From: Nitrosomonadales bacterium
GTDB lineage: Bacteria > Pseudomonadota > Gammaproteobacteria > Burkholderiales > Gallionellaceae
Assembly (NCBI GenBank): GCA_023259055.1
Contig: JAHFQZ010000003.1
Location: 310,001-374,000, forward strand
DNA: 64,000 bases
Reading direction: 5' to 3'
In this document: positions 1 through 64,000 of the stretch, piece after piece
How positions within the stretch are numbered: the stretch's first letter is position 1
How the letters are laid out: each line of letters begins with the position of its first letter
Notes under the pieces: model-generated
Told to the model about the DNA's origin: nothing
The model's database searches: none
The model's input: only the letters and a program-made list of their open reading frames with translations
Made by a program: the position numbers and the translations under genes

Positions 1-2
1 TC

Positions 3-395
3 GTCGTGACCCATTTGATGGAAAAGATTAACAGCAATACCGATCAGATCATCCGCCTCGACGAGGATCAAATAGATGGCGCCGATGTCGTGGTAGTGTC
101 TTATGGCATTACGTCCCGGATCGCCGTCAAGGCCATCCAGGATGCGCGCAAGGAAGGTATCAAGGTTGGCTCATTGCGCATGATCACGATCTGGCCGTTC
201 TGCGAGAAACGTATTCGCGAACTGTCCGGCAAGGTAAAGGCCTTTGTGGTTCCGGAAATCAACTATGGACAGATGGTGCTCGAGGTGGAACGTTGCGCCG
301 CCGGCCGCAGCAAGGTAATCAGCGTCAATCACTGTGGTGGTGCGGTGCATGATCCAGATGTCATCCTGGACGCCATCAGAAAGGCAAACCAATGA
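3..395 (+). CDS. korA: 2-oxoglutarate:ferredoxin oxidoreductase alpha subunit, C-terminal part (5' end outside window)
   Basis: The reading frame is open from base 3, so the gene enters from the left edge and only about 130 C-terminal residues are visible. They form the transketolase-C-like end of a 2-oxoacid:acceptor oxidoreductase alpha chain (VVVVSYGITSRIAVKAI, then MITIWPF and a closing region with GGAVHDPD). In the family this subunit, with KorB, carries out ferredoxin-dependent reductive carboxylation of succinyl-CoA to 2-oxoglutarate. Its stop overlaps the korB start by 4 bases, so the two are translationally coupled. 2-oxoglutarate as substrate is inferred from the korABC layout and the nearby ATP-citrate lyase; another 2-oxoacid cannot be excluded. 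Confidence 0.85.
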   Translation, partial: VVTHLMEKINSNTDQIIRLDEDQIDGADVVVVSYGITSRIAVKAIQDARKEGIKVGSLRMITIWPFCEKRIRELSGKVKAFVVPEINYGQMVLEVERCAAGRSKVISVNHCGGAVHDPDVILDAIRKANQ

Positions 396-1636
396 GCACT
401 GAACTCGGTAAATTCAAGGCAGGCAGTCCCATGGCCAGCACCCTGCGCATGGACCGGATGCCGCATATCTGGTGCCCGGGTTGTGGTATCGGCTCCGAAG
501 TGAACTCCTTCGCCGAAGCCGTCAAGCGTAGCGGTATCGATCCCAAGAAGCTGGTCGTGGTGTCGGGTATCGGCTGTACCGGACGCGTGGCGGGTTATGT
601 CAATTTCGATTCGATCCACACCACGCACGGTCGCGCCATTCCCGTGGCCACCGGCGTCAAGCTGGCTAACCCGGAACTGACGGTGGTAGTGTTCAGCGGC
701 GAAGGCGACTTGTCCGGAATCGGCGGAAATCACCTGATCCATGCTGCACGGCGCAACATGGACCTAGTGGTCATCTGCAATAACAACTTTACCTATGGCA
801 TGACCGGCGGTCAGGTAACCCCGACCACGCCAAACTCGGCTATCGCCTCGACTACACCTTACGGCAACTACGAATATCCGTTCAGCTTGCCTTTCCTGAT
901 GGATGCCGCCGGCGCCACTTATATCGCGCGCTGGACTTCGATGCATGCGCGCAACGTCACCCAGTCGATCGAGGAAGCGCTGTTGCGCAAGGGTTTCTCT
1001 TTCATCGAGGTCATCTCGCCGTGCACGACGCTTTATCTGCGCCGTAACCGCCTCGGTGATGGCGTTGACATGCTCCAGCATTATCAGGAAAACTCGATTC
1101 TCAAGCATGGCGCCGATACACGTGAGACGGCCATCGACTATCAGGGGAAGATCGTAATCGGCAAATTTGTCGATAAGAATAAACCTACTTATCTGGAAGC
1201 ATCCGACAAATGCAGCATCAAGCTGGTAGGAGACGATTATCAGCTTTACGGCAAGACTATTCCCGAACGGGAGGCCGAGGAAAAAGCCGAAAAGGAGAGG
1301 ATCGCCGCTCGCCGAGCCGCGATGGCAGCAGATGAAGCGCAGGGAGAGGTAGTACCTGCAATAACCCGGAAAGCCTCTGCTGCTAAGGTGAAAAAGGCTC
1401 CAGCCAAGGCTGCGAAAAAGGCTCCTGCAAAGGTTGCTGCCGCTCCCAAGCCATCGAAGAAGGCTGTAGTCAAGCCTGTGAAAAAAGCTGCGGCAAAAGC
1501 CCCGGCCAAAAAGGCCGCTGTCAAGGCAACCGTCAAGACTAAAGTTGTAGCCAAGGCAGCTAAAAAGGCCGCACCCAAGGCAACCGGCAAGACCAAGGCT
1601 GTGGTAAAAGCTGCGCCAAAAAAGACCCGTAAGTAG
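392..1636 (+). CDS. korB: 2-oxoglutarate:ferredoxin oxidoreductase beta subunit with a Lys/Ala-rich C-terminal tail
   Basis: Residues 1-290 are a normal TPP-binding beta chain. WCPGCG (Cys28, Cys31), Cys62 in GIGCTGR and Cys211 in SPCTTLY are the expected [4Fe-4S] ligands. GEGD (103-106) followed by IGGNH and the NNNFTYGMTGGQ stretch form the TPP/Mg site; the usual first Asp is Glu here. Family members usually end near residue 290. This protein continues with a charged segment rich in Glu/Arg (about 291-320) and then about 88 residues almost wholly Lys, Ala, Pro and Val (327-414), like a histone H1 or AlgP tail. The tail is in frame and directly precedes korC (11-base gap), so it is part of the gene. 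Its role is unknown. Confidence 0.92.
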   Translation: MSTELGKFKAGSPMASTLRMDRMPHIWCPGCGIGSEVNSFAEAVKRSGIDPKKLVVVSGIGCTGRVAGYVNFDSIHTTHGRAIPVATGVKLANPELTVVVFSGEGDLSGIGGNHLIHAARRNMDLVVICNNNFTYGMTGGQVTPTTPNSAIASTTPYGNYEYPFSLPFLMDAAGATYIARWTSMHARNVTQSIEEALLRKGFSFIEVISPCTTLYLRRNRLGDGVDMLQHYQENSILKHGADTRETAIDYQGKIVIGKFVDKNKPTYLEASDKCSIKLVGDDYQLYGKTIPEREAEEKAEKERIAARRAAMAADEAQGEVVPAITRKASAAKVKKAPAKAAKKAPAKVAAAPKPSKKAVVKPVKKAAAKAPAKKAAVKATVKTKVVAKAAKKAAPKATGKTKAVVKAAPKKTRK

Positions 1637-1647
1637 GAATCGAGCGA

Positions 1648-2217
1648 ATGAGCACACAAGAAATCAGGTTTTCGGGATTCGGCGGACAGGGCATCATTCG
1701 CTGCGCCCTGATCACCGGCAAAGCGCTGTCCCTGTATGACGACAAGTTCGCCACCATGACGCAAGCCTTCGGGCCTGAAGCGCGCGGTAGCGCCTGTGCC
1801 GCGCAGCTCGTGGTTTCCGACGAACGTGTTCTGTATCCATACATCACACACCCCGGGGTTCTCGTGGCGCTGTCGCAGGAGGCTTACGACAAGTATTACG
1901 GCGAGCTGCCCAAAGGGGGAATACTGATCGTCGAAGAGGATCTGGTGAAGTTGCGCGGCGAGCATCTGGACCTCAGATTGATGCGGGTGCCGGCAACCCG
2001 TTTTGCCGAAGAACTGGGCAATCGCCTGTTCACCAATCTTGTGGCACTCGGCTTTTTTACTGCGGTCACCAACGTGGTTACCGCCGATGCGATGAAGAAG
2101 GCACTGCCCGGCCTGGTTCCTGAACGTTTTCTGAAAATCAACATCAAAGCTTTCGACAAGGGCTATGAACACGGCATACAGATGATCAGCAAGAATACTC
2201 GTGGAGACGCGTCATGA
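1648..2217 (+). CDS. korC: 2-oxoglutarate:ferredoxin oxidoreductase gamma subunit
   Basis: At 189 residues this is a complete gamma-type subunit. It opens with EIRFSGFGGQGIIRCALITGKAL, the glycine-rich start typical of the gamma domain of 2-oxoacid oxidoreductases, and has the family segment MTQAFGPEARGSACAAQLVVSD. In the complex it packs against KorA/KorB and helps in CoA-dependent catalysis. It lies 11 bases after korB and its stop overlaps the hdrA start (ATGA at 2214-2217). That overlap ties the oxidoreductase to the HdrA-like electron donor in one transcript. Confidence 0.9.
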   Translation: MSTQEIRFSGFGGQGIIRCALITGKALSLYDDKFATMTQAFGPEARGSACAAQLVVSDERVLYPYITHPGVLVALSQEAYDKYYGELPKGGILIVEEDLVKLRGEHLDLRLMRVPATRFAEELGNRLFTNLVALGFFTAVTNVVTADAMKKALPGLVPERFLKINIKAFDKGYEHGIQMISKNTRGDAS

Positions 2218-4163
2218 CGAAGAAGCGCACCGGCGTTTTTGTCTGCCATTGCGGTACAAACATCGCCGCCACCGTCGATGTGGCGAGGGTGGCCAAGGAG
2301 ATGGCCGGTGAGGATTCCGTTGCCTTCACCAAGGAATACGTTTACATGTGCTCGGAGCCGGGCCAAGAGTCTGTGGTTCAGGCGATCAAGGACAACAAGC
2401 TGGATAGTATCGTCGTTACCTGTTGTTCGCCGAACCTGCATGAAAAGACCTTCCGCGATAACGCCAAGCGGGCCGGCATCAACAATTTTACCTGCGAGAT
2501 CGCGAATATCCGCGAGCAGTGTAGTTGGGTTCATAACGACAAAGCCAAGGGAACCGAGAAGGCGATCAAGATTTCGCGCAGTGTCGTGCGCCGCGTTAAC
2601 CGCAACCAACCCTTGGAATCAATCGCCGTTAACGTCACCCGGCGTGCAATGGTGATAGGTGGAGGTATCGCCGGAATTCAAGCTGCCCTCGATATCGCCA
2701 ATGCTGGCGTGGAGGTGGTGCTGGTCGAGAAGCAGGCTACCATTGGTGGCCGCATGCTGCAGCTTTCCGAGACTTTCCCAACACTGGATTGCTCTCAGTG
2801 CGTCCTGTCGCCAAAGATGGTCGAGTTGAAACGCCACCCGAAAGTCAAACTGATGACCTATAGCGAAGTGCAGGAACTCGCAGGCTCAGTGGGCAATTTC
2901 CGGGTCAAGATTCTCAAGAAACCCACCTTTGTGGATCCGGACAAGTGCAAGCTTTGCGACGAATGTACTGCAGTCTGCCCAGTGGTGGTGCCGAACGAAT
3001 ATGAAATCAATCTGACCACCCGACGCGCCATCTACATACCCTATGCCCAATCCATTCCGGCCAGCTACACGCTTGACGAAAGTACCTGTCTTGGCTTGAA
3101 CCCCGTGGTCTGCGGCAAGTGCAAGGATGTCTGCGAGGCCGATGCAATCAACTACGATATGCGACCCGAAACGGTGACCGAGGATGTGGGCGCCATTGTG
3201 GTGGCAACCGGCTTCGATCTCTACGATCAGGCGAATATGCCAGAAATGGGTGGAGGCAAGGTCGAAGACGTGCTTGACGGCCTCCAGTTCGAGCGCCTGT
3301 GTTCGGCCTCGGGCGCGACCGGTGGTCATATACTCCGGCCATCAGATCACAAAGAGCCAAAAAATGTGGTCTTTATCCAGTGCGTCGGATCGCGCGATCC
3401 AGCGAAGCATTGCGCCTACTGCTCAAAGATCTGCTGTATGTACACCGCCAAGCATGCCCAACTTTACAAGCATCACGTTCCGGACGGCCGCGCCTATGTG
3501 TTCTACATCGACATCCGCTCTGGTGGCAAGGGCTATGAGGAGTTCGTGCAACGCACCATGGAGGACAACGATACGCTCTATCTGCGTGGTCGTGTCTCCA
3601 GGCTTTACCGGCATAACGGCAAGGTTCGCGTGCTCGGTACTGATACCCTGTCCGGTCAGAACGTGGAGATCGACGCCGATATGGTAGTGCTGGCGCTCGC
3701 GATGGTGCCATCGAAGGGAACCACAGAGATTGCCAAGATACTCAAGATCGGCCGCGACAAGGACGGATTTCTTGCCGAGGCTCACCCCAAGCTGAGACCG
3801 GTCGAAAGCGTCACTGGCGGTATTTATCTGGCGGGTGCGGCCCAGGCTCCCAAGGATATCCCGGAGACCGTCGCACAAGCTGGTGCAGCGGCAGCCAAGG
3901 TAATTGCGCTGCTCTCGCAGTCTACGCTTAGCCGTCCGCCGTTGATAGCCAAGGTGCGTCCATCTCACTGCACCGGTTGCGGGATGTGCGTTGACGCATG
4001 TCCTTTCCTGGCGATTCGTCTGGAAAACGGAAAGGCAATCGTGAATGAGGCGCTTTGCGAGGGTTGCGGCAGCTGTTCTGCTACCTGTCTGCGTGCCGCT
4101 ATTGATGTCAAGAATGTTACGCAGCTCCAGATCTTCGAAATGATCGAAGCGTGCCTGGCTTGA
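2214..4163 (+). CDS. hdrA: HdrA-like FAD/iron-sulfur protein (heterodisulfide reductase subunit A family)
   Basis: This 649-residue protein has the HdrA layout. An N-terminal domain carries CHCG (11-14). A thioredoxin-reductase-like FAD fold starts at about residue 146 (VIGGGIAGIQAALDIA). A Cys-rich insert begins at Cys245 (CKLCDECTAVCP) with CGKCKDVCEA following, and two C-terminal [4Fe-4S] motifs begin at Cys586 (CTGCGMCVDACP) and Cys615 (CEGCGSCSATC). HdrA proteins bind the FAD that performs electron bifurcation or confurcation and reduce or oxidise ferredoxin. Its place directly behind korABC and before flxD-like genes suggests it delivers reduced ferredoxin to the oxidoreductase. No hdrB or hdrC follows, which is unusual for classical Hdr complexes. 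Confidence 0.9.
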   Translation: MTKKRTGVFVCHCGTNIAATVDVARVAKEMAGEDSVAFTKEYVYMCSEPGQESVVQAIKDNKLDSIVVTCCSPNLHEKTFRDNAKRAGINNFTCEIANIREQCSWVHNDKAKGTEKAIKISRSVVRRVNRNQPLESIAVNVTRRAMVIGGGIAGIQAALDIANAGVEVVLVEKQATIGGRMLQLSETFPTLDCSQCVLSPKMVELKRHPKVKLMTYSEVQELAGSVGNFRVKILKKPTFVDPDKCKLCDECTAVCPVVVPNEYEINLTTRRAIYIPYAQSIPASYTLDESTCLGLNPVVCGKCKDVCEADAINYDMRPETVTEDVGAIVVATGFDLYDQANMPEMGGGKVEDVLDGLQFERLCSASGATGGHILRPSDHKEPKNVVFIQCVGSRDPAKHCAYCSKICCMYTAKHAQLYKHHVPDGRAYVFYIDIRSGGKGYEEFVQRTMEDNDTLYLRGRVSRLYRHNGKVRVLGTDTLSGQNVEIDADMVVLALAMVPSKGTTEIAKILKIGRDKDGFLAEAHPKLRPVESVTGGIYLAGAAQAPKDIPETVAQAGAAAAKVIALLSQSTLSRPPLIAKVRPSHCTGCGMCVDACPFLAIRLENGKAIVNEALCEGCGSCSATCLRAAIDVKNVTQLQIFEMIEACLA

Positions 4164-4197
4164 GAGAAGGAAAACCGGATTGAGAGAAGGAATATAG

Positions 4198-4632
4198 ATG
4201 TCGGAACAGCAAAATTACGAACCCAGGGTCGTCGCCTTTTTGTGCAAGTGGTGCTCATCGGCGGGCAGCGATCTGGCTGGTGTTTCACGGATACAGTACC
4301 CTGCCAATGCGACGCCGATTACCATTCCGTGCACGGGTGCCGTTTCGCCAATGTATATCCTGTCGGCCTTCAACAAGGGAGCGGATGGTGTCTTGGTATC
4401 GGGCTGCCATATCGGCGATTGTCACTACATCGAGGGCAACTTTCTGGCGCGTCGCAAGATGCACCTGATTATGGAGCTGCTCGAATTCATCGGCGTCGAG
4501 CCGAACAGGTTCCGTATGTCTTGGGTATCGGCCGCCGAGGGAGCAAAGTTTGCCCAGGTCATCACGGACTTTGTCGATGACCTCAAGCCGCTCGGACCAC
4601 AGGAAAAGCTGAAGAAGGCGGAGCGCGCATGA
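4198..4632 (+). CDS. MvhD/FlxD-like [2Fe-2S] electron-transfer subunit
   Basis: The 144 residues match the methyl-viologen-reducing hydrogenase delta subunit family. Cys16 and Cys19 (FLCKWCSSAG) and Cys70 and Cys75 (GCHIGDCHY) are the expected [2Fe-2S] ligands. In known complexes this small protein links HdrA to its partner, either a hydrogenase or the FlxABC NAD(P)H module. It follows hdrA by 34 bases and overlaps the next gene by 4. The direct repeat gagagaaggaa in the gap gives two Shine-Dalgarno-like copies; the one ending at about 4190 is best placed for this start. No hydrogenase gene is nearby in this operon, so the Flx-type partner is preferred. Confidence 0.88.
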   Translation: MSEQQNYEPRVVAFLCKWCSSAGSDLAGVSRIQYPANATPITIPCTGAVSPMYILSAFNKGADGVLVSGCHIGDCHYIEGNFLARRKMHLIMELLEFIGVEPNRFRMSWVSAAEGAKFAQVITDFVDDLKPLGPQEKLKKAERA

Positions 4633-5660
4633 TCAATATTCAGGATATCCGCGATACGGCGAGGGATATGCTCGCGAAAGGCGAAGTCCGCACCGTCATA
4701 GGTTATCGGCGAGGAAGCCGAGGTATGCCCGCCGAGCCCGCTTTCATTACCAGCCCGGAACAGGCCGATGAGTTGATTTGGGATCCAACCTGTTATCACA
4801 ACCTGTCCCTTTATCTGGTTCATGACCAGAAAATTCTGGCACACCTGCGTAAGGCTTCGGGTTCACCCATCGCCATTGTAGCCAAGGGATGCGACGCACG
4901 ATCTATCGTCGTGCTGCTGCAGGAACACTACTTCAAACGCGAGGACGTTTACATCATCGGCGTATCCTGCGAAGGTACCGGGGTTCTTGACGAACGCAAA
5001 CTGGCTTCCCAATTGAACGGAGTCCAGCCTACGCTTGCCGCTTTTGACGGAGACGATTACGTATTCACCACTGCGGAAGGCGAGAAGCGATTGCCGGCCC
5101 GCGAGGTGATGGCAGACCGTTGTCTGGAGTGCCGTATACCTTTCCCCAAGGAACACAATGTGGTGTTCGGCGAGGACAAGACAGGTCGCCAACTGGCGGA
5201 GCCATTCGCTGCTCTGACCCGCTTCGAGGCGCAGGGAACCGGCGAGCGCTGGGACATCTGGAGCCACCATTTCGACCGTTGCATGCGTTGCTTCGCATGC
5301 CGCTCGGTGTGTCCAATGTGCTACTGCGACGAGTGCGTGGTAGACAGTATTACCTTCCCGGTAACACAGCAAACTTCGGCGGCAGAAAAAGCCGATCGCG
5401 TTCGCTGGATTGAGCGGTCGGCAATGCGTTCCGAAAATATCACCTATCTATTGACGCGTGCCATGCACCTTGCTGGTCGCTGCACCGACTGCGGCGAGTG
5501 CGAACGTGCCTGTCCAGTCAACATCCCGATACGGATGCTCAACAACAAAATGGAACGAGAAGCACGCGAAAAATTCGGCTATGAGCCAGGCGCAAGCATC
5601 GGAGGATCTTCGCTGGTAGCCTCCTTCCTCGATAACGACCCCGGCGATTTCATCAGGTAA
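4629..5660 (+). CDS. FlxC-like iron-sulfur subunit (4Fe-4S dicluster protein)
   Basis: The 343-residue protein has an N-terminal half that resembles F420-hydrogenase-beta/Flx-type proteins (IAIVAKGCDARSIVVLLQE). Two Cys clusters follow: one from Cys218 (CMRCFACRSVCPMCYCDEC) and a ferredoxin motif from Cys285 (CTDCGECERACPVN). Such subunits pass electrons between a flavin subunit and MvhD/HdrA. The gene overlaps its upstream neighbour by 4 bases and precedes the next by 4. The order hdrA-D-C-B-A here is the mirror image of flxABCD-hdrA described in sulfate reducers, and the label FlxC rests on that order. Which of the two ferredoxin-like subunits is B or C could be reversed. Confidence 0.75.
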   Translation: MINIQDIRDTARDMLAKGEVRTVIGYRRGSRGMPAEPAFITSPEQADELIWDPTCYHNLSLYLVHDQKILAHLRKASGSPIAIVAKGCDARSIVVLLQEHYFKREDVYIIGVSCEGTGVLDERKLASQLNGVQPTLAAFDGDDYVFTTAEGEKRLPAREVMADRCLECRIPFPKEHNVVFGEDKTGRQLAEPFAALTRFEAQGTGERWDIWSHHFDRCMRCFACRSVCPMCYCDECVVDSITFPVTQQTSAAEKADRVRWIERSAMRSENITYLLTRAMHLAGRCTDCGECERACPVNIPIRMLNNKMEREAREKFGYEPGASIGGSSLVASFLDNDPGDFIR

Positions 5661-5664
5661 CAGC

Positions 5665-6699
5665 ATGGAAAAGATTTTAGATAAGAAACGCATCGACGAC
5701 TGGATAGCCGCGTTGAACGACTGGGAGGTTCACGCGCCAGCGTTGGAAGATGGCATCTGGACGTATAAACCGGTCAGCGGCGCTGCCCGGCTTGACCACC
5801 CCAACACCAGGCAATCGCCGAAGGGATTCACTTTCCCGCAGCGGGAAGTATATTTCTCGTTCGAGCAGATCAAGGGCGAGCCACCCAAGCTGACGCAGAT
5901 TTTGCCGAAGGAAACGCGTCACGTCGTGTTCGGCGTACGCCCTTGCGATGGCAAGGGAGTGCCGCGCATGGATAAAGTGTTCACCGATCATGTCGAGGAT
6001 ACTTATTACACTACACGCCGCAAGAATGTGGCATACGTGGGTCTGGCGTGCAACAAGCCGCCCAGCGCCACCTGCTTCTGTCTGTCGGTAGGCGGATCGC
6101 CGGTTTCCACCGACGGGCTCGATGTTCAACTGACTGACTTGGGCGACCGCTACTTTGTGAAGGCGGTCACCGAAACAGGTAAGGCACTGATGAAGGCTGC
6201 CGGCAGTCTGTTGACCGAGCCTGCAGCCGCCGATCAAAAGCAGGTTAAGCAGGTGCATACCGAGGCTGTGGCTTATCCGCAACGCAAGATTAACGACCCG
6301 GACGGAGCACCGGCCAAACTGAAGGTGAGCTTCAATTCGCCGTTGTGGGATGAGATGGCACGGGCCTGCATCGGCTGCGGTATCTGCACCTTCCTGTGCC
6401 CGACCTGCCATTGTTTTGACATCAACGACGAAGTACACAGCAAGGCTCCGCTGCAGGGCCAGCGGGTGCGCACATGGGACAACTGCCAGTTCCCAGACTT
6501 CACGATGCACTCGTCCGGACACAACCCGCGGGAGAATACCGGCGCGCGTCTGCGCCAGCGGGTGAACCACAAGTTTCAATATTTCCACGAGAATTTCGGG
6601 ATGCACCAGTGCACAGGCTGCGGTCGTTGTGTCAGCGAATGTCCGGTGGGAATCGATATCGTCGCTGTAGTAAATAAGGTAACCGAAAATGTCGGATAA
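5665..6699 (+). CDS. FlxB-like iron-sulfur subunit (AsrA/sulfhydrogenase-beta type)
   Basis: This 344-residue protein resembles the iron-sulfur subunit of anaerobic sulfite reductase and sulfhydrogenase (AsrA/HydB family). It has a conserved GVRPCDGKG segment, Cys residues in GLACNKPPSATCFC, and two ferredoxin motifs starting at Cys235 (CIGCGICTFLCPTC) and Cys316 (CTGCGRCVSECPVG). It would carry electrons from the flavin subunit encoded next toward the HdrA side. It is tightly packed: 4 bases after the previous gene, and its last 11 bases overlap the start of the flavin subunit. No siroheme or NiFe partner is present, so a sulfite reductase role is unlikely. Confidence 0.8.
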   Translation: MEKILDKKRIDDWIAALNDWEVHAPALEDGIWTYKPVSGAARLDHPNTRQSPKGFTFPQREVYFSFEQIKGEPPKLTQILPKETRHVVFGVRPCDGKGVPRMDKVFTDHVEDTYYTTRRKNVAYVGLACNKPPSATCFCLSVGGSPVSTDGLDVQLTDLGDRYFVKAVTETGKALMKAAGSLLTEPAAADQKQVKQVHTEAVAYPQRKINDPDGAPAKLKVSFNSPLWDEMARACIGCGICTFLCPTCHCFDINDEVHSKAPLQGQRVRTWDNCQFPDFTMHSSGHNPRENTGARLRQRVNHKFQYFHENFGMHQCTGCGRCVSECPVGIDIVAVVNKVTENVG

Positions 6700-7516
6700 C
6701 ATCTATCTTCCAAAACTGGGCAGAGTCGCCTTTATCAAAGATGAGGTGGTTGGCGAACGCGCCATCAAGACTTTCCGCGTCGAGGCTGCGGATGGAGGAG
6801 ATCTCTTTGAACACGAGTGCGGCCAATGCGCGATGCTGTCAATATTTGGTCGTGGTGAGTCGATGATCTCTATCGCCTCATCACCGCTGATCAAGGAATA
6901 CAAGCAGTTCAGCATCATGCGTGTGGGCCGCGTATCCACCGCTTTTCACGATTTGGCGGTAGGCGATGTTATCGGCATCCGCGGACCTTACGGCAACAAT
7001 TTCCCGATTGACGATTGGCGCGGAAAGAATCTCTACTTCATCGGCGGCGGTTGCGGCCTGGCACCGATCTGGCCGTTGATTACCACTGCAGTAGCACAAC
7101 GCGCCGACTTCAAAAACATCACTGTGTTCTACGGTGGACGTACTTCGCGCGACATCATGTACAGGGCGGAGCTTGAGAAGCTGCGCGAATCTGTCGATGT
7201 CCATCTGTCAATCGACAAGGCAGAGGAGGGTTGGGATGGCTACTGCGGCTTCGTACCGGCAGCCGTGATGGACAAGGATCCTGTTCCCGACAATTCCGTC
7301 GCGATCACATGCGGACCACCGATCATGATCAAGTTCGTGATACAGAACCTGAACCAACTCGGATTCGCGGACGACCAGATATACACGACCATAGAGAACA
7401 AGATGAAATGCGGCCTTGGGAAGTGCGGTCGCTGCAACGTCGGCAAAGACTATGTATGTGTCAAGGGGCCGGTCTATTCATGGGCAGTACTTAAGAATCT
7501 GCCAGAGGAATATTAA
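6689..7516 (+). CDS. FlxA-like FAD/NAD(P)H-binding subunit with [2Fe-2S] cluster
   Basis: The 275 residues show the ferredoxin-NADP reductase fold found in AsrB, sulfhydrogenase gamma and PyrK-type subunits. An FAD-binding barrel comes first (about 1-105, with GIRGPYGNNFP), then an NAD(P)-binding domain (YFIGGGCGLAPIWPLI, later CGPPIMIKFV). The C-terminal [2Fe-2S] ligands are Cys241, Cys246, Cys249 and Cys257. It is the probable entry point for NADH or NADPH into the HdrA-Flx complex. The start ATG lies inside the previous gene (11-base overlap). The gene ends the operon core, and a 105-base gap with a large inverted repeat separates it from the citrate lyase genes. Confidence 0.87.
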   Translation: MSDNIYLPKLGRVAFIKDEVVGERAIKTFRVEAADGGDLFEHECGQCAMLSIFGRGESMISIASSPLIKEYKQFSIMRVGRVSTAFHDLAVGDVIGIRGPYGNNFPIDDWRGKNLYFIGGGCGLAPIWPLITTAVAQRADFKNITVFYGGRTSRDIMYRAELEKLRESVDVHLSIDKAEEGWDGYCGFVPAAVMDKDPVPDNSVAITCGPPIMIKFVIQNLNQLGFADDQIYTTIENKMKCGLGKCGRCNVGKDYVCVKGPVYSWAVLKNLPEEY

Positions 7517-7521
7517 AATAC

Positions 7522-7577
7522 TAGTCGCAAGCCGTTAGTTTTTAGTTAAAAGCCGAACCCGGTTTAACTAGCGACTA
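7522..7577 (+). repeat. Interrupted 15-bp inverted repeat between flxA-like gene and citrate lyase
   Basis: The right arm (7563-7577) reads tttaactagcgacta. Its complement is present on the left in two parts: tagtcgc (7522-7528) and tagttaaa (7543-7550), separated by 14 extra bases. The inner 8-bp stem has a 12-base loop. No U-run follows, so it is not a classical intrinsic terminator. It may form an RNA hairpin that adjusts expression between the two halves of the cluster, or bind a protein; both are inference. Confidence 0.6.
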
Positions 7578-7621
7578 ACAACTATCTACACAGAATTTGA
7601 TAATAAAGGGGTAAGGGAGCT

Positions 7622-8902
7622 ATGAACGTCAGTGGTATGCTTTACGGAGCGAAGTTGCTCAAAATCGTTGATTTTCCGGTCTCCGAGGTGCTCGGGCCTG
7701 AAGCCAGCGAACACGATATTCACAACATGATTGAGCGCTGCGGTTCGGTCTTCGTCAAGCCCATCTTCAGGGGTGGCATAGGCAAAAAGGGGAAATCCGG
7801 GCTGATCGGTCGCGCCAGCGACCTGAAGTCGGCACTGGCTGAGAAAGAGCGCCTCTACTTTGCTGAGTATAAAGTTGGGGGTGTCATGTACAAGTCGCAG
7901 GGGGTCACCTTCGAGGGTGCCGTCCCGGCCGAACATGAGATTTATTTCTCGATTTCAGATTCGACTCGCTACCGCGCTCCGGTCATGACGCTCACGCATC
8001 ACGGCGGCATGGACATAGAAGAACTGGACAAGACACAGATCATCGAAGTCCCGTTCGATCCCCTGACCGGACTCAAGTCATTCATCATCTCCAACGCATT
8101 GTCCGATCTGGGCGCGCCGCGCGAGATTGTGTCGCCGCTGGTGCAACATTTACCGAAGCTGTGGGACCTGTTCCATCATTACGGCATGTCCACAATGGAA
8201 CTTAATCCCATCCGCATGATGGAGGGCAAATCCGGCTCCCTGATACCGGTGGCCTGCGATTTCAAATGCGGCTTCGACCGCGACGACCCGCGCGTGAACC
8301 GTTTGAACCTGCCAGTTGACCTCTTCGTTACCGAGGCCAACGATTTCGAGCAGGAGATCAACGAGCTGCGTACCTATCAGGGCCAGAGCGATGTATATGT
8401 GATCAACGAGAAAGGTACCATCCTGGCGCCTACCTTCGGCGGTGGAGCGAACTCGCTGGTTACCGAAGTGCTGGGCAACGATGCCATCATCTCTTCCGAT
8501 TTCGGGGGCAACCCGCCCTACGAGAAAATGTATGAAGTGATGCGCATCTGCCTCAAATATTATCTCAAGCAATCAAACGTGCTGTTTATCATTGGCGGTA
8601 AAGCCAACAACACTGACATATTTGTCACGTTCCGGGCGATGGCCGATGCGCTGCGCGATTACTTCAGCGAACACGGCCCCACACCGCTGTATGTGGTGAT
8701 AGGCCGTGGCGGTCCCAATGTGATACGCGGCATGGGCGTTTTCAAGGATGTGCTCGACGCATTGCGGATACCCTATAAAATCTTCGGCTTTGACTCCGCG
8801 ATGACAGACGTGGTTAATTTCGCACAGGAGGCGGACCACTGGATGAAGAGCGGCGGACGTGCTGAAGTGGCTAAGGTGCTGGGTTTGCCAGCAGACGCCT
8901 GA
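7622..8902 (+). CDS. ATP-citrate lyase small (ATP-grasp) subunit
   Basis: At 426 residues this matches the succinyl-CoA-synthetase-beta-like chain of bacterial ATP-citrate lyase. It has an N-terminal ATP-grasp region, MELNPIRM near residue 192 (metal-binding end of the grasp), CDFKCGFDRDDP, and a C-terminal flavodoxin-like part with FGGGANSLVTEVLG and VIGRGGPNVIRGMG. With the next gene it cleaves citrate to acetyl-CoA and oxaloacetate using ATP and CoA, the diagnostic step of the reductive TCA cycle. A good ribosome site (gtaaggga) precedes ATG 7622. The sequence could also suit a citryl-CoA synthetase, but the citrate-synthase-like end of its partner favours the one-enzyme lyase. Symbols aclA and aclB are used in opposite ways, so none is given. 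Confidence 0.88.
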   Translation: MNVSGMLYGAKLLKIVDFPVSEVLGPEASEHDIHNMIERCGSVFVKPIFRGGIGKKGKSGLIGRASDLKSALAEKERLYFAEYKVGGVMYKSQGVTFEGAVPAEHEIYFSISDSTRYRAPVMTLTHHGGMDIEELDKTQIIEVPFDPLTGLKSFIISNALSDLGAPREIVSPLVQHLPKLWDLFHHYGMSTMELNPIRMMEGKSGSLIPVACDFKCGFDRDDPRVNRLNLPVDLFVTEANDFEQEINELRTYQGQSDVYVINEKGTILAPTFGGGANSLVTEVLGNDAIISSDFGGNPPYEKMYEVMRICLKYYLKQSNVLFIIGGKANNTDIFVTFRAMADALRDYFSEHGPTPLYVVIGRGGPNVIRGMGVFKDVLDALRIPYKIFGFDSAMTDVVNFAQEADHWMKSGGRAEVAKVLGLPADA

Positions 8903-9015
8903 TCACAGCGAGAATCCAAAACACTGAACAGGATGGCCATTGGGAAGTAACTCTGTATCCCCGCGGACATTCGGACGATAAGTAACAAGTAAAGAAAAAG
9001 CAAAGGTGATATGCA

Positions 9016-11718
9016 ATGAGAAAGCCTGGTATCGATAATTTTAAATACTTCGTTGGCACCCGGTCTCTGGCCGATATAGCGACCCGTGAAGATCGCATCT
9101 GTGTGCTGAACATCACAGGGAACGAATCCCGTGCAGTGACTCCGGTCAGCCATGCCTATTCGGGTGGCAATATTGTGTTCGGCACCTCGCCGGGTCGACG
9201 TGGGCAAGTCGTTGAGACCCCCATAGGCAACATCCCTGTTTACAACAACGTGCGTGAAGGCATGGAGGCCGGACACAAATTCAACGTCGGTGTCGTCTAT
9301 CTGCCGCCGTCTGCCGTGCGTGACGGCGTCGCCGAGCTGATCCGGATCAATCCTGATGTCGAGAAGGTCATCATCCTCACCGAGAAGACCTCGGTGCACG
9401 ATGCCCGCGAAATCAGGGCGCTAGGCCAGCAGCGCGGTGTAGATATTTTCGGTGCCAACTGCCTGGGCGTGGCGGATTCGTGGACACATGTGCGCATCGG
9501 CGGTGCACTGGGTGGTGACAAACCCGAAGAGACTTTGCGCAAAGGCTCGATCGCCATCTATTCCAACTCCGGAAATTTCACCACCACCATCGCTAACTAT
9601 TTGTCGATTGGCGGATGGGGAACGACGACGCTGATCTCCAGCGGCAAGGATGTCTATATTAATTATGCAACCCCCGAGTTTGCATACGGTATGGCCAACG
9701 ACGCGCGCACCAAGGCAGCGGTGATGTATTGCGAGCCAGGTGGATATTACGAGGAAGCAGTTACCTTCGAAAAGCCGGTGGTGGCCTGCGTAGTTGGCCG
9801 CTGGAAGGCGAATCTGACGCGTGCTGTAGGCCACGCTGGCGCCATCGCCGGATCGGGTGATGATGCCCGGGCCAAGGAAGGCTGGTTCATGAAGAAATTC
9901 GGTGTGACCGATCTGTTCACACCCGAAAACCCCGTGTGCTCCAAATTGGGCGCGGTGGTCACCAATATCTCGCATATCCCACTGGCACTGACTGCGGTAA
10001 TGAAACTCAACGGCGTCAAGCAGGATTTCCCGTCGGAAGGCAATCTGGAATTGAAGCCGTGGTTCGGCGACGACCAAGGTTTGAAACTCCCGCCCGCATT
10101 GAATATTCCTGTGGTCAAGGCCTTGTCACCTTACGATGAACAAATCGCCGAGCTGTCCAAACATGTTGGCGCCATTTTCCCGCGCCAGTCCATGAAAGAC
10201 TGCTCGGGAAGCTCGGTGATGGATCCGAAGACCCAGGTTACCAAGGTCAACAACATATCCATCCTGGACACCGCCAAGCAGCCGCTGGAATCCAACCTGT
10301 GCATGGCACTGGTGCGCGAGCTCAACGATGCCAACGATAACGTCCTGTTTAACATCGCAGTCGCGGCGCGGGTCAACCTCCATGGCGAAGCCATGCTGGC
10401 TGCCGCCGATGCGGCGCGCGAGGCCGGCAACGCCCCCAATACGGCGATCAGCGCGGCGGTTGCGCTGCTTGGTCCGAAGCGCGTCGACGGCGCACGCAAT
10501 GCTGCCGACACATTGGTTGAACTGTTCGCCCACTCCGGTCTCCTGACCGGCGACGACGAAAAGGCCAAAATCACGCCCGCCACGGCTACTCCGGAACAAC
10601 TTGCAACCCTGTTGGGAAAAACGCCGGATGCGCAAGCCGAAGCGATGCTCAAGGCTTTCGATAAACGCGGAGCCAAGTCGGTCTTCGTGCGCTATCTACG
10701 CAGCCTGAAAGGCCACCCGACAACGGATGCGGTGATCGCCGCACTTACCACCACCATCGCCTGGGAGCCGCTGATCCGCAAGCGCATCTCCAAGCTGACC
10801 GTGCGTAACTTGCCCTGGTATACGCACCTGTTCTCAGCCATCATCGGCGCCGCAGCCGAGGGCAAACACCACCAGCCCGGCAAATTCTGCGGGATCAGCA
10901 ACGAAGAAATGCTGGAGTCATGGACCACTACCCAGTTGGCTTATCTCTCCCTGCTCGGCGAGCGTCCAACCGAGGCGAGCCTGTTCCCGTTCCAGGTCAT
11001 GCTGGGTCTGATCATCTCCAATGGAGTCGGCACCATCTCGGCACAGGGTTGCAAAGGAGCAGTATCCGCCGACGGCCCGGAATCGCCGGAACGTGTGCAG
11101 ATCAACAAGGGCATGATCGGATTCCTGACTCACACCGGTTTCGCCCACGGCGGCAACGGTTTCGAAGGCATCCAGTTCCTGATCGAGAGCTTCAGCAAAA
11201 CCCCGTTGACCGATGCAAGCGTCTCCAACCACGGCCTCGACCTCAGGGCGATGGCAACGGAATTCGCGGTGGCATTCAATAAGGAGAAGAAGGCCGGCAA
11301 GGCGCTCGGCCTGCCGGTGCGCAACATCCCCGGCGTCAACCACCCAGTGTTCAAGGGGCATCCGGTCAACAAGGATCCGCGCGAGGTTTACATCGCGGAT
11401 TTGTTCGCCGAGCGCGGCGAGAAAAATATTTTCCACGACTATTACAGGACGCTGGTGCAGGCCTTGTACGACAATGGCGTGACCAATAACGTGTTCTGTG
11501 TGAACATCGATGCCATCATCGCCGCGATGCTGCTGAAGCTCCTGTGGTCGCGCTACCGCAAGGGCGAATTCAGCGAAAGCTCGATGGAAATGGCAGCCTT
11601 CACCGCGTTCCTGTTTGGCCGTATGGCAGGATGCGCCGGTGAAATCGACGATCACATCAACCGTGGCCGCAACATGGACACCCGCACTCCGGCTTCGCAG
11701 TGCAACCACGTTTCCTAG
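9016..11718 (+). CDS. ATP-citrate lyase large subunit, long form (about 900 residues)
   Basis: Residues 1-330 are succinyl-CoA-synthetase-alpha-like, with a CoA-binding N-terminus and the phosphohistidine motif GHAGAIAGSG centred on His273. The C-terminal 270 residues are the citrate-synthase-like lyase module (EGKHHQPGKFCGIS, GTISAQGCKGAVSADGPESP, and HTGFAHGGNGFEG with His706 and His711). Classical large subunits have about 610 residues. The extra 250-300 lie between these modules (about 375-620). Part of that insert (about 440-530) resembles the helical N-terminal half of citrate-synthase/citryl-CoA-lyase proteins, which suggests an internal fusion or duplication. The length fits the second, rarer ATP-citrate lyase type reported for Magnetococcus and some nitrite oxidisers; that assignment is from memory and not tested. 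Confidence 0.88.
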   Translation: MRKPGIDNFKYFVGTRSLADIATREDRICVLNITGNESRAVTPVSHAYSGGNIVFGTSPGRRGQVVETPIGNIPVYNNVREGMEAGHKFNVGVVYLPPSAVRDGVAELIRINPDVEKVIILTEKTSVHDAREIRALGQQRGVDIFGANCLGVADSWTHVRIGGALGGDKPEETLRKGSIAIYSNSGNFTTTIANYLSIGGWGTTTLISSGKDVYINYATPEFAYGMANDARTKAAVMYCEPGGYYEEAVTFEKPVVACVVGRWKANLTRAVGHAGAIAGSGDDARAKEGWFMKKFGVTDLFTPENPVCSKLGAVVTNISHIPLALTAVMKLNGVKQDFPSEGNLELKPWFGDDQGLKLPPALNIPVVKALSPYDEQIAELSKHVGAIFPRQSMKDCSGSSVMDPKTQVTKVNNISILDTAKQPLESNLCMALVRELNDANDNVLFNIAVAARVNLHGEAMLAAADAAREAGNAPNTAISAAVALLGPKRVDGARNAADTLVELFAHSGLLTGDDEKAKITPATATPEQLATLLGKTPDAQAEAMLKAFDKRGAKSVFVRYLRSLKGHPTTDAVIAALTTTIAWEPLIRKRISKLTVRNLPWYTHLFSAIIGAAAEGKHHQPGKFCGISNEEMLESWTTTQLAYLSLLGERPTEASLFPFQVMLGLIISNGVGTISAQGCKGAVSADGPESPERVQINKGMIGFLTHTGFAHGGNGFEGIQFLIESFSKTPLTDASVSNHGLDLRAMATEFAVAFNKEKKAGKALGLPVRNIPGVNHPVFKGHPVNKDPREVYIADLFAERGEKNIFHDYYRTLVQALYDNGVTNNVFCVNIDAIIAAMLLKLLWSRYRKGEFSESSMEMAAFTAFLFGRMAGCAGEIDDHINRGRNMDTRTPASQCNHVS

Positions 11719-11745
11719 TAATCCGATAGCAGACTCCCTCCCTTT

Positions 11746-11787
11746 CAAGCCTGTCCTGAGCCCTTCGATAAACTCAGGACAGGCTTG
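11746..11787. repeat. REP-like 15-bp perfect palindrome
   Basis: Perfect 15-base arms (11746-11760, caagcctgtcctgag, and 11773-11787) flank a 12-base loop. It lies between the stop of the citrate lyase large subunit and the convergent SRPBCC gene. The sequence resembles a REP-type element common in proteobacterial genomes. It could end transcription of, or stabilise, both converging messages. No long U-run follows. Confidence 0.75.
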
Positions 11788-11828
11788 TCGAACGGGGGAT
11801 GGGCCAAGGGTGGTGATGGGGGTACAGA

Positions 11829-12224
11829 TCAGTGCGTGACGAGTGCTTTTAACGCAAGCAGGTCGCGCTCAACCCATTCTGCATCTGCCGCAAATTTGGC
11901 ATCGGACATGTCCATCTGCCGAAACAAGGTGAGCAGCACCTCAGCGCCGTCGCCGTTCTGTATGATTCTAAGCGGGACGTAGATCTCCGGGGCGTTACCC
12001 GCATAGACATAGTGATCCATGACGCCAAACGCATTGTGGCCTGTGAACCTTATCCTGACAGTCCCTTCAGGGCCTTCGGCCTTCCATAATTCTCCATCCT
12101 TAACAAGCGACGACCTGCTGAGGCCAGAAGCCCATTTCGGAAAATCTTCGGGCCTCCAGACGGCCTCGTAAACCTCTTTCCAGTTTCGGTTGATTGAGAT
12201 GTTGATCGTTCGGGACTCGTGCAT
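11829..12224 (-). CDS. SRPBCC-family (START-like) protein
   Basis: The 131-residue protein starts MHESRTINISINRNWKEVYEAVWRPEDFPKWASGLSRS, the beginning of a polyketide-cyclase/SRPBCC fold with the usual small-domain length and a C-terminal helix (AADAEWVERDLLALKAL). These proteins bind hydrophobic ligands, and many have no known job. A strong ribosome site (caggaga) precedes the ATG. It converges with the citrate lyase gene and is not part of that operon. Substrate cannot be told from sequence. Confidence 0.75.
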   Translation of the reverse strand: MHESRTINISINRNWKEVYEAVWRPEDFPKWASGLSRSSLVKDGELWKAEGPEGTVRIRFTGHNAFGVMDHYVYAGNAPEIYVPLRIIQNGDGAEVLLTLFRQMDMSDAKFAADAEWVERDLLALKALVTH

Positions 12225-12368
12225 GGCGGTCTCCTGTCGATGGTGATTGATCGGGTTGAGTGAATCTATCGCACAACCTAAAGCGAAACTTGGTGGCCTT
12301 CTGTTAACGACACATTGCAGTCATCGCATTTACCTAAACTGCAGACCGTCAACTAATTTGGGGAAAGG

Positions 12369-12926
12369 TTAGTCAGTGGGTTGTCGCGTGTTAGGCCTTT
12401 CAGTGAGGTCTGTAATTGTGATGCACAGCATCGGTTTTGCTTGGTCATTTTCATCGCGCCTGCAGTCCAGATGGGCTTTGAATATGAGGCCATCCTTGCG
12501 TTGTAGCATCAGAGGAACTGACACGTTCGCGCCATTAATCACGCTGATGAATAAACGATGCCAAAGGTCGCGATACTCCGGTGCGACAAAATGATCAAAG
12601 CGGCAATGCTGTAGTGTTTCGCGCTCCACGCCGAGTTGTTTGGCACCAGTGAGGTTCGTCTCGGAGATCATGCCACTGTCGGTAAGGGTGAGATAACCGA
12701 CGGCGGCAAAGTCATAGAAGGCTATGTAGCGGTCACGGGATTCTTCCAGAGCGATCTGCGATTGCCGTAATTGCTCATTCTGCATCTCCAACTCAATCTG
12801 ATTCACCCGAAGTTCGTGTACCAGTTCATCGGCAGGGCCCGGCTTCAGTTTCGTGGCCGGCACATTCGCGAGTTTCGCCTCAGCGGCTTTTCGCAGTTGG
12901 TCTTGCTCGTTTGGCTTCTTACTCAA
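12369..12926 (-). CDS. PAS-domain protein without visible output domain
   Basis: The protein has 185 residues. The N-terminal third is a charged, probably coiled helix (ADELVHELRVNQIELEMQNEQLRQSQIALEESR). A PAS domain follows (YIAFYDFAAVGYLTLTDSG, later GLIFKAHLDCRRDENDQAKPMLCITITDLTER). This head is common at the N-terminus of betaproteobacterial sensor kinases and GGDEF/EAL proteins, but here the gene stops right after the PAS domain. The start is TTG at 12926, with a good ribosome site (gaggga) on the minus strand. It may be a stand-alone sensor or a truncated sensor. An EAL-domain remnant lies just upstream on the same strand. Confidence 0.7.
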   Translation of the reverse strand: MSKKPNEQDQLRKAAEAKLANVPATKLKPGPADELVHELRVNQIELEMQNEQLRQSQIALEESRDRYIAFYDFAAVGYLTLTDSGMISETNLTGAKQLGVERETLQHCRFDHFVAPEYRDLWHRLFISVINGANVSVPLMLQRKDGLIFKAHLDCRRDENDQAKPMLCITITDLTERPNTRQPTD

Positions 12927-13043
12927 GGTGTATCCCTCACAGATGTGCAGTTTTCAGATTTGGTTTGAATACGATATACCTATCAGACGGCCTCAGCTTA
13001 AAAGTACAATTAGTTTTTGGTCGGGTTTAACCTGTGCTCAAGT

Positions 13044-13205
13044 TCAGCACACTAGAGTTTCCACGCCAATCACATGGCCGGTAGCGGTATCCACTCTGGA
13101 CTGGTAATAATTGACGAGTTTGCCGTTGGTGATTGCCGCGTGCACATCGTCTGCGGTGTAAATTTGCTTCACCGCACGATTTTCTGAGGGCTGTCTTTCA
13201 ATCAT
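13044..13205 (-). pseudogene. N-terminal remnant of an EAL-domain (c-di-GMP phosphodiesterase) gene
   Basis: A 53-codon frame runs from ATG 13205 to TGA 13044. After VKQIYTADDVHAAITNGK it reads YYQSRVDTATGHVIGVETLV, the well-known start of EAL domains (YYQPKVD..TG...G.EAL.RW). It stops exactly where the EAL signature should continue to RW. No catalytic residues beyond this point are present, so it cannot be a working phosphodiesterase. It is best read as the leftover of a deleted signalling gene near the PAS protein. Confidence 0.6.
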
Positions 13206-13460
13206 TTCGCTCAGCCTTTTAGAGAGGCCACCTTTATACAGATACGGTTAAGTTTAAAATTTTTATTTGATAAATTTTATCGATTGCACATAGAGTTATC
13301 TGTGTGTTACCGCACTAACAAATCCGTGATTATAGAAGGTTGACCGTCCGTTTTTGGCACGTAGCCGAATGCAATCTTTGAAATAGCTTCCCCGGAAGCA
13401 GCCATCGGAGATTAGCGTGCAGAATAATAAATAGTTGTCATTGGTGAAGTAAAACGCTCC
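13206..13460. other. AT-rich intergenic stretch without recognisable gene
   Basis: This is the second half of a 534-base gap (12927-13460) whose only coding trace is the EAL remnant. The bases around 13250-13290 are AT-rich (long runs such as aatttttatttgataaatttta). No convincing frame, RNA gene or terminator was seen. It follows the 3' end of the hydrogenase operon. Confidence 0.5.
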
Positions 13461-15242
13461 TCAGAGCACCTTCACCTGCATCAACTCCAGTCCATCTGGA
13501 TCAGTCAGATGCACCGCGCAGGCGATGCAGGGGTCGAAGCTGTGGATGGTGCGCAGTATCTCGATGGGCTGTTTCACATCATGCAGTTGGTGGCCTTGCA
13601 GTGCTGCTTCATACGGCCCCTGATTTCCCTGAGCATCGCGCGGCCCGGCGTTCCAGGTGCTTGGTACGATGGCTTGGTAGTTGTCGATCTTTTGATCCTT
13701 GATGACGATCCAGTGCGCTAGCGCGCCGCGCGGTGCTTCCGTGACTCCTACGCCCTGCGCGTGGCTCGGCCAGGTCGAAGGCTCCCACTTCGTTTCGTTG
13801 AAAGTTTTGATATCGCCCGCTTTGATGTTGGCGACCAATTGGTCATACCAGCCCTGCATCGCATCGGCGATGATCTTGGTTTCCAGCGTGCGCGCTGCGG
13901 TACGCCCCAAGGTCGAGTACAGCGCCTGCACCGGCAGATCGAGTTTCTTCAGGGTCATGCCGACTAGTTCTTTGGTCTGCTCATGTCCTGCTGCATACAT
14001 CATCAACACGCGCGCCAGCGGCCCGACTTCGACTGCCTTGCCTTTCCAGCGCGGCGACTTCATCCAGGAATAATCCTTGTCCACATCCAGTTGCTGATAC
14101 GGCGGCTTCGGTCCGGTGTAATCGAGCTTGGTCTCGCCCTTGTATGGATGCAGCCCCTGCTTTTTGCCCACGGAATATTCGTACCAGGCGTGGCTGACGA
14201 ATTCCTGTATCTCGCTATCCGCATTGAGGTCGATAGGATGTATCTTGCTCAGGTCGCGATCCAGTATCACGCCGGATGGAATCAGGAAGGAGGAGGGGTC
14301 TGACATCCCTTTGGCAGGGAACTCGCCGTAGGTAAGGAAGCTGCCGATGCCTTCGCCTTGCTTGAACCAGTCTTTGTAGAAGCCCGCGATAGCCAGTGTG
14401 TCCGGCACATAGACCTGATCGACGAACTCGCGCATCTGGTTGATCGCGTTCTGCACTGTTTGCAGTCCGACCACATTGAGCGCCGTGCCGGAATTGCCGC
14501 CGTGGTAATGCGGGCCCTTGCCATGACCCGGATGCTGCGGATCGATGCTGATGGCGCATGGCACGCCGCCAACCAGGAACATCGGATGAGGATTCTTGCC
14601 GCCGAAAACGGCGTGCAATTTCACCACATCACGTTGCCATGCCAGCGCATCGAGATAGTGTGCCACTGCCATGAGGTTGGCTTCGTGCGGCAGTTTGTAG
14701 GCTGGATGCCCCCAGTAGCCGTTGGCGAAAATGCCTAATTGACCGGCCTCTACAAAACCTTTCAGCTTCTTTTGCACATCGCTGAAATAGCCCGGCGACG
14801 ATCTGGCATAGCCCGACAGGCTCTGCGCCAGCGCCGAAGTGGCCTTGGGATCGGCCTTCAGCGCCGAAACTACATCCACCCAGTCGAGCGCGTGCAGGTG
14901 ATAGAAGTGCATCACGTGGTCGTGGATGTATTGCGCGCCTATCATCAGGTTGCGGATCAGTTGCGCATTGGCCGGTACCTCGATATTCAGCGCGCTTTCG
15001 ACAGCTCGCACCGAGGCGATGCCATGCACCAGCGTGCACACGCCGCAGATGCGTTGTGCCAGCGCCCATGCCTCGCGCGGATCGCGTCCGCGCAGGATGA
15101 TCTCGATGCCGCGCACCATCGTGCCGGCCGATGAGGCACGGATGATGCGGCCTGAATCATCGGTTTCCGCTTCAATGCGCAAATGCCCTTCGATGCGGGT
15201 GACCGGATCAACGATGACGCGACGAGTAGCTGGTTGGTTCAT
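13461..15242 (-). CDS. hynL: [NiFe] hydrogenase large subunit (Isp-linked group 1 type)
   Basis: The 593 residues hold both NiFe ligand motifs: RICGVCTLVHG (Cys66, Cys69) and DPCIACAVH (Cys572, Cys575, ending at His578). Fifteen residues follow His578 and would be removed by the maturation protease encoded upstream. The enzyme splits H2, and the Ni-Fe(CN)2CO centre sits in this subunit. It is the last gene of an operon ordered small subunit, Isp1, Isp2, large subunit, the arrangement of the group 1e hydrogenases of Allochromatium and Thiocapsa. Its start overlaps the end of isp2 by 4 bases. Electrons leave through the small subunit and Isp1/Isp2. Confidence 0.93.
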   Translation of the reverse strand: MNQPATRRVIVDPVTRIEGHLRIEAETDDSGRIIRASSAGTMVRGIEIILRGRDPREAWALAQRICGVCTLVHGIASVRAVESALNIEVPANAQLIRNLMIGAQYIHDHVMHFYHLHALDWVDVVSALKADPKATSALAQSLSGYARSSPGYFSDVQKKLKGFVEAGQLGIFANGYWGHPAYKLPHEANLMAVAHYLDALAWQRDVVKLHAVFGGKNPHPMFLVGGVPCAISIDPQHPGHGKGPHYHGGNSGTALNVVGLQTVQNAINQMREFVDQVYVPDTLAIAGFYKDWFKQGEGIGSFLTYGEFPAKGMSDPSSFLIPSGVILDRDLSKIHPIDLNADSEIQEFVSHAWYEYSVGKKQGLHPYKGETKLDYTGPKPPYQQLDVDKDYSWMKSPRWKGKAVEVGPLARVLMMYAAGHEQTKELVGMTLKKLDLPVQALYSTLGRTAARTLETKIIADAMQGWYDQLVANIKAGDIKTFNETKWEPSTWPSHAQGVGVTEAPRGALAHWIVIKDQKIDNYQAIVPSTWNAGPRDAQGNQGPYEAALQGHQLHDVKQPIEILRTIHSFDPCIACAVHLTDPDGLELMQVKVL

Positions 15243-16507
15243 GGTGTGCTTTCTTCAACAAGATATTGGGCCAGTAATTCGGTGAGCCCAATCACTTCGA
15301 CCTTCATGTGATTGTGCTCGATGCCTTCTTCCAGCACGATGCGACAGTTCGCGCAGGCGGTGATCAGCGTCTGCACGCCGGTGGCTTCGATCTGCCTCTT
15401 TTTGATCTTGAATGCCTGCAAGCGTAACGGTTCGGCGCGCGTAATGGCCGAGACGCCACCACCGCCGCCGCAGCACCAGTTCATCACGCCGGCATCGGAC
15501 ATCTCGCGAAAATCTGCGGCGATCTCGGACAGCAAGCGGCGCGGCTGTTCCACGACGCCACCGCGACGGGCGATCTGGCAGGGATCGTGATAGGTCAGCG
15601 GACGCTTGTCCTTGCCGCTGGTCTTGAGTTTGCCTGCCTTTTGCAGTTCATCAAGCACCTCGAGAATATGCTTCACCTCAAAGCCGTATGGCCTGCCCAT
15701 CAGGTTCGGCCCTTCCCAGCGAAGTGCGGTAAAGGCATGGCCGCATTCCGGGCTGATCACGCACTTGACCTTGAGGCGTTCGGCTGCCACCACGATACGG
15801 CTGACGATCTCTCGCGCCAGGTCGGAAGCGCCGATCTGTATGCCGCTGTTGGTCGCTTCGAACGCATCCTGCGCCAGCGTCCAGCTCACCCCGGCCTGTT
15901 TGAAGATGCGACTGAGTGCGGACAGATATTCGGGAAAGTTGATGATCTCCATCGAGGACATCACCACCAGATAGTCCGCGCCCTCGCGTTCCACCGGCAC
16001 ATCGATGCCGGTGTCGGCCTGCACGTGCCTGATCTGCGCCTGCACCGCCGGCCACTTGACGCCCATCGGGCTTCCGATGTTGATGGCGCGTGTCGTCGCG
16101 GCAATCATATCTTCCGGTGCGTGTCCCGAAGCTGCCATGCCCTCACGCATCTTGCGGATCATGTAGGTGATGTCGTTGCCCACCGGACAGACCATCGAGC
16201 AGCGACCGCACAGCGTGCAACTGTCATAGACCAGCGGTTCCCATTCAGCCAGTTCGGCGTCGGTCACCGGTTTGGATAGGCCGAGCATTTTCCCCAGCAT
16301 ACCGAGTAGCGTGTACTCTTGCTTCCAGATGCGGCGCAACGGTTCCAGTTTGTGGATTGGCGTGTATTTCGCCTCACTGGTTTCGGTGTAGAACAGACAC
16401 GCTTCGGCACACAGTCCGCAATGCACGCAACTCGAGAAGAAGCTGGCGATCGGCGCATCGATCACCTCCTTAAAAGCGCTGATGCCTTTTGCGAGTGTCG
16501 CGCTCAT
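15239..16507 (-). CDS. isp2: Isp2, HdrD-like iron-sulfur protein of the hydrogenase
   Basis: The protein has 422 residues. Two N-terminal [4Fe-4S] motifs come first (CVHCGLCAEACLFY and CTLCGRCSMVCPVGND). Two CCG-type regions follow in the C-terminal half (CVISPECGHAF with YHDPCQIARRGG, then WCCGGGGGVSA with ACANC). This is the heterodisulfide-reductase-subunit-D layout found in Isp2. It lies between Isp1 and the large subunit with 4-base overlaps on both sides. Together with cytochrome Isp1 it is thought to carry electrons from the hydrogenase to the quinone pool or to thiol acceptors. It is not likely to be the missing HdrBC of the rTCA operon, because it sits inside a separate hydrogenase operon. 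Confidence 0.9.
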   Translation of the reverse strand: MSATLAKGISAFKEVIDAPIASFFSSCVHCGLCAEACLFYTETSEAKYTPIHKLEPLRRIWKQEYTLLGMLGKMLGLSKPVTDAELAEWEPLVYDSCTLCGRCSMVCPVGNDITYMIRKMREGMAASGHAPEDMIAATTRAINIGSPMGVKWPAVQAQIRHVQADTGIDVPVEREGADYLVVMSSMEIINFPEYLSALSRIFKQAGVSWTLAQDAFEATNSGIQIGASDLAREIVSRIVVAAERLKVKCVISPECGHAFTALRWEGPNLMGRPYGFEVKHILEVLDELQKAGKLKTSGKDKRPLTYHDPCQIARRGGVVEQPRRLLSEIAADFREMSDAGVMNWCCGGGGGVSAITRAEPLRLQAFKIKKRQIEATGVQTLITACANCRIVLEEGIEHNHMKVEVIGLTELLAQYLVEESTP

Positions 16508-17163
16508 GATGCCACCCCCTTGCTCGCAAACCAGTCACCGTTGTACCAGCGCGAGATGAACAAGGAGAAAGTGTGGAACAGTTTTGTGAACGGCAGCAAC
16601 ACCAGCAACAATTCTATCGAGAACAGGTGCAGCGCCAGCATCAGGGTGTATTCCGTCAGCAGGTGGTGATAGGCCAGATAGCCGGTCAGCAACGGCAGGA
16701 GCGTCGCTCCCCACGCGACATAATCACCGATGCCGGACAGCATGCGCTTCACCGGGTTGTTCAGCCGGTGCGCCAGCAGCACGCCCAAAGCCACTATCGC
16801 CGCCACCACCGAGGCATCTATCAACGCTGTAGGCAAACCCGGCCAGACCAAGCTCGTTATGCTGCGGAAAAATTCGATGTGCGGCGCGAAGAAGAAAATC
16901 GTCACCAGCAGTCCGAAATGGAACACATAACCGCCGATGTAAGTCACCGGATCGCGTTTCAGCATGCCTTCTGCTGGCAACGATCGCATGGCTATGGTGC
17001 GCCAACCGCTGCCGGGAGTGATAGTGCGAGGCCTTGCCAGATCAGCCTTGCGGCCAAGACCAAGGATCTCGAACAGGCGCAGCCCGATACCTGCAACGAA
17101 TAACATCAATGCCCAGTTCAATGCGCTGCCGCGCGCGAAGGTCAGGAGATCGAGATGGCTCAT
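16504..17163 (-). CDS. isp1: Isp1, NarI-like cytochrome b of the hydrogenase
   Basis: Starting at ATG 17163 (MSHLDLLTF) the protein has 219 residues. It shows about five membrane segments, among them LNWALMLFVAGIGLRLFEIL, YVFHFGLLVTIFFFAPHIEF, VVAAIVALGVLLAHRL and LMLALHLFSIELLLVLLPF, with His residues that can bind heme b. The family is the respiratory nitrate reductase gamma/Isp1 type. A longer start would extend into a repeat element and is rejected. The first in-frame ATG has ggat upstream as a weak ribosome site. It anchors the hydrogenase and passes electrons to quinone. Confidence 0.87.
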   Translation of the reverse strand: MSHLDLLTFARGSALNWALMLFVAGIGLRLFEILGLGRKADLARPRTITPGSGWRTIAMRSLPAEGMLKRDPVTYIGGYVFHFGLLVTIFFFAPHIEFFRSITSLVWPGLPTALIDASVVAAIVALGVLLAHRLNNPVKRMLSGIGDYVAWGATLLPLLTGYLAYHHLLTEYTLMLALHLFSIELLLVLLPFTKLFHTFSLFISRWYNGDWFASKGVAS

Positions 17164-17183
17164 TTTGAAATATCCATTAGAGC

Positions 17184-17312
17184 CGTCATTCCGGCGCAGG
17201 CCGGAATCCAGCAATAACCAACACCCCGCGTAGCGGACATAACGGCGCAGTTGTCTGCGCTTTCGCGCAGGACGTTTCTTTCAACTGGATTCCGGCCTGC
17301 GCCGGAATGACG
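17184..17312. repeat. Mobile-type inverted-repeat element, copy 1 (inside hydrogenase operon)
   Basis: Perfect 28-base inverted arms (17184-17211 and 17285-17312) enclose 73 bases. Each arm is itself a hairpin (attccggcgcaggccggaat). The same arm sequence occurs at 32548-32575 and 32636-32663. The element lies between the small-subunit gene and isp1, only about 20 bases before the isp1 start. It could act as an RNA processing or stability element; no open frame is inside. Confidence 0.85.
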
Positions 17313-17332
17313 TGGTATTGGATTTCCCGGTT

Positions 17333-18448
17333 TCATTTTTCCTCCCGCGTCAGGTCCTGCACGGTCACTTTTTTGTGTGCCGCCTTTGCTGCAGCCTTGG
17401 TCGAACGGTTGTGCCAGGTAATCGCTGCTCCTGCTGCCGCGCCGGCTACCGCCGCCGCACCCAGCATGGAAGGTGTCACCGATACCGGCATGGACAGCGC
17501 TTCATAGAGAGGCCCGGCATCCCAGAAATTAGCCTCGGAGCAGCCGATGCAGCCGTGGCCTGACTGGACGGGGAAACTGGTGCCGTCGTTCCACTTGGTC
17601 GTGGCGCAGGCGTTGTAGGTCACCGGCCCCTTGCAGCCGAGTTTGAAGAGACACCAGCCTTTCCGTGCAGCTTCGTCGTCGAAGCTCTGGGCGAACTTGC
17701 CTTGGTCGTAGAACGGACGGCGATAACAGCGGTCGTGGATCGTCTCGCCATAAAAAGATTTGGGGCGGCCCTGTGCGTCCAGTTCGGGGATGCCGCCGAA
17801 AGTCAGGAAATGCGCCAGCACGCCGGTCATCACCACCGGAATCGGCGGGCAGCCGGGGACGTTGATGATGGGTTTGTTTTTGACGATATCGCCAACCGAG
17901 ACTGCGCCCGTCGGATTAGGGTCGGCCTTGGGAATGCCGCCGTAGCTCGCGCATGTTCCGACTGCGACTATGGCTGCCGCGCCTTGGGCTGTTTCCATCA
18001 GCATGTCGTGGTTACTGATTCCTGCAATGGTGGAGAAGCCGGGATTACCCATCGGGATCGAGCCATCGACGATCAGCAGATACTTGCCGTTGTTGTCCTT
18101 CATCGCCGCTGCACGGGCATGTTCGGCAGCCTCTGCCGAAGCGGCCTGCAGCGTATGATGGTAGTCGAGCGAGATCAGGTCGAAGATCAGGTTTTCCAGC
18201 GTCGGCGAATGCGAGCGCGTGATGGATTCGGTGCAGCCGGTGCATTCCTGAAAAGAGAGCCAGATCACCGATTGCCGTCGCGCCTTGGAGATCGCCTCTG
18301 CCATCGCGCTCGCCATGGATGGCGGCAACGCCAGCAATGCGGTCAGAGTAGTACAGAGTTGGAGGAATTCGCGGCGGGTGATGCCGCGCTGTGCCAAGCC
18401 TTCGCCTACGGTACCGGGCAGTATGTCCGGTTGCTGTGCGTGCTTCAT
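17333..18448 (-). CDS. hynS: [NiFe] hydrogenase small subunit with Tat signal and C-terminal anchor
   Basis: The start at ATG 18448 (MKHAQQPD) is chosen because gaggcagc stands right before it; the product then has 371 residues. A twin-arginine signal (TRREFLQL plus a hydrophobic run ending MASAMA) sends the folded dimer to the periplasm. SFQECTGCTES carries the proximal-cluster Cys pair, and later Cys motifs (GCPPIPVV, GCKGPVTYNAC, GHGCIGCSE) supply the other clusters. Near the end a membrane span (AAAVAGAAAGAAITW) is followed by a basic tail of about 25 residues. It pairs with HynL and passes electrons toward Isp1. The repeat element separates it from isp1. Confidence 0.92.
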   Translation of the reverse strand: MKHAQQPDILPGTVGEGLAQRGITRREFLQLCTTLTALLALPPSMASAMAEAISKARRQSVIWLSFQECTGCTESITRSHSPTLENLIFDLISLDYHHTLQAASAEAAEHARAAAMKDNNGKYLLIVDGSIPMGNPGFSTIAGISNHDMLMETAQGAAAIVAVGTCASYGGIPKADPNPTGAVSVGDIVKNKPIINVPGCPPIPVVMTGVLAHFLTFGGIPELDAQGRPKSFYGETIHDRCYRRPFYDQGKFAQSFDDEAARKGWCLFKLGCKGPVTYNACATTKWNDGTSFPVQSGHGCIGCSEANFWDAGPLYEALSMPVSVTPSMLGAAAVAGAAAGAAITWHNRSTKAAAKAAHKKVTVQDLTREEK

Positions 18449-18518
18449 GCTGCCTCCTGGTGGTTGGTGAACCATGGAATGCGTGAGTATTCTGCGCGGC
18501 AAATCTGCCTTGGTCAAC

Positions 18519-19034
18519 TCATACCATGTTCATTGACGAATCCGTGTGAACGGCATCTGTGTAAACCGCAAAACGCCCGATGATCTCAGCAGCGGTTGCA
18601 CATACTTCAGGTAGTGCTGTTGCAACCGCAGGCGTCAGCGTCTCTCCCCAATCCACCAGTGCCGGTTGTATGCCGATCAAGGCGCGCCGCTCCGGCCAGT
18701 GTCCGGTCAGGCGCGAGATGGACATCAGGTCGAGCAAGCCCACTTCATGCACGCTGCTCTTGCGATTTGCTCCAAGATAACGATCCATGTCTTCGCCTTC
18801 GAAGCTGCGCACCGTCCCGGGTGCAGCACACAGCTCAGCGGCATCGATCACCAGCAAGGCAGTGCATTCGCTGATCGGCACAGCCAGCGTGAACGACAGC
18901 GTGCCGCCATCAAGAAATTCCATATCTTCGCGTGCGCCGAATTGTGCTTCCAGTTCGCGCATGGCAACGATGCCTATGCCTTCGTCGGCAAGCAGCGTGT
19001 TACCGATGCCCAGCACCAGTATCTTTATGTCCAT
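18519..19034 (-). CDS. hynD: Hydrogenase maturation endopeptidase (HyaD/HupD family)
   Basis: The 171-residue protein begins MDIKILVLGIGNTLLADEGIGI, the signature of hydrogenase maturation proteases; the Glu in ADEG, Asp in VIDAAEL and His in SVHEVGLLDL fit the three metal-sensing residues. It trims the C-terminal tail of the large subunit after nickel insertion. The ATG at 19034 is preferred to an in-frame TTG at 19046. Either start overlaps the end of the hupK-like gene, so the two are coupled. The placement upstream of hynS is consistent with one long operon. Confidence 0.88.
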   Translation of the reverse strand: MDIKILVLGIGNTLLADEGIGIVAMRELEAQFGAREDMEFLDGGTLSFTLAVPISECTALLVIDAAELCAAPGTVRSFEGEDMDRYLGANRKSSVHEVGLLDLMSISRLTGHWPERRALIGIQPALVDWGETLTPAVATALPEVCATAAEIIGRFAVYTDAVHTDSSMNMV

Positions 19035-19993
19035 GCCAGTTCCCAAGGAACACAGGGATCAAGCGCTGCAACTGCTTGCGCGACATACTGTTGCAGCGCA
19101 TCACGATCCTCTGCATTTTGTCCCAGCAACTGATCGGCCAGTATTCCCTGCGGGTGGAAATTCCATTCGGTGGGCGCGACGATCAAGTAGTCGGCGATGC
19201 GTTTGCCATCGAGCACGATCTCATGCATCAATATGCCACGGGCTGTTTCCACGAGCGAGCGTCCAATGCCGGGTGCCACGGGTGTCGCGCTCACGGTGCC
19301 ACCGGCACCGACCTTGTCATCACCCATCGCCCAGTCCATCAGTTCGTCGAAGCGTGCACACCAACGGGAGAAGAAGAGCGGTTTAATTTTTTCTTCTGTT
19401 TGCTGTTGCCGTGCAATGGCGCCAGTCTCGGCTGACATGCCTCGCCAATCGGGCAGGCGACAGAATTTGGCGCTCAAACGCGGCCACTCTGCCAGCGTCC
19501 TTCTCGCATCAAGCCGTGGCAACAAACGGGGTGAAATGGGGTGTGATTCTTCTATCTGATGCAAACGCTGGTGAAGCGTTGCAATACGTGAGCTGCTCAA
19601 TAACGCATGCAGCCCGGCGCGGTTTCCTTCAGCGATCCACTTTATTGAGCTGATGAATTCATGCTTCAATGTGTCCTCTCTCAGCAATGGCGGCAAAGCA
19701 AGCAGGCAGCGCCAAAGATGCTCACGCATCACTTCGCGCTGTACGTTCGACTCGAGTCGCGGCACGCATTCCTCTCCATGTGCGGCAGCCAAGGCCAGCG
19801 CTGCCGCTCGCGCCTGCGCCTGCCCACATAGAGCAAACAGCAATGGAAGTTGTTGCACTGCCTGATCCGCCATGCGTCCGCGCAAAATCATTGCCACATC
19901 CGGGCGTTGGCTGCTGACTTGTACCGCACTGACCATGCCATCAGCACACGTGAGCCGCAATCGCACACGGCCAGTGTCGAAGTTCGGCATCAT
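19025..19993 (-). CDS. hupK: HupK/HoxV-like hydrogenase assembly protein
   Basis: The 322 residues resemble HupK, a scaffold related in sequence to the hydrogenase large subunit but lacking its ligand motifs. The N-terminal RVRLRLTCADGMVSAV and QQLPLLFALCGQAQARAA correspond to the region where large subunits carry RxCGxC; only one Cys remains here. HupK/HoxV proteins hold the Fe(CN)2CO unit during maturation under oxic conditions. The start overlaps the hypC-like gene (ATGA). The family match is moderate and was judged by eye only. Confidence 0.75.
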   Translation of the reverse strand: MMPNFDTGRVRLRLTCADGMVSAVQVSSQRPDVAMILRGRMADQAVQQLPLLFALCGQAQARAAALALAAAHGEECVPRLESNVQREVMREHLWRCLLALPPLLREDTLKHEFISSIKWIAEGNRAGLHALLSSSRIATLHQRLHQIEESHPISPRLLPRLDARRTLAEWPRLSAKFCRLPDWRGMSAETGAIARQQQTEEKIKPLFFSRWCARFDELMDWAMGDDKVGAGGTVSATPVAPGIGRSLVETARGILMHEIVLDGKRIADYLIVAPTEWNFHPQGILADQLLGQNAEDRDALQQYVAQAVAALDPCVPWELAWT

Positions 19994-20259
19994 CGTGGCG
20001 CAGTGAGATCGGGAAAATAAGCATCAAGATTGGTCTCACCCTGCAATGCCGCCGCAATGCCGTCGAGTGCAAGATTTATCTCCGCCACCCGCTGCACCGT
20101 CAGCTTTTCGCGGGCCTGCCCCAGCACGGCGTACACCCAGTCACCGGGCGATGTTTCTCCCAGCCAAAGGGTATTGATTCGTTCGCGCCGGCCACGCCCC
20201 TCACACCAGGCAAACGCGCCATCGATTTCGACAACTTGCATGGGAATGCCAAGGCACAT
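19990..20259 (-). CDS. hypC: HypC/HupF-family hydrogenase chaperone
   Basis: This 89-residue protein starts MCLGIPMQVVEI, the fixed HypC beginning; the Cys after the initiator Met is the residue that binds the iron centre. It also has the ...PGDWVYAVLGQA... core of the family. It is the first gene of the operon and overlaps hupK. The other maturation genes (hypA, B, D, E, F) are not in this window and must lie elsewhere, so this copy may be a dedicated paralogue (HupF/HoxL type) for this enzyme. Confidence 0.9.
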   Translation of the reverse strand: MCLGIPMQVVEIDGAFAWCEGRGRRERINTLWLGETSPGDWVYAVLGQAREKLTVQRVAEINLALDGIAAALQGETNLDAYFPDLTAPR

Positions 20260-20351
20260 CGTGATGCTCCCCCGGTTTTCGTCATCAGACGGGTGTGTTC
20301 ATGCTATCAGTTTTTGATCTGATTGAGCGATGAGCCCCCGTATGCCATACA

Positions 20352-20367
20352 TGCAAACTGCCTACCT
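20352..20367 (-). promoter_or_regulatory. Possible sigma-54 promoter for the hydrogenase operon
   Basis: On the minus strand the site reads AGGTAGGCAGTTTGCA. It has the GG-N10-GC spacing of -24/-12 promoters and the full TTGCA box; the match to TGGYAYRN4TTGCA is 10 of 12 defined positions. It lies about 90 bases before hypC. Hydrogenase operons in several proteobacteria use sigma-54 with an NtrC-type activator. No activator gene is in the window. Confidence 0.4.
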
Positions 20368-20563
20368 GGGAGCTATCACTGGAATTTGCAGAGCCAAAAG
20401 GGGCGGGTTCGCATTTAATCCGTGGATATTAGAAGACTTCAGCTTCATTATTGTTATGGCCTAACCCAAAGCCACCTCAGCGAATTTCACCCGACAGTTC
20501 CGATGATTATCCAGAATGCGAAACCGGGGTTTTATTGAGGCCTGTGAGATTGTCTACAAATTG

Positions 20564-20593
20564 TTGGAAAACCCCCAACTTTTACGCGATAAT
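20564..20593 (+). promoter_or_regulatory. Possible sigma-70 promoter for aconitase
   Basis: TTGGAA (20564-20569) and GATAAT (20588-20593) are separated by 18 bases. It is the best -35/-10 pair seen in the 493-base gap between hypC and acn. A start here would give a leader of about 150 bases that contains the inverted repeat at 20635-20701. The rest of the gap (20368-20563) shows nothing recognisable. Confidence 0.35.
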
Positions 20594-20634
20594 CTTCTTT
20601 CTGAATGCAGCTATTTTGGAGAGGAACGCAGAAT

Positions 20635-20701
20635 GGGTGGAGCACAGCGCGGAACCCGTCATAAAGTTCATCAATCTCCGATGGGTTGCGCTGCTTCACC
20701 C
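20635..20701. repeat. Imperfect inverted repeat in the aconitase leader
   Basis: gggtggagcacagcgcggaa (from 20635, arm to 20657) pairs imperfectly with gggttgcgctgcttcaccc (20683-20701) around a 25-base loop. This type of gggtgg...gcgctgc dyad is a common dispersed element in proteobacterial intergenic DNA. It sits 50 bases before the acn start and could affect translation or message stability. Confidence 0.5.
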
Positions 20702-20752
20702 GTCCTGAGAGGACACTGAATTTTTATTTAACGCAATTATTACGGAGAAACC

Positions 20753-22696
20753 ATGGCAGCATTAAACGTCGCACAGAAAATCCTCCTGGCCAACGCAGCC
20801 GGGGGGTTGAAACAGCTCCCGGCAGAGGGGCAACCGCTGGAAATCCAGTTCACCCATACCCTTTATCAGGACGCCACCGGCACTGCTGCCGCGCTGGCCT
20901 TCGAGAAGATGGGCGTGGACCGCGTGAAGACTACCTCGGTCATCGTGGTGGATCACAAGACCCTGCAGGTCGGCTACATCGACGGCGACGACCATCGCTA
21001 CCTCGAGACCTTCAGCAAGAAATACGGCTGCTGGTTCTCGCGCGGCGGCAACGGCATCTGCCACAGCGTGTTTCTGGAAGATTTCGCGGTTCCCGGCAAG
21101 TCGGTGATCGGTTCTGATTCCCACACTACTAACGCCGGCGGCATGGGAATGCTGGCGCTGGGTGCGGGCGGTACGGACGTCAGCTTTGCGATGGCAGGTA
21201 CTTCGTACAAGATCGAAATGCCGAAAGTAGTGCAGGTGAACCTCACTGGCGCGCTGCATCCGGGCGTGCTCGCCAAGGACGTGATCCTGAACGTGCTCAA
21301 GGTCATCGGCATCAAGGGCAACAAGGCCATCTGCCTGGAGTACACCGGGCCGGGCCTGAAGAGTCTGAATGTCACCGACCGTGCCACCATTTGCAACATG
21401 GGAACTGAGGCTGGTGTCGCCTTCTCGATTTTCCCATCCGATGATATTACCAAGGCTTACCTCGAAGGCAGGAAGCGCGCCAATGACTTCAAGCCGCTGG
21501 CTGCTGATGCGGGCGCTACCTACTCGCGCACTGTCGAGATCGACCTGTCAACGCTGGAGCCCACCATTGCGCTTTACCCGCGTCTGAAATCGATGGAGCC
21601 CGTTTCCAAGCATGCCGGGACACCGGTCGACACCGTGTTCATCGGCAGCTGCACCAACTCCAACTACGAAAACCTGGCGCGCGTCGGCGAACTGCTGCGC
21701 GGCAAGAAAGTCAAAGTAGATACCGCGATTGCACCCGGCTCTCAGGCTATCGCGCGCCAACTGGCAGCAGCAGGCTACATTGAAATCTTCTATGCCGCCG
21801 GTGTGCGTGTGCTGGAAAACGCCTGCTCCGCATGTATCGGACAAGGCTTTAGCCCACCCAGCAATGGCGTGATGCTGTCCACAGCCAACCGTAACTTCGA
21901 AGGCCGTTCTGGAACCGAGAGCGCTTCCGTGCATCTCGTCAGCCCGGTCACCGCGATAGCCGGTGCGATAACGGGGGTTATTACCGATCCGCGCACGCTG
22001 TTCAAAGGCGATCTCGCCATCCAGCATGTACCGCCGGTAGTCGACATGGGTGCCTATGTCGCGCCGCTGCCCCCAGCGGAAGCCGCCAAGGTGGTGATGC
22101 GCTACGGTCCTGACATCGCGCCGTTGCCGACGCTGGATCCGTTGCCAGCGAAACTTGCAGGCGAAGTGCTGCTCAAGCTCGGCAACGAGATCACGACCGA
22201 CCATATCCAGCCTGCCGGCAAGTACCTGTCGTTGCGTTCCAACGCGGACGAATACGCCAAGCAGGCAACTTTTGTGCAGGTGGACAAGACCTTTAGCACC
22301 CGCGCGGCGGCAGTACGCGATGCGGGCAACCATGGTTTCATCGTGGCCGGCGACGGCTACGGCATGGGCAGTTCGCGCGAACATGCCGGACTGTGTCCGC
22401 GCATCCTGGGGATTCGCGCCATCGTGGCCAAAGGCTTCGAGCGTATCCATCTGGCCAACCTCGCCAACTTCGGCATTTTGGGGCTGATTTTTGAAAACCC
22501 GGCTGATCTGGATCGTATCCAGCAGGGCGCCAAAGTGTCTCTCGACACTTCCGCCCTGGAAAGCGGCCAGCTCAAACTGGTGGTTGCGGGCCTCGGTGAT
22601 ATTCCTCTCAAGCTCGCACAGGGCAAGGAAGATATTCCGATGATCCGTGCAGGCGGCGCGCTGTCCCTGTTCGCCAGCCAGATGAAGGCTGCTTAA
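20753..22696 (+). CDS. acn: Aconitate hydratase, short (about 650-residue) type
   Basis: The 647-residue enzyme interconverts citrate and isocitrate. The [4Fe-4S] ligands are Cys300 (GSCTNSN), Cys358 and Cys361 (CSACIG); SDSHTTNAGG and the C-terminal swivel domain (GYGMGSSREHAGL) are also intact. Most betaproteobacteria use AcnA (about 890 residues) or AcnB (about 860). This shorter form is the type seen in deltaproteobacteria, Aquificae and other reductive-TCA organisms, so it may have come with the cycle. A clear ribosome site (acggaga) precedes ATG 20753. It is followed by icd after 107 bases; the two convert between citrate and 2-oxoglutarate and complete the segment between citrate lyase and korABC. 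Confidence 0.92.
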   Translation: MAALNVAQKILLANAAGGLKQLPAEGQPLEIQFTHTLYQDATGTAAALAFEKMGVDRVKTTSVIVVDHKTLQVGYIDGDDHRYLETFSKKYGCWFSRGGNGICHSVFLEDFAVPGKSVIGSDSHTTNAGGMGMLALGAGGTDVSFAMAGTSYKIEMPKVVQVNLTGALHPGVLAKDVILNVLKVIGIKGNKAICLEYTGPGLKSLNVTDRATICNMGTEAGVAFSIFPSDDITKAYLEGRKRANDFKPLAADAGATYSRTVEIDLSTLEPTIALYPRLKSMEPVSKHAGTPVDTVFIGSCTNSNYENLARVGELLRGKKVKVDTAIAPGSQAIARQLAAAGYIEIFYAAGVRVLENACSACIGQGFSPPSNGVMLSTANRNFEGRSGTESASVHLVSPVTAIAGAITGVITDPRTLFKGDLAIQHVPPVVDMGAYVAPLPPAEAAKVVMRYGPDIAPLPTLDPLPAKLAGEVLLKLGNEITTDHIQPAGKYLSLRSNADEYAKQATFVQVDKTFSTRAAAVRDAGNHGFIVAGDGYGMGSSREHAGLCPRILGIRAIVAKGFERIHLANLANFGILGLIFENPADLDRIQQGAKVSLDTSALESGQLKLVVAGLGDIPLKLAQGKEDIPMIRAGGALSLFASQMKAA

Positions 22697-22713
22697 CAAC
22701 ATTTGGATTACCC

Positions 22714-22747
22714 ATCAGGTGGTCTGGCTTAGGTCAGTCCACCTGAT
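22714..22747 (+). repeat. Hairpin between acn and icd
   Basis: Arms atcaggtgg (22714-22722) and ccacctgat (22739-22747) pair perfectly around a 16-base loop. No U-run follows, so read-through into icd is expected. It may protect the 3' end of the acn part of the message. Confidence 0.6.
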
Positions 22748-22788
22748 CTAAATTCTTAATTCCGATTCTTAATGCTTTGATTATTTAA

Positions 22789-25032
<2,244 letters not shown>

Positions 25033-25087
25033 TACGTAAGACGGCCATTATTCCAGTCGCAACGGAGTAGTGCCGGGATAAAAAAAC

Positions 25088-25126
25088 AATCGCTGGTGGT
25101 CGAGCAGGCCATCAGCGATTTTTTTT
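25088..25126 (+). terminator. Rho-independent terminator after icd
   Basis: A 12-bp stem (aatcgctggtgg with ccatcagcgatt, one G-U pair) with a 9-base loop is followed by a run of T. It ends the acn-icd transcript. The remaining 240 bases before the Sel1 gene hold no other feature that could be recognised. Confidence 0.88.
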
Positions 25127-25368
25127 ACGGATGCACGGTGCACACCTGCCAGTCTGTCTTTTGAATATCGACAGCTCATCTGCTGATACAACACAATCCT
25201 TGTTTTTTCGGTGGCCGGGGGGTTGTCCGCAATATACTGAAAGTAAAAGTTGGTTCGGCCAGTGGGATGTACTGAAAGAGTTTGCATAAAAAATTTGGTA
25301 TATTGATCTAAGGGCGGCAAGGGTGTAGCTTGTAATCAAGGTTCCAGTTCGATAAGAGGATAGTGAAA

Positions 25369-26133
25369 ATGCAACAGTTGCTAAAACATATTTTGATGGT
25401 TTGTGCATGTCTGTTTGCTTTGACCGGACATGCAATGGTCAAATCGCCAGACATGCAGATCGAGTCAATAGTCGATACGCAATCGGATGCGGGACGCGCG
25501 TATTTTGCGGGTGAGTACGAAAAAGCCGCAAAGTTATACAGGACTGCCGCAGAACATGGTGATGCCGAAGCGCAGCTAATACTTGGATCCATGTATGAAG
25601 TCGGACTGGGTGTGCTTCAAGATTCCAGGGAGGCAATCAAGTTGTATCGAATGGCAGCAGAACAGGGTAATGCCAGAGCCCAATATAAAATCGGGGCCAT
25701 GTATGACATCGGACTGGGTGCTCCTCAGGATTACACGGAAGCGGTCAGGTGGTGGCGCTTGGCCGCTGATCAGGGAGATGCTTTTGCGCAACTCAACCTC
25801 GGAGCGAAATATGACCATGGAAAAGGTGTTCCCAAGGATTTCAGCGAGGCGGTGAAGTGGTATCGCCTGTCAGCGGAACAGGGTAATTCTTTTGGGCAGG
25901 AAAAACTTGCGTGGAAGTACCTCCTGGGAGAGGGTGTTCCGCAGGATGATGTTCTGGCGTATATGTGGCTCGATATAGCGGCCAGCGATCAATCTGATTT
26001 AAGGCGAAAAGCTGCTGCTCATCAACGTATGCAACAACGTGATGCCCTTGCAAGGCGCATGACTGCCCAGCAAATTGCCAAGGCGCGAGAACTCATCAAA
26101 AAATGCAATGCCAATAATTTCAAGGGATGTTAG
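25369..26133 (+). CDS. Exported Sel1-like repeat protein
   Basis: ATG 25369 is chosen because agagga lies 8 bases before it; a GTG six bases earlier is too close to that site. The 254-residue product has a signal peptide (hydrophobic HILMVCACLFALTGHA). Several Sel1 repeats of about 36 residues follow, with AEQGNARAQYKIGAMYDIGLG, ADQGDAFAQLNLGAKYDHGKG and similar units. It ends in a helical tail with the late motif AYMWLDIAA. Sel1 proteins are scaffolds for protein contacts. No enzymatic function is implied. Both flanking genes are unrelated, and it appears to be a single-gene unit. Confidence 0.85.
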   Translation: MQQLLKHILMVCACLFALTGHAMVKSPDMQIESIVDTQSDAGRAYFAGEYEKAAKLYRTAAEHGDAEAQLILGSMYEVGLGVLQDSREAIKLYRMAAEQGNARAQYKIGAMYDIGLGAPQDYTEAVRWWRLAADQGDAFAQLNLGAKYDHGKGVPKDFSEAVKWYRLSAEQGNSFGQEKLAWKYLLGEGVPQDDVLAYMWLDIAASDQSDLRRKAAAHQRMQQRDALARRMTAQQIAKARELIKKCNANNFKGC

Positions 26134-26276
26134 CGGGAGTCAACTTGCTGCTTGGGATGATCGGTCATCGTTCAGCAGAACGGAAGTGGTAAGATGAAAC
26201 TGCTTGTCTGAAAACGAAAAAGCAGAGGGAAGTTTAGTTACAGATACAATTTAAATCTAGTTTATAAGGAAATGCA

Positions 26277-26663
26277 ATGCGTAAAGTTTTTTTGGTAATG
26301 CTGCTTACCGCTATGAGTAATTGTGCGGTGGCGGAATTGGTAAATGTTGGCAGCAATGAAAACACTTCCATATACGTTGATACCGATACCATCAAGAGGA
26401 CGGGCAATACGGCAAGAATGACGCATCTGACCGACTTCAGCACGCCCAATAAAGATATGGGTGAATATTACAAGTCGACAAAAGACCAGAATGAATACGA
26501 CTGCAAGGAATCAAAATGGAGAAGGCGTGCGTTCTCTGAGTATTCAAAAAATATGGGCGCTGGAAAAGTGGTTTACAGCGATTCTTTTACTGCAAGGTGG
26601 AGACCAGTCCCACCTGAAAGTGGGATTGAAATTTTATGGAAATTCGCCTGCACAAAGCGATAG
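26277..26663 (+). CDS. Surface-adhesin protein E-like exported protein
   Basis: The 128-residue protein has a signal peptide (MRKVFLVMLLTAMSNCAVA). The mature part contains YVDTDTIKRTGNTARMTHLTDF, and two Cys (in YDCKES and FACTKR) could form a disulfide. This pattern matches the surface-adhesin-E family, small periplasmic or surface proteins common in betaproteobacteria. Actual adhesion activity is not shown by the sequence. A ribosome site (aagga) precedes the ATG and a terminator follows. Confidence 0.7.
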   Translation: MRKVFLVMLLTAMSNCAVAELVNVGSNENTSIYVDTDTIKRTGNTARMTHLTDFSTPNKDMGEYYKSTKDQNEYDCKESKWRRRAFSEYSKNMGAGKVVYSDSFTARWRPVPPESGIEILWKFACTKR

Positions 26664-26695
26664 CCACCCGCGGGCTTTTAGATGGCTATTGCAGG

Positions 26696-26725
26696 AGCCA
26701 CCCTTGCGGTGGCTTTTTCTTTTTC
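26696..26725 (+). terminator. Rho-independent terminator
   Basis: agccacc (26696-26702) pairs with ggtggct (26708-26714) around a 5-base loop and is followed by tttttcttttt. It closes the adhesin-E-like gene and insulates the petABC operon. Confidence 0.85.
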
Positions 26726-26940
26726 TGCATGTGCATTTGCCTGTTCGATTGTTGCACGCGGCTTGGCTTAATCTCATCGTAATTTTGTTCATTCTGTTGT
26801 TTGAACAAGGCTGCCATTTTTAAAATTACCCGATTTAACTAGTCCACTTCTATACTTATTTTATTGATTGCGAGATGCGAAATAGCGGAGTAGGATATGC
26901 GCAAAATTAGTAAATGGTAATATACTCAGGGAGTGTCAAG

Positions 26941-27444
26941 ATGGGAAATGAGACATTGAGCGATGGGGATCGCCGCGATTTTTTGATCCAGCTTACTGCG
27001 GTGGTCGGCGGGGCAGGCGTAGCGGCGACATGTGTACCGTTCGTTGCGAGTATGAATCCAAGTTCTGACGTACTGGCAAAGGCCGAGACCGAAGTGGATA
27101 TCTCAGGCATCACACCCGGCGCGATGCGTACCGTGGCATGGCAGGGCAAGCCGGTGTTCATCCTGCGGCGCACGCCCGAGCAGATCAAGGCGGCAGCCGC
27201 GTCTGATGGCGGCTCCGATCCGGAACCGGATAACAAGCGAGTGAAAAAACCCGAATGGCTGGTTGTGATCGGCGTCTGCACGCACATGGGTTGCGTGCCA
27301 AACAAGGAAGATCCGGGTTGGGTATGCCACTGCCATGGCAGTCAATTTGACGATAGCGGCCGCATCACGCGCGGGCCCGCACCGAAGAATCTCGAAGTGC
27401 CGCCGTATCGCTTCGTGTCGAATAACAAGATTGTCATCGGCTAA
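26941..27444 (+). CDS. petA: Ubiquinol-cytochrome c reductase Rieske iron-sulfur subunit
   Basis: ATG 26941 is chosen since aggga lies 7 bases before it; an ATG at 26914 has no such site. The 167-residue protein begins with a Tat-like signal anchor ([21 protein letters not shown]). The Rieske motifs CTHMGCVPN and CHCHGSQFD supply two Cys and two His to the [2Fe-2S] cluster. It moves electrons from ubiquinol to cytochrome c1. It is the first gene of petABC. Confidence 0.95.
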
Positions 27445-27459
27445 GCCAGGGAGACGACC

Positions 27460-28716
27460 ATGCCCGGACGTATCATCAGATGGATAGATCAGCGTTTCCC
27501 GCTCACCAGTTTTGTAAAACACGAGCTGACAGGTTATCCCACGCCGCGTAATCTCAGCTTCTGGTGGAACTTCGGTTTTTTTGCCGGATTTGTGCTGGTG
27601 CTGCAGGTTGCAACCGGAATATTTTTGGCGATGCATTATAAGGCCGATGTCGCGCTTTCTTTCGATTCCATCCAGCACATCATGCGCGATGTGAATTACG
27701 GCTGGCTGTTGCGTTATATGCATGCCACTGGCGCTTCTGCTTTCTTTTTCGTGATCTACATACACATGGCGCGCACGCTATATTTCGGCTCATACCGTTC
27801 GCCGCGCGAGTTGTTGTGGTGGACGGGGCAGGGCCTGCTGCTGCTGTTGATGGCGACTGCGTTCATGGGTTATCTGTTGCCGTGGGGTCAGATGTCGTTC
27901 TGGGGTGCGACGGTTATCACCAACTTGTTCCGTGCGACGCCATTCATCGGCGATAAAGTGGTTATCTGGCTGCGGGGAGATTACACCGTGGGCGACGCCA
28001 CACTGACACGCTTCTTCGCGCTGCACTACTTGTTTCCTTTCCTCATTATTGGAGCGGTGATGGTGCATCTGGTGGCGCTGCACACAGTGAAGAGCAGCAA
28101 CCCAAGCGGCATCGATCTGGCTGACAAGGACAACATTCCTTTCCATCCGTATTTCACTGCAAAGGATTTCTACGGCCTGGGTCTGTTCCTGATCGTATAC
28201 AGCGTATTCGTGTTCTTCTTGCCCGACAGCCTGATCGAACCGGCCAACAACATTCCAGCCAATCCGATGCAGACACCGAACCACATCGTTCCCGAATGGT
28301 ACTTCCTGCCTTTCTACGCGATCTTGCGCTCCGTGCCGAATATGGTTGGCGGTGTGGTGGCGATGGGATTGTCGGTAATGGTCTTCGCTTTCATGCCTTA
28401 TCTGGATCGCTCGCGTATTCCGGGCGGTGCGCATTTCCGCCCCGTGTATCGGGTACTGTTCTATGTTTTCGTGATTGATATGGCAGTGTTGGGTTACATC
28501 GGGTACATCCCGCCGACGACTCAATCCATCCTCATCGGCCAGATTGCTACGTTGATCTACTTCATCCTGTTCCTACTGCTTCCATTTCTTTCCAAGGTAG
28601 AAGAACGGTGGCTGATGAAACGCGGCTTGCCGCCCGAAGTGGAAGCTTTGATTGAAAGCGAGAGCAGAGAGAAAAGCAAATTATTGCAGCGCCGCCGTCA
28701 AGGAGATGTTGCATGA
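27460..28716 (+). CDS. petB: Cytochrome b of the bc1 complex
   Basis: The 418-residue membrane protein has the eight-helix cytochrome b pattern. His pairs fall in FLAMHYKADVALSF / RYMHATGASAFFFVIYIHM and in FFALHYLFPFLIIGAVMVHLVALH. The Qo motif is PEWY (NHIVPEWYFLPFY). It holds hemes bL and bH and both quinone sites. It begins 15 bases after petA and overlaps petC by 4 bases. Confidence 0.96.
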   Translation: MPGRIIRWIDQRFPLTSFVKHELTGYPTPRNLSFWWNFGFFAGFVLVLQVATGIFLAMHYKADVALSFDSIQHIMRDVNYGWLLRYMHATGASAFFFVIYIHMARTLYFGSYRSPRELLWWTGQGLLLLLMATAFMGYLLPWGQMSFWGATVITNLFRATPFIGDKVVIWLRGDYTVGDATLTRFFALHYLFPFLIIGAVMVHLVALHTVKSSNPSGIDLADKDNIPFHPYFTAKDFYGLGLFLIVYSVFVFFLPDSLIEPANNIPANPMQTPNHIVPEWYFLPFYAILRSVPNMVGGVVAMGLSVMVFAFMPYLDRSRIPGGAHFRPVYRVLFYVFVIDMAVLGYIGYIPPTTQSILIGQIATLIYFILFLLLPFLSKVEERWLMKRGLPPEVEALIESESREKSKLLQRRRQGDVA

Positions 28717-29354
28717 AAGCGCTCATGACATTATTAGGCGCGTGCTGTATTTCCACATCGGCGCTGGCCTTTGAAGCGAAGCTTGAAACGGTCAAGGTAG
28801 GTAGCGATGTGCAGACGGTGGAGCGTGGCATGGAGGCCATGATGAATGCCTGTCATTCCTGCCACAGCATGAAGTACATCAAATACCGCGACCTGGTCAG
28901 CTTCGGTATAGACAAACAGAAGGTGGATGGCTGGCGCGGCGATCAGCCGATGGATGCAGCAATGCTCGCACAAATGTCTGAAAGCGATGCCATACAGGCA
29001 TACGGCAAAGCATCACCCGACCTAAGCCTGATAGCGAAAGCGCGCGACGGCGGTGCGAGCTATGTATATTCCTATCTGATTGGTTATTACGTTACTCCCG
29101 AGGGAAAGCCGGGCAACCACATCTTCCCCGAGACCAGGATGCCGGACATCCTCGGAATGAGCGGGGTAACCGATGCCGCGCAACGCGCCGAAATACAGGG
29201 CAAAGCGCGCGACATCGTTTCTTTTCTCGTTTGGTCGTCCGATCCGCATGAACAGGAACGGCATACGCTGGGTTACTATGTGCTCGGCTATCTTTTTGTT
29301 CTGACTTTCCTGCTTTACCTGGTCAAGAACCAAATCTGGTCAAGGCTGAAATAA
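28713..29354 (+). CDS. petC: Cytochrome c1 of the bc1 complex
   Basis: The 213-residue protein has a signal peptide ending in ALAFEA, heme motif CHSCHSMKY, probable axial Met in TRMPDILG, and a C-terminal anchor (LGYYVLGYLFVLTFLLYLV). It accepts electrons from the Rieske protein and passes them to soluble cytochromes. It is shorter than alpha-proteobacterial c1, as is usual in beta- and gammaproteobacteria. Confidence 0.95.
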   Translation: MKALMTLLGACCISTSALAFEAKLETVKVGSDVQTVERGMEAMMNACHSCHSMKYIKYRDLVSFGIDKQKVDGWRGDQPMDAAMLAQMSESDAIQAYGKASPDLSLIAKARDGGASYVYSYLIGYYVTPEGKPGNHIFPETRMPDILGMSGVTDAAQRAEIQGKARDIVSFLVWSSDPHEQERHTLGYYVLGYLFVLTFLLYLVKNQIWSRLK

Positions 29355-29376
29355 CTATTACGGAGTGAGGTGTAAT

Positions 29377-29766
29377 ATGAAATACGGAATGTCTCAGTGC
29401 GTTGCTGTTCTCTTGATATCGTCGTTTCCCGCATTGGCCTTGTCTGCGCCATCGCAGCAAGAAGTCAGTTACAAAAAAGACGTCAGCCAGATCATCCATG
29501 ACTATTGTTTGAATTGTCACGAACCGGGCGGCAAGGGGTTTGAGACAAGCGGGTTGGATATGCGCACCTATCAAAGCATGATGAAAGGAACCAAATTCGG
29601 CGCAGTCATCAAACCGGGCGACAGCTTCACCAGCATCATGATCCAGGTAGTTGAAGGCCGTGTCCATGCTTCCATCAAGATGCCCTACGGCATGGCCGGT
29701 GGGCTCTCCAAGGAAAAAATTGGTATACTGAAAAAATGGGTCGATCAGGGAGCCAAGGACAACTGA
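29377..29766 (+). CDS. Exported single-heme cytochrome c, fourth gene of the pet operon
   Basis: The start is ATG 29377, with ggagtgagg in front. The 129-residue protein has a signal peptide (CVAVLLISSFPALALSA), one heme motif (CLNCH, residues roughly 48-52) and a possible Met ligand in KMPYG near residue 107. The domain looks like the planctomycete-type cytochrome c group. It lies 22 bases after petC. It is probably an electron acceptor for, or an accessory of, the bc1 complex; the partner is not known. Confidence 0.8.
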   Translation: MKYGMSQCVAVLLISSFPALALSAPSQQEVSYKKDVSQIIHDYCLNCHEPGGKGFETSGLDMRTYQSMMKGTKFGAVIKPGDSFTSIMIQVVEGRVHASIKMPYGMAGGLSKEKIGILKKWVDQGAKDN

Positions 29767-29892
29767 TTGGGGTTCAATCTGCACAGGATCGTCATTTATA
29801 TAAATATACAATGACCGCAGTGAAAAATCTTTATGGTTTCTTCTCTTTGATCAAAATGACAACAGGAATAGTTGATAGAAATAATAATTTTA

Positions 29893-30213
29893 ATGCGTAA
29901 CAGTTTATCCATCCGGCTTCTGATGATCTTTGCCCTTCTGTTCGCGCAGATCGGTGGGCTGACGCACGGCATTTCGCATGTGCTGGAAAAGCAGTCGCAA
30001 TCGGGTGATCAATCACCAGCTCACGAAAAATACTGCGACCTCTGCGATGCCTATGCGCAGACCACCAGCGCCATAGCCAGCAGCATTGTCAGTTTTACGC
30101 CATTCCAAAATTACGGCTACGTAGAACAAAGCCGTGCCTGCTCTTTTTTCCCCATCGCGTCGGTATCCTTCTCGGCGCGCGCGCCGCCTGAACAACTCCA
30201 AAGCATTGCATAA
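29893..30213 (+). CDS. Small DUF2946-like protein
   Basis: From ATG 29893 there are 106 residues. A hydrophobic N-terminus (IRLLMIFALLFAQIGGL) is followed by HGISHVLE, a CDLCDAYAQ motif and the ending ARAPP. This layout fits the DUF2946 group of small membrane or periplasmic proteins that often sit beside metal-uptake genes. The His and Cys residues could bind a metal. A TTG 21 bases earlier is the only longer start. No clear ribosome site is visible. The porin and znuA-like genes follow. Confidence 0.6.
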   Translation: MRNSLSIRLLMIFALLFAQIGGLTHGISHVLEKQSQSGDQSPAHEKYCDLCDAYAQTTSAIASSIVSFTPFQNYGYVEQSRACSFFPIASVSFSARAPPEQLQSIA

Positions 30214-30262
30214 CGATTGCCCCGCCATTGCGGGGTGAATGCCATTATCTTGGAGAATCACC

Positions 30263-31633
30263 ATGTTCAAGTACACCGTACTTTGTGTGACGTTGTTCGC
30301 GCCGCTATCCGTCCATGCAGCAACCGACGAGGATTTGCGCACCATCCGCGAGCAGATTCAACAATTGAAACAGAGCTACGAGCAGCGCAACGCGCAATTA
30401 GAACAACGTTTGCAACAAGCTGAAACAAGCAGCAAAAATGCCGAAAATGCTGCGGTACAGACTACAGCCACCGCACAACAGGCCAGCCGTCCGGCCACCA
30501 GCAGCGAGAATAGTTTTAACCCCGCTATCTCACTGATTCTGTCCGGCACTTACGGGCAACTCAAGCAAGCCCCCACCATCCCGGCGACCGGTTTTGCCAT
30601 GAGTGCCAACCCCGGACATCAACAAGGATTCAATCTCGGCGAATCCGAATTGGGCATCATAGCCAATATCGATCCAGATTATCGCGGTGTCGCCACCATG
30701 GCACTTAGCCCGGCAGGCGGGGTAAGCATGGAGAATGCCTTCGTGCAGAGCTCAGCACCAGGCAACGGGATCAATATCAAGTTCGGACGCTATTTCTCCG
30801 GTCTGGGCTATCTCAACGAGCAACATGCCCATGCTTGGGATTTCGTTGACCAGCCCTTGGTGTATGCCTCACTGTGGGACAATCAGTTGGGCGAAGACGG
30901 CGTACAAGTGAAATGGCTTGCACCTGCGGACATGTTTATCGAGCTTGGCGGCGAGGTCGGGCGAGGGCGCGGCTTCCCAGGCTCTGATCGCACCAAAAAC
31001 GGTGGCGGTTCAGGTGTGCTGTTCGCACACGTCGGTGACGACATCGGCATTGAACACAGCTGGCGTGCCGGGATATCGCTGCACGAGACCAAGCGCGTCA
31101 ATGCACTTAGCACTGCCGTACCGGATTTGCTTGGCACGGCAGGCGGCGTGAACAACAGCTTCAGCGGCGACAGCAAGACGGCCGGACTGGATTTCGTGTG
31201 GAAATACTCGCCCAACGGCAATATCAGCGAGCGTTATTTTAAGCTGCAAGGCGAATACTTCCGCCGCAAGGAAACCGGTTTACTGACTTACGACACTGCA
31301 GGCGCAAATATCACCGACAGTTTTTCTGTAACCCAAAGCGGCTGGTATCTGCAAAGCGTGTATCAGTTCATGCCGCGCTGGCGTTCCGGTTTGCGCTATG
31401 ACCGACTCGATCCGGGTGTCGCTACGTCAGGTGCGCTGAATACCGGTAGCGTCATCAGTAACTACGCCTTCAACCCGTCGCGAACGACATGGATGGTGGA
31501 CTACAACCCGAGCGAGTTCTCTCGCCTGCGCATGCAGGTGTCGCACGACCAGTCGCGACAGGGATTATCCGAAAATCAAATCTTTTTGCAGTACATCATG
31601 AGTCTGGGCGCACACGGCGCACACCAATACTAA
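30263..31633 (+). CDS. Outer-membrane porin-like protein linked to metal uptake
   Basis: ATG 30263 has ggaga 6 bases before it; the product has 456 residues. A signal peptide ends in SVHA. A coiled-coil segment follows (TIREQIQQLKQSYEQRNAQLEQRLQQAE, about residues 25-60). The rest is a long alternating beta pattern (FNLGESELGIIANIDP, INIKFGRYFSGLGYLNEQHAHAWDF, and a C-terminal MQVSHDQSRQGLSENQIFLQYIM strand) typical of porins. It stands 11 bases before the metal-binding protein gene, so zinc or a related metal is a likely cargo. The terminal HGAHQY is not the usual closing Phe. Confidence 0.75.
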   Translation: MFKYTVLCVTLFAPLSVHAATDEDLRTIREQIQQLKQSYEQRNAQLEQRLQQAETSSKNAENAAVQTTATAQQASRPATSSENSFNPAISLILSGTYGQLKQAPTIPATGFAMSANPGHQQGFNLGESELGIIANIDPDYRGVATMALSPAGGVSMENAFVQSSAPGNGINIKFGRYFSGLGYLNEQHAHAWDFVDQPLVYASLWDNQLGEDGVQVKWLAPADMFIELGGEVGRGRGFPGSDRTKNGGGSGVLFAHVGDDIGIEHSWRAGISLHETKRVNALSTAVPDLLGTAGGVNNSFSGDSKTAGLDFVWKYSPNGNISERYFKLQGEYFRRKETGLLTYDTAGANITDSFSVTQSGWYLQSVYQFMPRWRSGLRYDRLDPGVATSGALNTGSVISNYAFNPSRTTWMVDYNPSEFSRLRMQVSHDQSRQGLSENQIFLQYIMSLGAHGAHQY

Positions 31634-31644
31634 GGAAGAAAATC

Positions 31645-32541
31645 ATGCGAAAAACTCTCTACATGTTTTTACTATTGCTGCTCAGCGGCAACGTCCACGC
31701 CGCACTCAACGTGTTCGCCTGCGAACCGGAATGGGCTGCACTCACACAACAACTTTCAGGCAATCAGGCCAGCATCTACACCGCCACCGGCGCGCTGCAA
31801 GACCCGCACCAAGCGCAGGCGCGCCCCAGCCTGATCGCCAAGGCGCGTAGCGCGCAACTGCTGGTATGCACTGGTGCGGAACTGGAAATCGGCTGGATGC
31901 CGGTGGTACTGCGCGAATCCGGCAACAACGCGATTCAGCCCGGTGGCAGCGGCCATTTTGAAGCAGCTCAATATGTAACCATGCTGGAAGTTCCAACTCG
32001 ACTTGATCGCGCCGATGGCGATGTGCATGCATCGGGGAATCCGCACATCCAGACCGATGCGCGCAACTTTCTGCCAATTGCGGAAGCCCTCAGCAAGCGC
32101 CTGATCCAGCTTGATCCTGCCAACACACAACTTTACCAACAGCAATACGCCACATTTAATCAGCAGTGGCGAGCCGCCATTGCGAAGTGGGAAAAACAGG
32201 CCGCATCGCTCAAGGGTGTGCCCGTCATCGTGCAGCACAAAGGCTTTCCTTATCTGAATAACTGGCTGGGACTAAAAGAAGTCGCCGAGCTGGAACCCAA
32301 ACCCGGCATGGAACCCAGCGCGGCTTATCTCGGAAAAGTGTTGAACGAATTGCAACAACATCCGGCGCGCATGGTGATGCGCGCAGCCTACCAGAATGGG
32401 CGACCATCGGAATGGATAGCGGAACGTGCGCATATTTCTGCCGTGATAGTGCCCTATACCGTCGGTGGAACAGCGCAGGCGGCTGATTTATTCACGATGT
32501 TTGATGACACCATCGCGCGGCTGCTGGCAGGATTGAAATAA
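31645..32541 (+). CDS. Zinc/manganese ABC transporter substrate-binding protein (ZnuA-like)
   Basis: From ATG 31645 the protein has 298 residues with a signal peptide (FLLLLLSGNVHA). It is a cluster A-I binding protein: DPHQAQARPSLI, then NPHIQTDARN, VQHKGFPYLNNWLG and a late Asp supply the expected His/Asp metal ligands. The His-rich loop typical of high-affinity ZnuA is short (DVHASGNPH). The metal cannot be fixed from sequence; Zn and Mn are the usual ones. It lies between the porin gene and a repeat element that separates it from the permease. Confidence 0.85.
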   Translation: MRKTLYMFLLLLLSGNVHAALNVFACEPEWAALTQQLSGNQASIYTATGALQDPHQAQARPSLIAKARSAQLLVCTGAELEIGWMPVVLRESGNNAIQPGGSGHFEAAQYVTMLEVPTRLDRADGDVHASGNPHIQTDARNFLPIAEALSKRLIQLDPANTQLYQQQYATFNQQWRAAIAKWEKQAASLKGVPVIVQHKGFPYLNNWLGLKEVAELEPKPGMEPSAAYLGKVLNELQQHPARMVMRAAYQNGRPSEWIAERAHISAVIVPYTVGGTAQAADLFTMFDDTIARLLAGLK

Positions 32542-32547
32542 TTTCAC

Positions 32548-32663
32548 CGTCATTCCGGCGCAGGCCGGAATCCAGCGTTTTTATCTAATGTGCTGTTGGA
32601 CTTTGTCCCCGCCTTGCGGGGGCTTTGTTCAATGACTGGATTCCGGCCTGCGCCGGAATGACG
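32548..32663. repeat. Mobile-type inverted-repeat element, copy 2 (between binding protein and permease)
   Basis: The 28-base arms 32548-32575 and 32636-32663 are identical to those at 17184-17312. The 60-base inner part differs from the first copy and holds a small gc-rich hairpin (cccc gccttgc gggg). It begins only 7 bases after the stop of the binding protein and ends 24 bases before the permease start. It is likely transcribed with the operon. Confidence 0.85.
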
Positions 32664-32686
32664 GAATATTAACCACAGGACTCACT

Positions 32687-33436
32687 ATGAACACTATCGA
32701 ACTTAACATCCTGCTGCCTGCGCTCATCGCGGGTTTATTAGTGCTAGCCACACACATTCCATTTGGCATGAAGGTATTGGAGCGCGGTGTGATTTTCGCC
32801 GATCTTGCCATAGCGCAAATTGCCGGGCTGGGTATCGTCATTGCTGCACTGCTTGATTTAACCGAACAGCCGTTGCTGGTGCAGCTCATCGCTGCCGCCA
32901 GCGCGCTGTGCGGTGCGGTACTGCTCGCGCTGATCGAACATTTCTTGTCCGAAATCAAAGAAGCCTGCATCGGCATGACGTTCGTGCTCACAGCCAGCGG
33001 CGGCATTCTGCTGATGAGCCATGACGTTCACGCGGGCGAACATCTCAAGGATTTACTGGTCGGTCAGATTCTTTGGGTCAGCACCAATCAATTGATCGCC
33101 ACTGCTTTATTGACCACCGCATTGCTCGCGCTGTGGCAGTGGAGCAACCTGAAAACCTATAATCTTGGCTTCTACGCGCTGTTCGCACTGGCCGTTACTG
33201 CCTCGGTGCAATTGGTCGGTGTATATCTGGTATTCGCGAGCCTGATTATTCCTGCACTCGCCACGTATCGCATCAGCTATAGGCGCACGCACTATGCTTT
33301 TGCGGTTGGCATCACCGGCTATGCCATCGGTTTGATGCTTTCCGCATGGTTTGATTTGCCGAGCGGCGCAGCGGTTGTATGGGCAATGGCAGGGACGGGC
33401 ATTCTCGCTGCATGGTTGTTGAACTGCATATTGTGA
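32687..33436 (+). CDS. Metal ABC transporter permease (ZnuB-like)
   Basis: The 249-residue protein has about seven or eight membrane helices (LLPALIAGLLVLATHIPFG, GVIFADLAIAQIAGLGIVIAALL, VGVYLVFASLIIPALAT, VWAMAGTGILAAWLL). It shows the ABC-3 permease features, including the FADLAIAQIAGLG coupling region. It should transport the metal delivered by the binding protein upstream. The usual ATPase gene (znuC) is absent from both sides, so the ATPase must be encoded elsewhere. The ATG has agga upstream. Confidence 0.85.
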   Translation: MNTIELNILLPALIAGLLVLATHIPFGMKVLERGVIFADLAIAQIAGLGIVIAALLDLTEQPLLVQLIAAASALCGAVLLALIEHFLSEIKEACIGMTFVLTASGGILLMSHDVHAGEHLKDLLVGQILWVSTNQLIATALLTTALLALWQWSNLKTYNLGFYALFALAVTASVQLVGVYLVFASLIIPALATYRISYRRTHYAFAVGITGYAIGLMLSAWFDLPSGAAVVWAMAGTGILAAWLLNCIL

Positions 33437-33533
33437 GTGGCTCCAGATGTGCAAATCGGACTGCTTTAGAAGATCGCAAATAACTTCATATGCGTTAAAA
33501 GCGCAGGAATTTGCCAAGCATTTAGGCATGCAG

Positions 33534-36005
33534 TTATTTCAGTACCGGTTTCGCTCCCCAAATCTTTTCCGCATATTCGCTGATCGTGCGGTCACTGGAA
33601 AATTTCCCCATACCGGCAACATTAAGAATGGCGCGTCGCGTCCATTGTTGCTGGTCGCGGTATAGCGTCTCCACCCGTTCTTGCGCAGCAATGTAGGCGG
33701 CATAATCGGCCAGCAGCAGATAGCTGTCTCCACCATTCGTCAGGCTGTCGAAAATGGACTGGAAGCGGTCGGTTTGTTCTGGCGAAAAATATCCCGATGC
33801 GATCATGTCCAGCGCCCATTTCAGCTCGGTGTTGGCGTGGTAGTAATTCCAGGGGTTGTATCCCGAGCTCTTCAGCGCGGCCACTTCCTGCGCATTGAGT
33901 CCGAAGATAAAGAAGTTGTCTTCACCCACTTCCTCCATGATTTCGATATTGGCGCCGTCCAGCGTGCCGATGGTCAGTGCGCCGTTGAGGGCAAGTTTCA
34001 TGTTGCCGGTGCCTGACGCTTCGGTGCCGGCAGTGGAAATTTGCTGCGACAGGTCCGCTGCAGGAATGATGATACAGGCGGTGGAAACATCGTAATTGGG
34101 AATGAACACCAGTTTCAGCAGGCCGCGCACGGCGGGATCGTTGTTGACGATGTCAGCGATGCTGTTGGCAAGCTTGATGATAAGTTTTGCGGTGGCATAA
34201 CCGGGCGCTGCCTTGCCGGAAATGATCACGGTGCGCGGCACAACATCCAGAGACGGATTGGTGCGGATGCGGTTGTACAGCGTGACGACGTGAAGCAGGT
34301 TGAGGAGCTGGCGCTTGTATTCGTGTATGCGCTTTACCTGGACATCGAACAGGCTGTCCGGGTTGATTTCGAGGGCAAGTCTGTTCATTACCAGATTGGT
34401 CAGACGCTGTTTATTGGCGCGATTTACGGCGCGGAATTCCGTCTGAAAAACCGAATCGCCGGCATGGTCAGATAACTGGCGGAGCTGCGACAGATCGGTG
34501 ATCCAGCCTTTGCCGATGCGGCTGGTAATCAGGCTGGCCAGTCCCGGATTAGCCTGGTTCAGCCACAGACGCGGGGTGATACCGTTGGTGACGTTGATGA
34601 GCTTGCCGGGAAAGTGGCGGTTAAAATCGGAAAATATCGTGGTCTTCATCAGATCGGAATGAAGTTGCGCCACGCCGTTGACATGATGGCTGCCAACGAT
34701 CGCCAGATGCGCCATGCGCACGCGGCGGCCATGTGACTCGTCGATGATGGACATACGTTTGAGCAGTTCATGGTCGCCGGGAAAATGATGCATGACTTCC
34801 AAAAGAAAGCGCTGATTGATTTCGAAAATGATCTGCAGATGGCGCGGTAGTACCGACTCGAACAGCGACACCAGCCAGGTTTCCAGCGCTTCGGGCATGA
34901 GCGTGTGGTTGGTGTAGGAAAAAGTGCGTGTGGTGATGTTCCAGGCGTTCTCCCAATCCAGATGGTGTACATCCACCAGCAGGCGCATCAGTTCCGGGAT
35001 GGCGATGGAGGGGTGTGTGTCATTGAGCTGGATCGCGACCTTGTCCGGCAGCTCGTCAAAAGATTCATGGTATTTGAGGAAGCGGTAGAGAATATCCTGC
35101 AGCGAGGCGCTGACAAAAAAATACTGCTGCTTGAGGCGCAGTTCGCGGCCCATCGCGGTGGTGTCGTTGGGGTAGAGCACCTTGGACAGGTTTTCCGATT
35201 CGTTCTTGTCTTCGACCGCCTTGATGTAGTTGCCCTCGTTGAAGTATTTGAGATCGAAATCGCGCGAGGCCTTGGCTGACCACAGGCGCATGTTGTTGAC
35301 GGTATTGATGCCATAACCCGGAACCGGCGTGTCATAGGCCATCGCCATCACATCATCGGATTCTATCCAGTGATGATGTGTTTTGCCTAGCTCGTCGCTG
35401 TATTGCACCACGCGGCCATGAAACTTCACCGGGTAGAGTACTTCCGGGCGTGGGAATTCCCACGGGTTGCCATAGCGCAGCCAGTTGTCCGGGTGCTCCA
35501 CCTGCCAGCCGTTTTCAATTTGCTGGTTGAACATGCCGTACTCGTAGCGGATTCCCATGCCGAAGCCGGGCAGGCCGATGGTTGCCATGGAATCCAGGAA
35601 GCAGGCAGCCAGCCTGCCAAGCCCGCCATTGCCCAGCGCGGCATCGAATTCCAGTTCCGTTATCCTGCCCAGGTCGAGGCCTGCATCGACGCATGCCTTG
35701 CGGACTTCATCGGCAAAACCGATATTGAGCATGCTGTTCACCAGGCTGCGGCCGATGAGAAATTCCATGGAGAGGTAGTACACTCGTTTGGCATCGTTGA
35801 TGTAGTAACGGCGCATCGTTTCCATCCAGCGTTCGATCAGGTGTTCTCGGACGACATGGGCGAGCGTGAAGAACCAGTCGCGGTCAGTGGCTGTGATGGG
35901 GTCTTTGCCAACGGAAAAAATCAGGTGTCTGGTAAGGGACTTTGTAACCGAATCCAGATGGGTATCGAGTGGTGCGTGCTGGGGAATTTTCGACGCTGGC
36001 GACAT
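33534..36005 (-). CDS. glgP: Glycogen phosphorylase (GT35, classical type)
   Basis: The 823-residue protein fits the 800-840 residue bacterial glycogen/maltodextrin phosphorylase family. Conserved blocks include YYLSMEFLIGRSL, GNGGLGRLAACFLDS, and the PLP-lysine region EASGTGNMKLALNGA. It releases glucose 1-phosphate from glycogen using phosphate. It is divergent from gnd with a gap of about 200 bases that must hold both promoters. The ribosome site is agaggagaaag, before the ATG at 36005. A second phosphorylase of a different subtype is encoded at 45642. Confidence 0.95.
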   Translation of the reverse strand: MSPASKIPQHAPLDTHLDSVTKSLTRHLIFSVGKDPITATDRDWFFTLAHVVREHLIERWMETMRRYYINDAKRVYYLSMEFLIGRSLVNSMLNIGFADEVRKACVDAGLDLGRITELEFDAALGNGGLGRLAACFLDSMATIGLPGFGMGIRYEYGMFNQQIENGWQVEHPDNWLRYGNPWEFPRPEVLYPVKFHGRVVQYSDELGKTHHHWIESDDVMAMAYDTPVPGYGINTVNNMRLWSAKASRDFDLKYFNEGNYIKAVEDKNESENLSKVLYPNDTTAMGRELRLKQQYFFVSASLQDILYRFLKYHESFDELPDKVAIQLNDTHPSIAIPELMRLLVDVHHLDWENAWNITTRTFSYTNHTLMPEALETWLVSLFESVLPRHLQIIFEINQRFLLEVMHHFPGDHELLKRMSIIDESHGRRVRMAHLAIVGSHHVNGVAQLHSDLMKTTIFSDFNRHFPGKLINVTNGITPRLWLNQANPGLASLITSRIGKGWITDLSQLRQLSDHAGDSVFQTEFRAVNRANKQRLTNLVMNRLALEINPDSLFDVQVKRIHEYKRQLLNLLHVVTLYNRIRTNPSLDVVPRTVIISGKAAPGYATAKLIIKLANSIADIVNNDPAVRGLLKLVFIPNYDVSTACIIIPAADLSQQISTAGTEASGTGNMKLALNGALTIGTLDGANIEIMEEVGEDNFFIFGLNAQEVAALKSSGYNPWNYYHANTELKWALDMIASGYFSPEQTDRFQSIFDSLTNGGDSYLLLADYAAYIAAQERVETLYRDQQQWTRRAILNVAGMGKFSSDRTISEYAEKIWGAKPVLK

Positions 36006-36203
36006 GTCACTTTCTCCTCTGTGAACAAGTGGAATCGGCTACTGCGAGTGCATTACCCATCGTTGCCTATTGTGTTCGCAAGTTAAGGCATATAATTTGT
36101 GCGGCAATTTGCAAATGTTGGCAATGGCACAATTCTACAACCGGAATGGGACAGCTGTGTAAATCAATTGTTTTTCGGGTTAATTGTTTTCGGGGAGAAT
36201 TTT

Positions 36204-37124
36204 ATGCGAATGGCGATGATCGGGCTGGGCAAAATGGGCGGCAACATGGTGCGCAGGTTGCGCCGCAGTGGTGTCGAGGTAGTGGGTTATGACCGCGCGG
36301 CTGAGGCCGTTGCGCAGCTTGCCACCGAAGAGGGAATGGTTGCCGCCTCATCGGTTGCCGACGCGGTGGCGAAATTATCCAGCCCGCGCGTGGTGTGGCT
36401 GATGCTGCCGAGCGGTGAGCCTACCGAACAGCAAATTCGCGCTCTTGTGCCGTTGCTTGCCAAGGGCGACATCATCGTGGACGGCGGAAATTCGAATTAC
36501 CACGACAGCCAGCGGCGCGGCGCATGGCTGGCGGAGCAGGGCATCGGCCTCATGGATTCCGGCACATCCGGCGGAATCTGGGGGCTGGAGAATGGTTATT
36601 GCCTGATGGTCGGTGCGACCGACGAAGTGGCAAAAACGATGACACCCATCCTGCAAGCTTTGGCTCCCGCAAAGGATCGCGGCTGGGCGCATGTCGGGCC
36701 GGTCGGCGCCGGACACTTCACCAAGATGATCCACAACGGCATCGAGTACGGCATGATGCAGTCGTTTGCCGAAGGGCTGGAACTGCTGCGCGGCAAGAAG
36801 GAATTTGCGCTCGACCTGGCGCAGATCACCGAATTGTGGCGGCACGGTTCAGTGGTGCGCAGTTGGCTGCTCGACCTCACTGCGGAAGCGCTTAAGCATG
36901 ACCAGAATTTGTCGACAGTGGCGCCTTATGTGCCGGATTCCGGCGAAGGGCGCTGGACGGTAGTGGAGGCAATTGATCAGGGTGTGGCAGCACCGGTGCT
37001 GACACTTGCATTGCAGATGCGCTTTACCAGCCAGAACGAAACCGGTTATGGGTATCGCCTGTTATCCACGATGCGCAATGCGTTTGGCGGTCATGCCGTC
37101 AAAAAATCGGTGGGCGACAAATGA
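36204..37124 (+). CDS. gnd: 6-phosphogluconate dehydrogenase, short (GntZ/YqeC) type
   Basis: ATG 36204 is chosen because a strong gggga site stands before it; the product has 306 residues beginning [19 protein letters not shown]. It has the nucleotide-binding GLGKMGGNM, the [10 protein letters not shown] substrate loop and [19 protein letters not shown] with the catalytic Lys. The enzyme turns 6-phosphogluconate into ribulose 5-phosphate and CO2. The roughly 300-residue form is often NAD-preferring, unlike the 470-residue NADP enzyme. It overlaps zwf by 4 bases. Confidence 0.93.
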
Positions 37125-38626
37125 CGACGATGGAGCCTTGCACGATAGTAATCCTGGGTGCGGGCGGCGACCTGGCGCGCCGCAAGCTGATCCCGGCATT
37201 GTTCCGGCTGGAGCTGTTCAAGCGCTTGCCGGACAACATGGCGATACTGTGTTGTGGCCGGAAGCCAATGACTAATGAGCAATGGGCGGCCGAGGTGTTG
37301 GGCATGCTGAGTGAAAAGCACAAGCCGGAGGTATTAGAACATACCTTTGCCCAATTCAAAGCACGCTTGCAATACCATGCCAATCCGCCTGACGATGCTG
37401 AGTCCTACCAGCGCCTGCAGAAGACGCTCGATAACAATCCGCAACTACCGCCGAATATCGTTTTTTACATGTCGGTGCGTCCGGCGGAGTTTCTTCCCAT
37501 CATCGAAAAGTTGGGTGAAGTCGGGTTGCTTCAGGAAAAGAACGGTTGGCGCCGTGTCGTGATCGAGAAGCCTTTTGGTTACGATTTGCTCAGTGCGCAA
37601 ACGCTGCAACAAAGCCTGTACCGGCATTTAAACGAGCCGCAGATCTATCGCATCGACCACTACCTTGGCAAAGGCACCGTGCAGAACGTGATGGTGTTTC
37701 GCTTTGCGAACATCCTGCTGGAACCTATCTGGAACCGGCACTACATCGACCACGTGCAGATCACGCATTCCGAGACATTGGGGATCGAAGGCCGTGCCGG
37801 TTATTTCGAAGGAGCGGGCGCGCTGCGCGATATGCTGCAAAGCCACTTGATGCAACTGCTTGCGCTCGTGGCGATGGAGCCGCCGCTGTCGATGTCGGCC
37901 GTACACTTGCGCGACGAGAAAGTGAAAGCGCTAAAAGCGATCCGGCCCATCACGCAGAACTCGGTGCATGCCCATGCCTTCCGCGGGCAGTACGCCGGCG
38001 GCGTGGTGAATGGCAATCCCGTGCCCGGGTATCTGGAAGAGAAGGGCGTAGCGGCGGACAGCGTGACCGAAACCTATGCCGCGCTGAAACTGTTTATCGA
38101 CAACTGGCGCTGGGCGGGCGTGCCGTTTTACCTGCGTACCGGCAAACGCATTGCCGAGAACAGTTCGGCGATTTGTATCCGCTTCAAAAATCCGCCGCAG
38201 GACCTGCTCAAGCACGCCCGCCTCGGTAGCCAGCATCCCAACTGGGTCATGCTGGGCATACAGCCCAACGATTGCCTGAAAATGGAGATGCAGGTCAAAG
38301 TGCCGGGACTCGACTTGCATACGCGCACCATCAGCCTCGATGCCTCCTATCACCAGAAAGGTGAAGAAAGCTATGACGCTTATGAAGGACTGCTCCTGGA
38401 CGTGATGCTGGGCGACCAATCGCTGTTCCTGCGCATCGATGAAGTTGAGGCCGCCTGGCGCGTGGTTGACCCTATCCTCAAGGTATGGGCGATGGAGCGC
38501 GACTTCATCAATACTTATCCGGCGGGCAGTTGGGGTCCGCGCGGCACTTACCGGCTGTTCGACCGCGAGGACCAGTTCTGGCGTCATTCATTGAATCTGG
38601 ATGGAGCCAATCTGGAAGCTTATTGA
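37121..38626 (+). CDS. zwf: Glucose-6-phosphate 1-dehydrogenase
   Basis: The 501-residue protein has the dinucleotide motif [17 protein letters not shown] and the active-site block [21 protein letters not shown]. It oxidises glucose 6-phosphate to 6-phosphogluconolactone. The standard GASGDLA is GAGGDLA here. The start overlaps the gnd stop. Together with gnd and pgl (44815) it gives the complete oxidative pentose phosphate branch, which can draw on glycogen-derived glucose phosphate. Confidence 0.95.
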
Positions 38627-38728
38627 GAACGGCAGTTGTCGGGTTGGTGAAACTATACGTCGGTTTGCGGTGTATATGAGATATTCAGAATAAGAGCATG
38701 CCCGACATTTTTTCTGATTAAAACGAAG

Positions 38729-40600
38729 TCAAATTTCAATTTTCGTTCCCATTTCAATAACGCGGTTGACGGGAATCTTGAAGTAGTCTGCTGCGTTCAT
38801 GGCATTCTTGGATAACGACAGAAACAACTGCTCGCGCCATTTCATCATTCCGGGATTTGGGCTGGAAACCAGCAGTGCACGGGAAATGAAGAATGAGGTG
38901 GACATCATGTCGAAGGGTAATCCCTGTTCAGCGCACTGCTCCAGGGCAACCGGAATATCGGGCGTATCCATAAAGCCATAAAAAACTCGCACCCAATAAA
39001 AGTTCTTGCCCATATCTTTAATCAAAAATCTATTACCCTTTGTGACATAAGGCCTATCTTCGACCACTACCGTCAGCAATATGTTGCGTTCATGCAGCAC
39101 GTGATTGTGTTTAAGGTTATGCAACATGGCCGACGGTGCGCCCTCGCTGGTGGGGGTCAGGAATACTGCGGTGCCTTCTACCCTCGGCATATCATCAATG
39201 CCGTCAATAATTGTTTGCATGGGGACAAGTAACCGCGCAATCTCGGCGAACAGCAACTCCCTTCCCCGTTTCCATGTGGTCAGCACGGCGAAAGACAAGG
39301 CTGCAATACCAAGAGGAAACCAGCCGCCTTGCGGAATCTTGATGGCGTTGGCGGCAAAGTAGGTCATGTCCACGGCTAACAAAACGGTGATTAAAGGTAT
39401 GGCTATAACCAATGGCCAACGCCATAGCATCACAATGACGAAGGCTATCAGCATGGTGGTTATTGTCATGGTGCCGGTGACGGCAATACCATAAGCCGCT
39501 GCCAGGTTGCTGGAACTATGGAAGGTAAAAACGAGAAAGACTACCGCCAGATACAGCGTCCAATTGGTAAAGGGCACATAAATTTGACCCTGTGCCTGGT
39601 CGGAGGTCTGGCGAATTTCCATGCGCGGCAGAAAGCCCATTTGCACGGATTGATTGGCTATCGAGAATGCGCCAGAGATAACTGCTTGTGAAGCAATGAC
39701 CGTTGCCGCAGTGGCCAGCAATACCATCGGTACCAGTGCCCAAGCGGGGGCAAGCAGATAGAACGGATTTTCAATGGATTGCGGATGCTGTAGCAGCAAC
39801 GCCCCCTGACCAAAGTAATTCAACACCAGCGCGGGTAGCACGAAAGAGAACCAGCCGAAGCGGATCGGGTATTTCCCGAAATGTCCCATATCGGCATACA
39901 GTGCTTCTCCGCCAGTTATGGCAAGGACGATGGAGCCAAGTGCCAGAAATGCTATCCACGGGTCTGCGCTCAAAAAAAGGAACGCATGGATGGGATTCAG
40001 TGCCCACAACACCTGTGGGCTTTGCGCGATGGAGATGGCGCCCAATACAGCCAGGCAACCAAACCAGAAAATCATGATCGGGCCGAAAGCTGCGCCTACT
40101 GCACCAGTGCCGTGTTTCTGGATGAAAAACAATCCGGTCAAGACGATGATGGTGATGGGCAGAATATAACTGCTGAACTGATGCGAAACCACATCCAGCC
40201 CCTCGACTGCCGACAGCACCGAGATCGCCGGAGTGATCATGCTGTCGCCATAAAACAGCGCGGCGGCAAACACACCGAGCGTGGTGACGAACCACTTCAT
40301 CTTGGGGCGTTGCGCAGTAAGTTCGTTTACTAACGCCAGCAATGCCAGCGATCCGCCCTCGCCATGGTTGTCCGCGCGCATGATGATGACCACATATTTG
40401 AGTGTTACCAGCAGCATGATGGTCCAGAACATCACGGACAGCACACCGAGGATATTGGCTTCTATGACGGGCAGGGGATGGTGTCCGGCGAAAGTTTCCT
40501 TGAGGGCGTACAGCGGACTGGTACCAATGTCGCCAAAAACCACCCCAATTGCGCCAAGCACGAGTGTGGGTAATTTTTGTTTCGTTTCTATATTACTCAT
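38729..40600 (-). CDS. kup: Kup-family potassium uptake transporter
   Basis: From ATG 40600 ([33 protein letters not shown]) the protein has 623 residues, the usual Kup length. About twelve membrane helices are followed by a cytoplasmic C-terminal domain of about 150 residues. [17 protein letters not shown] is the family signature. It imports K+ with protons. The longer start at 40636 adds twelve residues that do not look like Kup. It converges with zwf and has no partner genes. Confidence 0.93.
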
Positions 40601-40748
40601 TTGGCTGGGCTTCTTTTGATAAGAATGCGGCAGCACTCTACGCTCGCATTTTGCTCAGGGCAAGTATGAACTTGTGAATATCTGTTTTTCATACAGTTGC
40701 ATGCAGCCAGCACGCCCGCAATCAGCACCGGTAGTGCGGCGTGGATTA

Positions 40749-41777
40749 CTAATTCACGGGGAGGTGGGTTCTGTTTTGAATCGCGTGTAGCGACAGCGAG
40801 GCCAGTTGCCGTTGCGTGTGCTCGTAGCCGATGGCAATGATTTCCTCAGCGCGGCCGAATTCCAGGAAACGGATGTGCCCCAGGAGCGGTTGGATGATCA
40901 CATCGGGTTGATCCAGCCGCAGGCGGGCTTGGGTAATGCGGGTTTCCATGATGTTGATCGAGGCCAGCAACACTTCGAAGATGTTGGGCAGCGGCTCCGT
41001 TGAAAGCCATTTCCTGAATTGCGCCGAGGCAGGATATTCCCCGGCTAGCAGTTTCTGCTTGATGTCCTTCATCGACAGGAGATAGTTGCCCACCCAGCGC
41101 GAGAACATGCCGGATGAGATGTCTTCTGCGCTGCTTGATTTTCCTGTATTCAGCAGCGGTTTCATGTTCTTTCCTGCAATGATCTCGTGGTTGAGATCGA
41201 CAGCGATCACGATATCGGCGCCCATGGCGCGAGCTACGCTCACCGGCACCGGATTGGAGAGGCCGCCGTCCACCAGGATGCGTCCGTTACTGCGCACCGG
41301 CGTGAAGATGCCGGGTACCGAAATGCTGGCGCGCACTGCCTCGATCAAGTCCCCGCTACGGATGACGATCTCCTCGCCGCTGACGATGTCCGTCGCCACT
41401 GCTGCAAAGGGTTTCGGCAACGTTTCGATGGTTTCGGCAGGGACATGTGCGCGCACCAGTTGGCTGATCTTGGCGCCATCGAGCAAGCCGGACTTGGGCA
41501 GCACGACGTCGAAGAAGGAAGCCGTTTTTTTCCAGTCGAAGGTCAGAAAGGTGGTTTCCAGCTCGTCCAGCTTGCCGGCGGCATAGATCGCCCCGATAAG
41601 CGCCCCCATGCTGGTGCCTGCGATGAAGTCCACCTCGATACCAGCGTCCTCGATGGCCCGGATTACGCCCAGGTGTGCGAGCCCACGCGCAGAACCGCTG
41701 CCCAGCGCCAGACCGATTTTGGGGCGGCGACCGGGGTTGCTGTCGATTGAATTCTTAGTCATCACAGTATTATCCAT
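40749..41777 (-). CDS. Patatin-like phospholipase (RssA family)
   Basis: The 342-residue protein has the patatin features: GSGSARGLAHLG oxyanion region, nucleophile motif GTSMG, and DGGLSNPVP with the catalytic Asp. The fold covers residues 15-200, and the C-terminal part is of unknown role. It probably hydrolyses membrane lipids or acyl esters in the cytoplasm. The start may be ATG 41777 or the in-frame ATG at 41762. No operon partner is evident. Confidence 0.85.
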   Translation of the reverse strand: MDNTVMTKNSIDSNPGRRPKIGLALGSGSARGLAHLGVIRAIEDAGIEVDFIAGTSMGALIGAIYAAGKLDELETTFLTFDWKKTASFFDVVLPKSGLLDGAKISQLVRAHVPAETIETLPKPFAAVATDIVSGEEIVIRSGDLIEAVRASISVPGIFTPVRSNGRILVDGGLSNPVPVSVARAMGADIVIAVDLNHEIIAGKNMKPLLNTGKSSSAEDISSGMFSRWVGNYLLSMKDIKQKLLAGEYPASAQFRKWLSTEPLPNIFEVLLASINIMETRITQARLRLDQPDVIIQPLLGHIRFLEFGRAEEIIAIGYEHTQRQLASLSLHAIQNRTHLPVN

Positions 41778-41867
41778 TACTGCCTTTCACCAGTGTTGGC
41801 ATTCGGATGAGCTGAATGCAAATGCTGTCTGTCGACCAACCTCACAGCAGGAACCTGCGGAATGTGA

Positions 41868-42974
41868 TTATTTATTCTCGCTCTCGACTGTGATCAACGT
41901 AATCTCGGGCGCTGCAAAAATGCGTATGGGCGGCCCCCAGGTGCCGGTGCCACGACTGACATACAACCAGCGCCCGTCAGCAAGTCGGGTGAGGCCGGTG
42001 CGCACACCATAAACCAGTCGCGTTAATAGGCCAAACGGAAATATCTGTCCGCCATGAATATGGCCGGAGAGCTGCAAGTCGAACGGAGTTTCACTGTCGA
42101 CCACAGGCTGGTGTTTAAGTAGAACGATGAAGTTGTCCTTTGATACTGAAGAAAGAGCCTTTTTTGTATCCACCCTTGCTTCATGTCCAAGCGTCCCTGC
42201 GGTTGAATCATCAATCCCCACAAAAACAATTCCCGCTGCTACTGCTGACTCCCCACGCAGCACAGTAAAGCCCGCACGGCGAAGAAAGCGTAGGGAGTTT
42301 TCCAGCCCTGCATAGAATTCGTGATTGCCGATGACGGCATACGCCCCTTTGGTGGATTGTAAAGAGTGGAATTGCTTGGCCAGTGCATCAAGGTCGTCCC
42401 CTTGCCCATCAACAATGTCTCCGGTCGCCACGACAATGTCTGGTTGAATTTCTTGCAGCCTGGTCATGATGCGTTCAATAAATTCGTTACCCAGCATCAT
42501 GCCGAGGTGCAGGTCGGAAATCTGCGCAATGGTCACTCGTCCTGAAGCGAGCTTGGATGAGGTGATTTTTATTTCCTCAATCTGTATCTGCCGGGCCTCG
42601 ACCAAACCATAACCCAGCATCTCAAGCGCGAGCAGGCCAACGGTCAGTACCGCCATCGTTTCATTCAGGAACCACTTGAATCCCATCAGTGTCGCCAGTG
42701 CATGGCCTAAGTCGTATATCAGGGCGATGGAACAAAACAGGAACAGGAATCCCATCCAGATATAAGTCACCCAGAATGCAACGACGGTTGCGCCATGCCA
42801 GCTTTGCTTTTCCATGAACCAGATAATCAGCGGCGAGAGGGTCATGACAAGCCCCCCAAGAGCCAGTGCCAAACCCAGCCCCAATGAGTGCGAAAAAACC
42901 AGCCACACCTTGCTGAGCGCATAAAAATGCATGGTTCCGTAAACCAAGAGCGCCACGCTCAGGAAGGCTAGCAT
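41868..42974 (-). CDS. Membrane-anchored metallophosphoesterase (YkuE/YaeI-like)
   Basis: From ATG 42974 (MLAFLSVALLVYG) there are 368 residues. Roughly five membrane helices fill the first 150 residues. A calcineurin-like domain follows: ISDLHLG, VVATGDIVDGQ, VIGNHEFY, and the C-terminal SGHIHGGQIFP and TGTWGPPIR. These carry the two-metal ligands. Related proteins act on UDP-diacylglucosamine or other lipid phosphates; the substrate here is unknown. The ribosome site gagggg lies just before the ATG, and a longer frame without such a site was not used. The nitroreductase gene ends 17 bases upstream. Confidence 0.85.
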   Translation of the reverse strand: MLAFLSVALLVYGTMHFYALSKVWLVFSHSLGLGLALALGGLVMTLSPLIIWFMEKQSWHGATVVAFWVTYIWMGFLFLFCSIALIYDLGHALATLMGFKWFLNETMAVLTVGLLALEMLGYGLVEARQIQIEEIKITSSKLASGRVTIAQISDLHLGMMLGNEFIERIMTRLQEIQPDIVVATGDIVDGQGDDLDALAKQFHSLQSTKGAYAVIGNHEFYAGLENSLRFLRRAGFTVLRGESAVAAGIVFVGIDDSTAGTLGHEARVDTKKALSSVSKDNFIVLLKHQPVVDSETPFDLQLSGHIHGGQIFPFGLLTRLVYGVRTGLTRLADGRWLYVSRGTGTWGPPIRIFAAPEITLITVESENK

Positions 42975-42990
42975 TCCATACCCCTCGTAT

Positions 42991-43590
42991 TCATTTCTTC
43001 CAGGAAAGGATGAGCGGTTCTTTTCGCGCGGAGGCCGGGGTGTCGCCGCTGGGAACACCGACGATGATCGGCGCGATGGCGGAGTATTCGTTAGGGATAC
43101 CGAGTTCCGTTTTTACCTTGTGAATATTAATGGCGGCAACTGCAGAGCCGATGACGCAGCTGCCCAGCCCAACGGCACTGGCAGCCAACATCAGATTTTC
43201 CGCAGCCAGCCAGCAGTCTGCGGCTACAAAAGGGCCCAACGGCTTGGCGCAGATGATGATGAGGGTATTGGCGCCATGAAAGATATTGAAATCCGGACGG
43301 GTGAAATGATCGAACGAGTGGCCGGCTCCCTGGGCATTGCGGTGGCGCACCTCTTCGACAAAAAGCGGTTTGGCCAAATCAGACAAGCGCTGCAATAGCG
43401 CCTGGTCTTGCACAACGACGAATGCCCAAGGTTCTTCGTGCATGGCCGTAGGTGCATGCACAGCGGCGTCGAGCAAGGTTTGTACGGTTGTGCTATCGAG
43501 AGGCGTTGGTGCGTAGGTGCGGACGGAATGCCGAGCATAGAGGGTTTTTAATATGCTCTTGCCGGAATGTTGCATGCTTCTTTCATTCAT
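42991..43590 (-). CDS. Nitroreductase-family FMN oxidoreductase
   Basis: From ATG 43590 (MNERSMQHSG) with an aaggagat site in front, the protein has 199 residues. RHSVRTYAPTPLDSTTVQTLLDAAVHAPTAMHEEPWAF is the family FMN-binding start, and GLGSCVIGSA lies in the second half. These flavoproteins reduce nitro compounds, quinones or flavins with NAD(P)H. It is in one transcript with the metallophosphoesterase and diverges from glk. Confidence 0.88.
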   Translation of the reverse strand: MNERSMQHSGKSILKTLYARHSVRTYAPTPLDSTTVQTLLDAAVHAPTAMHEEPWAFVVVQDQALLQRLSDLAKPLFVEEVRHRNAQGAGHSFDHFTRPDFNIFHGANTLIIICAKPLGPFVAADCWLAAENLMLAASAVGLGSCVIGSAVAAINIHKVKTELGIPNEYSAIAPIIVGVPSGDTPASARKEPLILSWKK

Positions 43591-43825
43591 GGATATCTCC
43601 TTCTGAAAGTTCGCGAGGGTAAGCATAATGATTAACCAAGAGCGATGCAACCAGTAGCGCGTGGCCATATGTAGAAAATGCTCGCGTGTCCGATATTTGG
43701 CGCAAAGCGTTCTTTGAATTTATGTGATCCTACTACTAACCACAGGTTCACGTTCTCTAATCTAAAGTAATTTTCCCTTTGCATTCATAAAAATCAATCA
43801 CAAAAATCGGATACCATGGGCAACC

Positions 43826-44818
43826 ATGAATAAATTTCTTGCGGGCGACATCGGCGGAACCAAAACGCTTCTTGCTGTCATAGAGGTCAGTGGCACGCAA
43901 GTACAGGTTGTGCATGAAGTCGGATACCAGAGCTGCGACTACGCCACATTCGAATTATTGCTCGGCGATTTTCTTTCCGGCATCAAAACACCTAGTCATG
44001 CTGCCCTTGGTATTGCCGGCCCGGTACAGGGAAGGGTAGCGCAAACCACCAATCTGCCTTGGCGTATCGATGCAGACGTATTGCATCAGCAATTCGGCAT
44101 TGCGCATTGCACTCTGCTTAACGACCTAGAAGCGACTGCTTATGGTTTGCCTGCATTGGACTCGGGAGATTTACTGACGTTGCAAGCCGGTGCGACGAAT
44201 GCCGTCGGAAACGCCGCCGTGATTGCCGCAGGCACCGGCTTGGGCGAGGCCGGCTTGTATTGGGACGGGCAGCACCATCAACCATTTGCGACAGAGGGCG
44301 GACATGCCAGTTTCGGTCCGGGCGATGAATTGGAAAGCGCATTCCTGAACCATCTCCAGCAACAGCATAGGCATGTCAGTTGGGAGCGCGTTGTATCCGG
44401 CATGGGGTTAGTGAGCCTGCACGAGTTTCTGCGCCTTTACCGTCATAGTGCTGCACCGCTATGGCTTGCGGAAGAATTGCAGGGCGTCGATCCAGCGGCA
44501 TCCATCTCTGCTGCTGCTTTGTCCGGTCGCGATGAAATCTGCGTCGAGACGCTGGCCCGGTTCGTGCGCCTCTATGGCGCAGAAGCGGGAAATCTTGCGC
44601 TCAAGGTAATGAGCCGGGGCGGGCTGTATCTGGGCGGCGGCATCGCGCCGAAAATTCTGCCGCTGTTGCAGAATGGCGCGTTCCTCGATGCGTTCCTGAA
44701 TAAAGGCCGGATGCGTCCACTGCTGGAAGCCATGCCGGTCAGGGTGATCCTGAATGACCGCGCAGCACTGTTCGGTTCGGCTTTGCGCGCCGCGCAATTA
44801 GCCAACAAGCCAACATGA
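43826..44818 (+). CDS. glk: Glucokinase
   Basis: The 330-residue enzyme starts MNKFLAGDIGGTKTLLAVIE, the phosphate-binding loop of the proteobacterial Glk family. It also has LNDLEATAYGLPAL with the catalytic Asp, and AAGTGLGEAGLYW. It phosphorylates free glucose with ATP. It overlaps pgl by 4 bases, so glucose and phosphogluconolactone handling are coupled. No clear ribosome site is seen. Confidence 0.93.
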   Translation: MNKFLAGDIGGTKTLLAVIEVSGTQVQVVHEVGYQSCDYATFELLLGDFLSGIKTPSHAALGIAGPVQGRVAQTTNLPWRIDADVLHQQFGIAHCTLLNDLEATAYGLPALDSGDLLTLQAGATNAVGNAAVIAAGTGLGEAGLYWDGQHHQPFATEGGHASFGPGDELESAFLNHLQQQHRHVSWERVVSGMGLVSLHEFLRLYRHSAAPLWLAEELQGVDPAASISAAALSGRDEICVETLARFVRLYGAEAGNLALKVMSRGGLYLGGGIAPKILPLLQNGAFLDAFLNKGRMRPLLEAMPVRVILNDRAALFGSALRAAQLANKPT

Positions 44819-45507
44819 ATATCGCTGATTTGCCGAATGCGCAGGCCGTTTGTATCCATATCGATCTCGATGACCTGAGTCTTGCAGTCGCCCAGCGAAT
44901 CGCAGAATTAGCCGCGCAGGCAATTGCAGTGCGCGGCGTATTTCATGTTGCACTCGCCGGTGGCGAAACACCGCGCCGCTGCTACGAAAAGCTGCGTGGC
45001 CTTGCCATCGATTGGGCTCATGTCCAGGTATATTTTGGCGACGAGCGTTGCCTGCCGTCCGCCAATGCGCAGCGCAATGACAAGATGGTTCGCGATATTT
45101 TGCTGGAACATATCGATATCCCGCTGGACAACATCCACGCTATTCCGGCTGAACTGGGCGCGCGCGAAGCGGCGACCCGGTATGCGGTCGTGCTGGAGAA
45201 GATTGCGCCGCTTGACCTGGTGCTGCTGGGTATGGGCGAGGACGGGCATACTGCCAGCCTTTTTCAGGGTAATCCGGCAACTGAAAGTGCGGCGGCAGCC
45301 GTACCGGTATTTAATGCTCCCAAACAGCCTGCCGAGCGGGTATCGATTAGCATGAGTACATTGAATGCGGCGCGGCATAAAATATTTCTGGTGGCGGGCA
45401 CGGGGAAGCATAGTGCATTGGAGCAGATGTTGAGCGGGGCATTATTGCCAGCAGCTCGTGTCGCGTCAGCCGAGTGGCATCTCGACCGCGCAGCGGTATC
45501 AGGGTGA
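44815..45507 (+). CDS. pgl: 6-phosphogluconolactonase
   Basis: This 230-residue protein is of the DevB/Pgl type related to glucosamine-6-phosphate isomerase. It has VALAGGETPRRCYEKL, VYFGDERCLPS and LLGMGEDGHTASLF with the catalytic His. It hydrolyses the lactone made by Zwf. The gene is coupled to glk. It ends about 130 bases before the second phosphorylase gene. Confidence 0.93.
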   Translation: MNIADLPNAQAVCIHIDLDDLSLAVAQRIAELAAQAIAVRGVFHVALAGGETPRRCYEKLRGLAIDWAHVQVYFGDERCLPSANAQRNDKMVRDILLEHIDIPLDNIHAIPAELGAREAATRYAVVLEKIAPLDLVLLGMGEDGHTASLFQGNPATESAAAAVPVFNAPKQPAERVSISMSTLNAARHKIFLVAGTGKHSALEQMLSGALLPAARVASAEWHLDRAAVSG

Positions 45508-45571
45508 TTGGAAGTGATGCCCGCACAAAGCAAATAACACAGTAACATTCTGGAGGGTTGTGCAGTTGCGT

Positions 45572-45577
45572 TATAAT
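45572..45577 (+). promoter_or_regulatory. Consensus -10 box before the second glucan phosphorylase gene
   Basis: A perfect TATAAT lies about 65 bases before the gene start. The best -35 at 18 bases is weak (TTCTGG), so an activator may be needed. Just downstream, aatccgcatctctg and aatccgcatttctg form a 15-base tandem repeat (45576-45604) within the leader. Confidence 0.4.
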
Positions 45578-45641
45578 CCGCATCTCTGAAATCCGCATTT
45601 CTGGACAAATACAATCCTGACTTTTGACTGGGTATAAGACC

Positions 45642-48200
45642 ATGGAAAAAAGCACCCCGTATATTTTGCATGTTTGTCCAAAAATCCCTGCTCGCCTGGC
45701 GCGCCTTGAAGAGCTGGCGAACAATCTATGGTATAGCTGGGATCGTCCGACGCGCGCGCTGTTTGCGCGGTTACATCCGGATTTGTGGAAGGCCACCGAA
45801 CAAAGCCCCAAGGCGTTTCTGAAGCGTATAGATGAACAACGTCTGCTGAATGCTGCGGAGGACCAGGTGTTCATCGGCAATTTCAACCGCGTATTGGCGG
45901 CCTACGACACTTATCACGATTATCGTATACCGGCTAACGGCGCAGAACGGCTTCATAAAGATGATCTGATCGCTTACTTTTGCGCCGAGTTCGGTTTCCA
46001 CGAAAGCTTCCCGATTTATTCCGGCGGCCTGGGAATTTTGGCAGGCGATCATTGCAAAGCGGCCAGCGATCTGCGTTTGCCATTCGCTGGTGTCGGATTG
46101 CTTTATCGCCAGGGCTATTTCCATCAAACCATTGATGGCGATGGCAACCAGATTGCCACCAACACCGATTCGCATTTCGATGTTTTGCCGATCAAGCCGT
46201 CCAAACGCCCCGACGGTTCCGAAGCCTACACCTCGGTGGATTTGCCGGGCCGCAAGCTCAATATCAAGATCTGGCAAGCCAGGATCGGGCATATCACCCT
46301 TTACCTGCTCGATACCGACCTGGAAAGCAACAGCTCGCATGACCGCAACATTACGCACCGTTTGTATGGCGGCGACAAGGTCATGCGCATAGAGCAGGAA
46401 ATCGTGCTCGGCATCGGTGGCGTGCTCGCGTTGCGGGAGCTGGGCTTGAAGCCGACGGTGTGGCACATCAACGAAGGGCATGCGGCATTCCTGGTGCTGG
46501 AACGAATCCGCCAGAAGATTACTGAAGGACTGGATTTCGCATCCGCTCTCGAATGCGTGGCGGTCAACACCGTCTTCACTACACACACGCCGGTACCGGC
46601 CGGGCATGACCATTTCAATGAAGAAATGGTGCAGGCCTATTTTGAAGACTATTACCCGCAACTTAAACTAAACCGCGAAGAATTTCTGGTGCTGGGCCAT
46701 GCCAAGGACAGCCCCGATTTCAACATGACGGCACTGGCCATTCGCGGCTCACGCTTCAACAATGGGGTGTCGCGCATCCATGGCGATGTGTCGTCGGTCA
46801 TTTGCGGCGGCATGTGGCCGGAAATCGAGCACCGGGAAAACCCGATGACTTATATTACCAACGGCGTGCATGCGCCGACTTTTCTGGCGTCCGAGTGGAT
46901 TGAAGTATTTGAACGCCATCTTGGCCTGGAATGGAGCGCTCGAATGAACGATGTGGAATTCTGGGAGGGCATCGATAAGATTCCTGACCATTTATTCTGG
47001 AGCGTACGGCAGTCACTGAAGTCCAAGATGTTGAACATGGTGCGCGAGTGCATCAGCGAGCAACATTTCCGCAACCACGGCTCCGAGGCGCATCTGGATC
47101 GCCTGCTCAAGTATGTCAATCCGGATAACCCGAACATCCTCACCATTGGTTTTGCACGCCGCTTTGCAACCTACAAGCGCGCGACCATGCTGTTTTCCAA
47201 TCTCGACTGGCTGCGCGAAATCCTGAACAATTCGGAACGTCCGGTGGTATTCATCTTTGCCGGGAAAGCGCATCCAGCAGACAACCCAGGGCAGGATCTG
47301 ATACGCCATATCACCCACATATCCAAGATGACGGAATTCATCGGGAAAATTCTGATGGTGGAAGGGTTCGATCTGGCCATGTCGCGCAAACTGGTTTCCG
47401 GTGTGGATGTCTGGCTTAACAACCCGCTGTACCCGCTGGAAGCCAGCGGCACATCCGGCATGAAAGCGGGCATCAATGGCGCCATCAACCTGTCTGTGCT
47501 GGACGGCTGGTGGGGCGAGGGCTATGACGGCAAGAACGGCTGGGCGATCAAACCAGTATCGGAATCGCTGAGCGAAGAAGTGCGCACGCGCGAAGAAACC
47601 AGCACCCTCTACGAACTGCTGCAAGACCAGGTCGTGCCGTTGTATTACGGGCATAGCAGGATGGGATTTTCGCCCGACTGGGTGAAGATGTCCAAACGCT
47701 CGATGGCGAGCATCCTGCCGCGTTTTAATTCAAAGCGCATGGTGAGTGAGTATCTCGACAAGTGTTACCTGCCAGCCAGCCAGCAATACCGTTTGTACAG
47801 GCAAAAGAAATGCGAAAACTCAAGCAGCATCGCCGCATGGAAAGCGCGCGTCCGCTATTCCTGGCATGGTGTCACGTTGCGCCGATTGGATGCCGGGCAG
47901 CAGGAGATCATCTACGGCGGGAACCTGCACTTTGAGGTTGCGGTCAGGCTGAATGGACTCGATCCCGGCGATGTAGTCGTGGAGATGCTGCTGGGTTTAT
48001 TTGCCAAACGTGAGAAATTTTTTGAACCGATACGCTACAGTTTTGAAGCTACCGGCACGATGACTGGAGCCGGTGAAAATATCTTTGCGCTGGAAGTCAA
48101 ACCGGAGTTATGCGGCAAGCTCGAATATCATATTCGAGCCTATCCGTACCACAAAATGCTGACGCACCCGTTTGAAATGGGCATGATGCGTTGGCTGTAA
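45642..48200 (+). CDS. Alpha-glucan phosphorylase with DUF3417 N-terminal domain
   Basis: From ATG 45642 the protein has 852 residues. The first 100 residues (LARLEELANNLWYSWDRPTRALFARLHPDLW) are the DUF3417 domain. It marks the second phosphorylase subfamily, distinct from classical GlgP. The catalytic half has NEGHAAFLVLERI, FTTHTPVPAGHD and the PLP-lysine region EASGTSGMKAGINGA. It releases glucose 1-phosphate from glucans, with a preference for short chains in studied members. An intrinsic terminator follows, then glgA. Confidence 0.9.
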   Translation: MEKSTPYILHVCPKIPARLARLEELANNLWYSWDRPTRALFARLHPDLWKATEQSPKAFLKRIDEQRLLNAAEDQVFIGNFNRVLAAYDTYHDYRIPANGAERLHKDDLIAYFCAEFGFHESFPIYSGGLGILAGDHCKAASDLRLPFAGVGLLYRQGYFHQTIDGDGNQIATNTDSHFDVLPIKPSKRPDGSEAYTSVDLPGRKLNIKIWQARIGHITLYLLDTDLESNSSHDRNITHRLYGGDKVMRIEQEIVLGIGGVLALRELGLKPTVWHINEGHAAFLVLERIRQKITEGLDFASALECVAVNTVFTTHTPVPAGHDHFNEEMVQAYFEDYYPQLKLNREEFLVLGHAKDSPDFNMTALAIRGSRFNNGVSRIHGDVSSVICGGMWPEIEHRENPMTYITNGVHAPTFLASEWIEVFERHLGLEWSARMNDVEFWEGIDKIPDHLFWSVRQSLKSKMLNMVRECISEQHFRNHGSEAHLDRLLKYVNPDNPNILTIGFARRFATYKRATMLFSNLDWLREILNNSERPVVFIFAGKAHPADNPGQDLIRHITHISKMTEFIGKILMVEGFDLAMSRKLVSGVDVWLNNPLYPLEASGTSGMKAGINGAINLSVLDGWWGEGYDGKNGWAIKPVSESLSEEVRTREETSTLYELLQDQVVPLYYGHSRMGFSPDWVKMSKRSMASILPRFNSKRMVSEYLDKCYLPASQQYRLYRQKKCENSSSIAAWKARVRYSWHGVTLRRLDAGQQEIIYGGNLHFEVAVRLNGLDPGDVVVEMLLGLFAKREKFFEPIRYSFEATGTMTGAGENIFALEVKPELCGKLEYHIRAYPYHKMLTHPFEMGMMRWL

Positions 48201-48248
48201 ACACATAACCAGATTGTTCATTTAGAGCTTGATGGACAATCCGGGATA

Positions 48249-48272
48249 AACACCGCACATGGCGGTGTTTTT
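48249..48272 (+). terminator. Rho-independent terminator between phosphorylase and glgA
   Basis: aacaccgc (48249-48256) pairs with gcggtgtt (48262-48269) around a 5-base loop, followed by ttttt. It ends only 18 bases before the glgA start, so either glgA is reached by read-through, or the hairpin acts as an attenuator on glgA. Confidence 0.8.
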
Positions 48273-48289
48273 ACGAAAGTGATTTTGAA

Positions 48290-49759
48290 TTGGCCGAATT
48301 GAAAGTTCTGTTTGTAACCTCCGAAGTCGCTCCTCTGATTAAAACGGGTGGGTTAGCGGATGTCAGCGCTGCATTGCCCGCCGCCTTGCGCGCCATCGGC
48401 GTGGATGTGCACATACTGGTGCCGGGTTATAACCAGGTCATGGCGCAACTGGCGCAGCATGAGGTTGTGGCGACATTCGATGATTTACCGGGCTTTCCTT
48501 CCTCGCGACTGCTATCCAGCAAGATAGCGCATAACATTCCCCTGTTGGTGCTGGACTGCCCAAGCCTGTATCAGCGTGACGGCGGGCCTTATCAGGATGT
48601 CACCGGCCACGACTGGGCGGACAACGCACTTCGATTTGGCCTGCTCTCCAAGGTAGCCGCTGTGCTGGGCAGCAGCACATCGCCGCTCGATTGGCACCCT
48701 GATCTGGTGCACTGCAATGACTGGCAGACCGGCCTGACGCCAGCATATCTGCACTTCGCGAAGGGTGCGGTGCCGAGCATCATCGCGATCCACAATCTGG
48801 CCTTCCAGGGAATATTCCCGCCCGCGATGGTGAGTCAATTAGGCTTGCCGCCGTCCTGTTTCAGCATCAACGGCGTCGAGTATTACGGCAGCATGTCGTT
48901 TCTCAAAGCAGGCTTGTTCTACGCCGACCACATCACCACCGTCAGCCCGAACTATGCCAAGGAGATTCAGCAGGAAGAGCTCGGTTTTGGCCTGCAAGGC
49001 CTGCTGTCCATGCGCCGTGACGATCTCACCGGCATGCTTAACGGCATTGACACCGAAGAATGGAATCCGGCTACCGACCCGCATCTTGCCAGACAATACA
49101 GCAGCTCAGACTTGATCGGCAAGGCCGCCAACAAACAAGCGCTGCAAAAAAAACTGGAGCTGAACCCCGACCCGGATGTGCCGCTACTCGGCGTAGTCAG
49201 CCGCTTCACACACCAGAAGGGCCTGGATTTGTTGCTGGAGATCGCGCCGCAATTGACCGAATTGCCGGCGCAGTTGGCCATTCTCGGCAACGGCGATGCA
49301 CATATGCAGAAAGCCGCGCACGACTTGTCGCATCGTTATCCCGGTATGATTGGCGCGGTTATCGGCTTCAGCGAAGACATGTCGCACCAGATCGAAGCCG
49401 GAGCAGACATGTTCGTGATGCCGTCTCGCTTTGAACCCTGCGGCCTGAACCAGTTGTATAGCCAGCGTTACGGTACACCCCCCATCGTCCATGCCACCGG
49501 CGGCCTTTCCGATTCTGTCGTGGACTGCACCCGAGCAACACTGAATGACGGCACCGCTAGCGGCTTTATGTTCAACGGCATGACCGCTGAAAATCTGTTC
49601 ATCACCATCCAGCGCGCAATCGACCTGTATCGCGACAAAATAAAATGGAAGACACTGTGCAAAAACTGTATGGCGAAAAACTTCAATTGGCATCACAGTG
49701 CTGAAGCCTATCTCGCGGTGTATCTCAAGGTATTGGGGCAACAGGGTGTAAAAAAATAA
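48290..49759 (+). CDS. glgA: Glycogen synthase
   Basis: The 489-residue protein is a GT5 synthase. It has KTGGLADVSAALPAAL near the start (the KxGGL ADP-glucose motif), then the C-terminal PSRFEPCGLNQLYSQRYGTPPIV. It extends the alpha-1,4 glucan from ADP-glucose made by GlgC (60483). Translation appears to start at TTG 48290 (LAELKVLFVTSEVAPL), as no ATG lies in the right place. No good ribosome site is seen. The weak start and the terminator just upstream suggest low or controlled expression. Confidence 0.95.
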   Translation: MAELKVLFVTSEVAPLIKTGGLADVSAALPAALRAIGVDVHILVPGYNQVMAQLAQHEVVATFDDLPGFPSSRLLSSKIAHNIPLLVLDCPSLYQRDGGPYQDVTGHDWADNALRFGLLSKVAAVLGSSTSPLDWHPDLVHCNDWQTGLTPAYLHFAKGAVPSIIAIHNLAFQGIFPPAMVSQLGLPPSCFSINGVEYYGSMSFLKAGLFYADHITTVSPNYAKEIQQEELGFGLQGLLSMRRDDLTGMLNGIDTEEWNPATDPHLARQYSSSDLIGKAANKQALQKKLELNPDPDVPLLGVVSRFTHQKGLDLLLEIAPQLTELPAQLAILGNGDAHMQKAAHDLSHRYPGMIGAVIGFSEDMSHQIEAGADMFVMPSRFEPCGLNQLYSQRYGTPPIVHATGGLSDSVVDCTRATLNDGTASGFMFNGMTAENLFITIQRAIDLYRDKIKWKTLCKNCMAKNFNWHHSAEAYLAVYLKVLGQQGVKK

Positions 49760-49827
49760 TGCTCCCCCATTGAATAAGTGGTGTGTCCACTCCATTACAT
49801 CGATTATTTATTTGAACTTGATAAACA

Positions 49828-50358
49828 ATGAAACATAAATCCATAGCCATTTTCCTTGCCGCAATGCCGGCAACCTTTTCCACATTTGCCGGAAATTTCG
49901 ACACAACTGCCTTTGTAACGTCGCACAACAAGTGGCGTGCCAAAGTCGGCGTGGCCGAGAAGCTCAGTTATTCACCGGAACTGGAAATATCCGCACAAGC
50001 TTGGGCGGATAACCTGAAAAAAACCAACCGCTGCAATATGCGCCATAGCAAAGGGGAGGGGCGTTACGGCGAGAATCTTTACTGGGCCAGCGCGCTGGCT
50101 TGGTCGGACGGCCGCAAAGAGCTGCAAAAGATATCGCCAGAAAACGTGGTGGACAGCTGGGGTAGCGAGAAAGTTGATTACGACTACGCAAGCAATAGCT
50201 GCAAACCCGGCAAGATATGCGGCCACTACACTCAGGTGGTCTGGCGCACCACCACGGCAATCGGCTGTGCAATGGCGGTGTGCGAAGACACTAATCAGCA
50301 AGTATGGGTATGCCAATACCAGCCGGCAGGGAACTGGGTTGGAAATAAACCTTACTGA
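49828..50358 (+). CDS. Exported CAP-domain (SCP/PR-1-like) protein
   Basis: The 176-residue protein has a signal peptide (AIFLAAMPATFSTFAG) and then a CAP domain: VTSHNKWRAKVGV, GENLYWAS, ICGHYTQVVWRTTTAIGCAMAVC and VCQYQPAGNW. The His and Glu residues of the CAP cavity are kept. Cys residues suggest disulfides, so it acts outside the cytoplasm. Bacterial CAP proteins are poorly understood. No functional link to glgA or the efflux genes is visible. Confidence 0.88.
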   Translation: MKHKSIAIFLAAMPATFSTFAGNFDTTAFVTSHNKWRAKVGVAEKLSYSPELEISAQAWADNLKKTNRCNMRHSKGEGRYGENLYWASALAWSDGRKELQKISPENVVDSWGSEKVDYDYASNSCKPGKICGHYTQVVWRTTTAIGCAMAVCEDTNQQVWVCQYQPAGNWVGNKPY

Positions 50359-50487
50359 ACGTCCTTCACTTTTTTCAATATTCCATCCACCCCGGTTGAC
50401 AGATAGGCCATGTATGTAACCGCCTTGATAGAGCGCGAACGCAATCGCCATTTGTCTGCACGGGCGCAATTTCGCCAGGAGAATTAA

Positions 50488-51636
50488 ATGAGTCGTAAAA
50501 AATCCATATATATCGTTATTTCTTGTTTGCTTATCCTTGCGGTTGTCTATGCGATGAAATCGGGCAAGCCGCAAAGTATTGCTATCGTGAAAGAAGTAAA
50601 ACCGGCCTTGACTGTTACAACGGTTCAACCTGAAACAAAAATATGGTCCGACCAGATCACGGCTACCGGCACAGTGCAGGCATGGCAGGAATCCATTATT
50701 GGCCCTGAAATCGGCGGATTGCGTTTGACAGAAGTCATGGTGAATGTCGGCGACCAGGTTAAGAAAGGAGCAGTGCTGGCGCGCTTCTCCGATGAAATGG
50801 CGCTGAACGGGGTGCATCAGCAACAGGCGGCCTTTGATGATGCCAAGGCCAGATTTGCCGAAGCGCAGTTGAATGTCAAACGTTCTGATCAACTCAAGAG
50901 TCGCGGTGTCATGAGCGAACAGGACGCGCAAAAATTCACTACGACGGCTCAAATCGCCGAGGCGCAGATGAATCTTGCCGAAGCAAAGCTGGAAGCCGAG
51001 AGGATCAAATATGGTTATACGAAAGTGCTGGCACATGACGACGGGATCATTTCGTCGCGCACTGCGACCGTTGGAACCGTGATGCAGAACGGTTCGGAAA
51101 TGTTTCGCCTGATCAGGAAAGAAAAAATGGAATGGCGCGCAGAACTGCCCGAGCAATTATTGCATCAAGTGAGTATCGGGCAGAAGGCAAGACTGCATTT
51201 GTCTAAAGTCGAAAAAGTAGACGGCACGGTTGCCAGAATTTCACCTGTGATAGATACGCAGACAAGAAATGGAACGGTCTATATCCAGCTGCCCCAAGCG
51301 AAATCAATCAGGGCAGGGATGTTTGCGCAGGGCGAGCTCGACTTGGGTAAATCGAATGCACTCACCGTTCCGCAAAGTGCTGTGGTTGTCCGCGATGGGT
51401 TTTCATACGTGTTCAAGGTGGTGAAAGATAATCGCGTTGAGCAGGTCAAGGTTTCAACAGGCCGCCGTCAAAGTGATCGAATCGAAATTACGGTCGGCAT
51501 CAAACCCGATACGATCATCGTCGCATTAGGGGCTGGATTCCTGAGCGACGGGGATATTGTGCGCATTGAGAATCCGAAGGTAAATTCGTCGGAAAATAGC
51601 ATCCATCCAGTTTTGCATATCGACAGGCGGAGTTAA
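50488..51636 (+). CDS. RND efflux membrane-fusion (periplasmic adaptor) protein
   Basis: The 382-residue protein starts with one N-terminal membrane anchor (YIVISCLLILAVVYAM). A lipoyl half (ATGTVQAWQESIIGPEIGG), a helical hairpin (about residues 95-175) and the beta-barrel domain follow, as in HlyD/AcrA-type adaptors. It would link the RND pump encoded next to an outer-membrane channel. No channel gene (TolC/OprM) is in the operon, so a shared one is likely. A strong ribosome site (aggaga) precedes ATG 50488. The pump gene follows after 3 bases. Confidence 0.92.
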   Translation: MSRKKSIYIVISCLLILAVVYAMKSGKPQSIAIVKEVKPALTVTTVQPETKIWSDQITATGTVQAWQESIIGPEIGGLRLTEVMVNVGDQVKKGAVLARFSDEMALNGVHQQQAAFDDAKARFAEAQLNVKRSDQLKSRGVMSEQDAQKFTTTAQIAEAQMNLAEAKLEAERIKYGYTKVLAHDDGIISSRTATVGTVMQNGSEMFRLIRKEKMEWRAELPEQLLHQVSIGQKARLHLSKVEKVDGTVARISPVIDTQTRNGTVYIQLPQAKSIRAGMFAQGELDLGKSNALTVPQSAVVVRDGFSYVFKVVKDNRVEQVKVSTGRRQSDRIEITVGIKPDTIIVALGAGFLSDGDIVRIENPKVNSSENSIHPVLHIDRRS

Positions 51637-51639
51637 TAA

Positions 51640-54600
51640 ATGAACTTTTCTGCCTGGGCGATCAAGACGCCAATCCCATCCATTCTGCTGTTCATTCTGC
51701 TCACCATCTTCGGGTTGATGAGCTTCAAGACGATGATAGTGCAGGACTTTCCGGATATCGAACTGCCCGTCGTCATTGTGACCGCCAATCTGGAAGGAGC
51801 TGCACCCACCCAGATGGAAACAGAGGTGTCTAGAAAAATCGAAAATGCCGTGGCCAGCCTGGGTGAAATCAAACACGTTTACTCATCCATAACTGACGGG
51901 TCGGCAAAGATATCCGTTGAGTTTAATCTCGAAAAAGACATCAACGAGGCTGTCAACGATGTGCGCGATGCCATCAGCCGTATTCGCTCCGACTTGCCGA
52001 GCGACATGAAGGAACCGGTTATCAGCAAAGTAAACACATCAGGCAGGCCAATTCTGACTTACAGCGTTGCCTCCGGCGCGCTGGATGAACAGGATATTTC
52101 CTGGTTCGTCGATAACGATATTTCCAAGGCTTTATTGTCCATTCCCGGTGTCGGCAAAGTGTCCCGTGTTGGCGGGGTTGATCGCGAAATACGTGTCGAG
52201 ATTGATCCGATAAAAATTCAGGCGTTGAATGTTTCGTTTGCCGATATTTCCCGGCAGATCAAAAAAATTCAGCGCGAATCATCGGGAGGACGGACGGATA
52301 TCGGCGATAGCCAACAATCCATACGGACGCTTGGCACTGTAGATTCTGCTCTCGAATTGGCTGCCATTAACATCTCGCTGCAAGATGGCCGGCACTATCG
52401 GCTTGATCAACTGGCTACTGTGAGAGATGCAAAAGGCGAGCAGCAGTCCATTGCACTACTCGACGGAAAGCCTATTATCGGTTTCGAAATAACCCGCAGC
52501 AAGGGAACCAGCGAGGTAACCGTTGCCAAGGCAGTGCATACCGCAGTGGAAGTGCTGAATGCACAGCACAGCAATCTGAAGATTGCCGAAGCGTTCAATT
52601 CGGTGACCCGCGTCCAGGAAAACTTCGATGGCTCCATGCACTTGCTGTATGAAGGCGCGCTACTGGCGGTGCTGGTCGTGTGGTGGTTCTTGCGCGATAT
52701 CCGCTCGACGCTTGTTTCTGCTGTGGCGTTGCCGCTTTCCGTGATCCCGGCTTTTATCGGCATGCACTATTTCGGCTTCACACTGAACACCGTTACGTTG
52801 CTCGCACTCGCGCTGGTGGTCGGCATTCTGGTCGATGATGCGATTGTCGAGGTAGAGAACATCGTTCGTCATTTGCACATGGGCAAGAGTCCATATCAGG
52901 CGGCTTTGGAAGCAGCCGATGAAATCGGCCTTGCAGTGATCGCGACTACATTTGCGCTGGTCGCCGTATTTTTGCCTACCGCATTCATGGGAGGCATCCC
53001 GGGCAAGTTTTTTAAACAATTCGGCTGGACTGCAGCACTGGCAATCATGGCTTCGCTGGTTGTCGCACGCCTGATGACACCGATGATGGCGGCCTATTTT
53101 CTCAAACCGATTGTTTTGGAAGAGCAGGACAGCAAGCTTATGACTGCCTACCTGGGGTGGATGAAGTGGTGTTTGACGCACAGGTTGAAAACTTCATTTT
53201 TAGCGCTGGCGTTTTTTATCGGATCGCTGATGCTGATTCCGCTGCTGCCCAAGGGCTTTATTCCGGTGGCTGATCGCGGTCAAACTCAAGTGACCATCGA
53301 ACTGCCTCCCGGCAGTACGCTTGAGCAGACAAGAGCGGCTGCCGAGCAGGCGAGGGCGGTCATTCAGCAAATGCCCGATGTGAAGCAGGTCTTTACGGCA
53401 GTTGGAAGAGGCGCTGGCGGAGACGCTTTTTCTTCCGGGGCAAGCGCAGATGTGCGCAAAGCTAACCTGACGCTTACCTTGACGCATCGCAGCGAGCGTA
53501 AATTAAAACAGCATGAAATAGAAACAGCGCTTCGCGAAAAATTGCTGGCGTTGCCGGGCGTCAGGGTGACTGTTGGCACCGGAGATTCAGGTGAGAAATT
53601 GCAGCTGATCCTGCTAAGCGATGACATGGATGCCTTGATGAAGGCGACTGAAAATGTGATGCGTGATATGCGCACGATCAATGGATTGGGAAATGTCACT
53701 TCCACGGCAAGCCTGGTGCGCCCGGAAATCAGCATTCGCACGAACTTTGCCCGTATGGCCGAACTGGGTGTGACGGCGGAAAGCGTCGGTGAAGTGGTGC
53801 GTATCGCCACAGCGGGGGATTACAGCTCCGCCCTTGCCAAACTGAACCTGCCGCAGCGGCAGGTACCTATCCGCGTGCAAATGCCGGAATCCGCACGGCA
53901 GGAGATTGAGGCGATTTCACGACTGCCGGTGCCAGGGAAAAAAGGATACGTGATGCTCGGTAACGTGTCGGATATTTCCATCGGCAGCGGCTCTGTGCAG
54001 ATTGACCGTCGCGACCGCAGCCGCAACGTCGCCATCGACGTGGAGCTGAACGGCAGGCAGTTGGGCGATGTTACCGCCGAGGCGGACAGGCTGCCCAGCC
54101 TGAATTCATTGCCGCCAGCCGTTAAGCGTGCAGAGTCCGGCGATGCCGAAAGAATGAAGGAGCTGTTTGGCAGTTTTGGTCTTGCGATGCTGACGGGAGT
54201 GCTGTGCGTATATGTCGTACTGGTTTTGCTGTTCAAGGATTTCCTGCAGCCCGTAACGATACTTGCCGCAATCCCTCTGTCGATAGGCGGCGCTTTTGTT
54301 GCACTGCTGGCCACACACAATAGTTTTTCCATGCCTTCCCTGATTGGCCTGTTGATGTTGATGGGTATCGTGACGAAGAATTCAATTCTGTTGGTCGAAT
54401 ATGCGATCACGGCTCGCCGTGACCACGGATTAAGCAGATTTGATGCTCTCGTTGATGCCTGCAATAAGCGCGCACGTCCTATCGTGATGACCACCATCGC
54501 GATGGGCGCCGGGATGTTACCGATAGCATTGGGGCTTGGCGCCGATCCAAGCTTCAGAATGCCGATGGCGACGGCTGTTATCGGGGGGCTGATTACCTCG

Positions 54601-54714
54601 ACTTTACTAAGCTTGTTAGTCGTACCGGTTGTATTTACTTACGTGGACGATATATTTGAGAAGCTCAGGCTTTTCGCAGGCCGAGGCGGTAATACCTCCG
54701 AAAATCAGGTTTGA
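51640..54714 (+). CDS. RND efflux pump, inner-membrane permease (HAE1 type)
   Basis: This 1024-residue protein has two large periplasmic loops and twelve membrane helices. The proton-relay motif VGILVDDAIVEVENIVR (Asp pair near residue 399) and a second-half LMLMGIVTKNSILLVEYAI are intact. Members export drugs, dyes or other hydrophobic compounds by H+ antiport. The substrate cannot be told. The MlaF-like ATPase gene begins 58 bases downstream. Confidence 0.93.
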   Translation: MNFSAWAIKTPIPSILLFILLTIFGLMSFKTMIVQDFPDIELPVVIVTANLEGAAPTQMETEVSRKIENAVASLGEIKHVYSSITDGSAKISVEFNLEKDINEAVNDVRDAISRIRSDLPSDMKEPVISKVNTSGRPILTYSVASGALDEQDISWFVDNDISKALLSIPGVGKVSRVGGVDREIRVEIDPIKIQALNVSFADISRQIKKIQRESSGGRTDIGDSQQSIRTLGTVDSALELAAINISLQDGRHYRLDQLATVRDAKGEQQSIALLDGKPIIGFEITRSKGTSEVTVAKAVHTAVEVLNAQHSNLKIAEAFNSVTRVQENFDGSMHLLYEGALLAVLVVWWFLRDIRSTLVSAVALPLSVIPAFIGMHYFGFTLNTVTLLALALVVGILVDDAIVEVENIVRHLHMGKSPYQAALEAADEIGLAVIATTFALVAVFLPTAFMGGIPGKFFKQFGWTAALAIMASLVVARLMTPMMAAYFLKPIVLEEQDSKLMTAYLGWMKWCLTHRLKTSFLALAFFIGSLMLIPLLPKGFIPVADRGQTQVTIELPPGSTLEQTRAAAEQARAVIQQMPDVKQVFTAVGRGAGGDAFSSGASADVRKANLTLTLTHRSERKLKQHEIETALREKLLALPGVRVTVGTGDSGEKLQLILLSDDMDALMKATENVMRDMRTINGLGNVTSTASLVRPEISIRTNFARMAELGVTAESVGEVVRIATAGDYSSALAKLNLPQRQVPIRVQMPESARQEIEAISRLPVPGKKGYVMLGNVSDISIGSGSVQIDRRDRSRNVAIDVELNGRQLGDVTAEADRLPSLNSLPPAVKRAESGDAERMKELFGSFGLAMLTGVLCVYVVLVLLFKDFLQPVTILAAIPLSIGGAFVALLATHNSFSMPSLIGLLMLMGIVTKNSILLVEYAITARRDHGLSRFDALVDACNKRARPIVMTTIAMGAGMLPIALGLGADPSFRMPMATAVIGGLITSTLLSLLVVPVVFTYVDDIFEKLRLFAGRGGNTSENQV

Positions 54715-54772
54715 GTTGCGCCGGTACAGTCCGGATAATGGTATTATTTTAACGTGTGACAACCACTTAAAG

Positions 54773-55603
54773 ATGGGAAAGATATTGGATCAATCACCGG
54801 AAAATCTGGTCGAAGTCAGCGATCTTCATTTCGCCTATGGCAATCATGAGGTGCTTAAGGGTATCAATCTCACTATTCCGCGCGGAAAAATCGTTGCTAT
54901 CCTCGGTGTCAGCGGATGCGGCAAGACCACGCTGCTGCGTCATTTTGGCGGTCAGCTGCGACCATCGCGCGGCAGCGTAAAATTCCAGGACAAGGTAGTA
55001 CACGAACTCGGCAATCACGACTTATACATGATGCGTCGGGAAATGGGCATGATGTTTCAGGTAAGCGGACTGTTTACCGATCTGTCGGTGTACGACAACC
55101 TTGCCTACCCGATGCGCGAGCATACCGATCTTCCCGAAGAGTTGATCCATGATCTGGTGCTGATGAAGCTTCATGCGGTAGGCTTGCGCAACGCCCATAA
55201 ACTGATGCCGGGCGAACTTTCCGGCGGCATGGAAAGGAGGGTGGCGCTGGCCCGTGCAACTGCACTCGACCCCACGCTGATCATTTATGACGAGCCGTTC
55301 GCCGGCCTTGACCCGATCTCGCTCAACACCATCGCGAACCTGATCCGGCGGCTGAACGACGCGCTCGGGGTTACTTCGGTTGTGGTGACCTACGACCTGT
55401 TCGAATCGCTGAAAGTCGTCGACTACGTGTACTTCATCCATGACGGCAGGGTCGTGGCGGAAGGCGAGGCATCGGAATTGCGCGACTCAAAAGACCCGTA
55501 TATCTACCAGTTTGTTCATTCCAAACCGGATGGCCCGGTTACTTTCCAGTACCCGAGCAAGCCGTATGCGGATGATCTTGAAATCAATGCGGCAGTGGGG
55601 TGA
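54773..55603 (+). CDS. MlaF-like ABC ATPase with Tyr in place of H-loop His
   Basis: From ATG 54773 the protein has 276 residues of the MlaF/lipid-transport ATPase type. Walker A is GVSGCGKTT (45-53), the Q-loop FQVSGLF is kept, the signature is LSGGM at about 149, and Walker B is LIIYDEPFAGLDP. The H-loop should read THDxxES. Here it is TYDLFES, with Tyr207 (codon tac at 55391). Loss of that His normally cripples ATP hydrolysis. No mlaE, mlaD or mlaB genes are adjacent. A longer start overlapping the pump gene has no ribosome site. Confidence 0.85.
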   Translation: MGKILDQSPENLVEVSDLHFAYGNHEVLKGINLTIPRGKIVAILGVSGCGKTTLLRHFGGQLRPSRGSVKFQDKVVHELGNHDLYMMRREMGMMFQVSGLFTDLSVYDNLAYPMREHTDLPEELIHDLVLMKLHAVGLRNAHKLMPGELSGGMERRVALARATALDPTLIIYDEPFAGLDPISLNTIANLIRRLNDALGVTSVVVTYDLFESLKVVDYVYFIHDGRVVAEGEASELRDSKDPYIYQFVHSKPDGPVTFQYPSKPYADDLEINAAVG

Positions 55604-55664
55604 GTTGGTATTCCCCAAATTACCAGACTCATTTGGTGTCTAGTTAACGTTAGGGATTACGAAA

Positions 55665-56087
55665 ATGTCTGTTTCAATATGGGTGCGCATAAAAAGCCTT
55701 TTCGCTCATGATAAATATGCCTTCTGGTGGAATGAAATCACCGACAAAGAAAAAACATTGGCGGGCATGGATGCTTGGGAACTCGCAGCGGTTATTAAAG
55801 AAGCAACAGGCAATCGCATTGACATGGTGCAAGAGCGCATCGTCGCAGAACATATGCTGAATGTGCGTCTTGCCAAAATCCAAGCGAGGCCAGGTTATCT
55901 TGCCGTCTATGTTGGCATCGCTGGGGCAATTGGTGGTGCGCTCCTAACATCCTCATTTCAACCACATCAAGAGCCTAGTAAGTGTGTATGCGAGTGCCAG
56001 CATGGCGGGAGTATTCAGCAGAATAAATCCCATCCAATAAAACCGGAAACCTCTGTCAGAAAAATGACCAACATACCAAAAAACTAG
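55665..56087 (+). CDS. Hypothetical protein with one membrane segment, possible cassette gene
   Basis: The 140-residue frame begins MSVSIWVRIKSLFAHDKYAFWWNEITDKEKTLAGMDAWELAAVIKEA and has one membrane span (YLAVYVGIAGAIGGALL). The last 40 residues look low in structure and carry a CVCEC motif. No family was recognised. There is no ribosome site. The gene starts 16 bases after a gttaggg site and ends 40 bases before a ccctaac site, the pattern expected of an integron cassette. Base use appears more AT-rich than that of its neighbours. Confidence 0.5.
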   Translation: MSVSIWVRIKSLFAHDKYAFWWNEITDKEKTLAGMDAWELAAVIKEATGNRIDMVQERIVAEHMLNVRLAKIQARPGYLAVYVGIAGAIGGALLTSSFQPHQEPSKCVCECQHGGSIQQNKSHPIKPETSVRKMTNIPKN

Positions 56088-56126
56088 TGGGTTCAAGATG
56101 CCAGAAAACACAGCGAGAAGTCCAAG

Positions 56127-56191
56127 CCCTAACATAGCAGTCAAGAGGGGCGCTCCGCCGAAACAGCCGGCTCCACGTCCCTTAGCGAGAG
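56127..56191 (+). repeat. attC-like recombination-site remnant
   Basis: The segment starts with CCCTAACATAGCAGTCAAG, close to the R''/L'' half of integron attC sites. A dyad follows (agaggggcg and cgtccct). The exact complement of its first box, gttaggg, stands at 55649-55655 at the start of the putative cassette, as it should in a real cassette. The right core box is degenerate (cttagcg). No integrase gene is present. Confidence 0.35.
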
Positions 56192-56196
56192 AATGA

Positions 56197-56469
56197 ATGC
56201 CTGCGAAAATTGGTGAGTTACTCAATCAGCGTTGGAAGATCGGTGCGCAACACGCGCTCTACCATAAAGATGGCACATGGTATAACCAGCTCACTCGCTT
56301 CCCTGGAGTTTTGTGTGATCCATTTGGTTATGTCTTATTCCGGACAAAGTCCGAGTTTCGAGGCTGCGCAAAGCTTCGCATTGGTCAGGAAGTCAACGTA
56401 AACGGACATTTTTCACAAATCGATGGCTATATTCGCGCCCCAGAGTCTGAGGTGTATCGTGGCAGTTGA
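56197..56469 (+). CDS. Small hypothetical protein, possible second cassette gene
   Basis: The 90-residue frame reads MPAKIGELLNQRWKIGAQHALYHKDGTWYNQLTRFPGVLCDPFGYVLFRTKSEF and ends IDGYIRAPESE. It looks like a short globular domain sometimes attached to HNH-type nucleases, but without any nuclease motif; this is a weak impression only. It lies directly after the attC-like site. No ribosome site is evident. A cctaac box follows the stop at about 56484. Confidence 0.4.
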   Translation: MPAKIGELLNQRWKIGAQHALYHKDGTWYNQLTRFPGVLCDPFGYVLFRTKSEFRGCAKLRIGQEVNVNGHFSQIDGYIRAPESEVYRGS

Positions 56470-56560
56470 GTCTCACCAACTACCTAACCATTGCAAATAA
56501 TAGAGACCACGTTTTCTGAATCGTCAAGAATGAATTATCTAAATTCATGAAACATTCTGT

Positions 56561-58201
56561 CTAATAGTGCTTGTGGTAATAGTCGATCAGCCCGGCAGTC
56601 GAAGCATCATGATGTGAAGTCACACCCGCACCGCGCAGTTCCGGCAGTATTTTCCCCGCTAGTTGTTTGCCCAGTTCGACACCCCACTGGTCGAACGGGT
56701 TGATGTTCCACACCACGCTTTGCACGAATACTTTGTGCTCATACATCGCGATCAGCATGCCCAGCGTGTGCGGATCGAGCCGCTCAAACAGAAAAGTATT
56801 GGTCGGCCTGTTGCCGGGGAAAACCTTGTGCGGCAGCAAGGCTTCCAGCGCATCGCCATGCAAACCCTGCGCAACCAATTCGGCGCGCGCTTCATTTTCA
56901 GTCTTGCCGACCATCAGCGCTTCGGCTTGCGCGAAGCAGTTGGCGAGCGGGATGGCGCGATGTTCTTCGAAGGGGTTATAGCTGTGCAACGGCGCATGAA
57001 AATCCGCCGGTATCATGCGCGTGCCCTGGTGGATAAGTTGGAAGAAAGCGTGCTGGCCGTTGGTGCCGGGCTCGCCCCATACCACCATGCCGGTGTTGTA
57101 ATCCACTGTGTTGCCGTCGTGGTCCACGCGTTTGCCGTTGCTCTCCATTTCCAGTTGTTGCAGGTACGCGGCGAAGCGATGCATGTATTGGTCGTAAGGA
57201 AGCACGGCGTTGGAAGCCGCGCCGAAGAAGTTGTTGTACCAGATGCCGAGCAGCCCCAGCAGCACCGGAATGTTCTTGTCCAGCGGCGCGCTGTGAAAGT
57301 GCTCGTCCATCGCGTAGCCGCCGCCCAGCAGTTCCTCGAACTTGTCCATGCCCACGAACAGCGCGATGGGCAGGCCGATGGCCGACCACAGCGAATAACG
57401 CCCGCCGACCCAGTCCCAGAATTCAAAGACATTTTGCGGGTTGATGCCGAACTTGGCGGTGGCATCGAGGTTGGTGGAAACGGCGGCAAAGTGCTTGGCA
57501 ACGGCCTTTTCATCGCCCAGTTTTTCTACCAGCCAGGCACGCGCCGAGCGGGCATTGGTGAGGGTTTCCTGCGTCGTGAAGGTCTTCGAGCTGACGATGA
57601 ACAGCGTGGTTTCGGCATCCAGTTTTTTCAGCGTCTCGGCGAGGTGGGTGCCGTCCACATTGGATACGAAATGGGCGTGCAGAGATGGGGTGGAATAAGG
57701 CTTGAGCGCTTCGCACACCATCAGCGGGCCAAGGTCCGATCCGCCGATACCGAGGTTGACGATGTCGGTTATGCGCTTGCCGGTATGGCCAACGTGCTGG
57801 CCCGTACGCACTTTATCGGAGAAACGGCGTATCAATTCCAATACGCGCTGCACATCGGGCATGACGTCCTTGCCGTTCGAGTAAACCGGGCGGCCTGAGC
57901 GATTGCGCAGTGCTGTATGCAATGCGGCACGCTGTTCAGTGAAATTGATCTTTTCGCCCGCGAACATGCGCTCGATCTGACTTTGCAGCCCGGCTTGCCT
58001 TGCAAGATCCGTCAGCAGCTTTATTGTTTCGGCATTGATGCGATTCTTGGAGTAGTCGAATAGCAGGCTGCCGAGTTGCACCGAAAATTTGTCAAAGCGT
58101 GCAGGATCGTCCTGAAACATCCTGCGCATGTGAACCGGCTCAATCGCGTCGTGATGCGTCTTGAGCGCTTGCCAGGCTGTGGATGAGGTAAGTTTTGACA
58201 T
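56561..58201 (-). CDS. pgi: Glucose-6-phosphate isomerase
   Basis: This 546-residue protein has [29 protein letters not shown], the active-site block [16 protein letters not shown] and [14 protein letters not shown]. It interconverts glucose 6-phosphate and fructose 6-phosphate. In this organism it links gluconeogenesis from the reductive cycle to glycogen making. It lies 33 bases after glgB on the same strand and is probably co-transcribed. Confidence 0.95.
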
Positions 58202-58234
58202 TATGTAGCTAGCTCAGTAATTCTGGCCTGATAG

Positions 58235-60400
58235 TCAGTCTTCCAGCACCAGAACTACCCCTGCCAGAGGCGGCAAGACAATTTCGGCAGAGTAGGGCAG
58301 TCCCATCCAGGGGATGGGTTCTGCCTGTATCAAACCGGCATTGCCGAGGTTGCTGCCCGTGTAATATTCCGAATCGCTGTTCAGCGCTTCGCGGTAATGC
58401 GCCTGCACTGGCAGGCCAAGGCGGTAACGGTAACGCGGCACGGGCGTGAGGTTCAACGCGACTATGGCAAAGGAGCCGTCGCGTGCGCGACGCTGATAAG
58501 ACAATACCGATTGATCCGCGTCGTTGCAGTCAATCCAGGCAAAACCCTCGTGCTGGAAATCTAGGTCGTACAGCGGGGGAAGTTTGCGATACAGCTGGTT
58601 CAGGTCATGCATCAGGTTTTGCATGCCGCGGTGCAACTCCTGCCCCAGTTGCCACCATTCAAGTTCCCATTTGGATTGCCACTCGCGGCCTTGGGCGATT
58701 TCGTTACCCATAAAGTTGAGTTTTTTGCCCGGGCTGGTCATCTGATAGGTCAGCAACAGGCGCAGATTGGCGAATTTTTGCCAGGCATCTCCGGGCATCT
58801 TGGACAACAACGAACCCTTACCATGCACCACTTCATCATGCGAAAAAGGCATGACGAAATTTTCGGTATAGGCGTAAAGCTGGCCGAAGGTAAGCTGGTT
58901 GTGATGGTAACGCCGGTGCACCGGCTCATGGTGAAAATAGGCCAGCGTGTCGTTCATCCAGCCCATGTTCCACTTGATCGAGAAGCCTAGTCCGCCCAGA
59001 TAAACAGGGCGGGATACGCCGGGCCATGCAGTGGATTCCTCCGCCATGGTCAATGCGCCGGGAAATTCTTCATGCACCATGATGTTCATCTCACGGAGGA
59101 ATTCCACCGCTTCGAGATTCTCGCGGCCACCGTATTTGTTCGGGATCCATTCTCCCTCGTTGCGGGAATAATCCAGATACAACATTGAAGCGACGGCATC
59201 GACGCGAAGTCCATCGAAATGAAATTCGGATAGCCAAAAATGCGCGCTGGACATCAGGAAAGTTTTAATTTCGTTGCGGCCGTAGTTGAAGATATGGGTG
59301 CCCCATTCCTGGTGGAAACCCAGGCGAGGGTCTTCGTGCTCATACAAGGCCGTGCCGTCAAAGCGCGCCAGCGCCCAGCTGTCCTGCGGGAAGTGTGCCG
59401 GCACCCAATCCAGGAATACGCCGATGCCGGCCTGATGACAGGTGTCGATCAAATGACGCAATTCATCGGGTGATCCAAAGCGGCTGGTAGGGGCGAAATA
59501 GCCGGTGGCCTGGTAGCCCCATGATTCATCCAGCGGATGCTCGGAGATCGGCATGAATTCGATGTGTGTGTAACCCATGCTTTTGACATAAGGCACAAGA
59601 TCATTCGCCAATTCGCTATAGGTGTAGAAGCGGCCGTCGGGGTGGCGTTTCCACGAACCGGCATGCACTTCGTAGATGTTGATCGCGCCATGTAGCCAGT
59701 CCCATTGGCCGCGCTGCTCCATCCATTCCGCGTCCTGCCATTGATGCCGGTGGGGTGGGGCAGCCAGTGCCGCCGTGCCGGGGCGCAATTCATAACCTTG
59801 CGCGTATGGATCGGTCTTGGTCAGCACTTGGCCGGTGTCGCGGTTGCGGATTTCATACCGGTACAACGCCTGCTGCTTGATTTCTGGAATGAACAATTCC
59901 CACACACCGCTGGAGCCGTGCGAGTGCATCGGATGCACGCGGCCATCCCAGTTGTTGAATTCGCCCACCACGCTGACGCGCTCGGCATTCGGCGCCCAAA
60001 CAGCAAACCTGATTCCCTTTACATTGTTGATTTCAACAACATGGGAACCGAGCATCCGGTAGCCTTGGCGCAACTTGCCTTCGCTGAACAAATACAGGTC
60101 TTGCTGGGAAATATGCGGCGGGAATTGATAGGGGTCGTAAATATCGTGAGTCGCGCTGCCATAGTGCAAACGCAGGCGATACGGTCGGCTGGGTTCGATG
60201 TTGCCGCGCCATTCAAACACTCCACCGGGGTGAGTTCGTTTTAATGCAACGGTTGCGTCATTATTCAGCAAATCGATATCTGTGACATGAGGTTCATAAA
60301 CCCGTATGACCCATTCTGCTCCTTCACGGTGCAGACCAAGCAGTCCAAAAGGATCATAATAACGCGCTTGCAGCAGCGATTCGATTGGTGTATTCACCAT
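58235..60400 (-). CDS. glgB: 1,4-alpha-glucan branching enzyme
   Basis: From ATG 60400 ([24 protein letters not shown]) the protein has 721 residues. It has an N-terminal N1 and CBM48 domain ([23 protein letters not shown]) and a GH13 barrel with [25 protein letters not shown] (nucleophile Asp), ESTAWPGV (acid Glu) and FSHDEVVHG. It makes the alpha-1,6 branches of glycogen. A longer frame start at 60484 would run into the glgC promoter and is rejected. The glgC gene starts 83 bases away in the opposite direction. Confidence 0.95.
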
Positions 60401-60482
60401 AAATTTCCCATTGTCCTTGTCTAATCGGGTGATTGTAAACGATAATGGTCGAGTAAAAGAGGTAAATAGAGGAGAGCGCCAC
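60401..60482. promoter_or_regulatory. Divergent promoter region of glgB-pgi and glgC
   Basis: Only 82 bases separate the two starts, so both promoters and any operator must overlap here. The glgC start has a good aggaga site. No convincing -35/-10 pair could be fixed for either direction. Shared control of branching enzyme and ADP-glucose supply is likely. Confidence 0.55.
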
Positions 60483-61808
60483 ATGAACGCCGAATTGAGT
60501 TACCTTCAAAAAAAATATCATGTCGTTGCGGACAATTCCACTCCGCGATTTGTCAGTCATATTACCAAGAATACTTATGCGATGGTGCTGGCTGGCGGAC
60601 GTGGTAGCCGTTTGTATCAGTTGACGGATTGGCGTGCCAAACCTGCTGTTCCGTTTGGCGGCAAATTCCGCATTATCGATTTCGTCCTGTCCAACTGCGT
60701 CAATTCTGGTATTCGCCGTATCAGCGTGGCGACTCAATACAAGTCGCACAGCTTGATCCAACATATCCAGCGTGGCTGGTCATTCCTGAATGGCCAATTC
60801 GGCGAATTTCTTAATTTGCTGCCCGCGCAACAGCGCATCAGCGAATACCACTGGTATGAGGGCACTGCCGATGCTGTATACCAGAATCTTGATATTTTGC
60901 GTGACGCCAATCCTGATTTCGTTCTGGTTCTGGCTGGCGATCATGTTTACAAAATGGATTACAGCAAGTTGCTGGCTTTTCATGTGGATAATAAGGCCGA
61001 CATGACAGTGGCCTGTTTGGAAGTGCCGATCTCAGACGCAACCGCATTTGGCGTGATGGGAGTAGATGAGCATGGACGCGTAGTCGAATTTGCTGAGAAA
61101 CCCTCCAATCCCGCTCCAGTTCCCGGCAAGCCTGACAAGTCGCTGGTCAGTATGGGTATTTACGTATTCAACAAGGATTTTCTCTTTGAGCAGTTGGTGC
61201 GCGATGCTGACGATCAGCATTCCAGCCACGATTTCGGCAAGGATTTGATCCCATACATGATCGATAAATACCGCATATTCGCACAAAGCTTCGAACAGAG
61301 CTGCGTGGGGATGGGCGATGGAAATATTCCCTATTGGCGGGATGTTGGAACCATCGATTCATACTGGGAAGCCAACATGGAATTGACCAAGGTTGTTCCA
61401 GATTTAAACATGTACGATCAGGAATGGCCGATTTGGACATATCAGGAGCAGTTGCCACCGGCTAAATTTGTATTCGATGACGATGATCGCCGCGGTGTAG
61501 CGATCGATTCCCTGGTTTCGGGTGGATGTATAGTGAGCGGTTCAACGGTGCGCCGGTCGCTGCTGTTTTCCAATGTGCGCATAAACAGCCATTGCACCAT
61601 TGAAGATTCGGTTTTGCTGCCCAATGTGGTTGTGGGCGACCACGCTGTACTAAAACGCGTTATCGTCGACAAGTATTGCCAGATTCCAGAAGGATTGGAA
61701 ATTGGAGTTAATCCTGAGGAAGATCGCAAACGTTTCCATGTCAGCCCCAATGGGGTGACGCTAATTACGCCGGATATGCTCGGGCAGAATGTGCATCGCA
61801 TCCGATGA
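60483..61808 (+). CDS. glgC: Glucose-1-phosphate adenylyltransferase
   Basis: From ATG 60483 (site gaggaga) the protein has 441 residues. It has [47 protein letters not shown] and a C-terminal left-handed helix region. It makes ADP-glucose, the committed step of glycogen synthesis, and is usually controlled by fructose-1,6-bisphosphate and AMP. The N-terminal allosteric region looks normal. The GH57 gene follows after 48 bases. Confidence 0.95.
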
Positions 61809-61856
61809 TTTCAAGTGACCCAGCTGATTAATGATTAACGGCGAAATATATTTCCC

Positions 61857-63575
61857 ATGACAAAAGCTGTTGATTTAGTCTTTCTCTGGCACATGCACCA
61901 GCCTGATTATCGCGATTATTCCAGCGGCGATTTTGTGCTGCCGTGGACTTATCTACATGCCATCAAGGATTACACCGATATGGCTTATCACCTTGAGCGG
62001 CATCCCAAAGTCCACGCCGTAGTGAATTTTGTACCGATATTGCTCGATCAGTTGGATGACTACGAAAATCAATTTTCTTCCGGACAACTGCGTGACCCTT
62101 TGCTGCGCCTGCTGGCACAAGAAAACTGCCATGAACTTACCGCAGAACAGAGGCAATTGGCCTTTGAGGCATGTTTTCGCAACAATCACAGCAAAATGAT
62201 TGCACCCTATCCGGCTTACAAACGTTTGCTGGAATTATTTAACCTTTTGCATACCGATGGGGCAACTGGACTGGCCTATTTGTCGGGGCAGTATTTGGCT
62301 GACCTGTTGACTTGGTACCATCTGGTCTGGTGCGGCGAGAGTGTGCGCCGTGAATATGTCCTGGTCGCGCAATTGATGAGCAAGGCTGAGGGATTCAGTT
62401 ATGAAGACCGCAAACAATTGCTTAGCCTGATCGGTAAGTTGATTGGTGGCATTATCCCGCGCTATCGCAAGCTTGCCGAGTCTGGACAAATCGAGATATC
62501 CACTACGCCGCACTACCACCCGTTGGCCCCGCTGCTGATTGATTTCGCCAGTGCCAAAGAAGCCATGCCCGATGCGCCATTGCCTAATTCTCCGCACTAT
62601 CCAAAGGGTCGGCTGCGCGTGACTGCTCATGTTCAGCTGGCGAAGAAGAGTTACCGTGAACGCTTTGGAGCCGAACCACAAGGAATGTGGCCAGCCGAAG
62701 GGTCTATCTCTTCTGAAACACTGGAGGTATTGGCAGCAGAGGGCTGTCGTTGGACAGCCAGTAGCGAGAGTGTGCTGGTCAATAGTTTGCGTAAAACGCG
62801 GCCAGTTGTTCCTGAGCGCGCGCAATACTTATACCGGCCATATCGTCTGGCGAATGGGGGCGAAGGCTTGCATTACTTTTTCCGCGATGACCATCTGTCT
62901 GATTTGATCGGCTTTGAGTATTCGCGCTGGCACGGTAAAGATGCCGCGAGCCATTTCATCAATCAAATCGAGAGCATCGCACAACATGGCCCAGAAGATG
63001 AAACGCCCGTGGTGAGTGTGATTCTCGATGGCGAAAACGCTTGGGAATATTATCCTTACAATGGTTACTATTTTATAGAAGAGCTATATTTGGCACTGGA
63101 GTCCCATGAACAGATACGCACCATTACTTACAGCGACTATCTGGATCAAAGTACAACTCGCCCTGAGGCAGATTATGCCCGCACGCATAGCCTTGAGAGC
63201 ATCGTTGCGGGTAGCTGGGTCTATGGCAATTTCTCAACATGGATAGGATCGCCTGACAAAAATCGCGCTTGGGACTTGCTGTGTGTTGCCAAACAAAGTT
63301 TTGATATGGTTATGTCCAGTGGCCGGCTCAGTCCAGCCGAACAGGAAGCGGCTGAAAGGCAGCTTTCTTCTTGCGAGAGCTCCGACTGGTTCTGGTGGTT
63401 TGGCGACTACAACCCCGCGCATTCGGTAGCCAGCTTTGATCACTTGTTCCGCCATAACCTGACCGAATTGTATCGCCTGCTGAAATTGCCGCCCCCGCTA
63501 AATTTATCGGAACCTGTCAGCAAGGGCGGCGGCTCTCCCGAGGTGGGTGGTGCGATGCGGCGCGCATCCGAATAA
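61857..63575 (+). CDS. Glycoside hydrolase family 57 protein
   Basis: The 572-residue protein starts with FLWHMHQPDYRDY, the first GH57 motif. It also has GMWPAEGSISSETLEVLAAEGCRW (probable nucleophile Glu) and VILDGENAWEYYPYNGYYF (probable acid Asp). The family covers alpha-amylases, 4-alpha-glucanotransferases and branching enzymes. Near glgC and malQ it should act on alpha-glucans; the exact reaction is open. It ends in a disordered Gly/Ala-rich tail. Confidence 0.88.
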   Translation: MTKAVDLVFLWHMHQPDYRDYSSGDFVLPWTYLHAIKDYTDMAYHLERHPKVHAVVNFVPILLDQLDDYENQFSSGQLRDPLLRLLAQENCHELTAEQRQLAFEACFRNNHSKMIAPYPAYKRLLELFNLLHTDGATGLAYLSGQYLADLLTWYHLVWCGESVRREYVLVAQLMSKAEGFSYEDRKQLLSLIGKLIGGIIPRYRKLAESGQIEISTTPHYHPLAPLLIDFASAKEAMPDAPLPNSPHYPKGRLRVTAHVQLAKKSYRERFGAEPQGMWPAEGSISSETLEVLAAEGCRWTASSESVLVNSLRKTRPVVPERAQYLYRPYRLANGGEGLHYFFRDDHLSDLIGFEYSRWHGKDAASHFINQIESIAQHGPEDETPVVSVILDGENAWEYYPYNGYYFIEELYLALESHEQIRTITYSDYLDQSTTRPEADYARTHSLESIVAGSWVYGNFSTWIGSPDKNRAWDLLCVAKQSFDMVMSSGRLSPAEQEAAERQLSSCESSDWFWWFGDYNPAHSVASFDHLFRHNLTELYRLLKLPPPLNLSEPVSKGGGSPEVGGAMRRASE

Positions 63576-63586
63576 ATAACTATCTC

Positions 63587-64000
63587 ATGTTAACTGAGCG
63601 TACTAGTGGCATATTGCTTCATCCAACGTCTCTTCCCGGGCCATATGGGGCAGGGGACTTTGGCTCAGACGCATATCGGTTTGTCGACTGGCTGGTAAGT
63701 GCCGGGCAAACCTATTGGCAGATGCTGCCGCTAGGGGAAATTGGCCCGGGCAATTCTCCGTATATGAGTAGCTCTGCCTTTGCAGGCAACATCCTGCTTA
63801 TCGACCTCGTGGAATTGGCAGATCAAGGTTGGCTGATAGATGAAGACCTGAAACCCCGCATGGAATTTCGGCCTGACCGGATAAATTTCGCACTGTTGCG
63901 TCCGTTTCGCCTCGAACGACTGCGACGCGCTGCCACAAGCTTCTTCGCTTACCCTCAGAAGACCTGGCATCATCAGGAAACAAGTTACGCTGCATATGTA
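63587..64000 (+). CDS. malQ: 4-alpha-glucanotransferase, N-terminal part (3' end outside window)
   Basis: The frame opens at ATG 63587, 11 bases after the GH57 stop, and runs to the window edge without a stop (138 codons). It begins MLTERTSGILLHPTSLPGPYG, then DFGSDAYRFVDWLVSAGQ and YWQMLPLGEIGPGNSPYMSSSAFAGN, the fixed start of GH77 amylomaltases. It transfers glucan pieces and frees glucose that glucokinase can use. The catalytic residues are beyond the edge. Confidence 0.9.
   Translation, partial: MLTERTSGILLHPTSLPGPYGAGDFGSDAYRFVDWLVSAGQTYWQMLPLGEIGPGNSPYMSSSAFAGNILLIDLVELADQGWLIDEDLKPRMEFRPDRINFALLRPFRLERLRRAATSFFAYPQKTWHHQETSYAAYV

Follow-up and report, generated by a model that had tools for sequence, protein, structure and literature searches.

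HdrABC-FlxABCD systems, which join a Flx arm to the subunit types treated here, are found in Desulfovibrio and other anaerobes. Unlike the array described below, we know of none of the Desulfovibrio type that is interleaved with a 2-oxoacid:ferredoxin oxidoreductase (KOR) and a fumarate-reductase-like pair. In the Hdr-formate dehydrogenase/formylmethanofuran dehydrogenase supercomplex of methanogens (7bkb), where relatives of HdrA, HdrB and FlxC have been solved, HdrA feeds a ferredoxin-type CO2-reducing enzyme, Fwd, with formate or H2 as the donor and CoM-S-S-CoB as the acceptor; coenzymes M and B would not be expected in the present organism. The methanogen thiol:fumarate reductase pair TfrAB (NF004900, NF004898) gives the best flavoprotein match to our TfrA, and the archaeal TfrB aligns to TfrB, HdrC and HdrB here, the HdrC and HdrB parts being separate genes in this array.

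The closest described clusters, in which korABCD and tfrAB genes are interleaved with flxABCD-hdrABC, are those of the Escarpia/Riftia tubeworm symbionts, Thioflavicoccus mobilis and Gammaproteobacterium RIFOXYD12_FULL_61_37; they are reported also to contain pntAB (PMC6315080, PMC11636981). We know of no biochemical test of the module. The published descriptions give the same gene types as those found here, including rubrerythrin, with HdrA and HdrBC flanking KOR, aclAB, and co-occurrence with RuBisCO, a gene for which is also present in our genome. All members of the tubeworm-symbiont reductive TCA array (tfrAB, rbr, hdrCB, korDABC, hdrA, flxDCBA and acl) were found in this array. Two of these were recovered by sequence: the Escarpia symbiont (L042), with a KorA 78% identical, and the RIFOXYD12 metagenome-assembled genome (MAG; L032), with one 86% identical. 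The host differs: the relatives of KorA suggest a betaproteobacterium of the Gallionellaceae type, apparently related to iron-oxidising bacteria. Among the titles and abstract openings searched, which are not proof of absence, nothing on the reductive TCA cycle in Gallionellaceae/Gallionella was recognised as describing the array.

Gene content of the array

The stretch of DNA analysed (the window, 64,000 nucleotides) is G000:C9:310001-374000, and a window position equals the L008 coordinate minus 15000. The full array consists of 14 genes, tfrB-tfrA-rbr-hdrC-hdrB-korD-korA-korB-korC-hdrA-flxD-flxC-flxB-flxA, followed by ATP citrate lyase genes (Table 1).

Table 1. Coordinates of the array genes and adjoining features
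Feature	Window position	Strand	Other coordinates	Basis or remark
tfrB			C9:304571-305314	upstream of window
tfrA			C9:305343-307058	upstream of window
rubrerythrin-like (rbr)			C9:307077-307610	upstream of window
hdrC			C9:307621-308040 = L008:12621-13040	upstream of window; start codon read
hdrB			C9:308062-308958 = L008:13062-13958	upstream of window; PF02754, two CCG stretches
korD			C9:308969-309232 = L008:13969-14232	upstream of window, then korA
korA, 3' end	1..395	+	full gene L008:14229-15395 = C9:309229-310395
korB, TPP-binding beta subunit of 2-oxoacid:ferredoxin oxidoreductase, C-terminal extension	392..1636	+		PF02775
KorB C-terminal tail, residues 291-414	1262..1633	+		Lys/Ala/Pro-rich, ends KKTRK
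korC, gamma subunit	1648..2217	+		PF01558 E=1.1e-29; NF006323 187 bits (cut-off 235)
hdrA, FAD + Fe-S, bifurcating-type	2214..4163	+		NF040770 HdrA2, 800 bits
flxD, MvhD/FlpD-type electron entry subunit	4198..4632	+		PF02662 E=1.2e-49
flxC, Fe-S subunit	4629..5660	+		dicluster Fe-S domains
flxB, AsrA/ShyB/HydB-type Fe-S subunit	5665..6699	+		PF17179; NF040829 E=1.9e-50, TIGR02910 E=1.1e-48, both under cut-offs
flxA, FAD/NAD(P)H-binding, AsrB/HydG-type	6689..7516	+		NF006220 E=8.1e-61, under cut-off
aclB-like ATP citrate lyase subunit, ATP-grasp + citrate-binding domains	7622..8902	+		PF16114 E=1.9e-17; PF08442 E=2.9e-12
aclA-like ATP citrate lyase large subunit, 900 aa	9016..11718	+		PF02629, PF13607

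The sequence-only reading had described a tight run of korB, korC, hdrA and four Flx-type genes with overlaps or short gaps. This was borne out by the coordinates, all on the + strand: the spacings from korB to flxA are 11, -4, 34, -4, 4 and -11 nt, with a 4 nt overlap of korC and hdrA, and the largest gap anywhere between tfrB and flxA is at most 34 nt. Based on the gaps and the strand, the array probably forms a single operon. A promoter scan returned 4 promoter-like sites, compared to a mean of 7.0 in shuffles. One good match before tfrB (TTGTCA, 18 nt, TATAAT; L008:9323-9352) is suggestive only.

The same reading had taken HdrB and HdrC to be missing, and had set beforehand, as grounds for giving this up, their presence just upstream in the same operon. 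When the upstream DNA was read, hdrC and hdrB were found 2.4 to 1.0 kb 5' of window base 1, directly before korD-korA and with 10 to 21 nt between them and the adjacent genes; the 'absence' was an artefact of the window edge. With hdrC-hdrB found upstream, what had been drawn from their absence (a substitute acceptor, a complex without bifurcation, or one split across the genome) lost its support. The dedicated complex that had been proposed is supported by association: the genes for an NAD(P)H-oxidising Flx arm, HdrA and KOR are contiguous, and hdrB precedes korA in 47/48 related arrays with enough upstream sequence.

Ten cysteines of HdrB were invariant in 52/52 aligned HdrBs. For HdrC, the cysteines of the two 4Fe-4S sites were invariant in 46/46 rows, with a score of 85 bits against TIGR03290 (cut-off 160). 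A search of the genome for CCG stretches gave further matches at C9:325332, C9:256246 and on C3 and C6; at E<=1e-60, the only HdrB match in the genome was the upstream gene.

All four KOR subunits are encoded together: alpha, beta and gamma (PF01855, PF02775, PF01558) and a delta subunit of ferredoxin type, KorD, with eight cysteines that were invariant in 63/63 rows. KorA scored 543 bits against the general 2-oxoacid alpha model (cut-off 411) and 372 against the 2-oxoglutarate model (cut-off 579), while KorB reached 235 and 233 bits against the NCBIfam 2-oxoacid and 2-oxoglutarate ferredoxin oxidoreductase beta models, under the cut-offs of 402 and 364. The score of HdrA against the HdrA2 model lies below the cut-off of 1100; of the 777 model positions, 1-640 are covered by HdrA and 641-775 by the product of flxD, a gene of its own here. 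Against the HdrA of 5odc (5odc_A), HdrA scored 660 bits over 645 residues, with a Lys aligned to 5odc_A residue 409. FlxA (FAD/NAD), FlxB and FlxC (Fe-S) and FlxD (MvhD-like) are all present, as assigned by homology. The best solved chain for FlxC was 7bkb_E, a formate dehydrogenase beta subunit (E=3.6e-22, residues 198-323), and for FlxA, 9nez_C, a sulfhydrogenase gamma (E=4.9e-50). Cofactor-binding cysteines and flavoprotein motifs were present wherever examined. The aclA-like protein also matched succinate-CoA ligase alpha at 118 bits, under the cut-off.

For TfrA, the best NCBIfam match was the TfrA model (340 bits, cut-off 718), followed by L-aspartate oxidases, and no curated cut-off was reached. 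TfrB scored 36 bits against the archaeal TfrB model (cut-off 385). This model, of 488 positions, was covered piecewise by TfrB (19-188), HdrC (117-222) and HdrB (263-482), weakly at 33-38 bits. Since the curated scores were not attained, the two proteins are called putatively 'Tfr-like' only. In TfrA, QYHPTG was kept in 41/41 rows and PRD, HYQNGG and NRLMGNS in 40/40 rows with letters, and TE was also kept; these fumarate-site motifs lie in a region largely common to L-aspartate oxidases and are not specific. An Asn was found in 41/41 rows where succinate dehydrogenase 7d6v has His, and the domain search showed no C-terminal succinate dehydrogenase domain. In E. coli FrdA, loss of the His that carries covalent FAD favours fumarate reduction. 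Two CxxCxxCxxxC sets in TfrB, with eight cysteines between them, were kept in 41/41 rows.

Related arrays in other genomes

An array locus was defined by an hdrA match of at least 58% within 3.5 kb after korA, and 54 of 80 loci qualified; the controls were 22 genomes with a related KorA below the array threshold. Where enough sequence was available, flxDCBA was present in 42/42 array loci (at least 7.3 kb downstream), hdrB before korA in 47/48 (at least 1.4 kb upstream), hdrC in 43/47 (at least 2.2 kb) and tfrA in 38/43 (at least 5 kb). The five loci without tfrA (L035, L044, L046, L047 and L052) have it elsewhere in the same genome, outside the locus or on a different contig, and in L044, L046 and L047 hdrC directly adjoins tfrA away from the locus. 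Three Aminicenantes/Acidobacteriota loci were reshuffled with their content kept, tfrBA following flxA, as was the order in an Armatimonadota MAG (L089); in L059 no flxCBA was seen between flxD and tfrB. The array was also placed in Alphaproteobacteria, and the named strains carrying it include Thiococcus pfennigii (L045) and Blastochloris sulfoviridis (L046). In most related arrays, KOR, Hdr-Flx and TfrAB stay together across several phyla despite rearrangement.

At E<=1e-80, TfrA was found in 14/14 array genomes tested compared to 5/22 controls. In three of these five controls it lies beside hdrA or hdrCB, and in two no hdr gene was found alongside. A weaker HdrA-like gene (40-54%) was present in the locus of 11/22 controls. 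One locus counted as a control, L082 (Thermoanaerobaculales), is a divergent array, in which korDABC-hdrA (54%) is accompanied by flxB and flxA and by two fusions, FlxD-FlxC and an HdrC-HdrB-type protein with two CCG stretches. Its genome has three matches to the DsrC family and, at E<=1e-80, none to TfrA; with L082 set aside, TfrA was found in 5/21 controls. Spearman correlations of pairwise protein distances over 27 rows were 0.64-0.93 for twelve genes of the kor, hdr, flx and tfr sets and 0.55-0.81 for aclB; shared ancestry also contributes to them.

Proposed electron route and high-potential acceptor

On balance, we lean towards reading the array as a complete KOR-Hdr-Flx-Tfr module of the reductive TCA cycle with fumarate as the high-potential acceptor. 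Electrons from NAD(P)H would enter at FlxA and reach the flavin of HdrA by way of FlxB/FlxC and FlxD, to be bifurcated there. The low-potential electrons would travel by the HdrA clusters and KorD to KOR, directly or via ferredoxin, for the conversion of succinyl-CoA and CO2 to 2-oxoglutarate, and the high-potential electrons would travel by HdrC and HdrB to TfrB/TfrA, where fumarate would be reduced to succinate. For two NAD(P)H oxidised, the scheme would give one succinate and one low-potential electron pair, in line with the single fumarate reduction that the cycle requires for each 2-oxoglutarate formed. Given midpoint potentials of -320 mV for NADH, +30 mV for fumarate and about -500 mV for ferredoxin, the scheme would be downhill overall. 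The main alternative to the fumarate arm is a carrier of DsrC type. Against the fumarate reading stand the occurrence of DsrC-family genes in 27/28 array genomes compared to 7/22 controls (6/21 without L082), the content of the L082 genome, the weaker HdrA-like genes in control loci, the TfrA scores under every curated cut-off, the pattern in L059 and the two TfrA-bearing controls with no hdr gene found alongside. In Endoriftia the expression of tfrAB was out of step with the rest of the cluster (PMC11636981).

The HdrB acceptor could instead be a disulfide in DsrC or a related protein, passing electrons on to TfrAB or to sulfur metabolism, a possibility of real weight though on the unlikely side. 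The same report lists a disulfide-carrier route as an option for Endoriftia (PMC11636981). Both CCG sites of HdrB were kept in 52/52 rows, and the DsrC counts fit this route at least as well. The genome of L082, with DsrC-family matches and no TfrA at E<=1e-80, shifts some weight from the fumarate-acceptor reading to this route. A DsrC-type acceptor has also been proposed for the Flx-Hdr of sulfate reducers. The present genome has four DsrC-family matches, but none lies in the array, where TfrAB is the physically linked partner. Of the non-proteobacterial array genomes, 7/8 have the family (one with a stop inside the match). No match was found in the assembled sequence of the Armatimonadota MAG, and 20/28 genomes are Proteobacteria, in which TusE/DsrC is common. 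As nearly all array genomes have DsrC, its presence does not discriminate.

A non-bifurcating or reverse (confurcating) hub, with KOR oxidative and Hdr-Flx making NAD(P)H from reduced ferredoxin and succinate or thiols, is improbable. Such enzymes are reversible in principle, the direction is not readable from sequence, and a second strong FAD_binding_2 protein at C3:94591 is possibly a succinate dehydrogenase. Against this, ATP citrate lyase genes directly follow the array and pyruvate:ferredoxin oxidoreductase is encoded nearby, as in the reductive cycle, and the His site for covalent FAD is not present in TfrA. Still less probable is an MFR-type menaquinol-linked fumarate reductase formed by TfrAB and HdrB, the Hdr arm exchanging electrons with the quinone pool: HdrB did score best against the SdhE anchor of 8-methylmenaquinol:fumarate reductase (173 bits, and 171 for the CoB-CoM HdrB), but these almost equal scores are far under the cut-offs (500 and 345), and almost every array groups hdrCB with kor and hdrA. 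A KOR-HdrA-Flx complex truly working without HdrB and HdrC has practically no chance, being refuted as a statement on gene content and left without support by the upstream genes, their retention in related arrays with enough upstream sequence (hdrC 43/47, hdrB 47/48) and the fused equivalent in L082.

KorB tail and significance of the array

The KorB tail spans 124 aa with 38 K+R and 9 D+E. Tails of at least 80 aa were found in 28/80 KorBs including this one (27/79 relatives), and 23 of the 28 carry KKTRK within the last 12 residues. The long basic tail is absent from L032, and L040-L042 have a short acidic tail instead. In being lysine-rich, the tail resembles histone H1. Among the titles and abstract openings listed, no lysine-rich extension of this oxidoreductase was recognised, which is not proof of absence. 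It is conceivable, though we regard it as unlikely, that the proteins form one soluble super-assembly in which fumarate reduction pays 1:1 for 2-oxoglutarate synthesis by flavin bifurcation without a free ferredoxin pool, and in which the histone-H1-like polycationic tail, mostly ending KKTRK and gained in one Beta/Gammaproteobacterial branch, tethers KOR to an acidic partner or another cell structure.

The array is of a known, published kind, and the addition is a Gallionellaceae-type genome. A supposed bifurcating complex without HdrBC is removed by this correction, and the repeated TfrAB-HdrC-KOR linkage makes the question of fumarate as the high-potential acceptor directly testable.

HdrB and HdrC upstream of the window edge

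The sequence-only reading had described KorABC, HdrA and FlxDCBA as one packed run without HdrB and HdrC. Open reading frames and family matches bore out these genes and their packing, but the window opens inside korA. As the outcome that would refute it, that reading had named an hdrBC pair belonging to this operon directly before the window; both genes were found directly upstream on the same strand, between a rubrerythrin-like gene and korD. The apparent absence of HdrBC is an artefact of the window edge, which cuts the array.

In a domain search of the genome (nine contigs, 2,605,120 bases, 99.99% complete, 0.16% contaminated), the CCG domains of HdrB matched at C9:308074-308337 and 308521-308790, which places them approximately 1.2-1.9 kb upstream of the window (C9:310001-374000). 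In L008, the locus DNA including upstream sequence, the order on one strand was tfrB-like, tfrA-like, rubrerythrin-like, hdrC, hdrB, korD and korA, followed by the genes of the earlier reading. The intergenic gaps from tfrB to flxA were 28, 18, 10, 21, 10, -4, -4, 11, -4, 34, -4, 4 and -11 nt, with 105 nt from flxA to aclB and a further 113 nt to aclA, which establishes the content and contiguity of the array. PF02754 matched HdrB twice, and five HdrBs of solved structure aligned with it at E-values from 1.7e-39 to 2.1e-35. It scored 173 bits to the HdrB-like anchor subunit of 8-methylmenaquinol:fumarate reductase versus 171 bits to CoB-CoM HdrB, both under the cut-off. Ten CCG cysteines were invariant in all 52 aligned HdrBs, as were eight Fe-S cysteines in all 46 HdrCs, establishing these residues as conserved.

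Related loci and spread of the array

A KorA scan of genome contigs confirmed 108 relatives, the best 80 of which were compared as loci. Array loci, defined by an HdrA of at least 58% starting no more than 3.5 kb after korA, numbered 54 of these 80. Where enough upstream DNA was present, hdrB was found in 47/48, hdrC in 43/47 and tfrA within the locus in 38/43; all four flx genes were found in 42/42 with enough downstream DNA. The association of these genes is thus conserved.

The exceptions to the standard order are informative. At L044, L046 and L047, hdrB adjoins the kor genes and hdrC is not there; hdrC instead lies directly after tfrA elsewhere in the same genomes, and in two cases this place is some kilobases away from aclA. 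At L035, tfrBA lies some kilobases past aclA. In L058, L061 and L062 (Acidobacteriota, Aminicenantes) tfrBA is placed after flxA, an arrangement that the L052, L054 and L056 genomes also show, on contigs other than that of the locus, and L089 (Armatimonadota) kept the module genes in a changed order. At L059, flxD was followed by tfrB and no flxCBA was seen there; at L075, hdrB was not found, the HdrA match being short and at the contig end.

Among the best 80 of 108, the closest KorAs (91-95% identity) came mostly from Gallionella, Sideroxydans and other Nitrosomonadales MAGs, and on this basis the host appears to be Gallionellaceae-type. Of 100 genomes sampled within the family to which the window belongs, 14 (own included) had this HdrB at E<=1e-60, so its presence is patchy. 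The array may move between lineages.

Fumarate or a DsrC-type carrier as possible acceptor

TfrA aligned with chains of succinate dehydrogenase, fumarate reductase and L-aspartate oxidase. QYHPTG was present in 41/41 rows, and PRD, HYQNGG and NRLMGNS in all 40 rows with letters. Asn occupied, in 41/41 rows, the position of the 7d6v His in the HTVMAEGG segment, the residue that carries the covalent FAD. An E. coli FrdA that has lost this His still reduces fumarate but no longer oxidises succinate. In TfrB the four cysteines of a 2Fe-2S cluster are conserved, and because the protein also has two full CxxCxxCxxxC sets, it probably lacks a 3Fe-4S cluster.

We infer a complex in which electrons from NAD(P)H would enter at Flx and be bifurcated at HdrA, one arm running to KOR and the other through HdrC and HdrB to fumarate at TfrAB. 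By our own argument from the cycle stoichiometry, fumarate reduced and 2-oxoglutarate made would stand at one to one. Alternatively, a DsrC-type carrier could be the high-potential acceptor at HdrB. As controls, 22 loci with a related KorA (60-67% identical) under the array threshold were used; a weaker HdrA-like gene (40-54%) was at the locus in 11 of the 22, hence the controls are not Hdr-free. DsrC-family genes were present in 27/28 array genomes versus 7/22 controls, groups that differ in taxonomy. TfrA (E<=1e-80) was found in all 14 array genomes tested versus 5/22 control genomes. In three of these five, TfrA lay beside hdrA/flxD or hdrC-hdrB-hdrA; in the other two its neighbourhood showed no hdr gene.

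One control, L082 (a Thermoanaerobaculales MAG), was a divergent array (L082:510-9722) of korDABC, hdrA, an FlxD-FlxC fusion, flxB, flxA and an HdrC-HdrB fusion of 399 aa with one 4Fe-4S pair and two CCG stretches. Its genome had three DsrC-family matches and no TfrA at E<=1e-80. Judged from sequence, an HdrBC equivalent is present even here and the fumarate arm is not seen, so that L082 offers a naturally occurring contrast case on the question of the acceptor.

Rubin-Blum et al. 2019 (PMC6315080) report that tubeworm symbionts, T. mobilis and the RIFOXYD12 MAG carry the same cluster, and they suggest a complex passing electrons to OGOR and thiol:fumarate reductase. PMC11636981 places OGOR between HdrA and HdrBC, describes the cluster as co-expressed as an operon, tfrAB excepted, and names two routes, direct and DsrC-like. 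The kind of cluster is thus already known and the mechanism already proposed.

The KorB tail and the genomic setting

Features of the array and its surroundings (window position = L008 position minus 15000)
Feature	Location	Strand	Remarks
KorB C-terminal tail	window 1262-1633		histone-H1-like, Lys/Ala/Pro-rich; ends KKTRK
[NiFe] hydrogenase genes	window 13461-18517	-	large subunit 13461-15242, PF00374
CCG-domain Fe-S protein	window 15239-16507	-	with hydrogenase genes
Hydrogenase small subunit	window 17333-18517	-	by eye
Aconitase and monomeric-type isocitrate dehydrogenase	window 20753-25032		by eye
Rnf- and ApbE-like genes	L008:522-2623		by eye
Pyruvate:ferredoxin oxidoreductase	L008:2749-6354	-	TIGR02176, 1758 bits; upstream of array
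Malate dehydrogenase	L008:7921-8910	-	upstream of array
Rubrerythrin/ferritin-like gene	L008:12077-12610		between tfrA and hdrC
RuBisCO large subunit match	G000:C4:521627-522520		

The KorB tail comprises 124 aa with 38 Lys/Arg versus 9 Asp/Glu. Among the best 80 of 108, tails of at least 80 aa (80-185) were found in 28 KorBs including our own (27/79 relatives), 23 of the 28 having KKTRK within the last 12 residues. Control KorBs extended at most 8 residues past position 290 (21 of 22; L076 left out), and several array KorBs also lacked the tail (e.g. L026, L032, L036-L052). In contrast to the long Lys-rich tail here, the KorBs of the tubeworm symbionts (L040-L042) end in a short acidic one. 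A similar end was seen in one row only among eleven other array proteins, the KorC of L054. Searching the tail against its own genome returned the self-match only, in a type of search that may mask low-complexity sequence.

A rubrerythrin-like match (E<=1e-20) was found in 31 of the best 80 of 108 loci; the protein perhaps provides oxygen protection for the Fe-S complex. The [NiFe] hydrogenase is a possible further electron source beside the array. Since aconitase and isocitrate dehydrogenase genes were recognised downstream by eye, the rTCA neighbourhood appears to continue in that direction. A glycogen metabolism cluster (window 33534-63575), also identified by eye, contains two phosphorylases, synthase, branching enzyme, ADP-glucose pyrophosphorylase and a GH57-like gene, with an RND efflux-type pair.

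To the known cluster, the present analysis adds a broader taxonomic range, the observation that hdrC and tfrAB move together, the KorB tail and a Gallionellaceae-type genome that has a RuBisCO large-subunit gene besides the array and may encode the Calvin cycle as well as the reductive TCA cycle.
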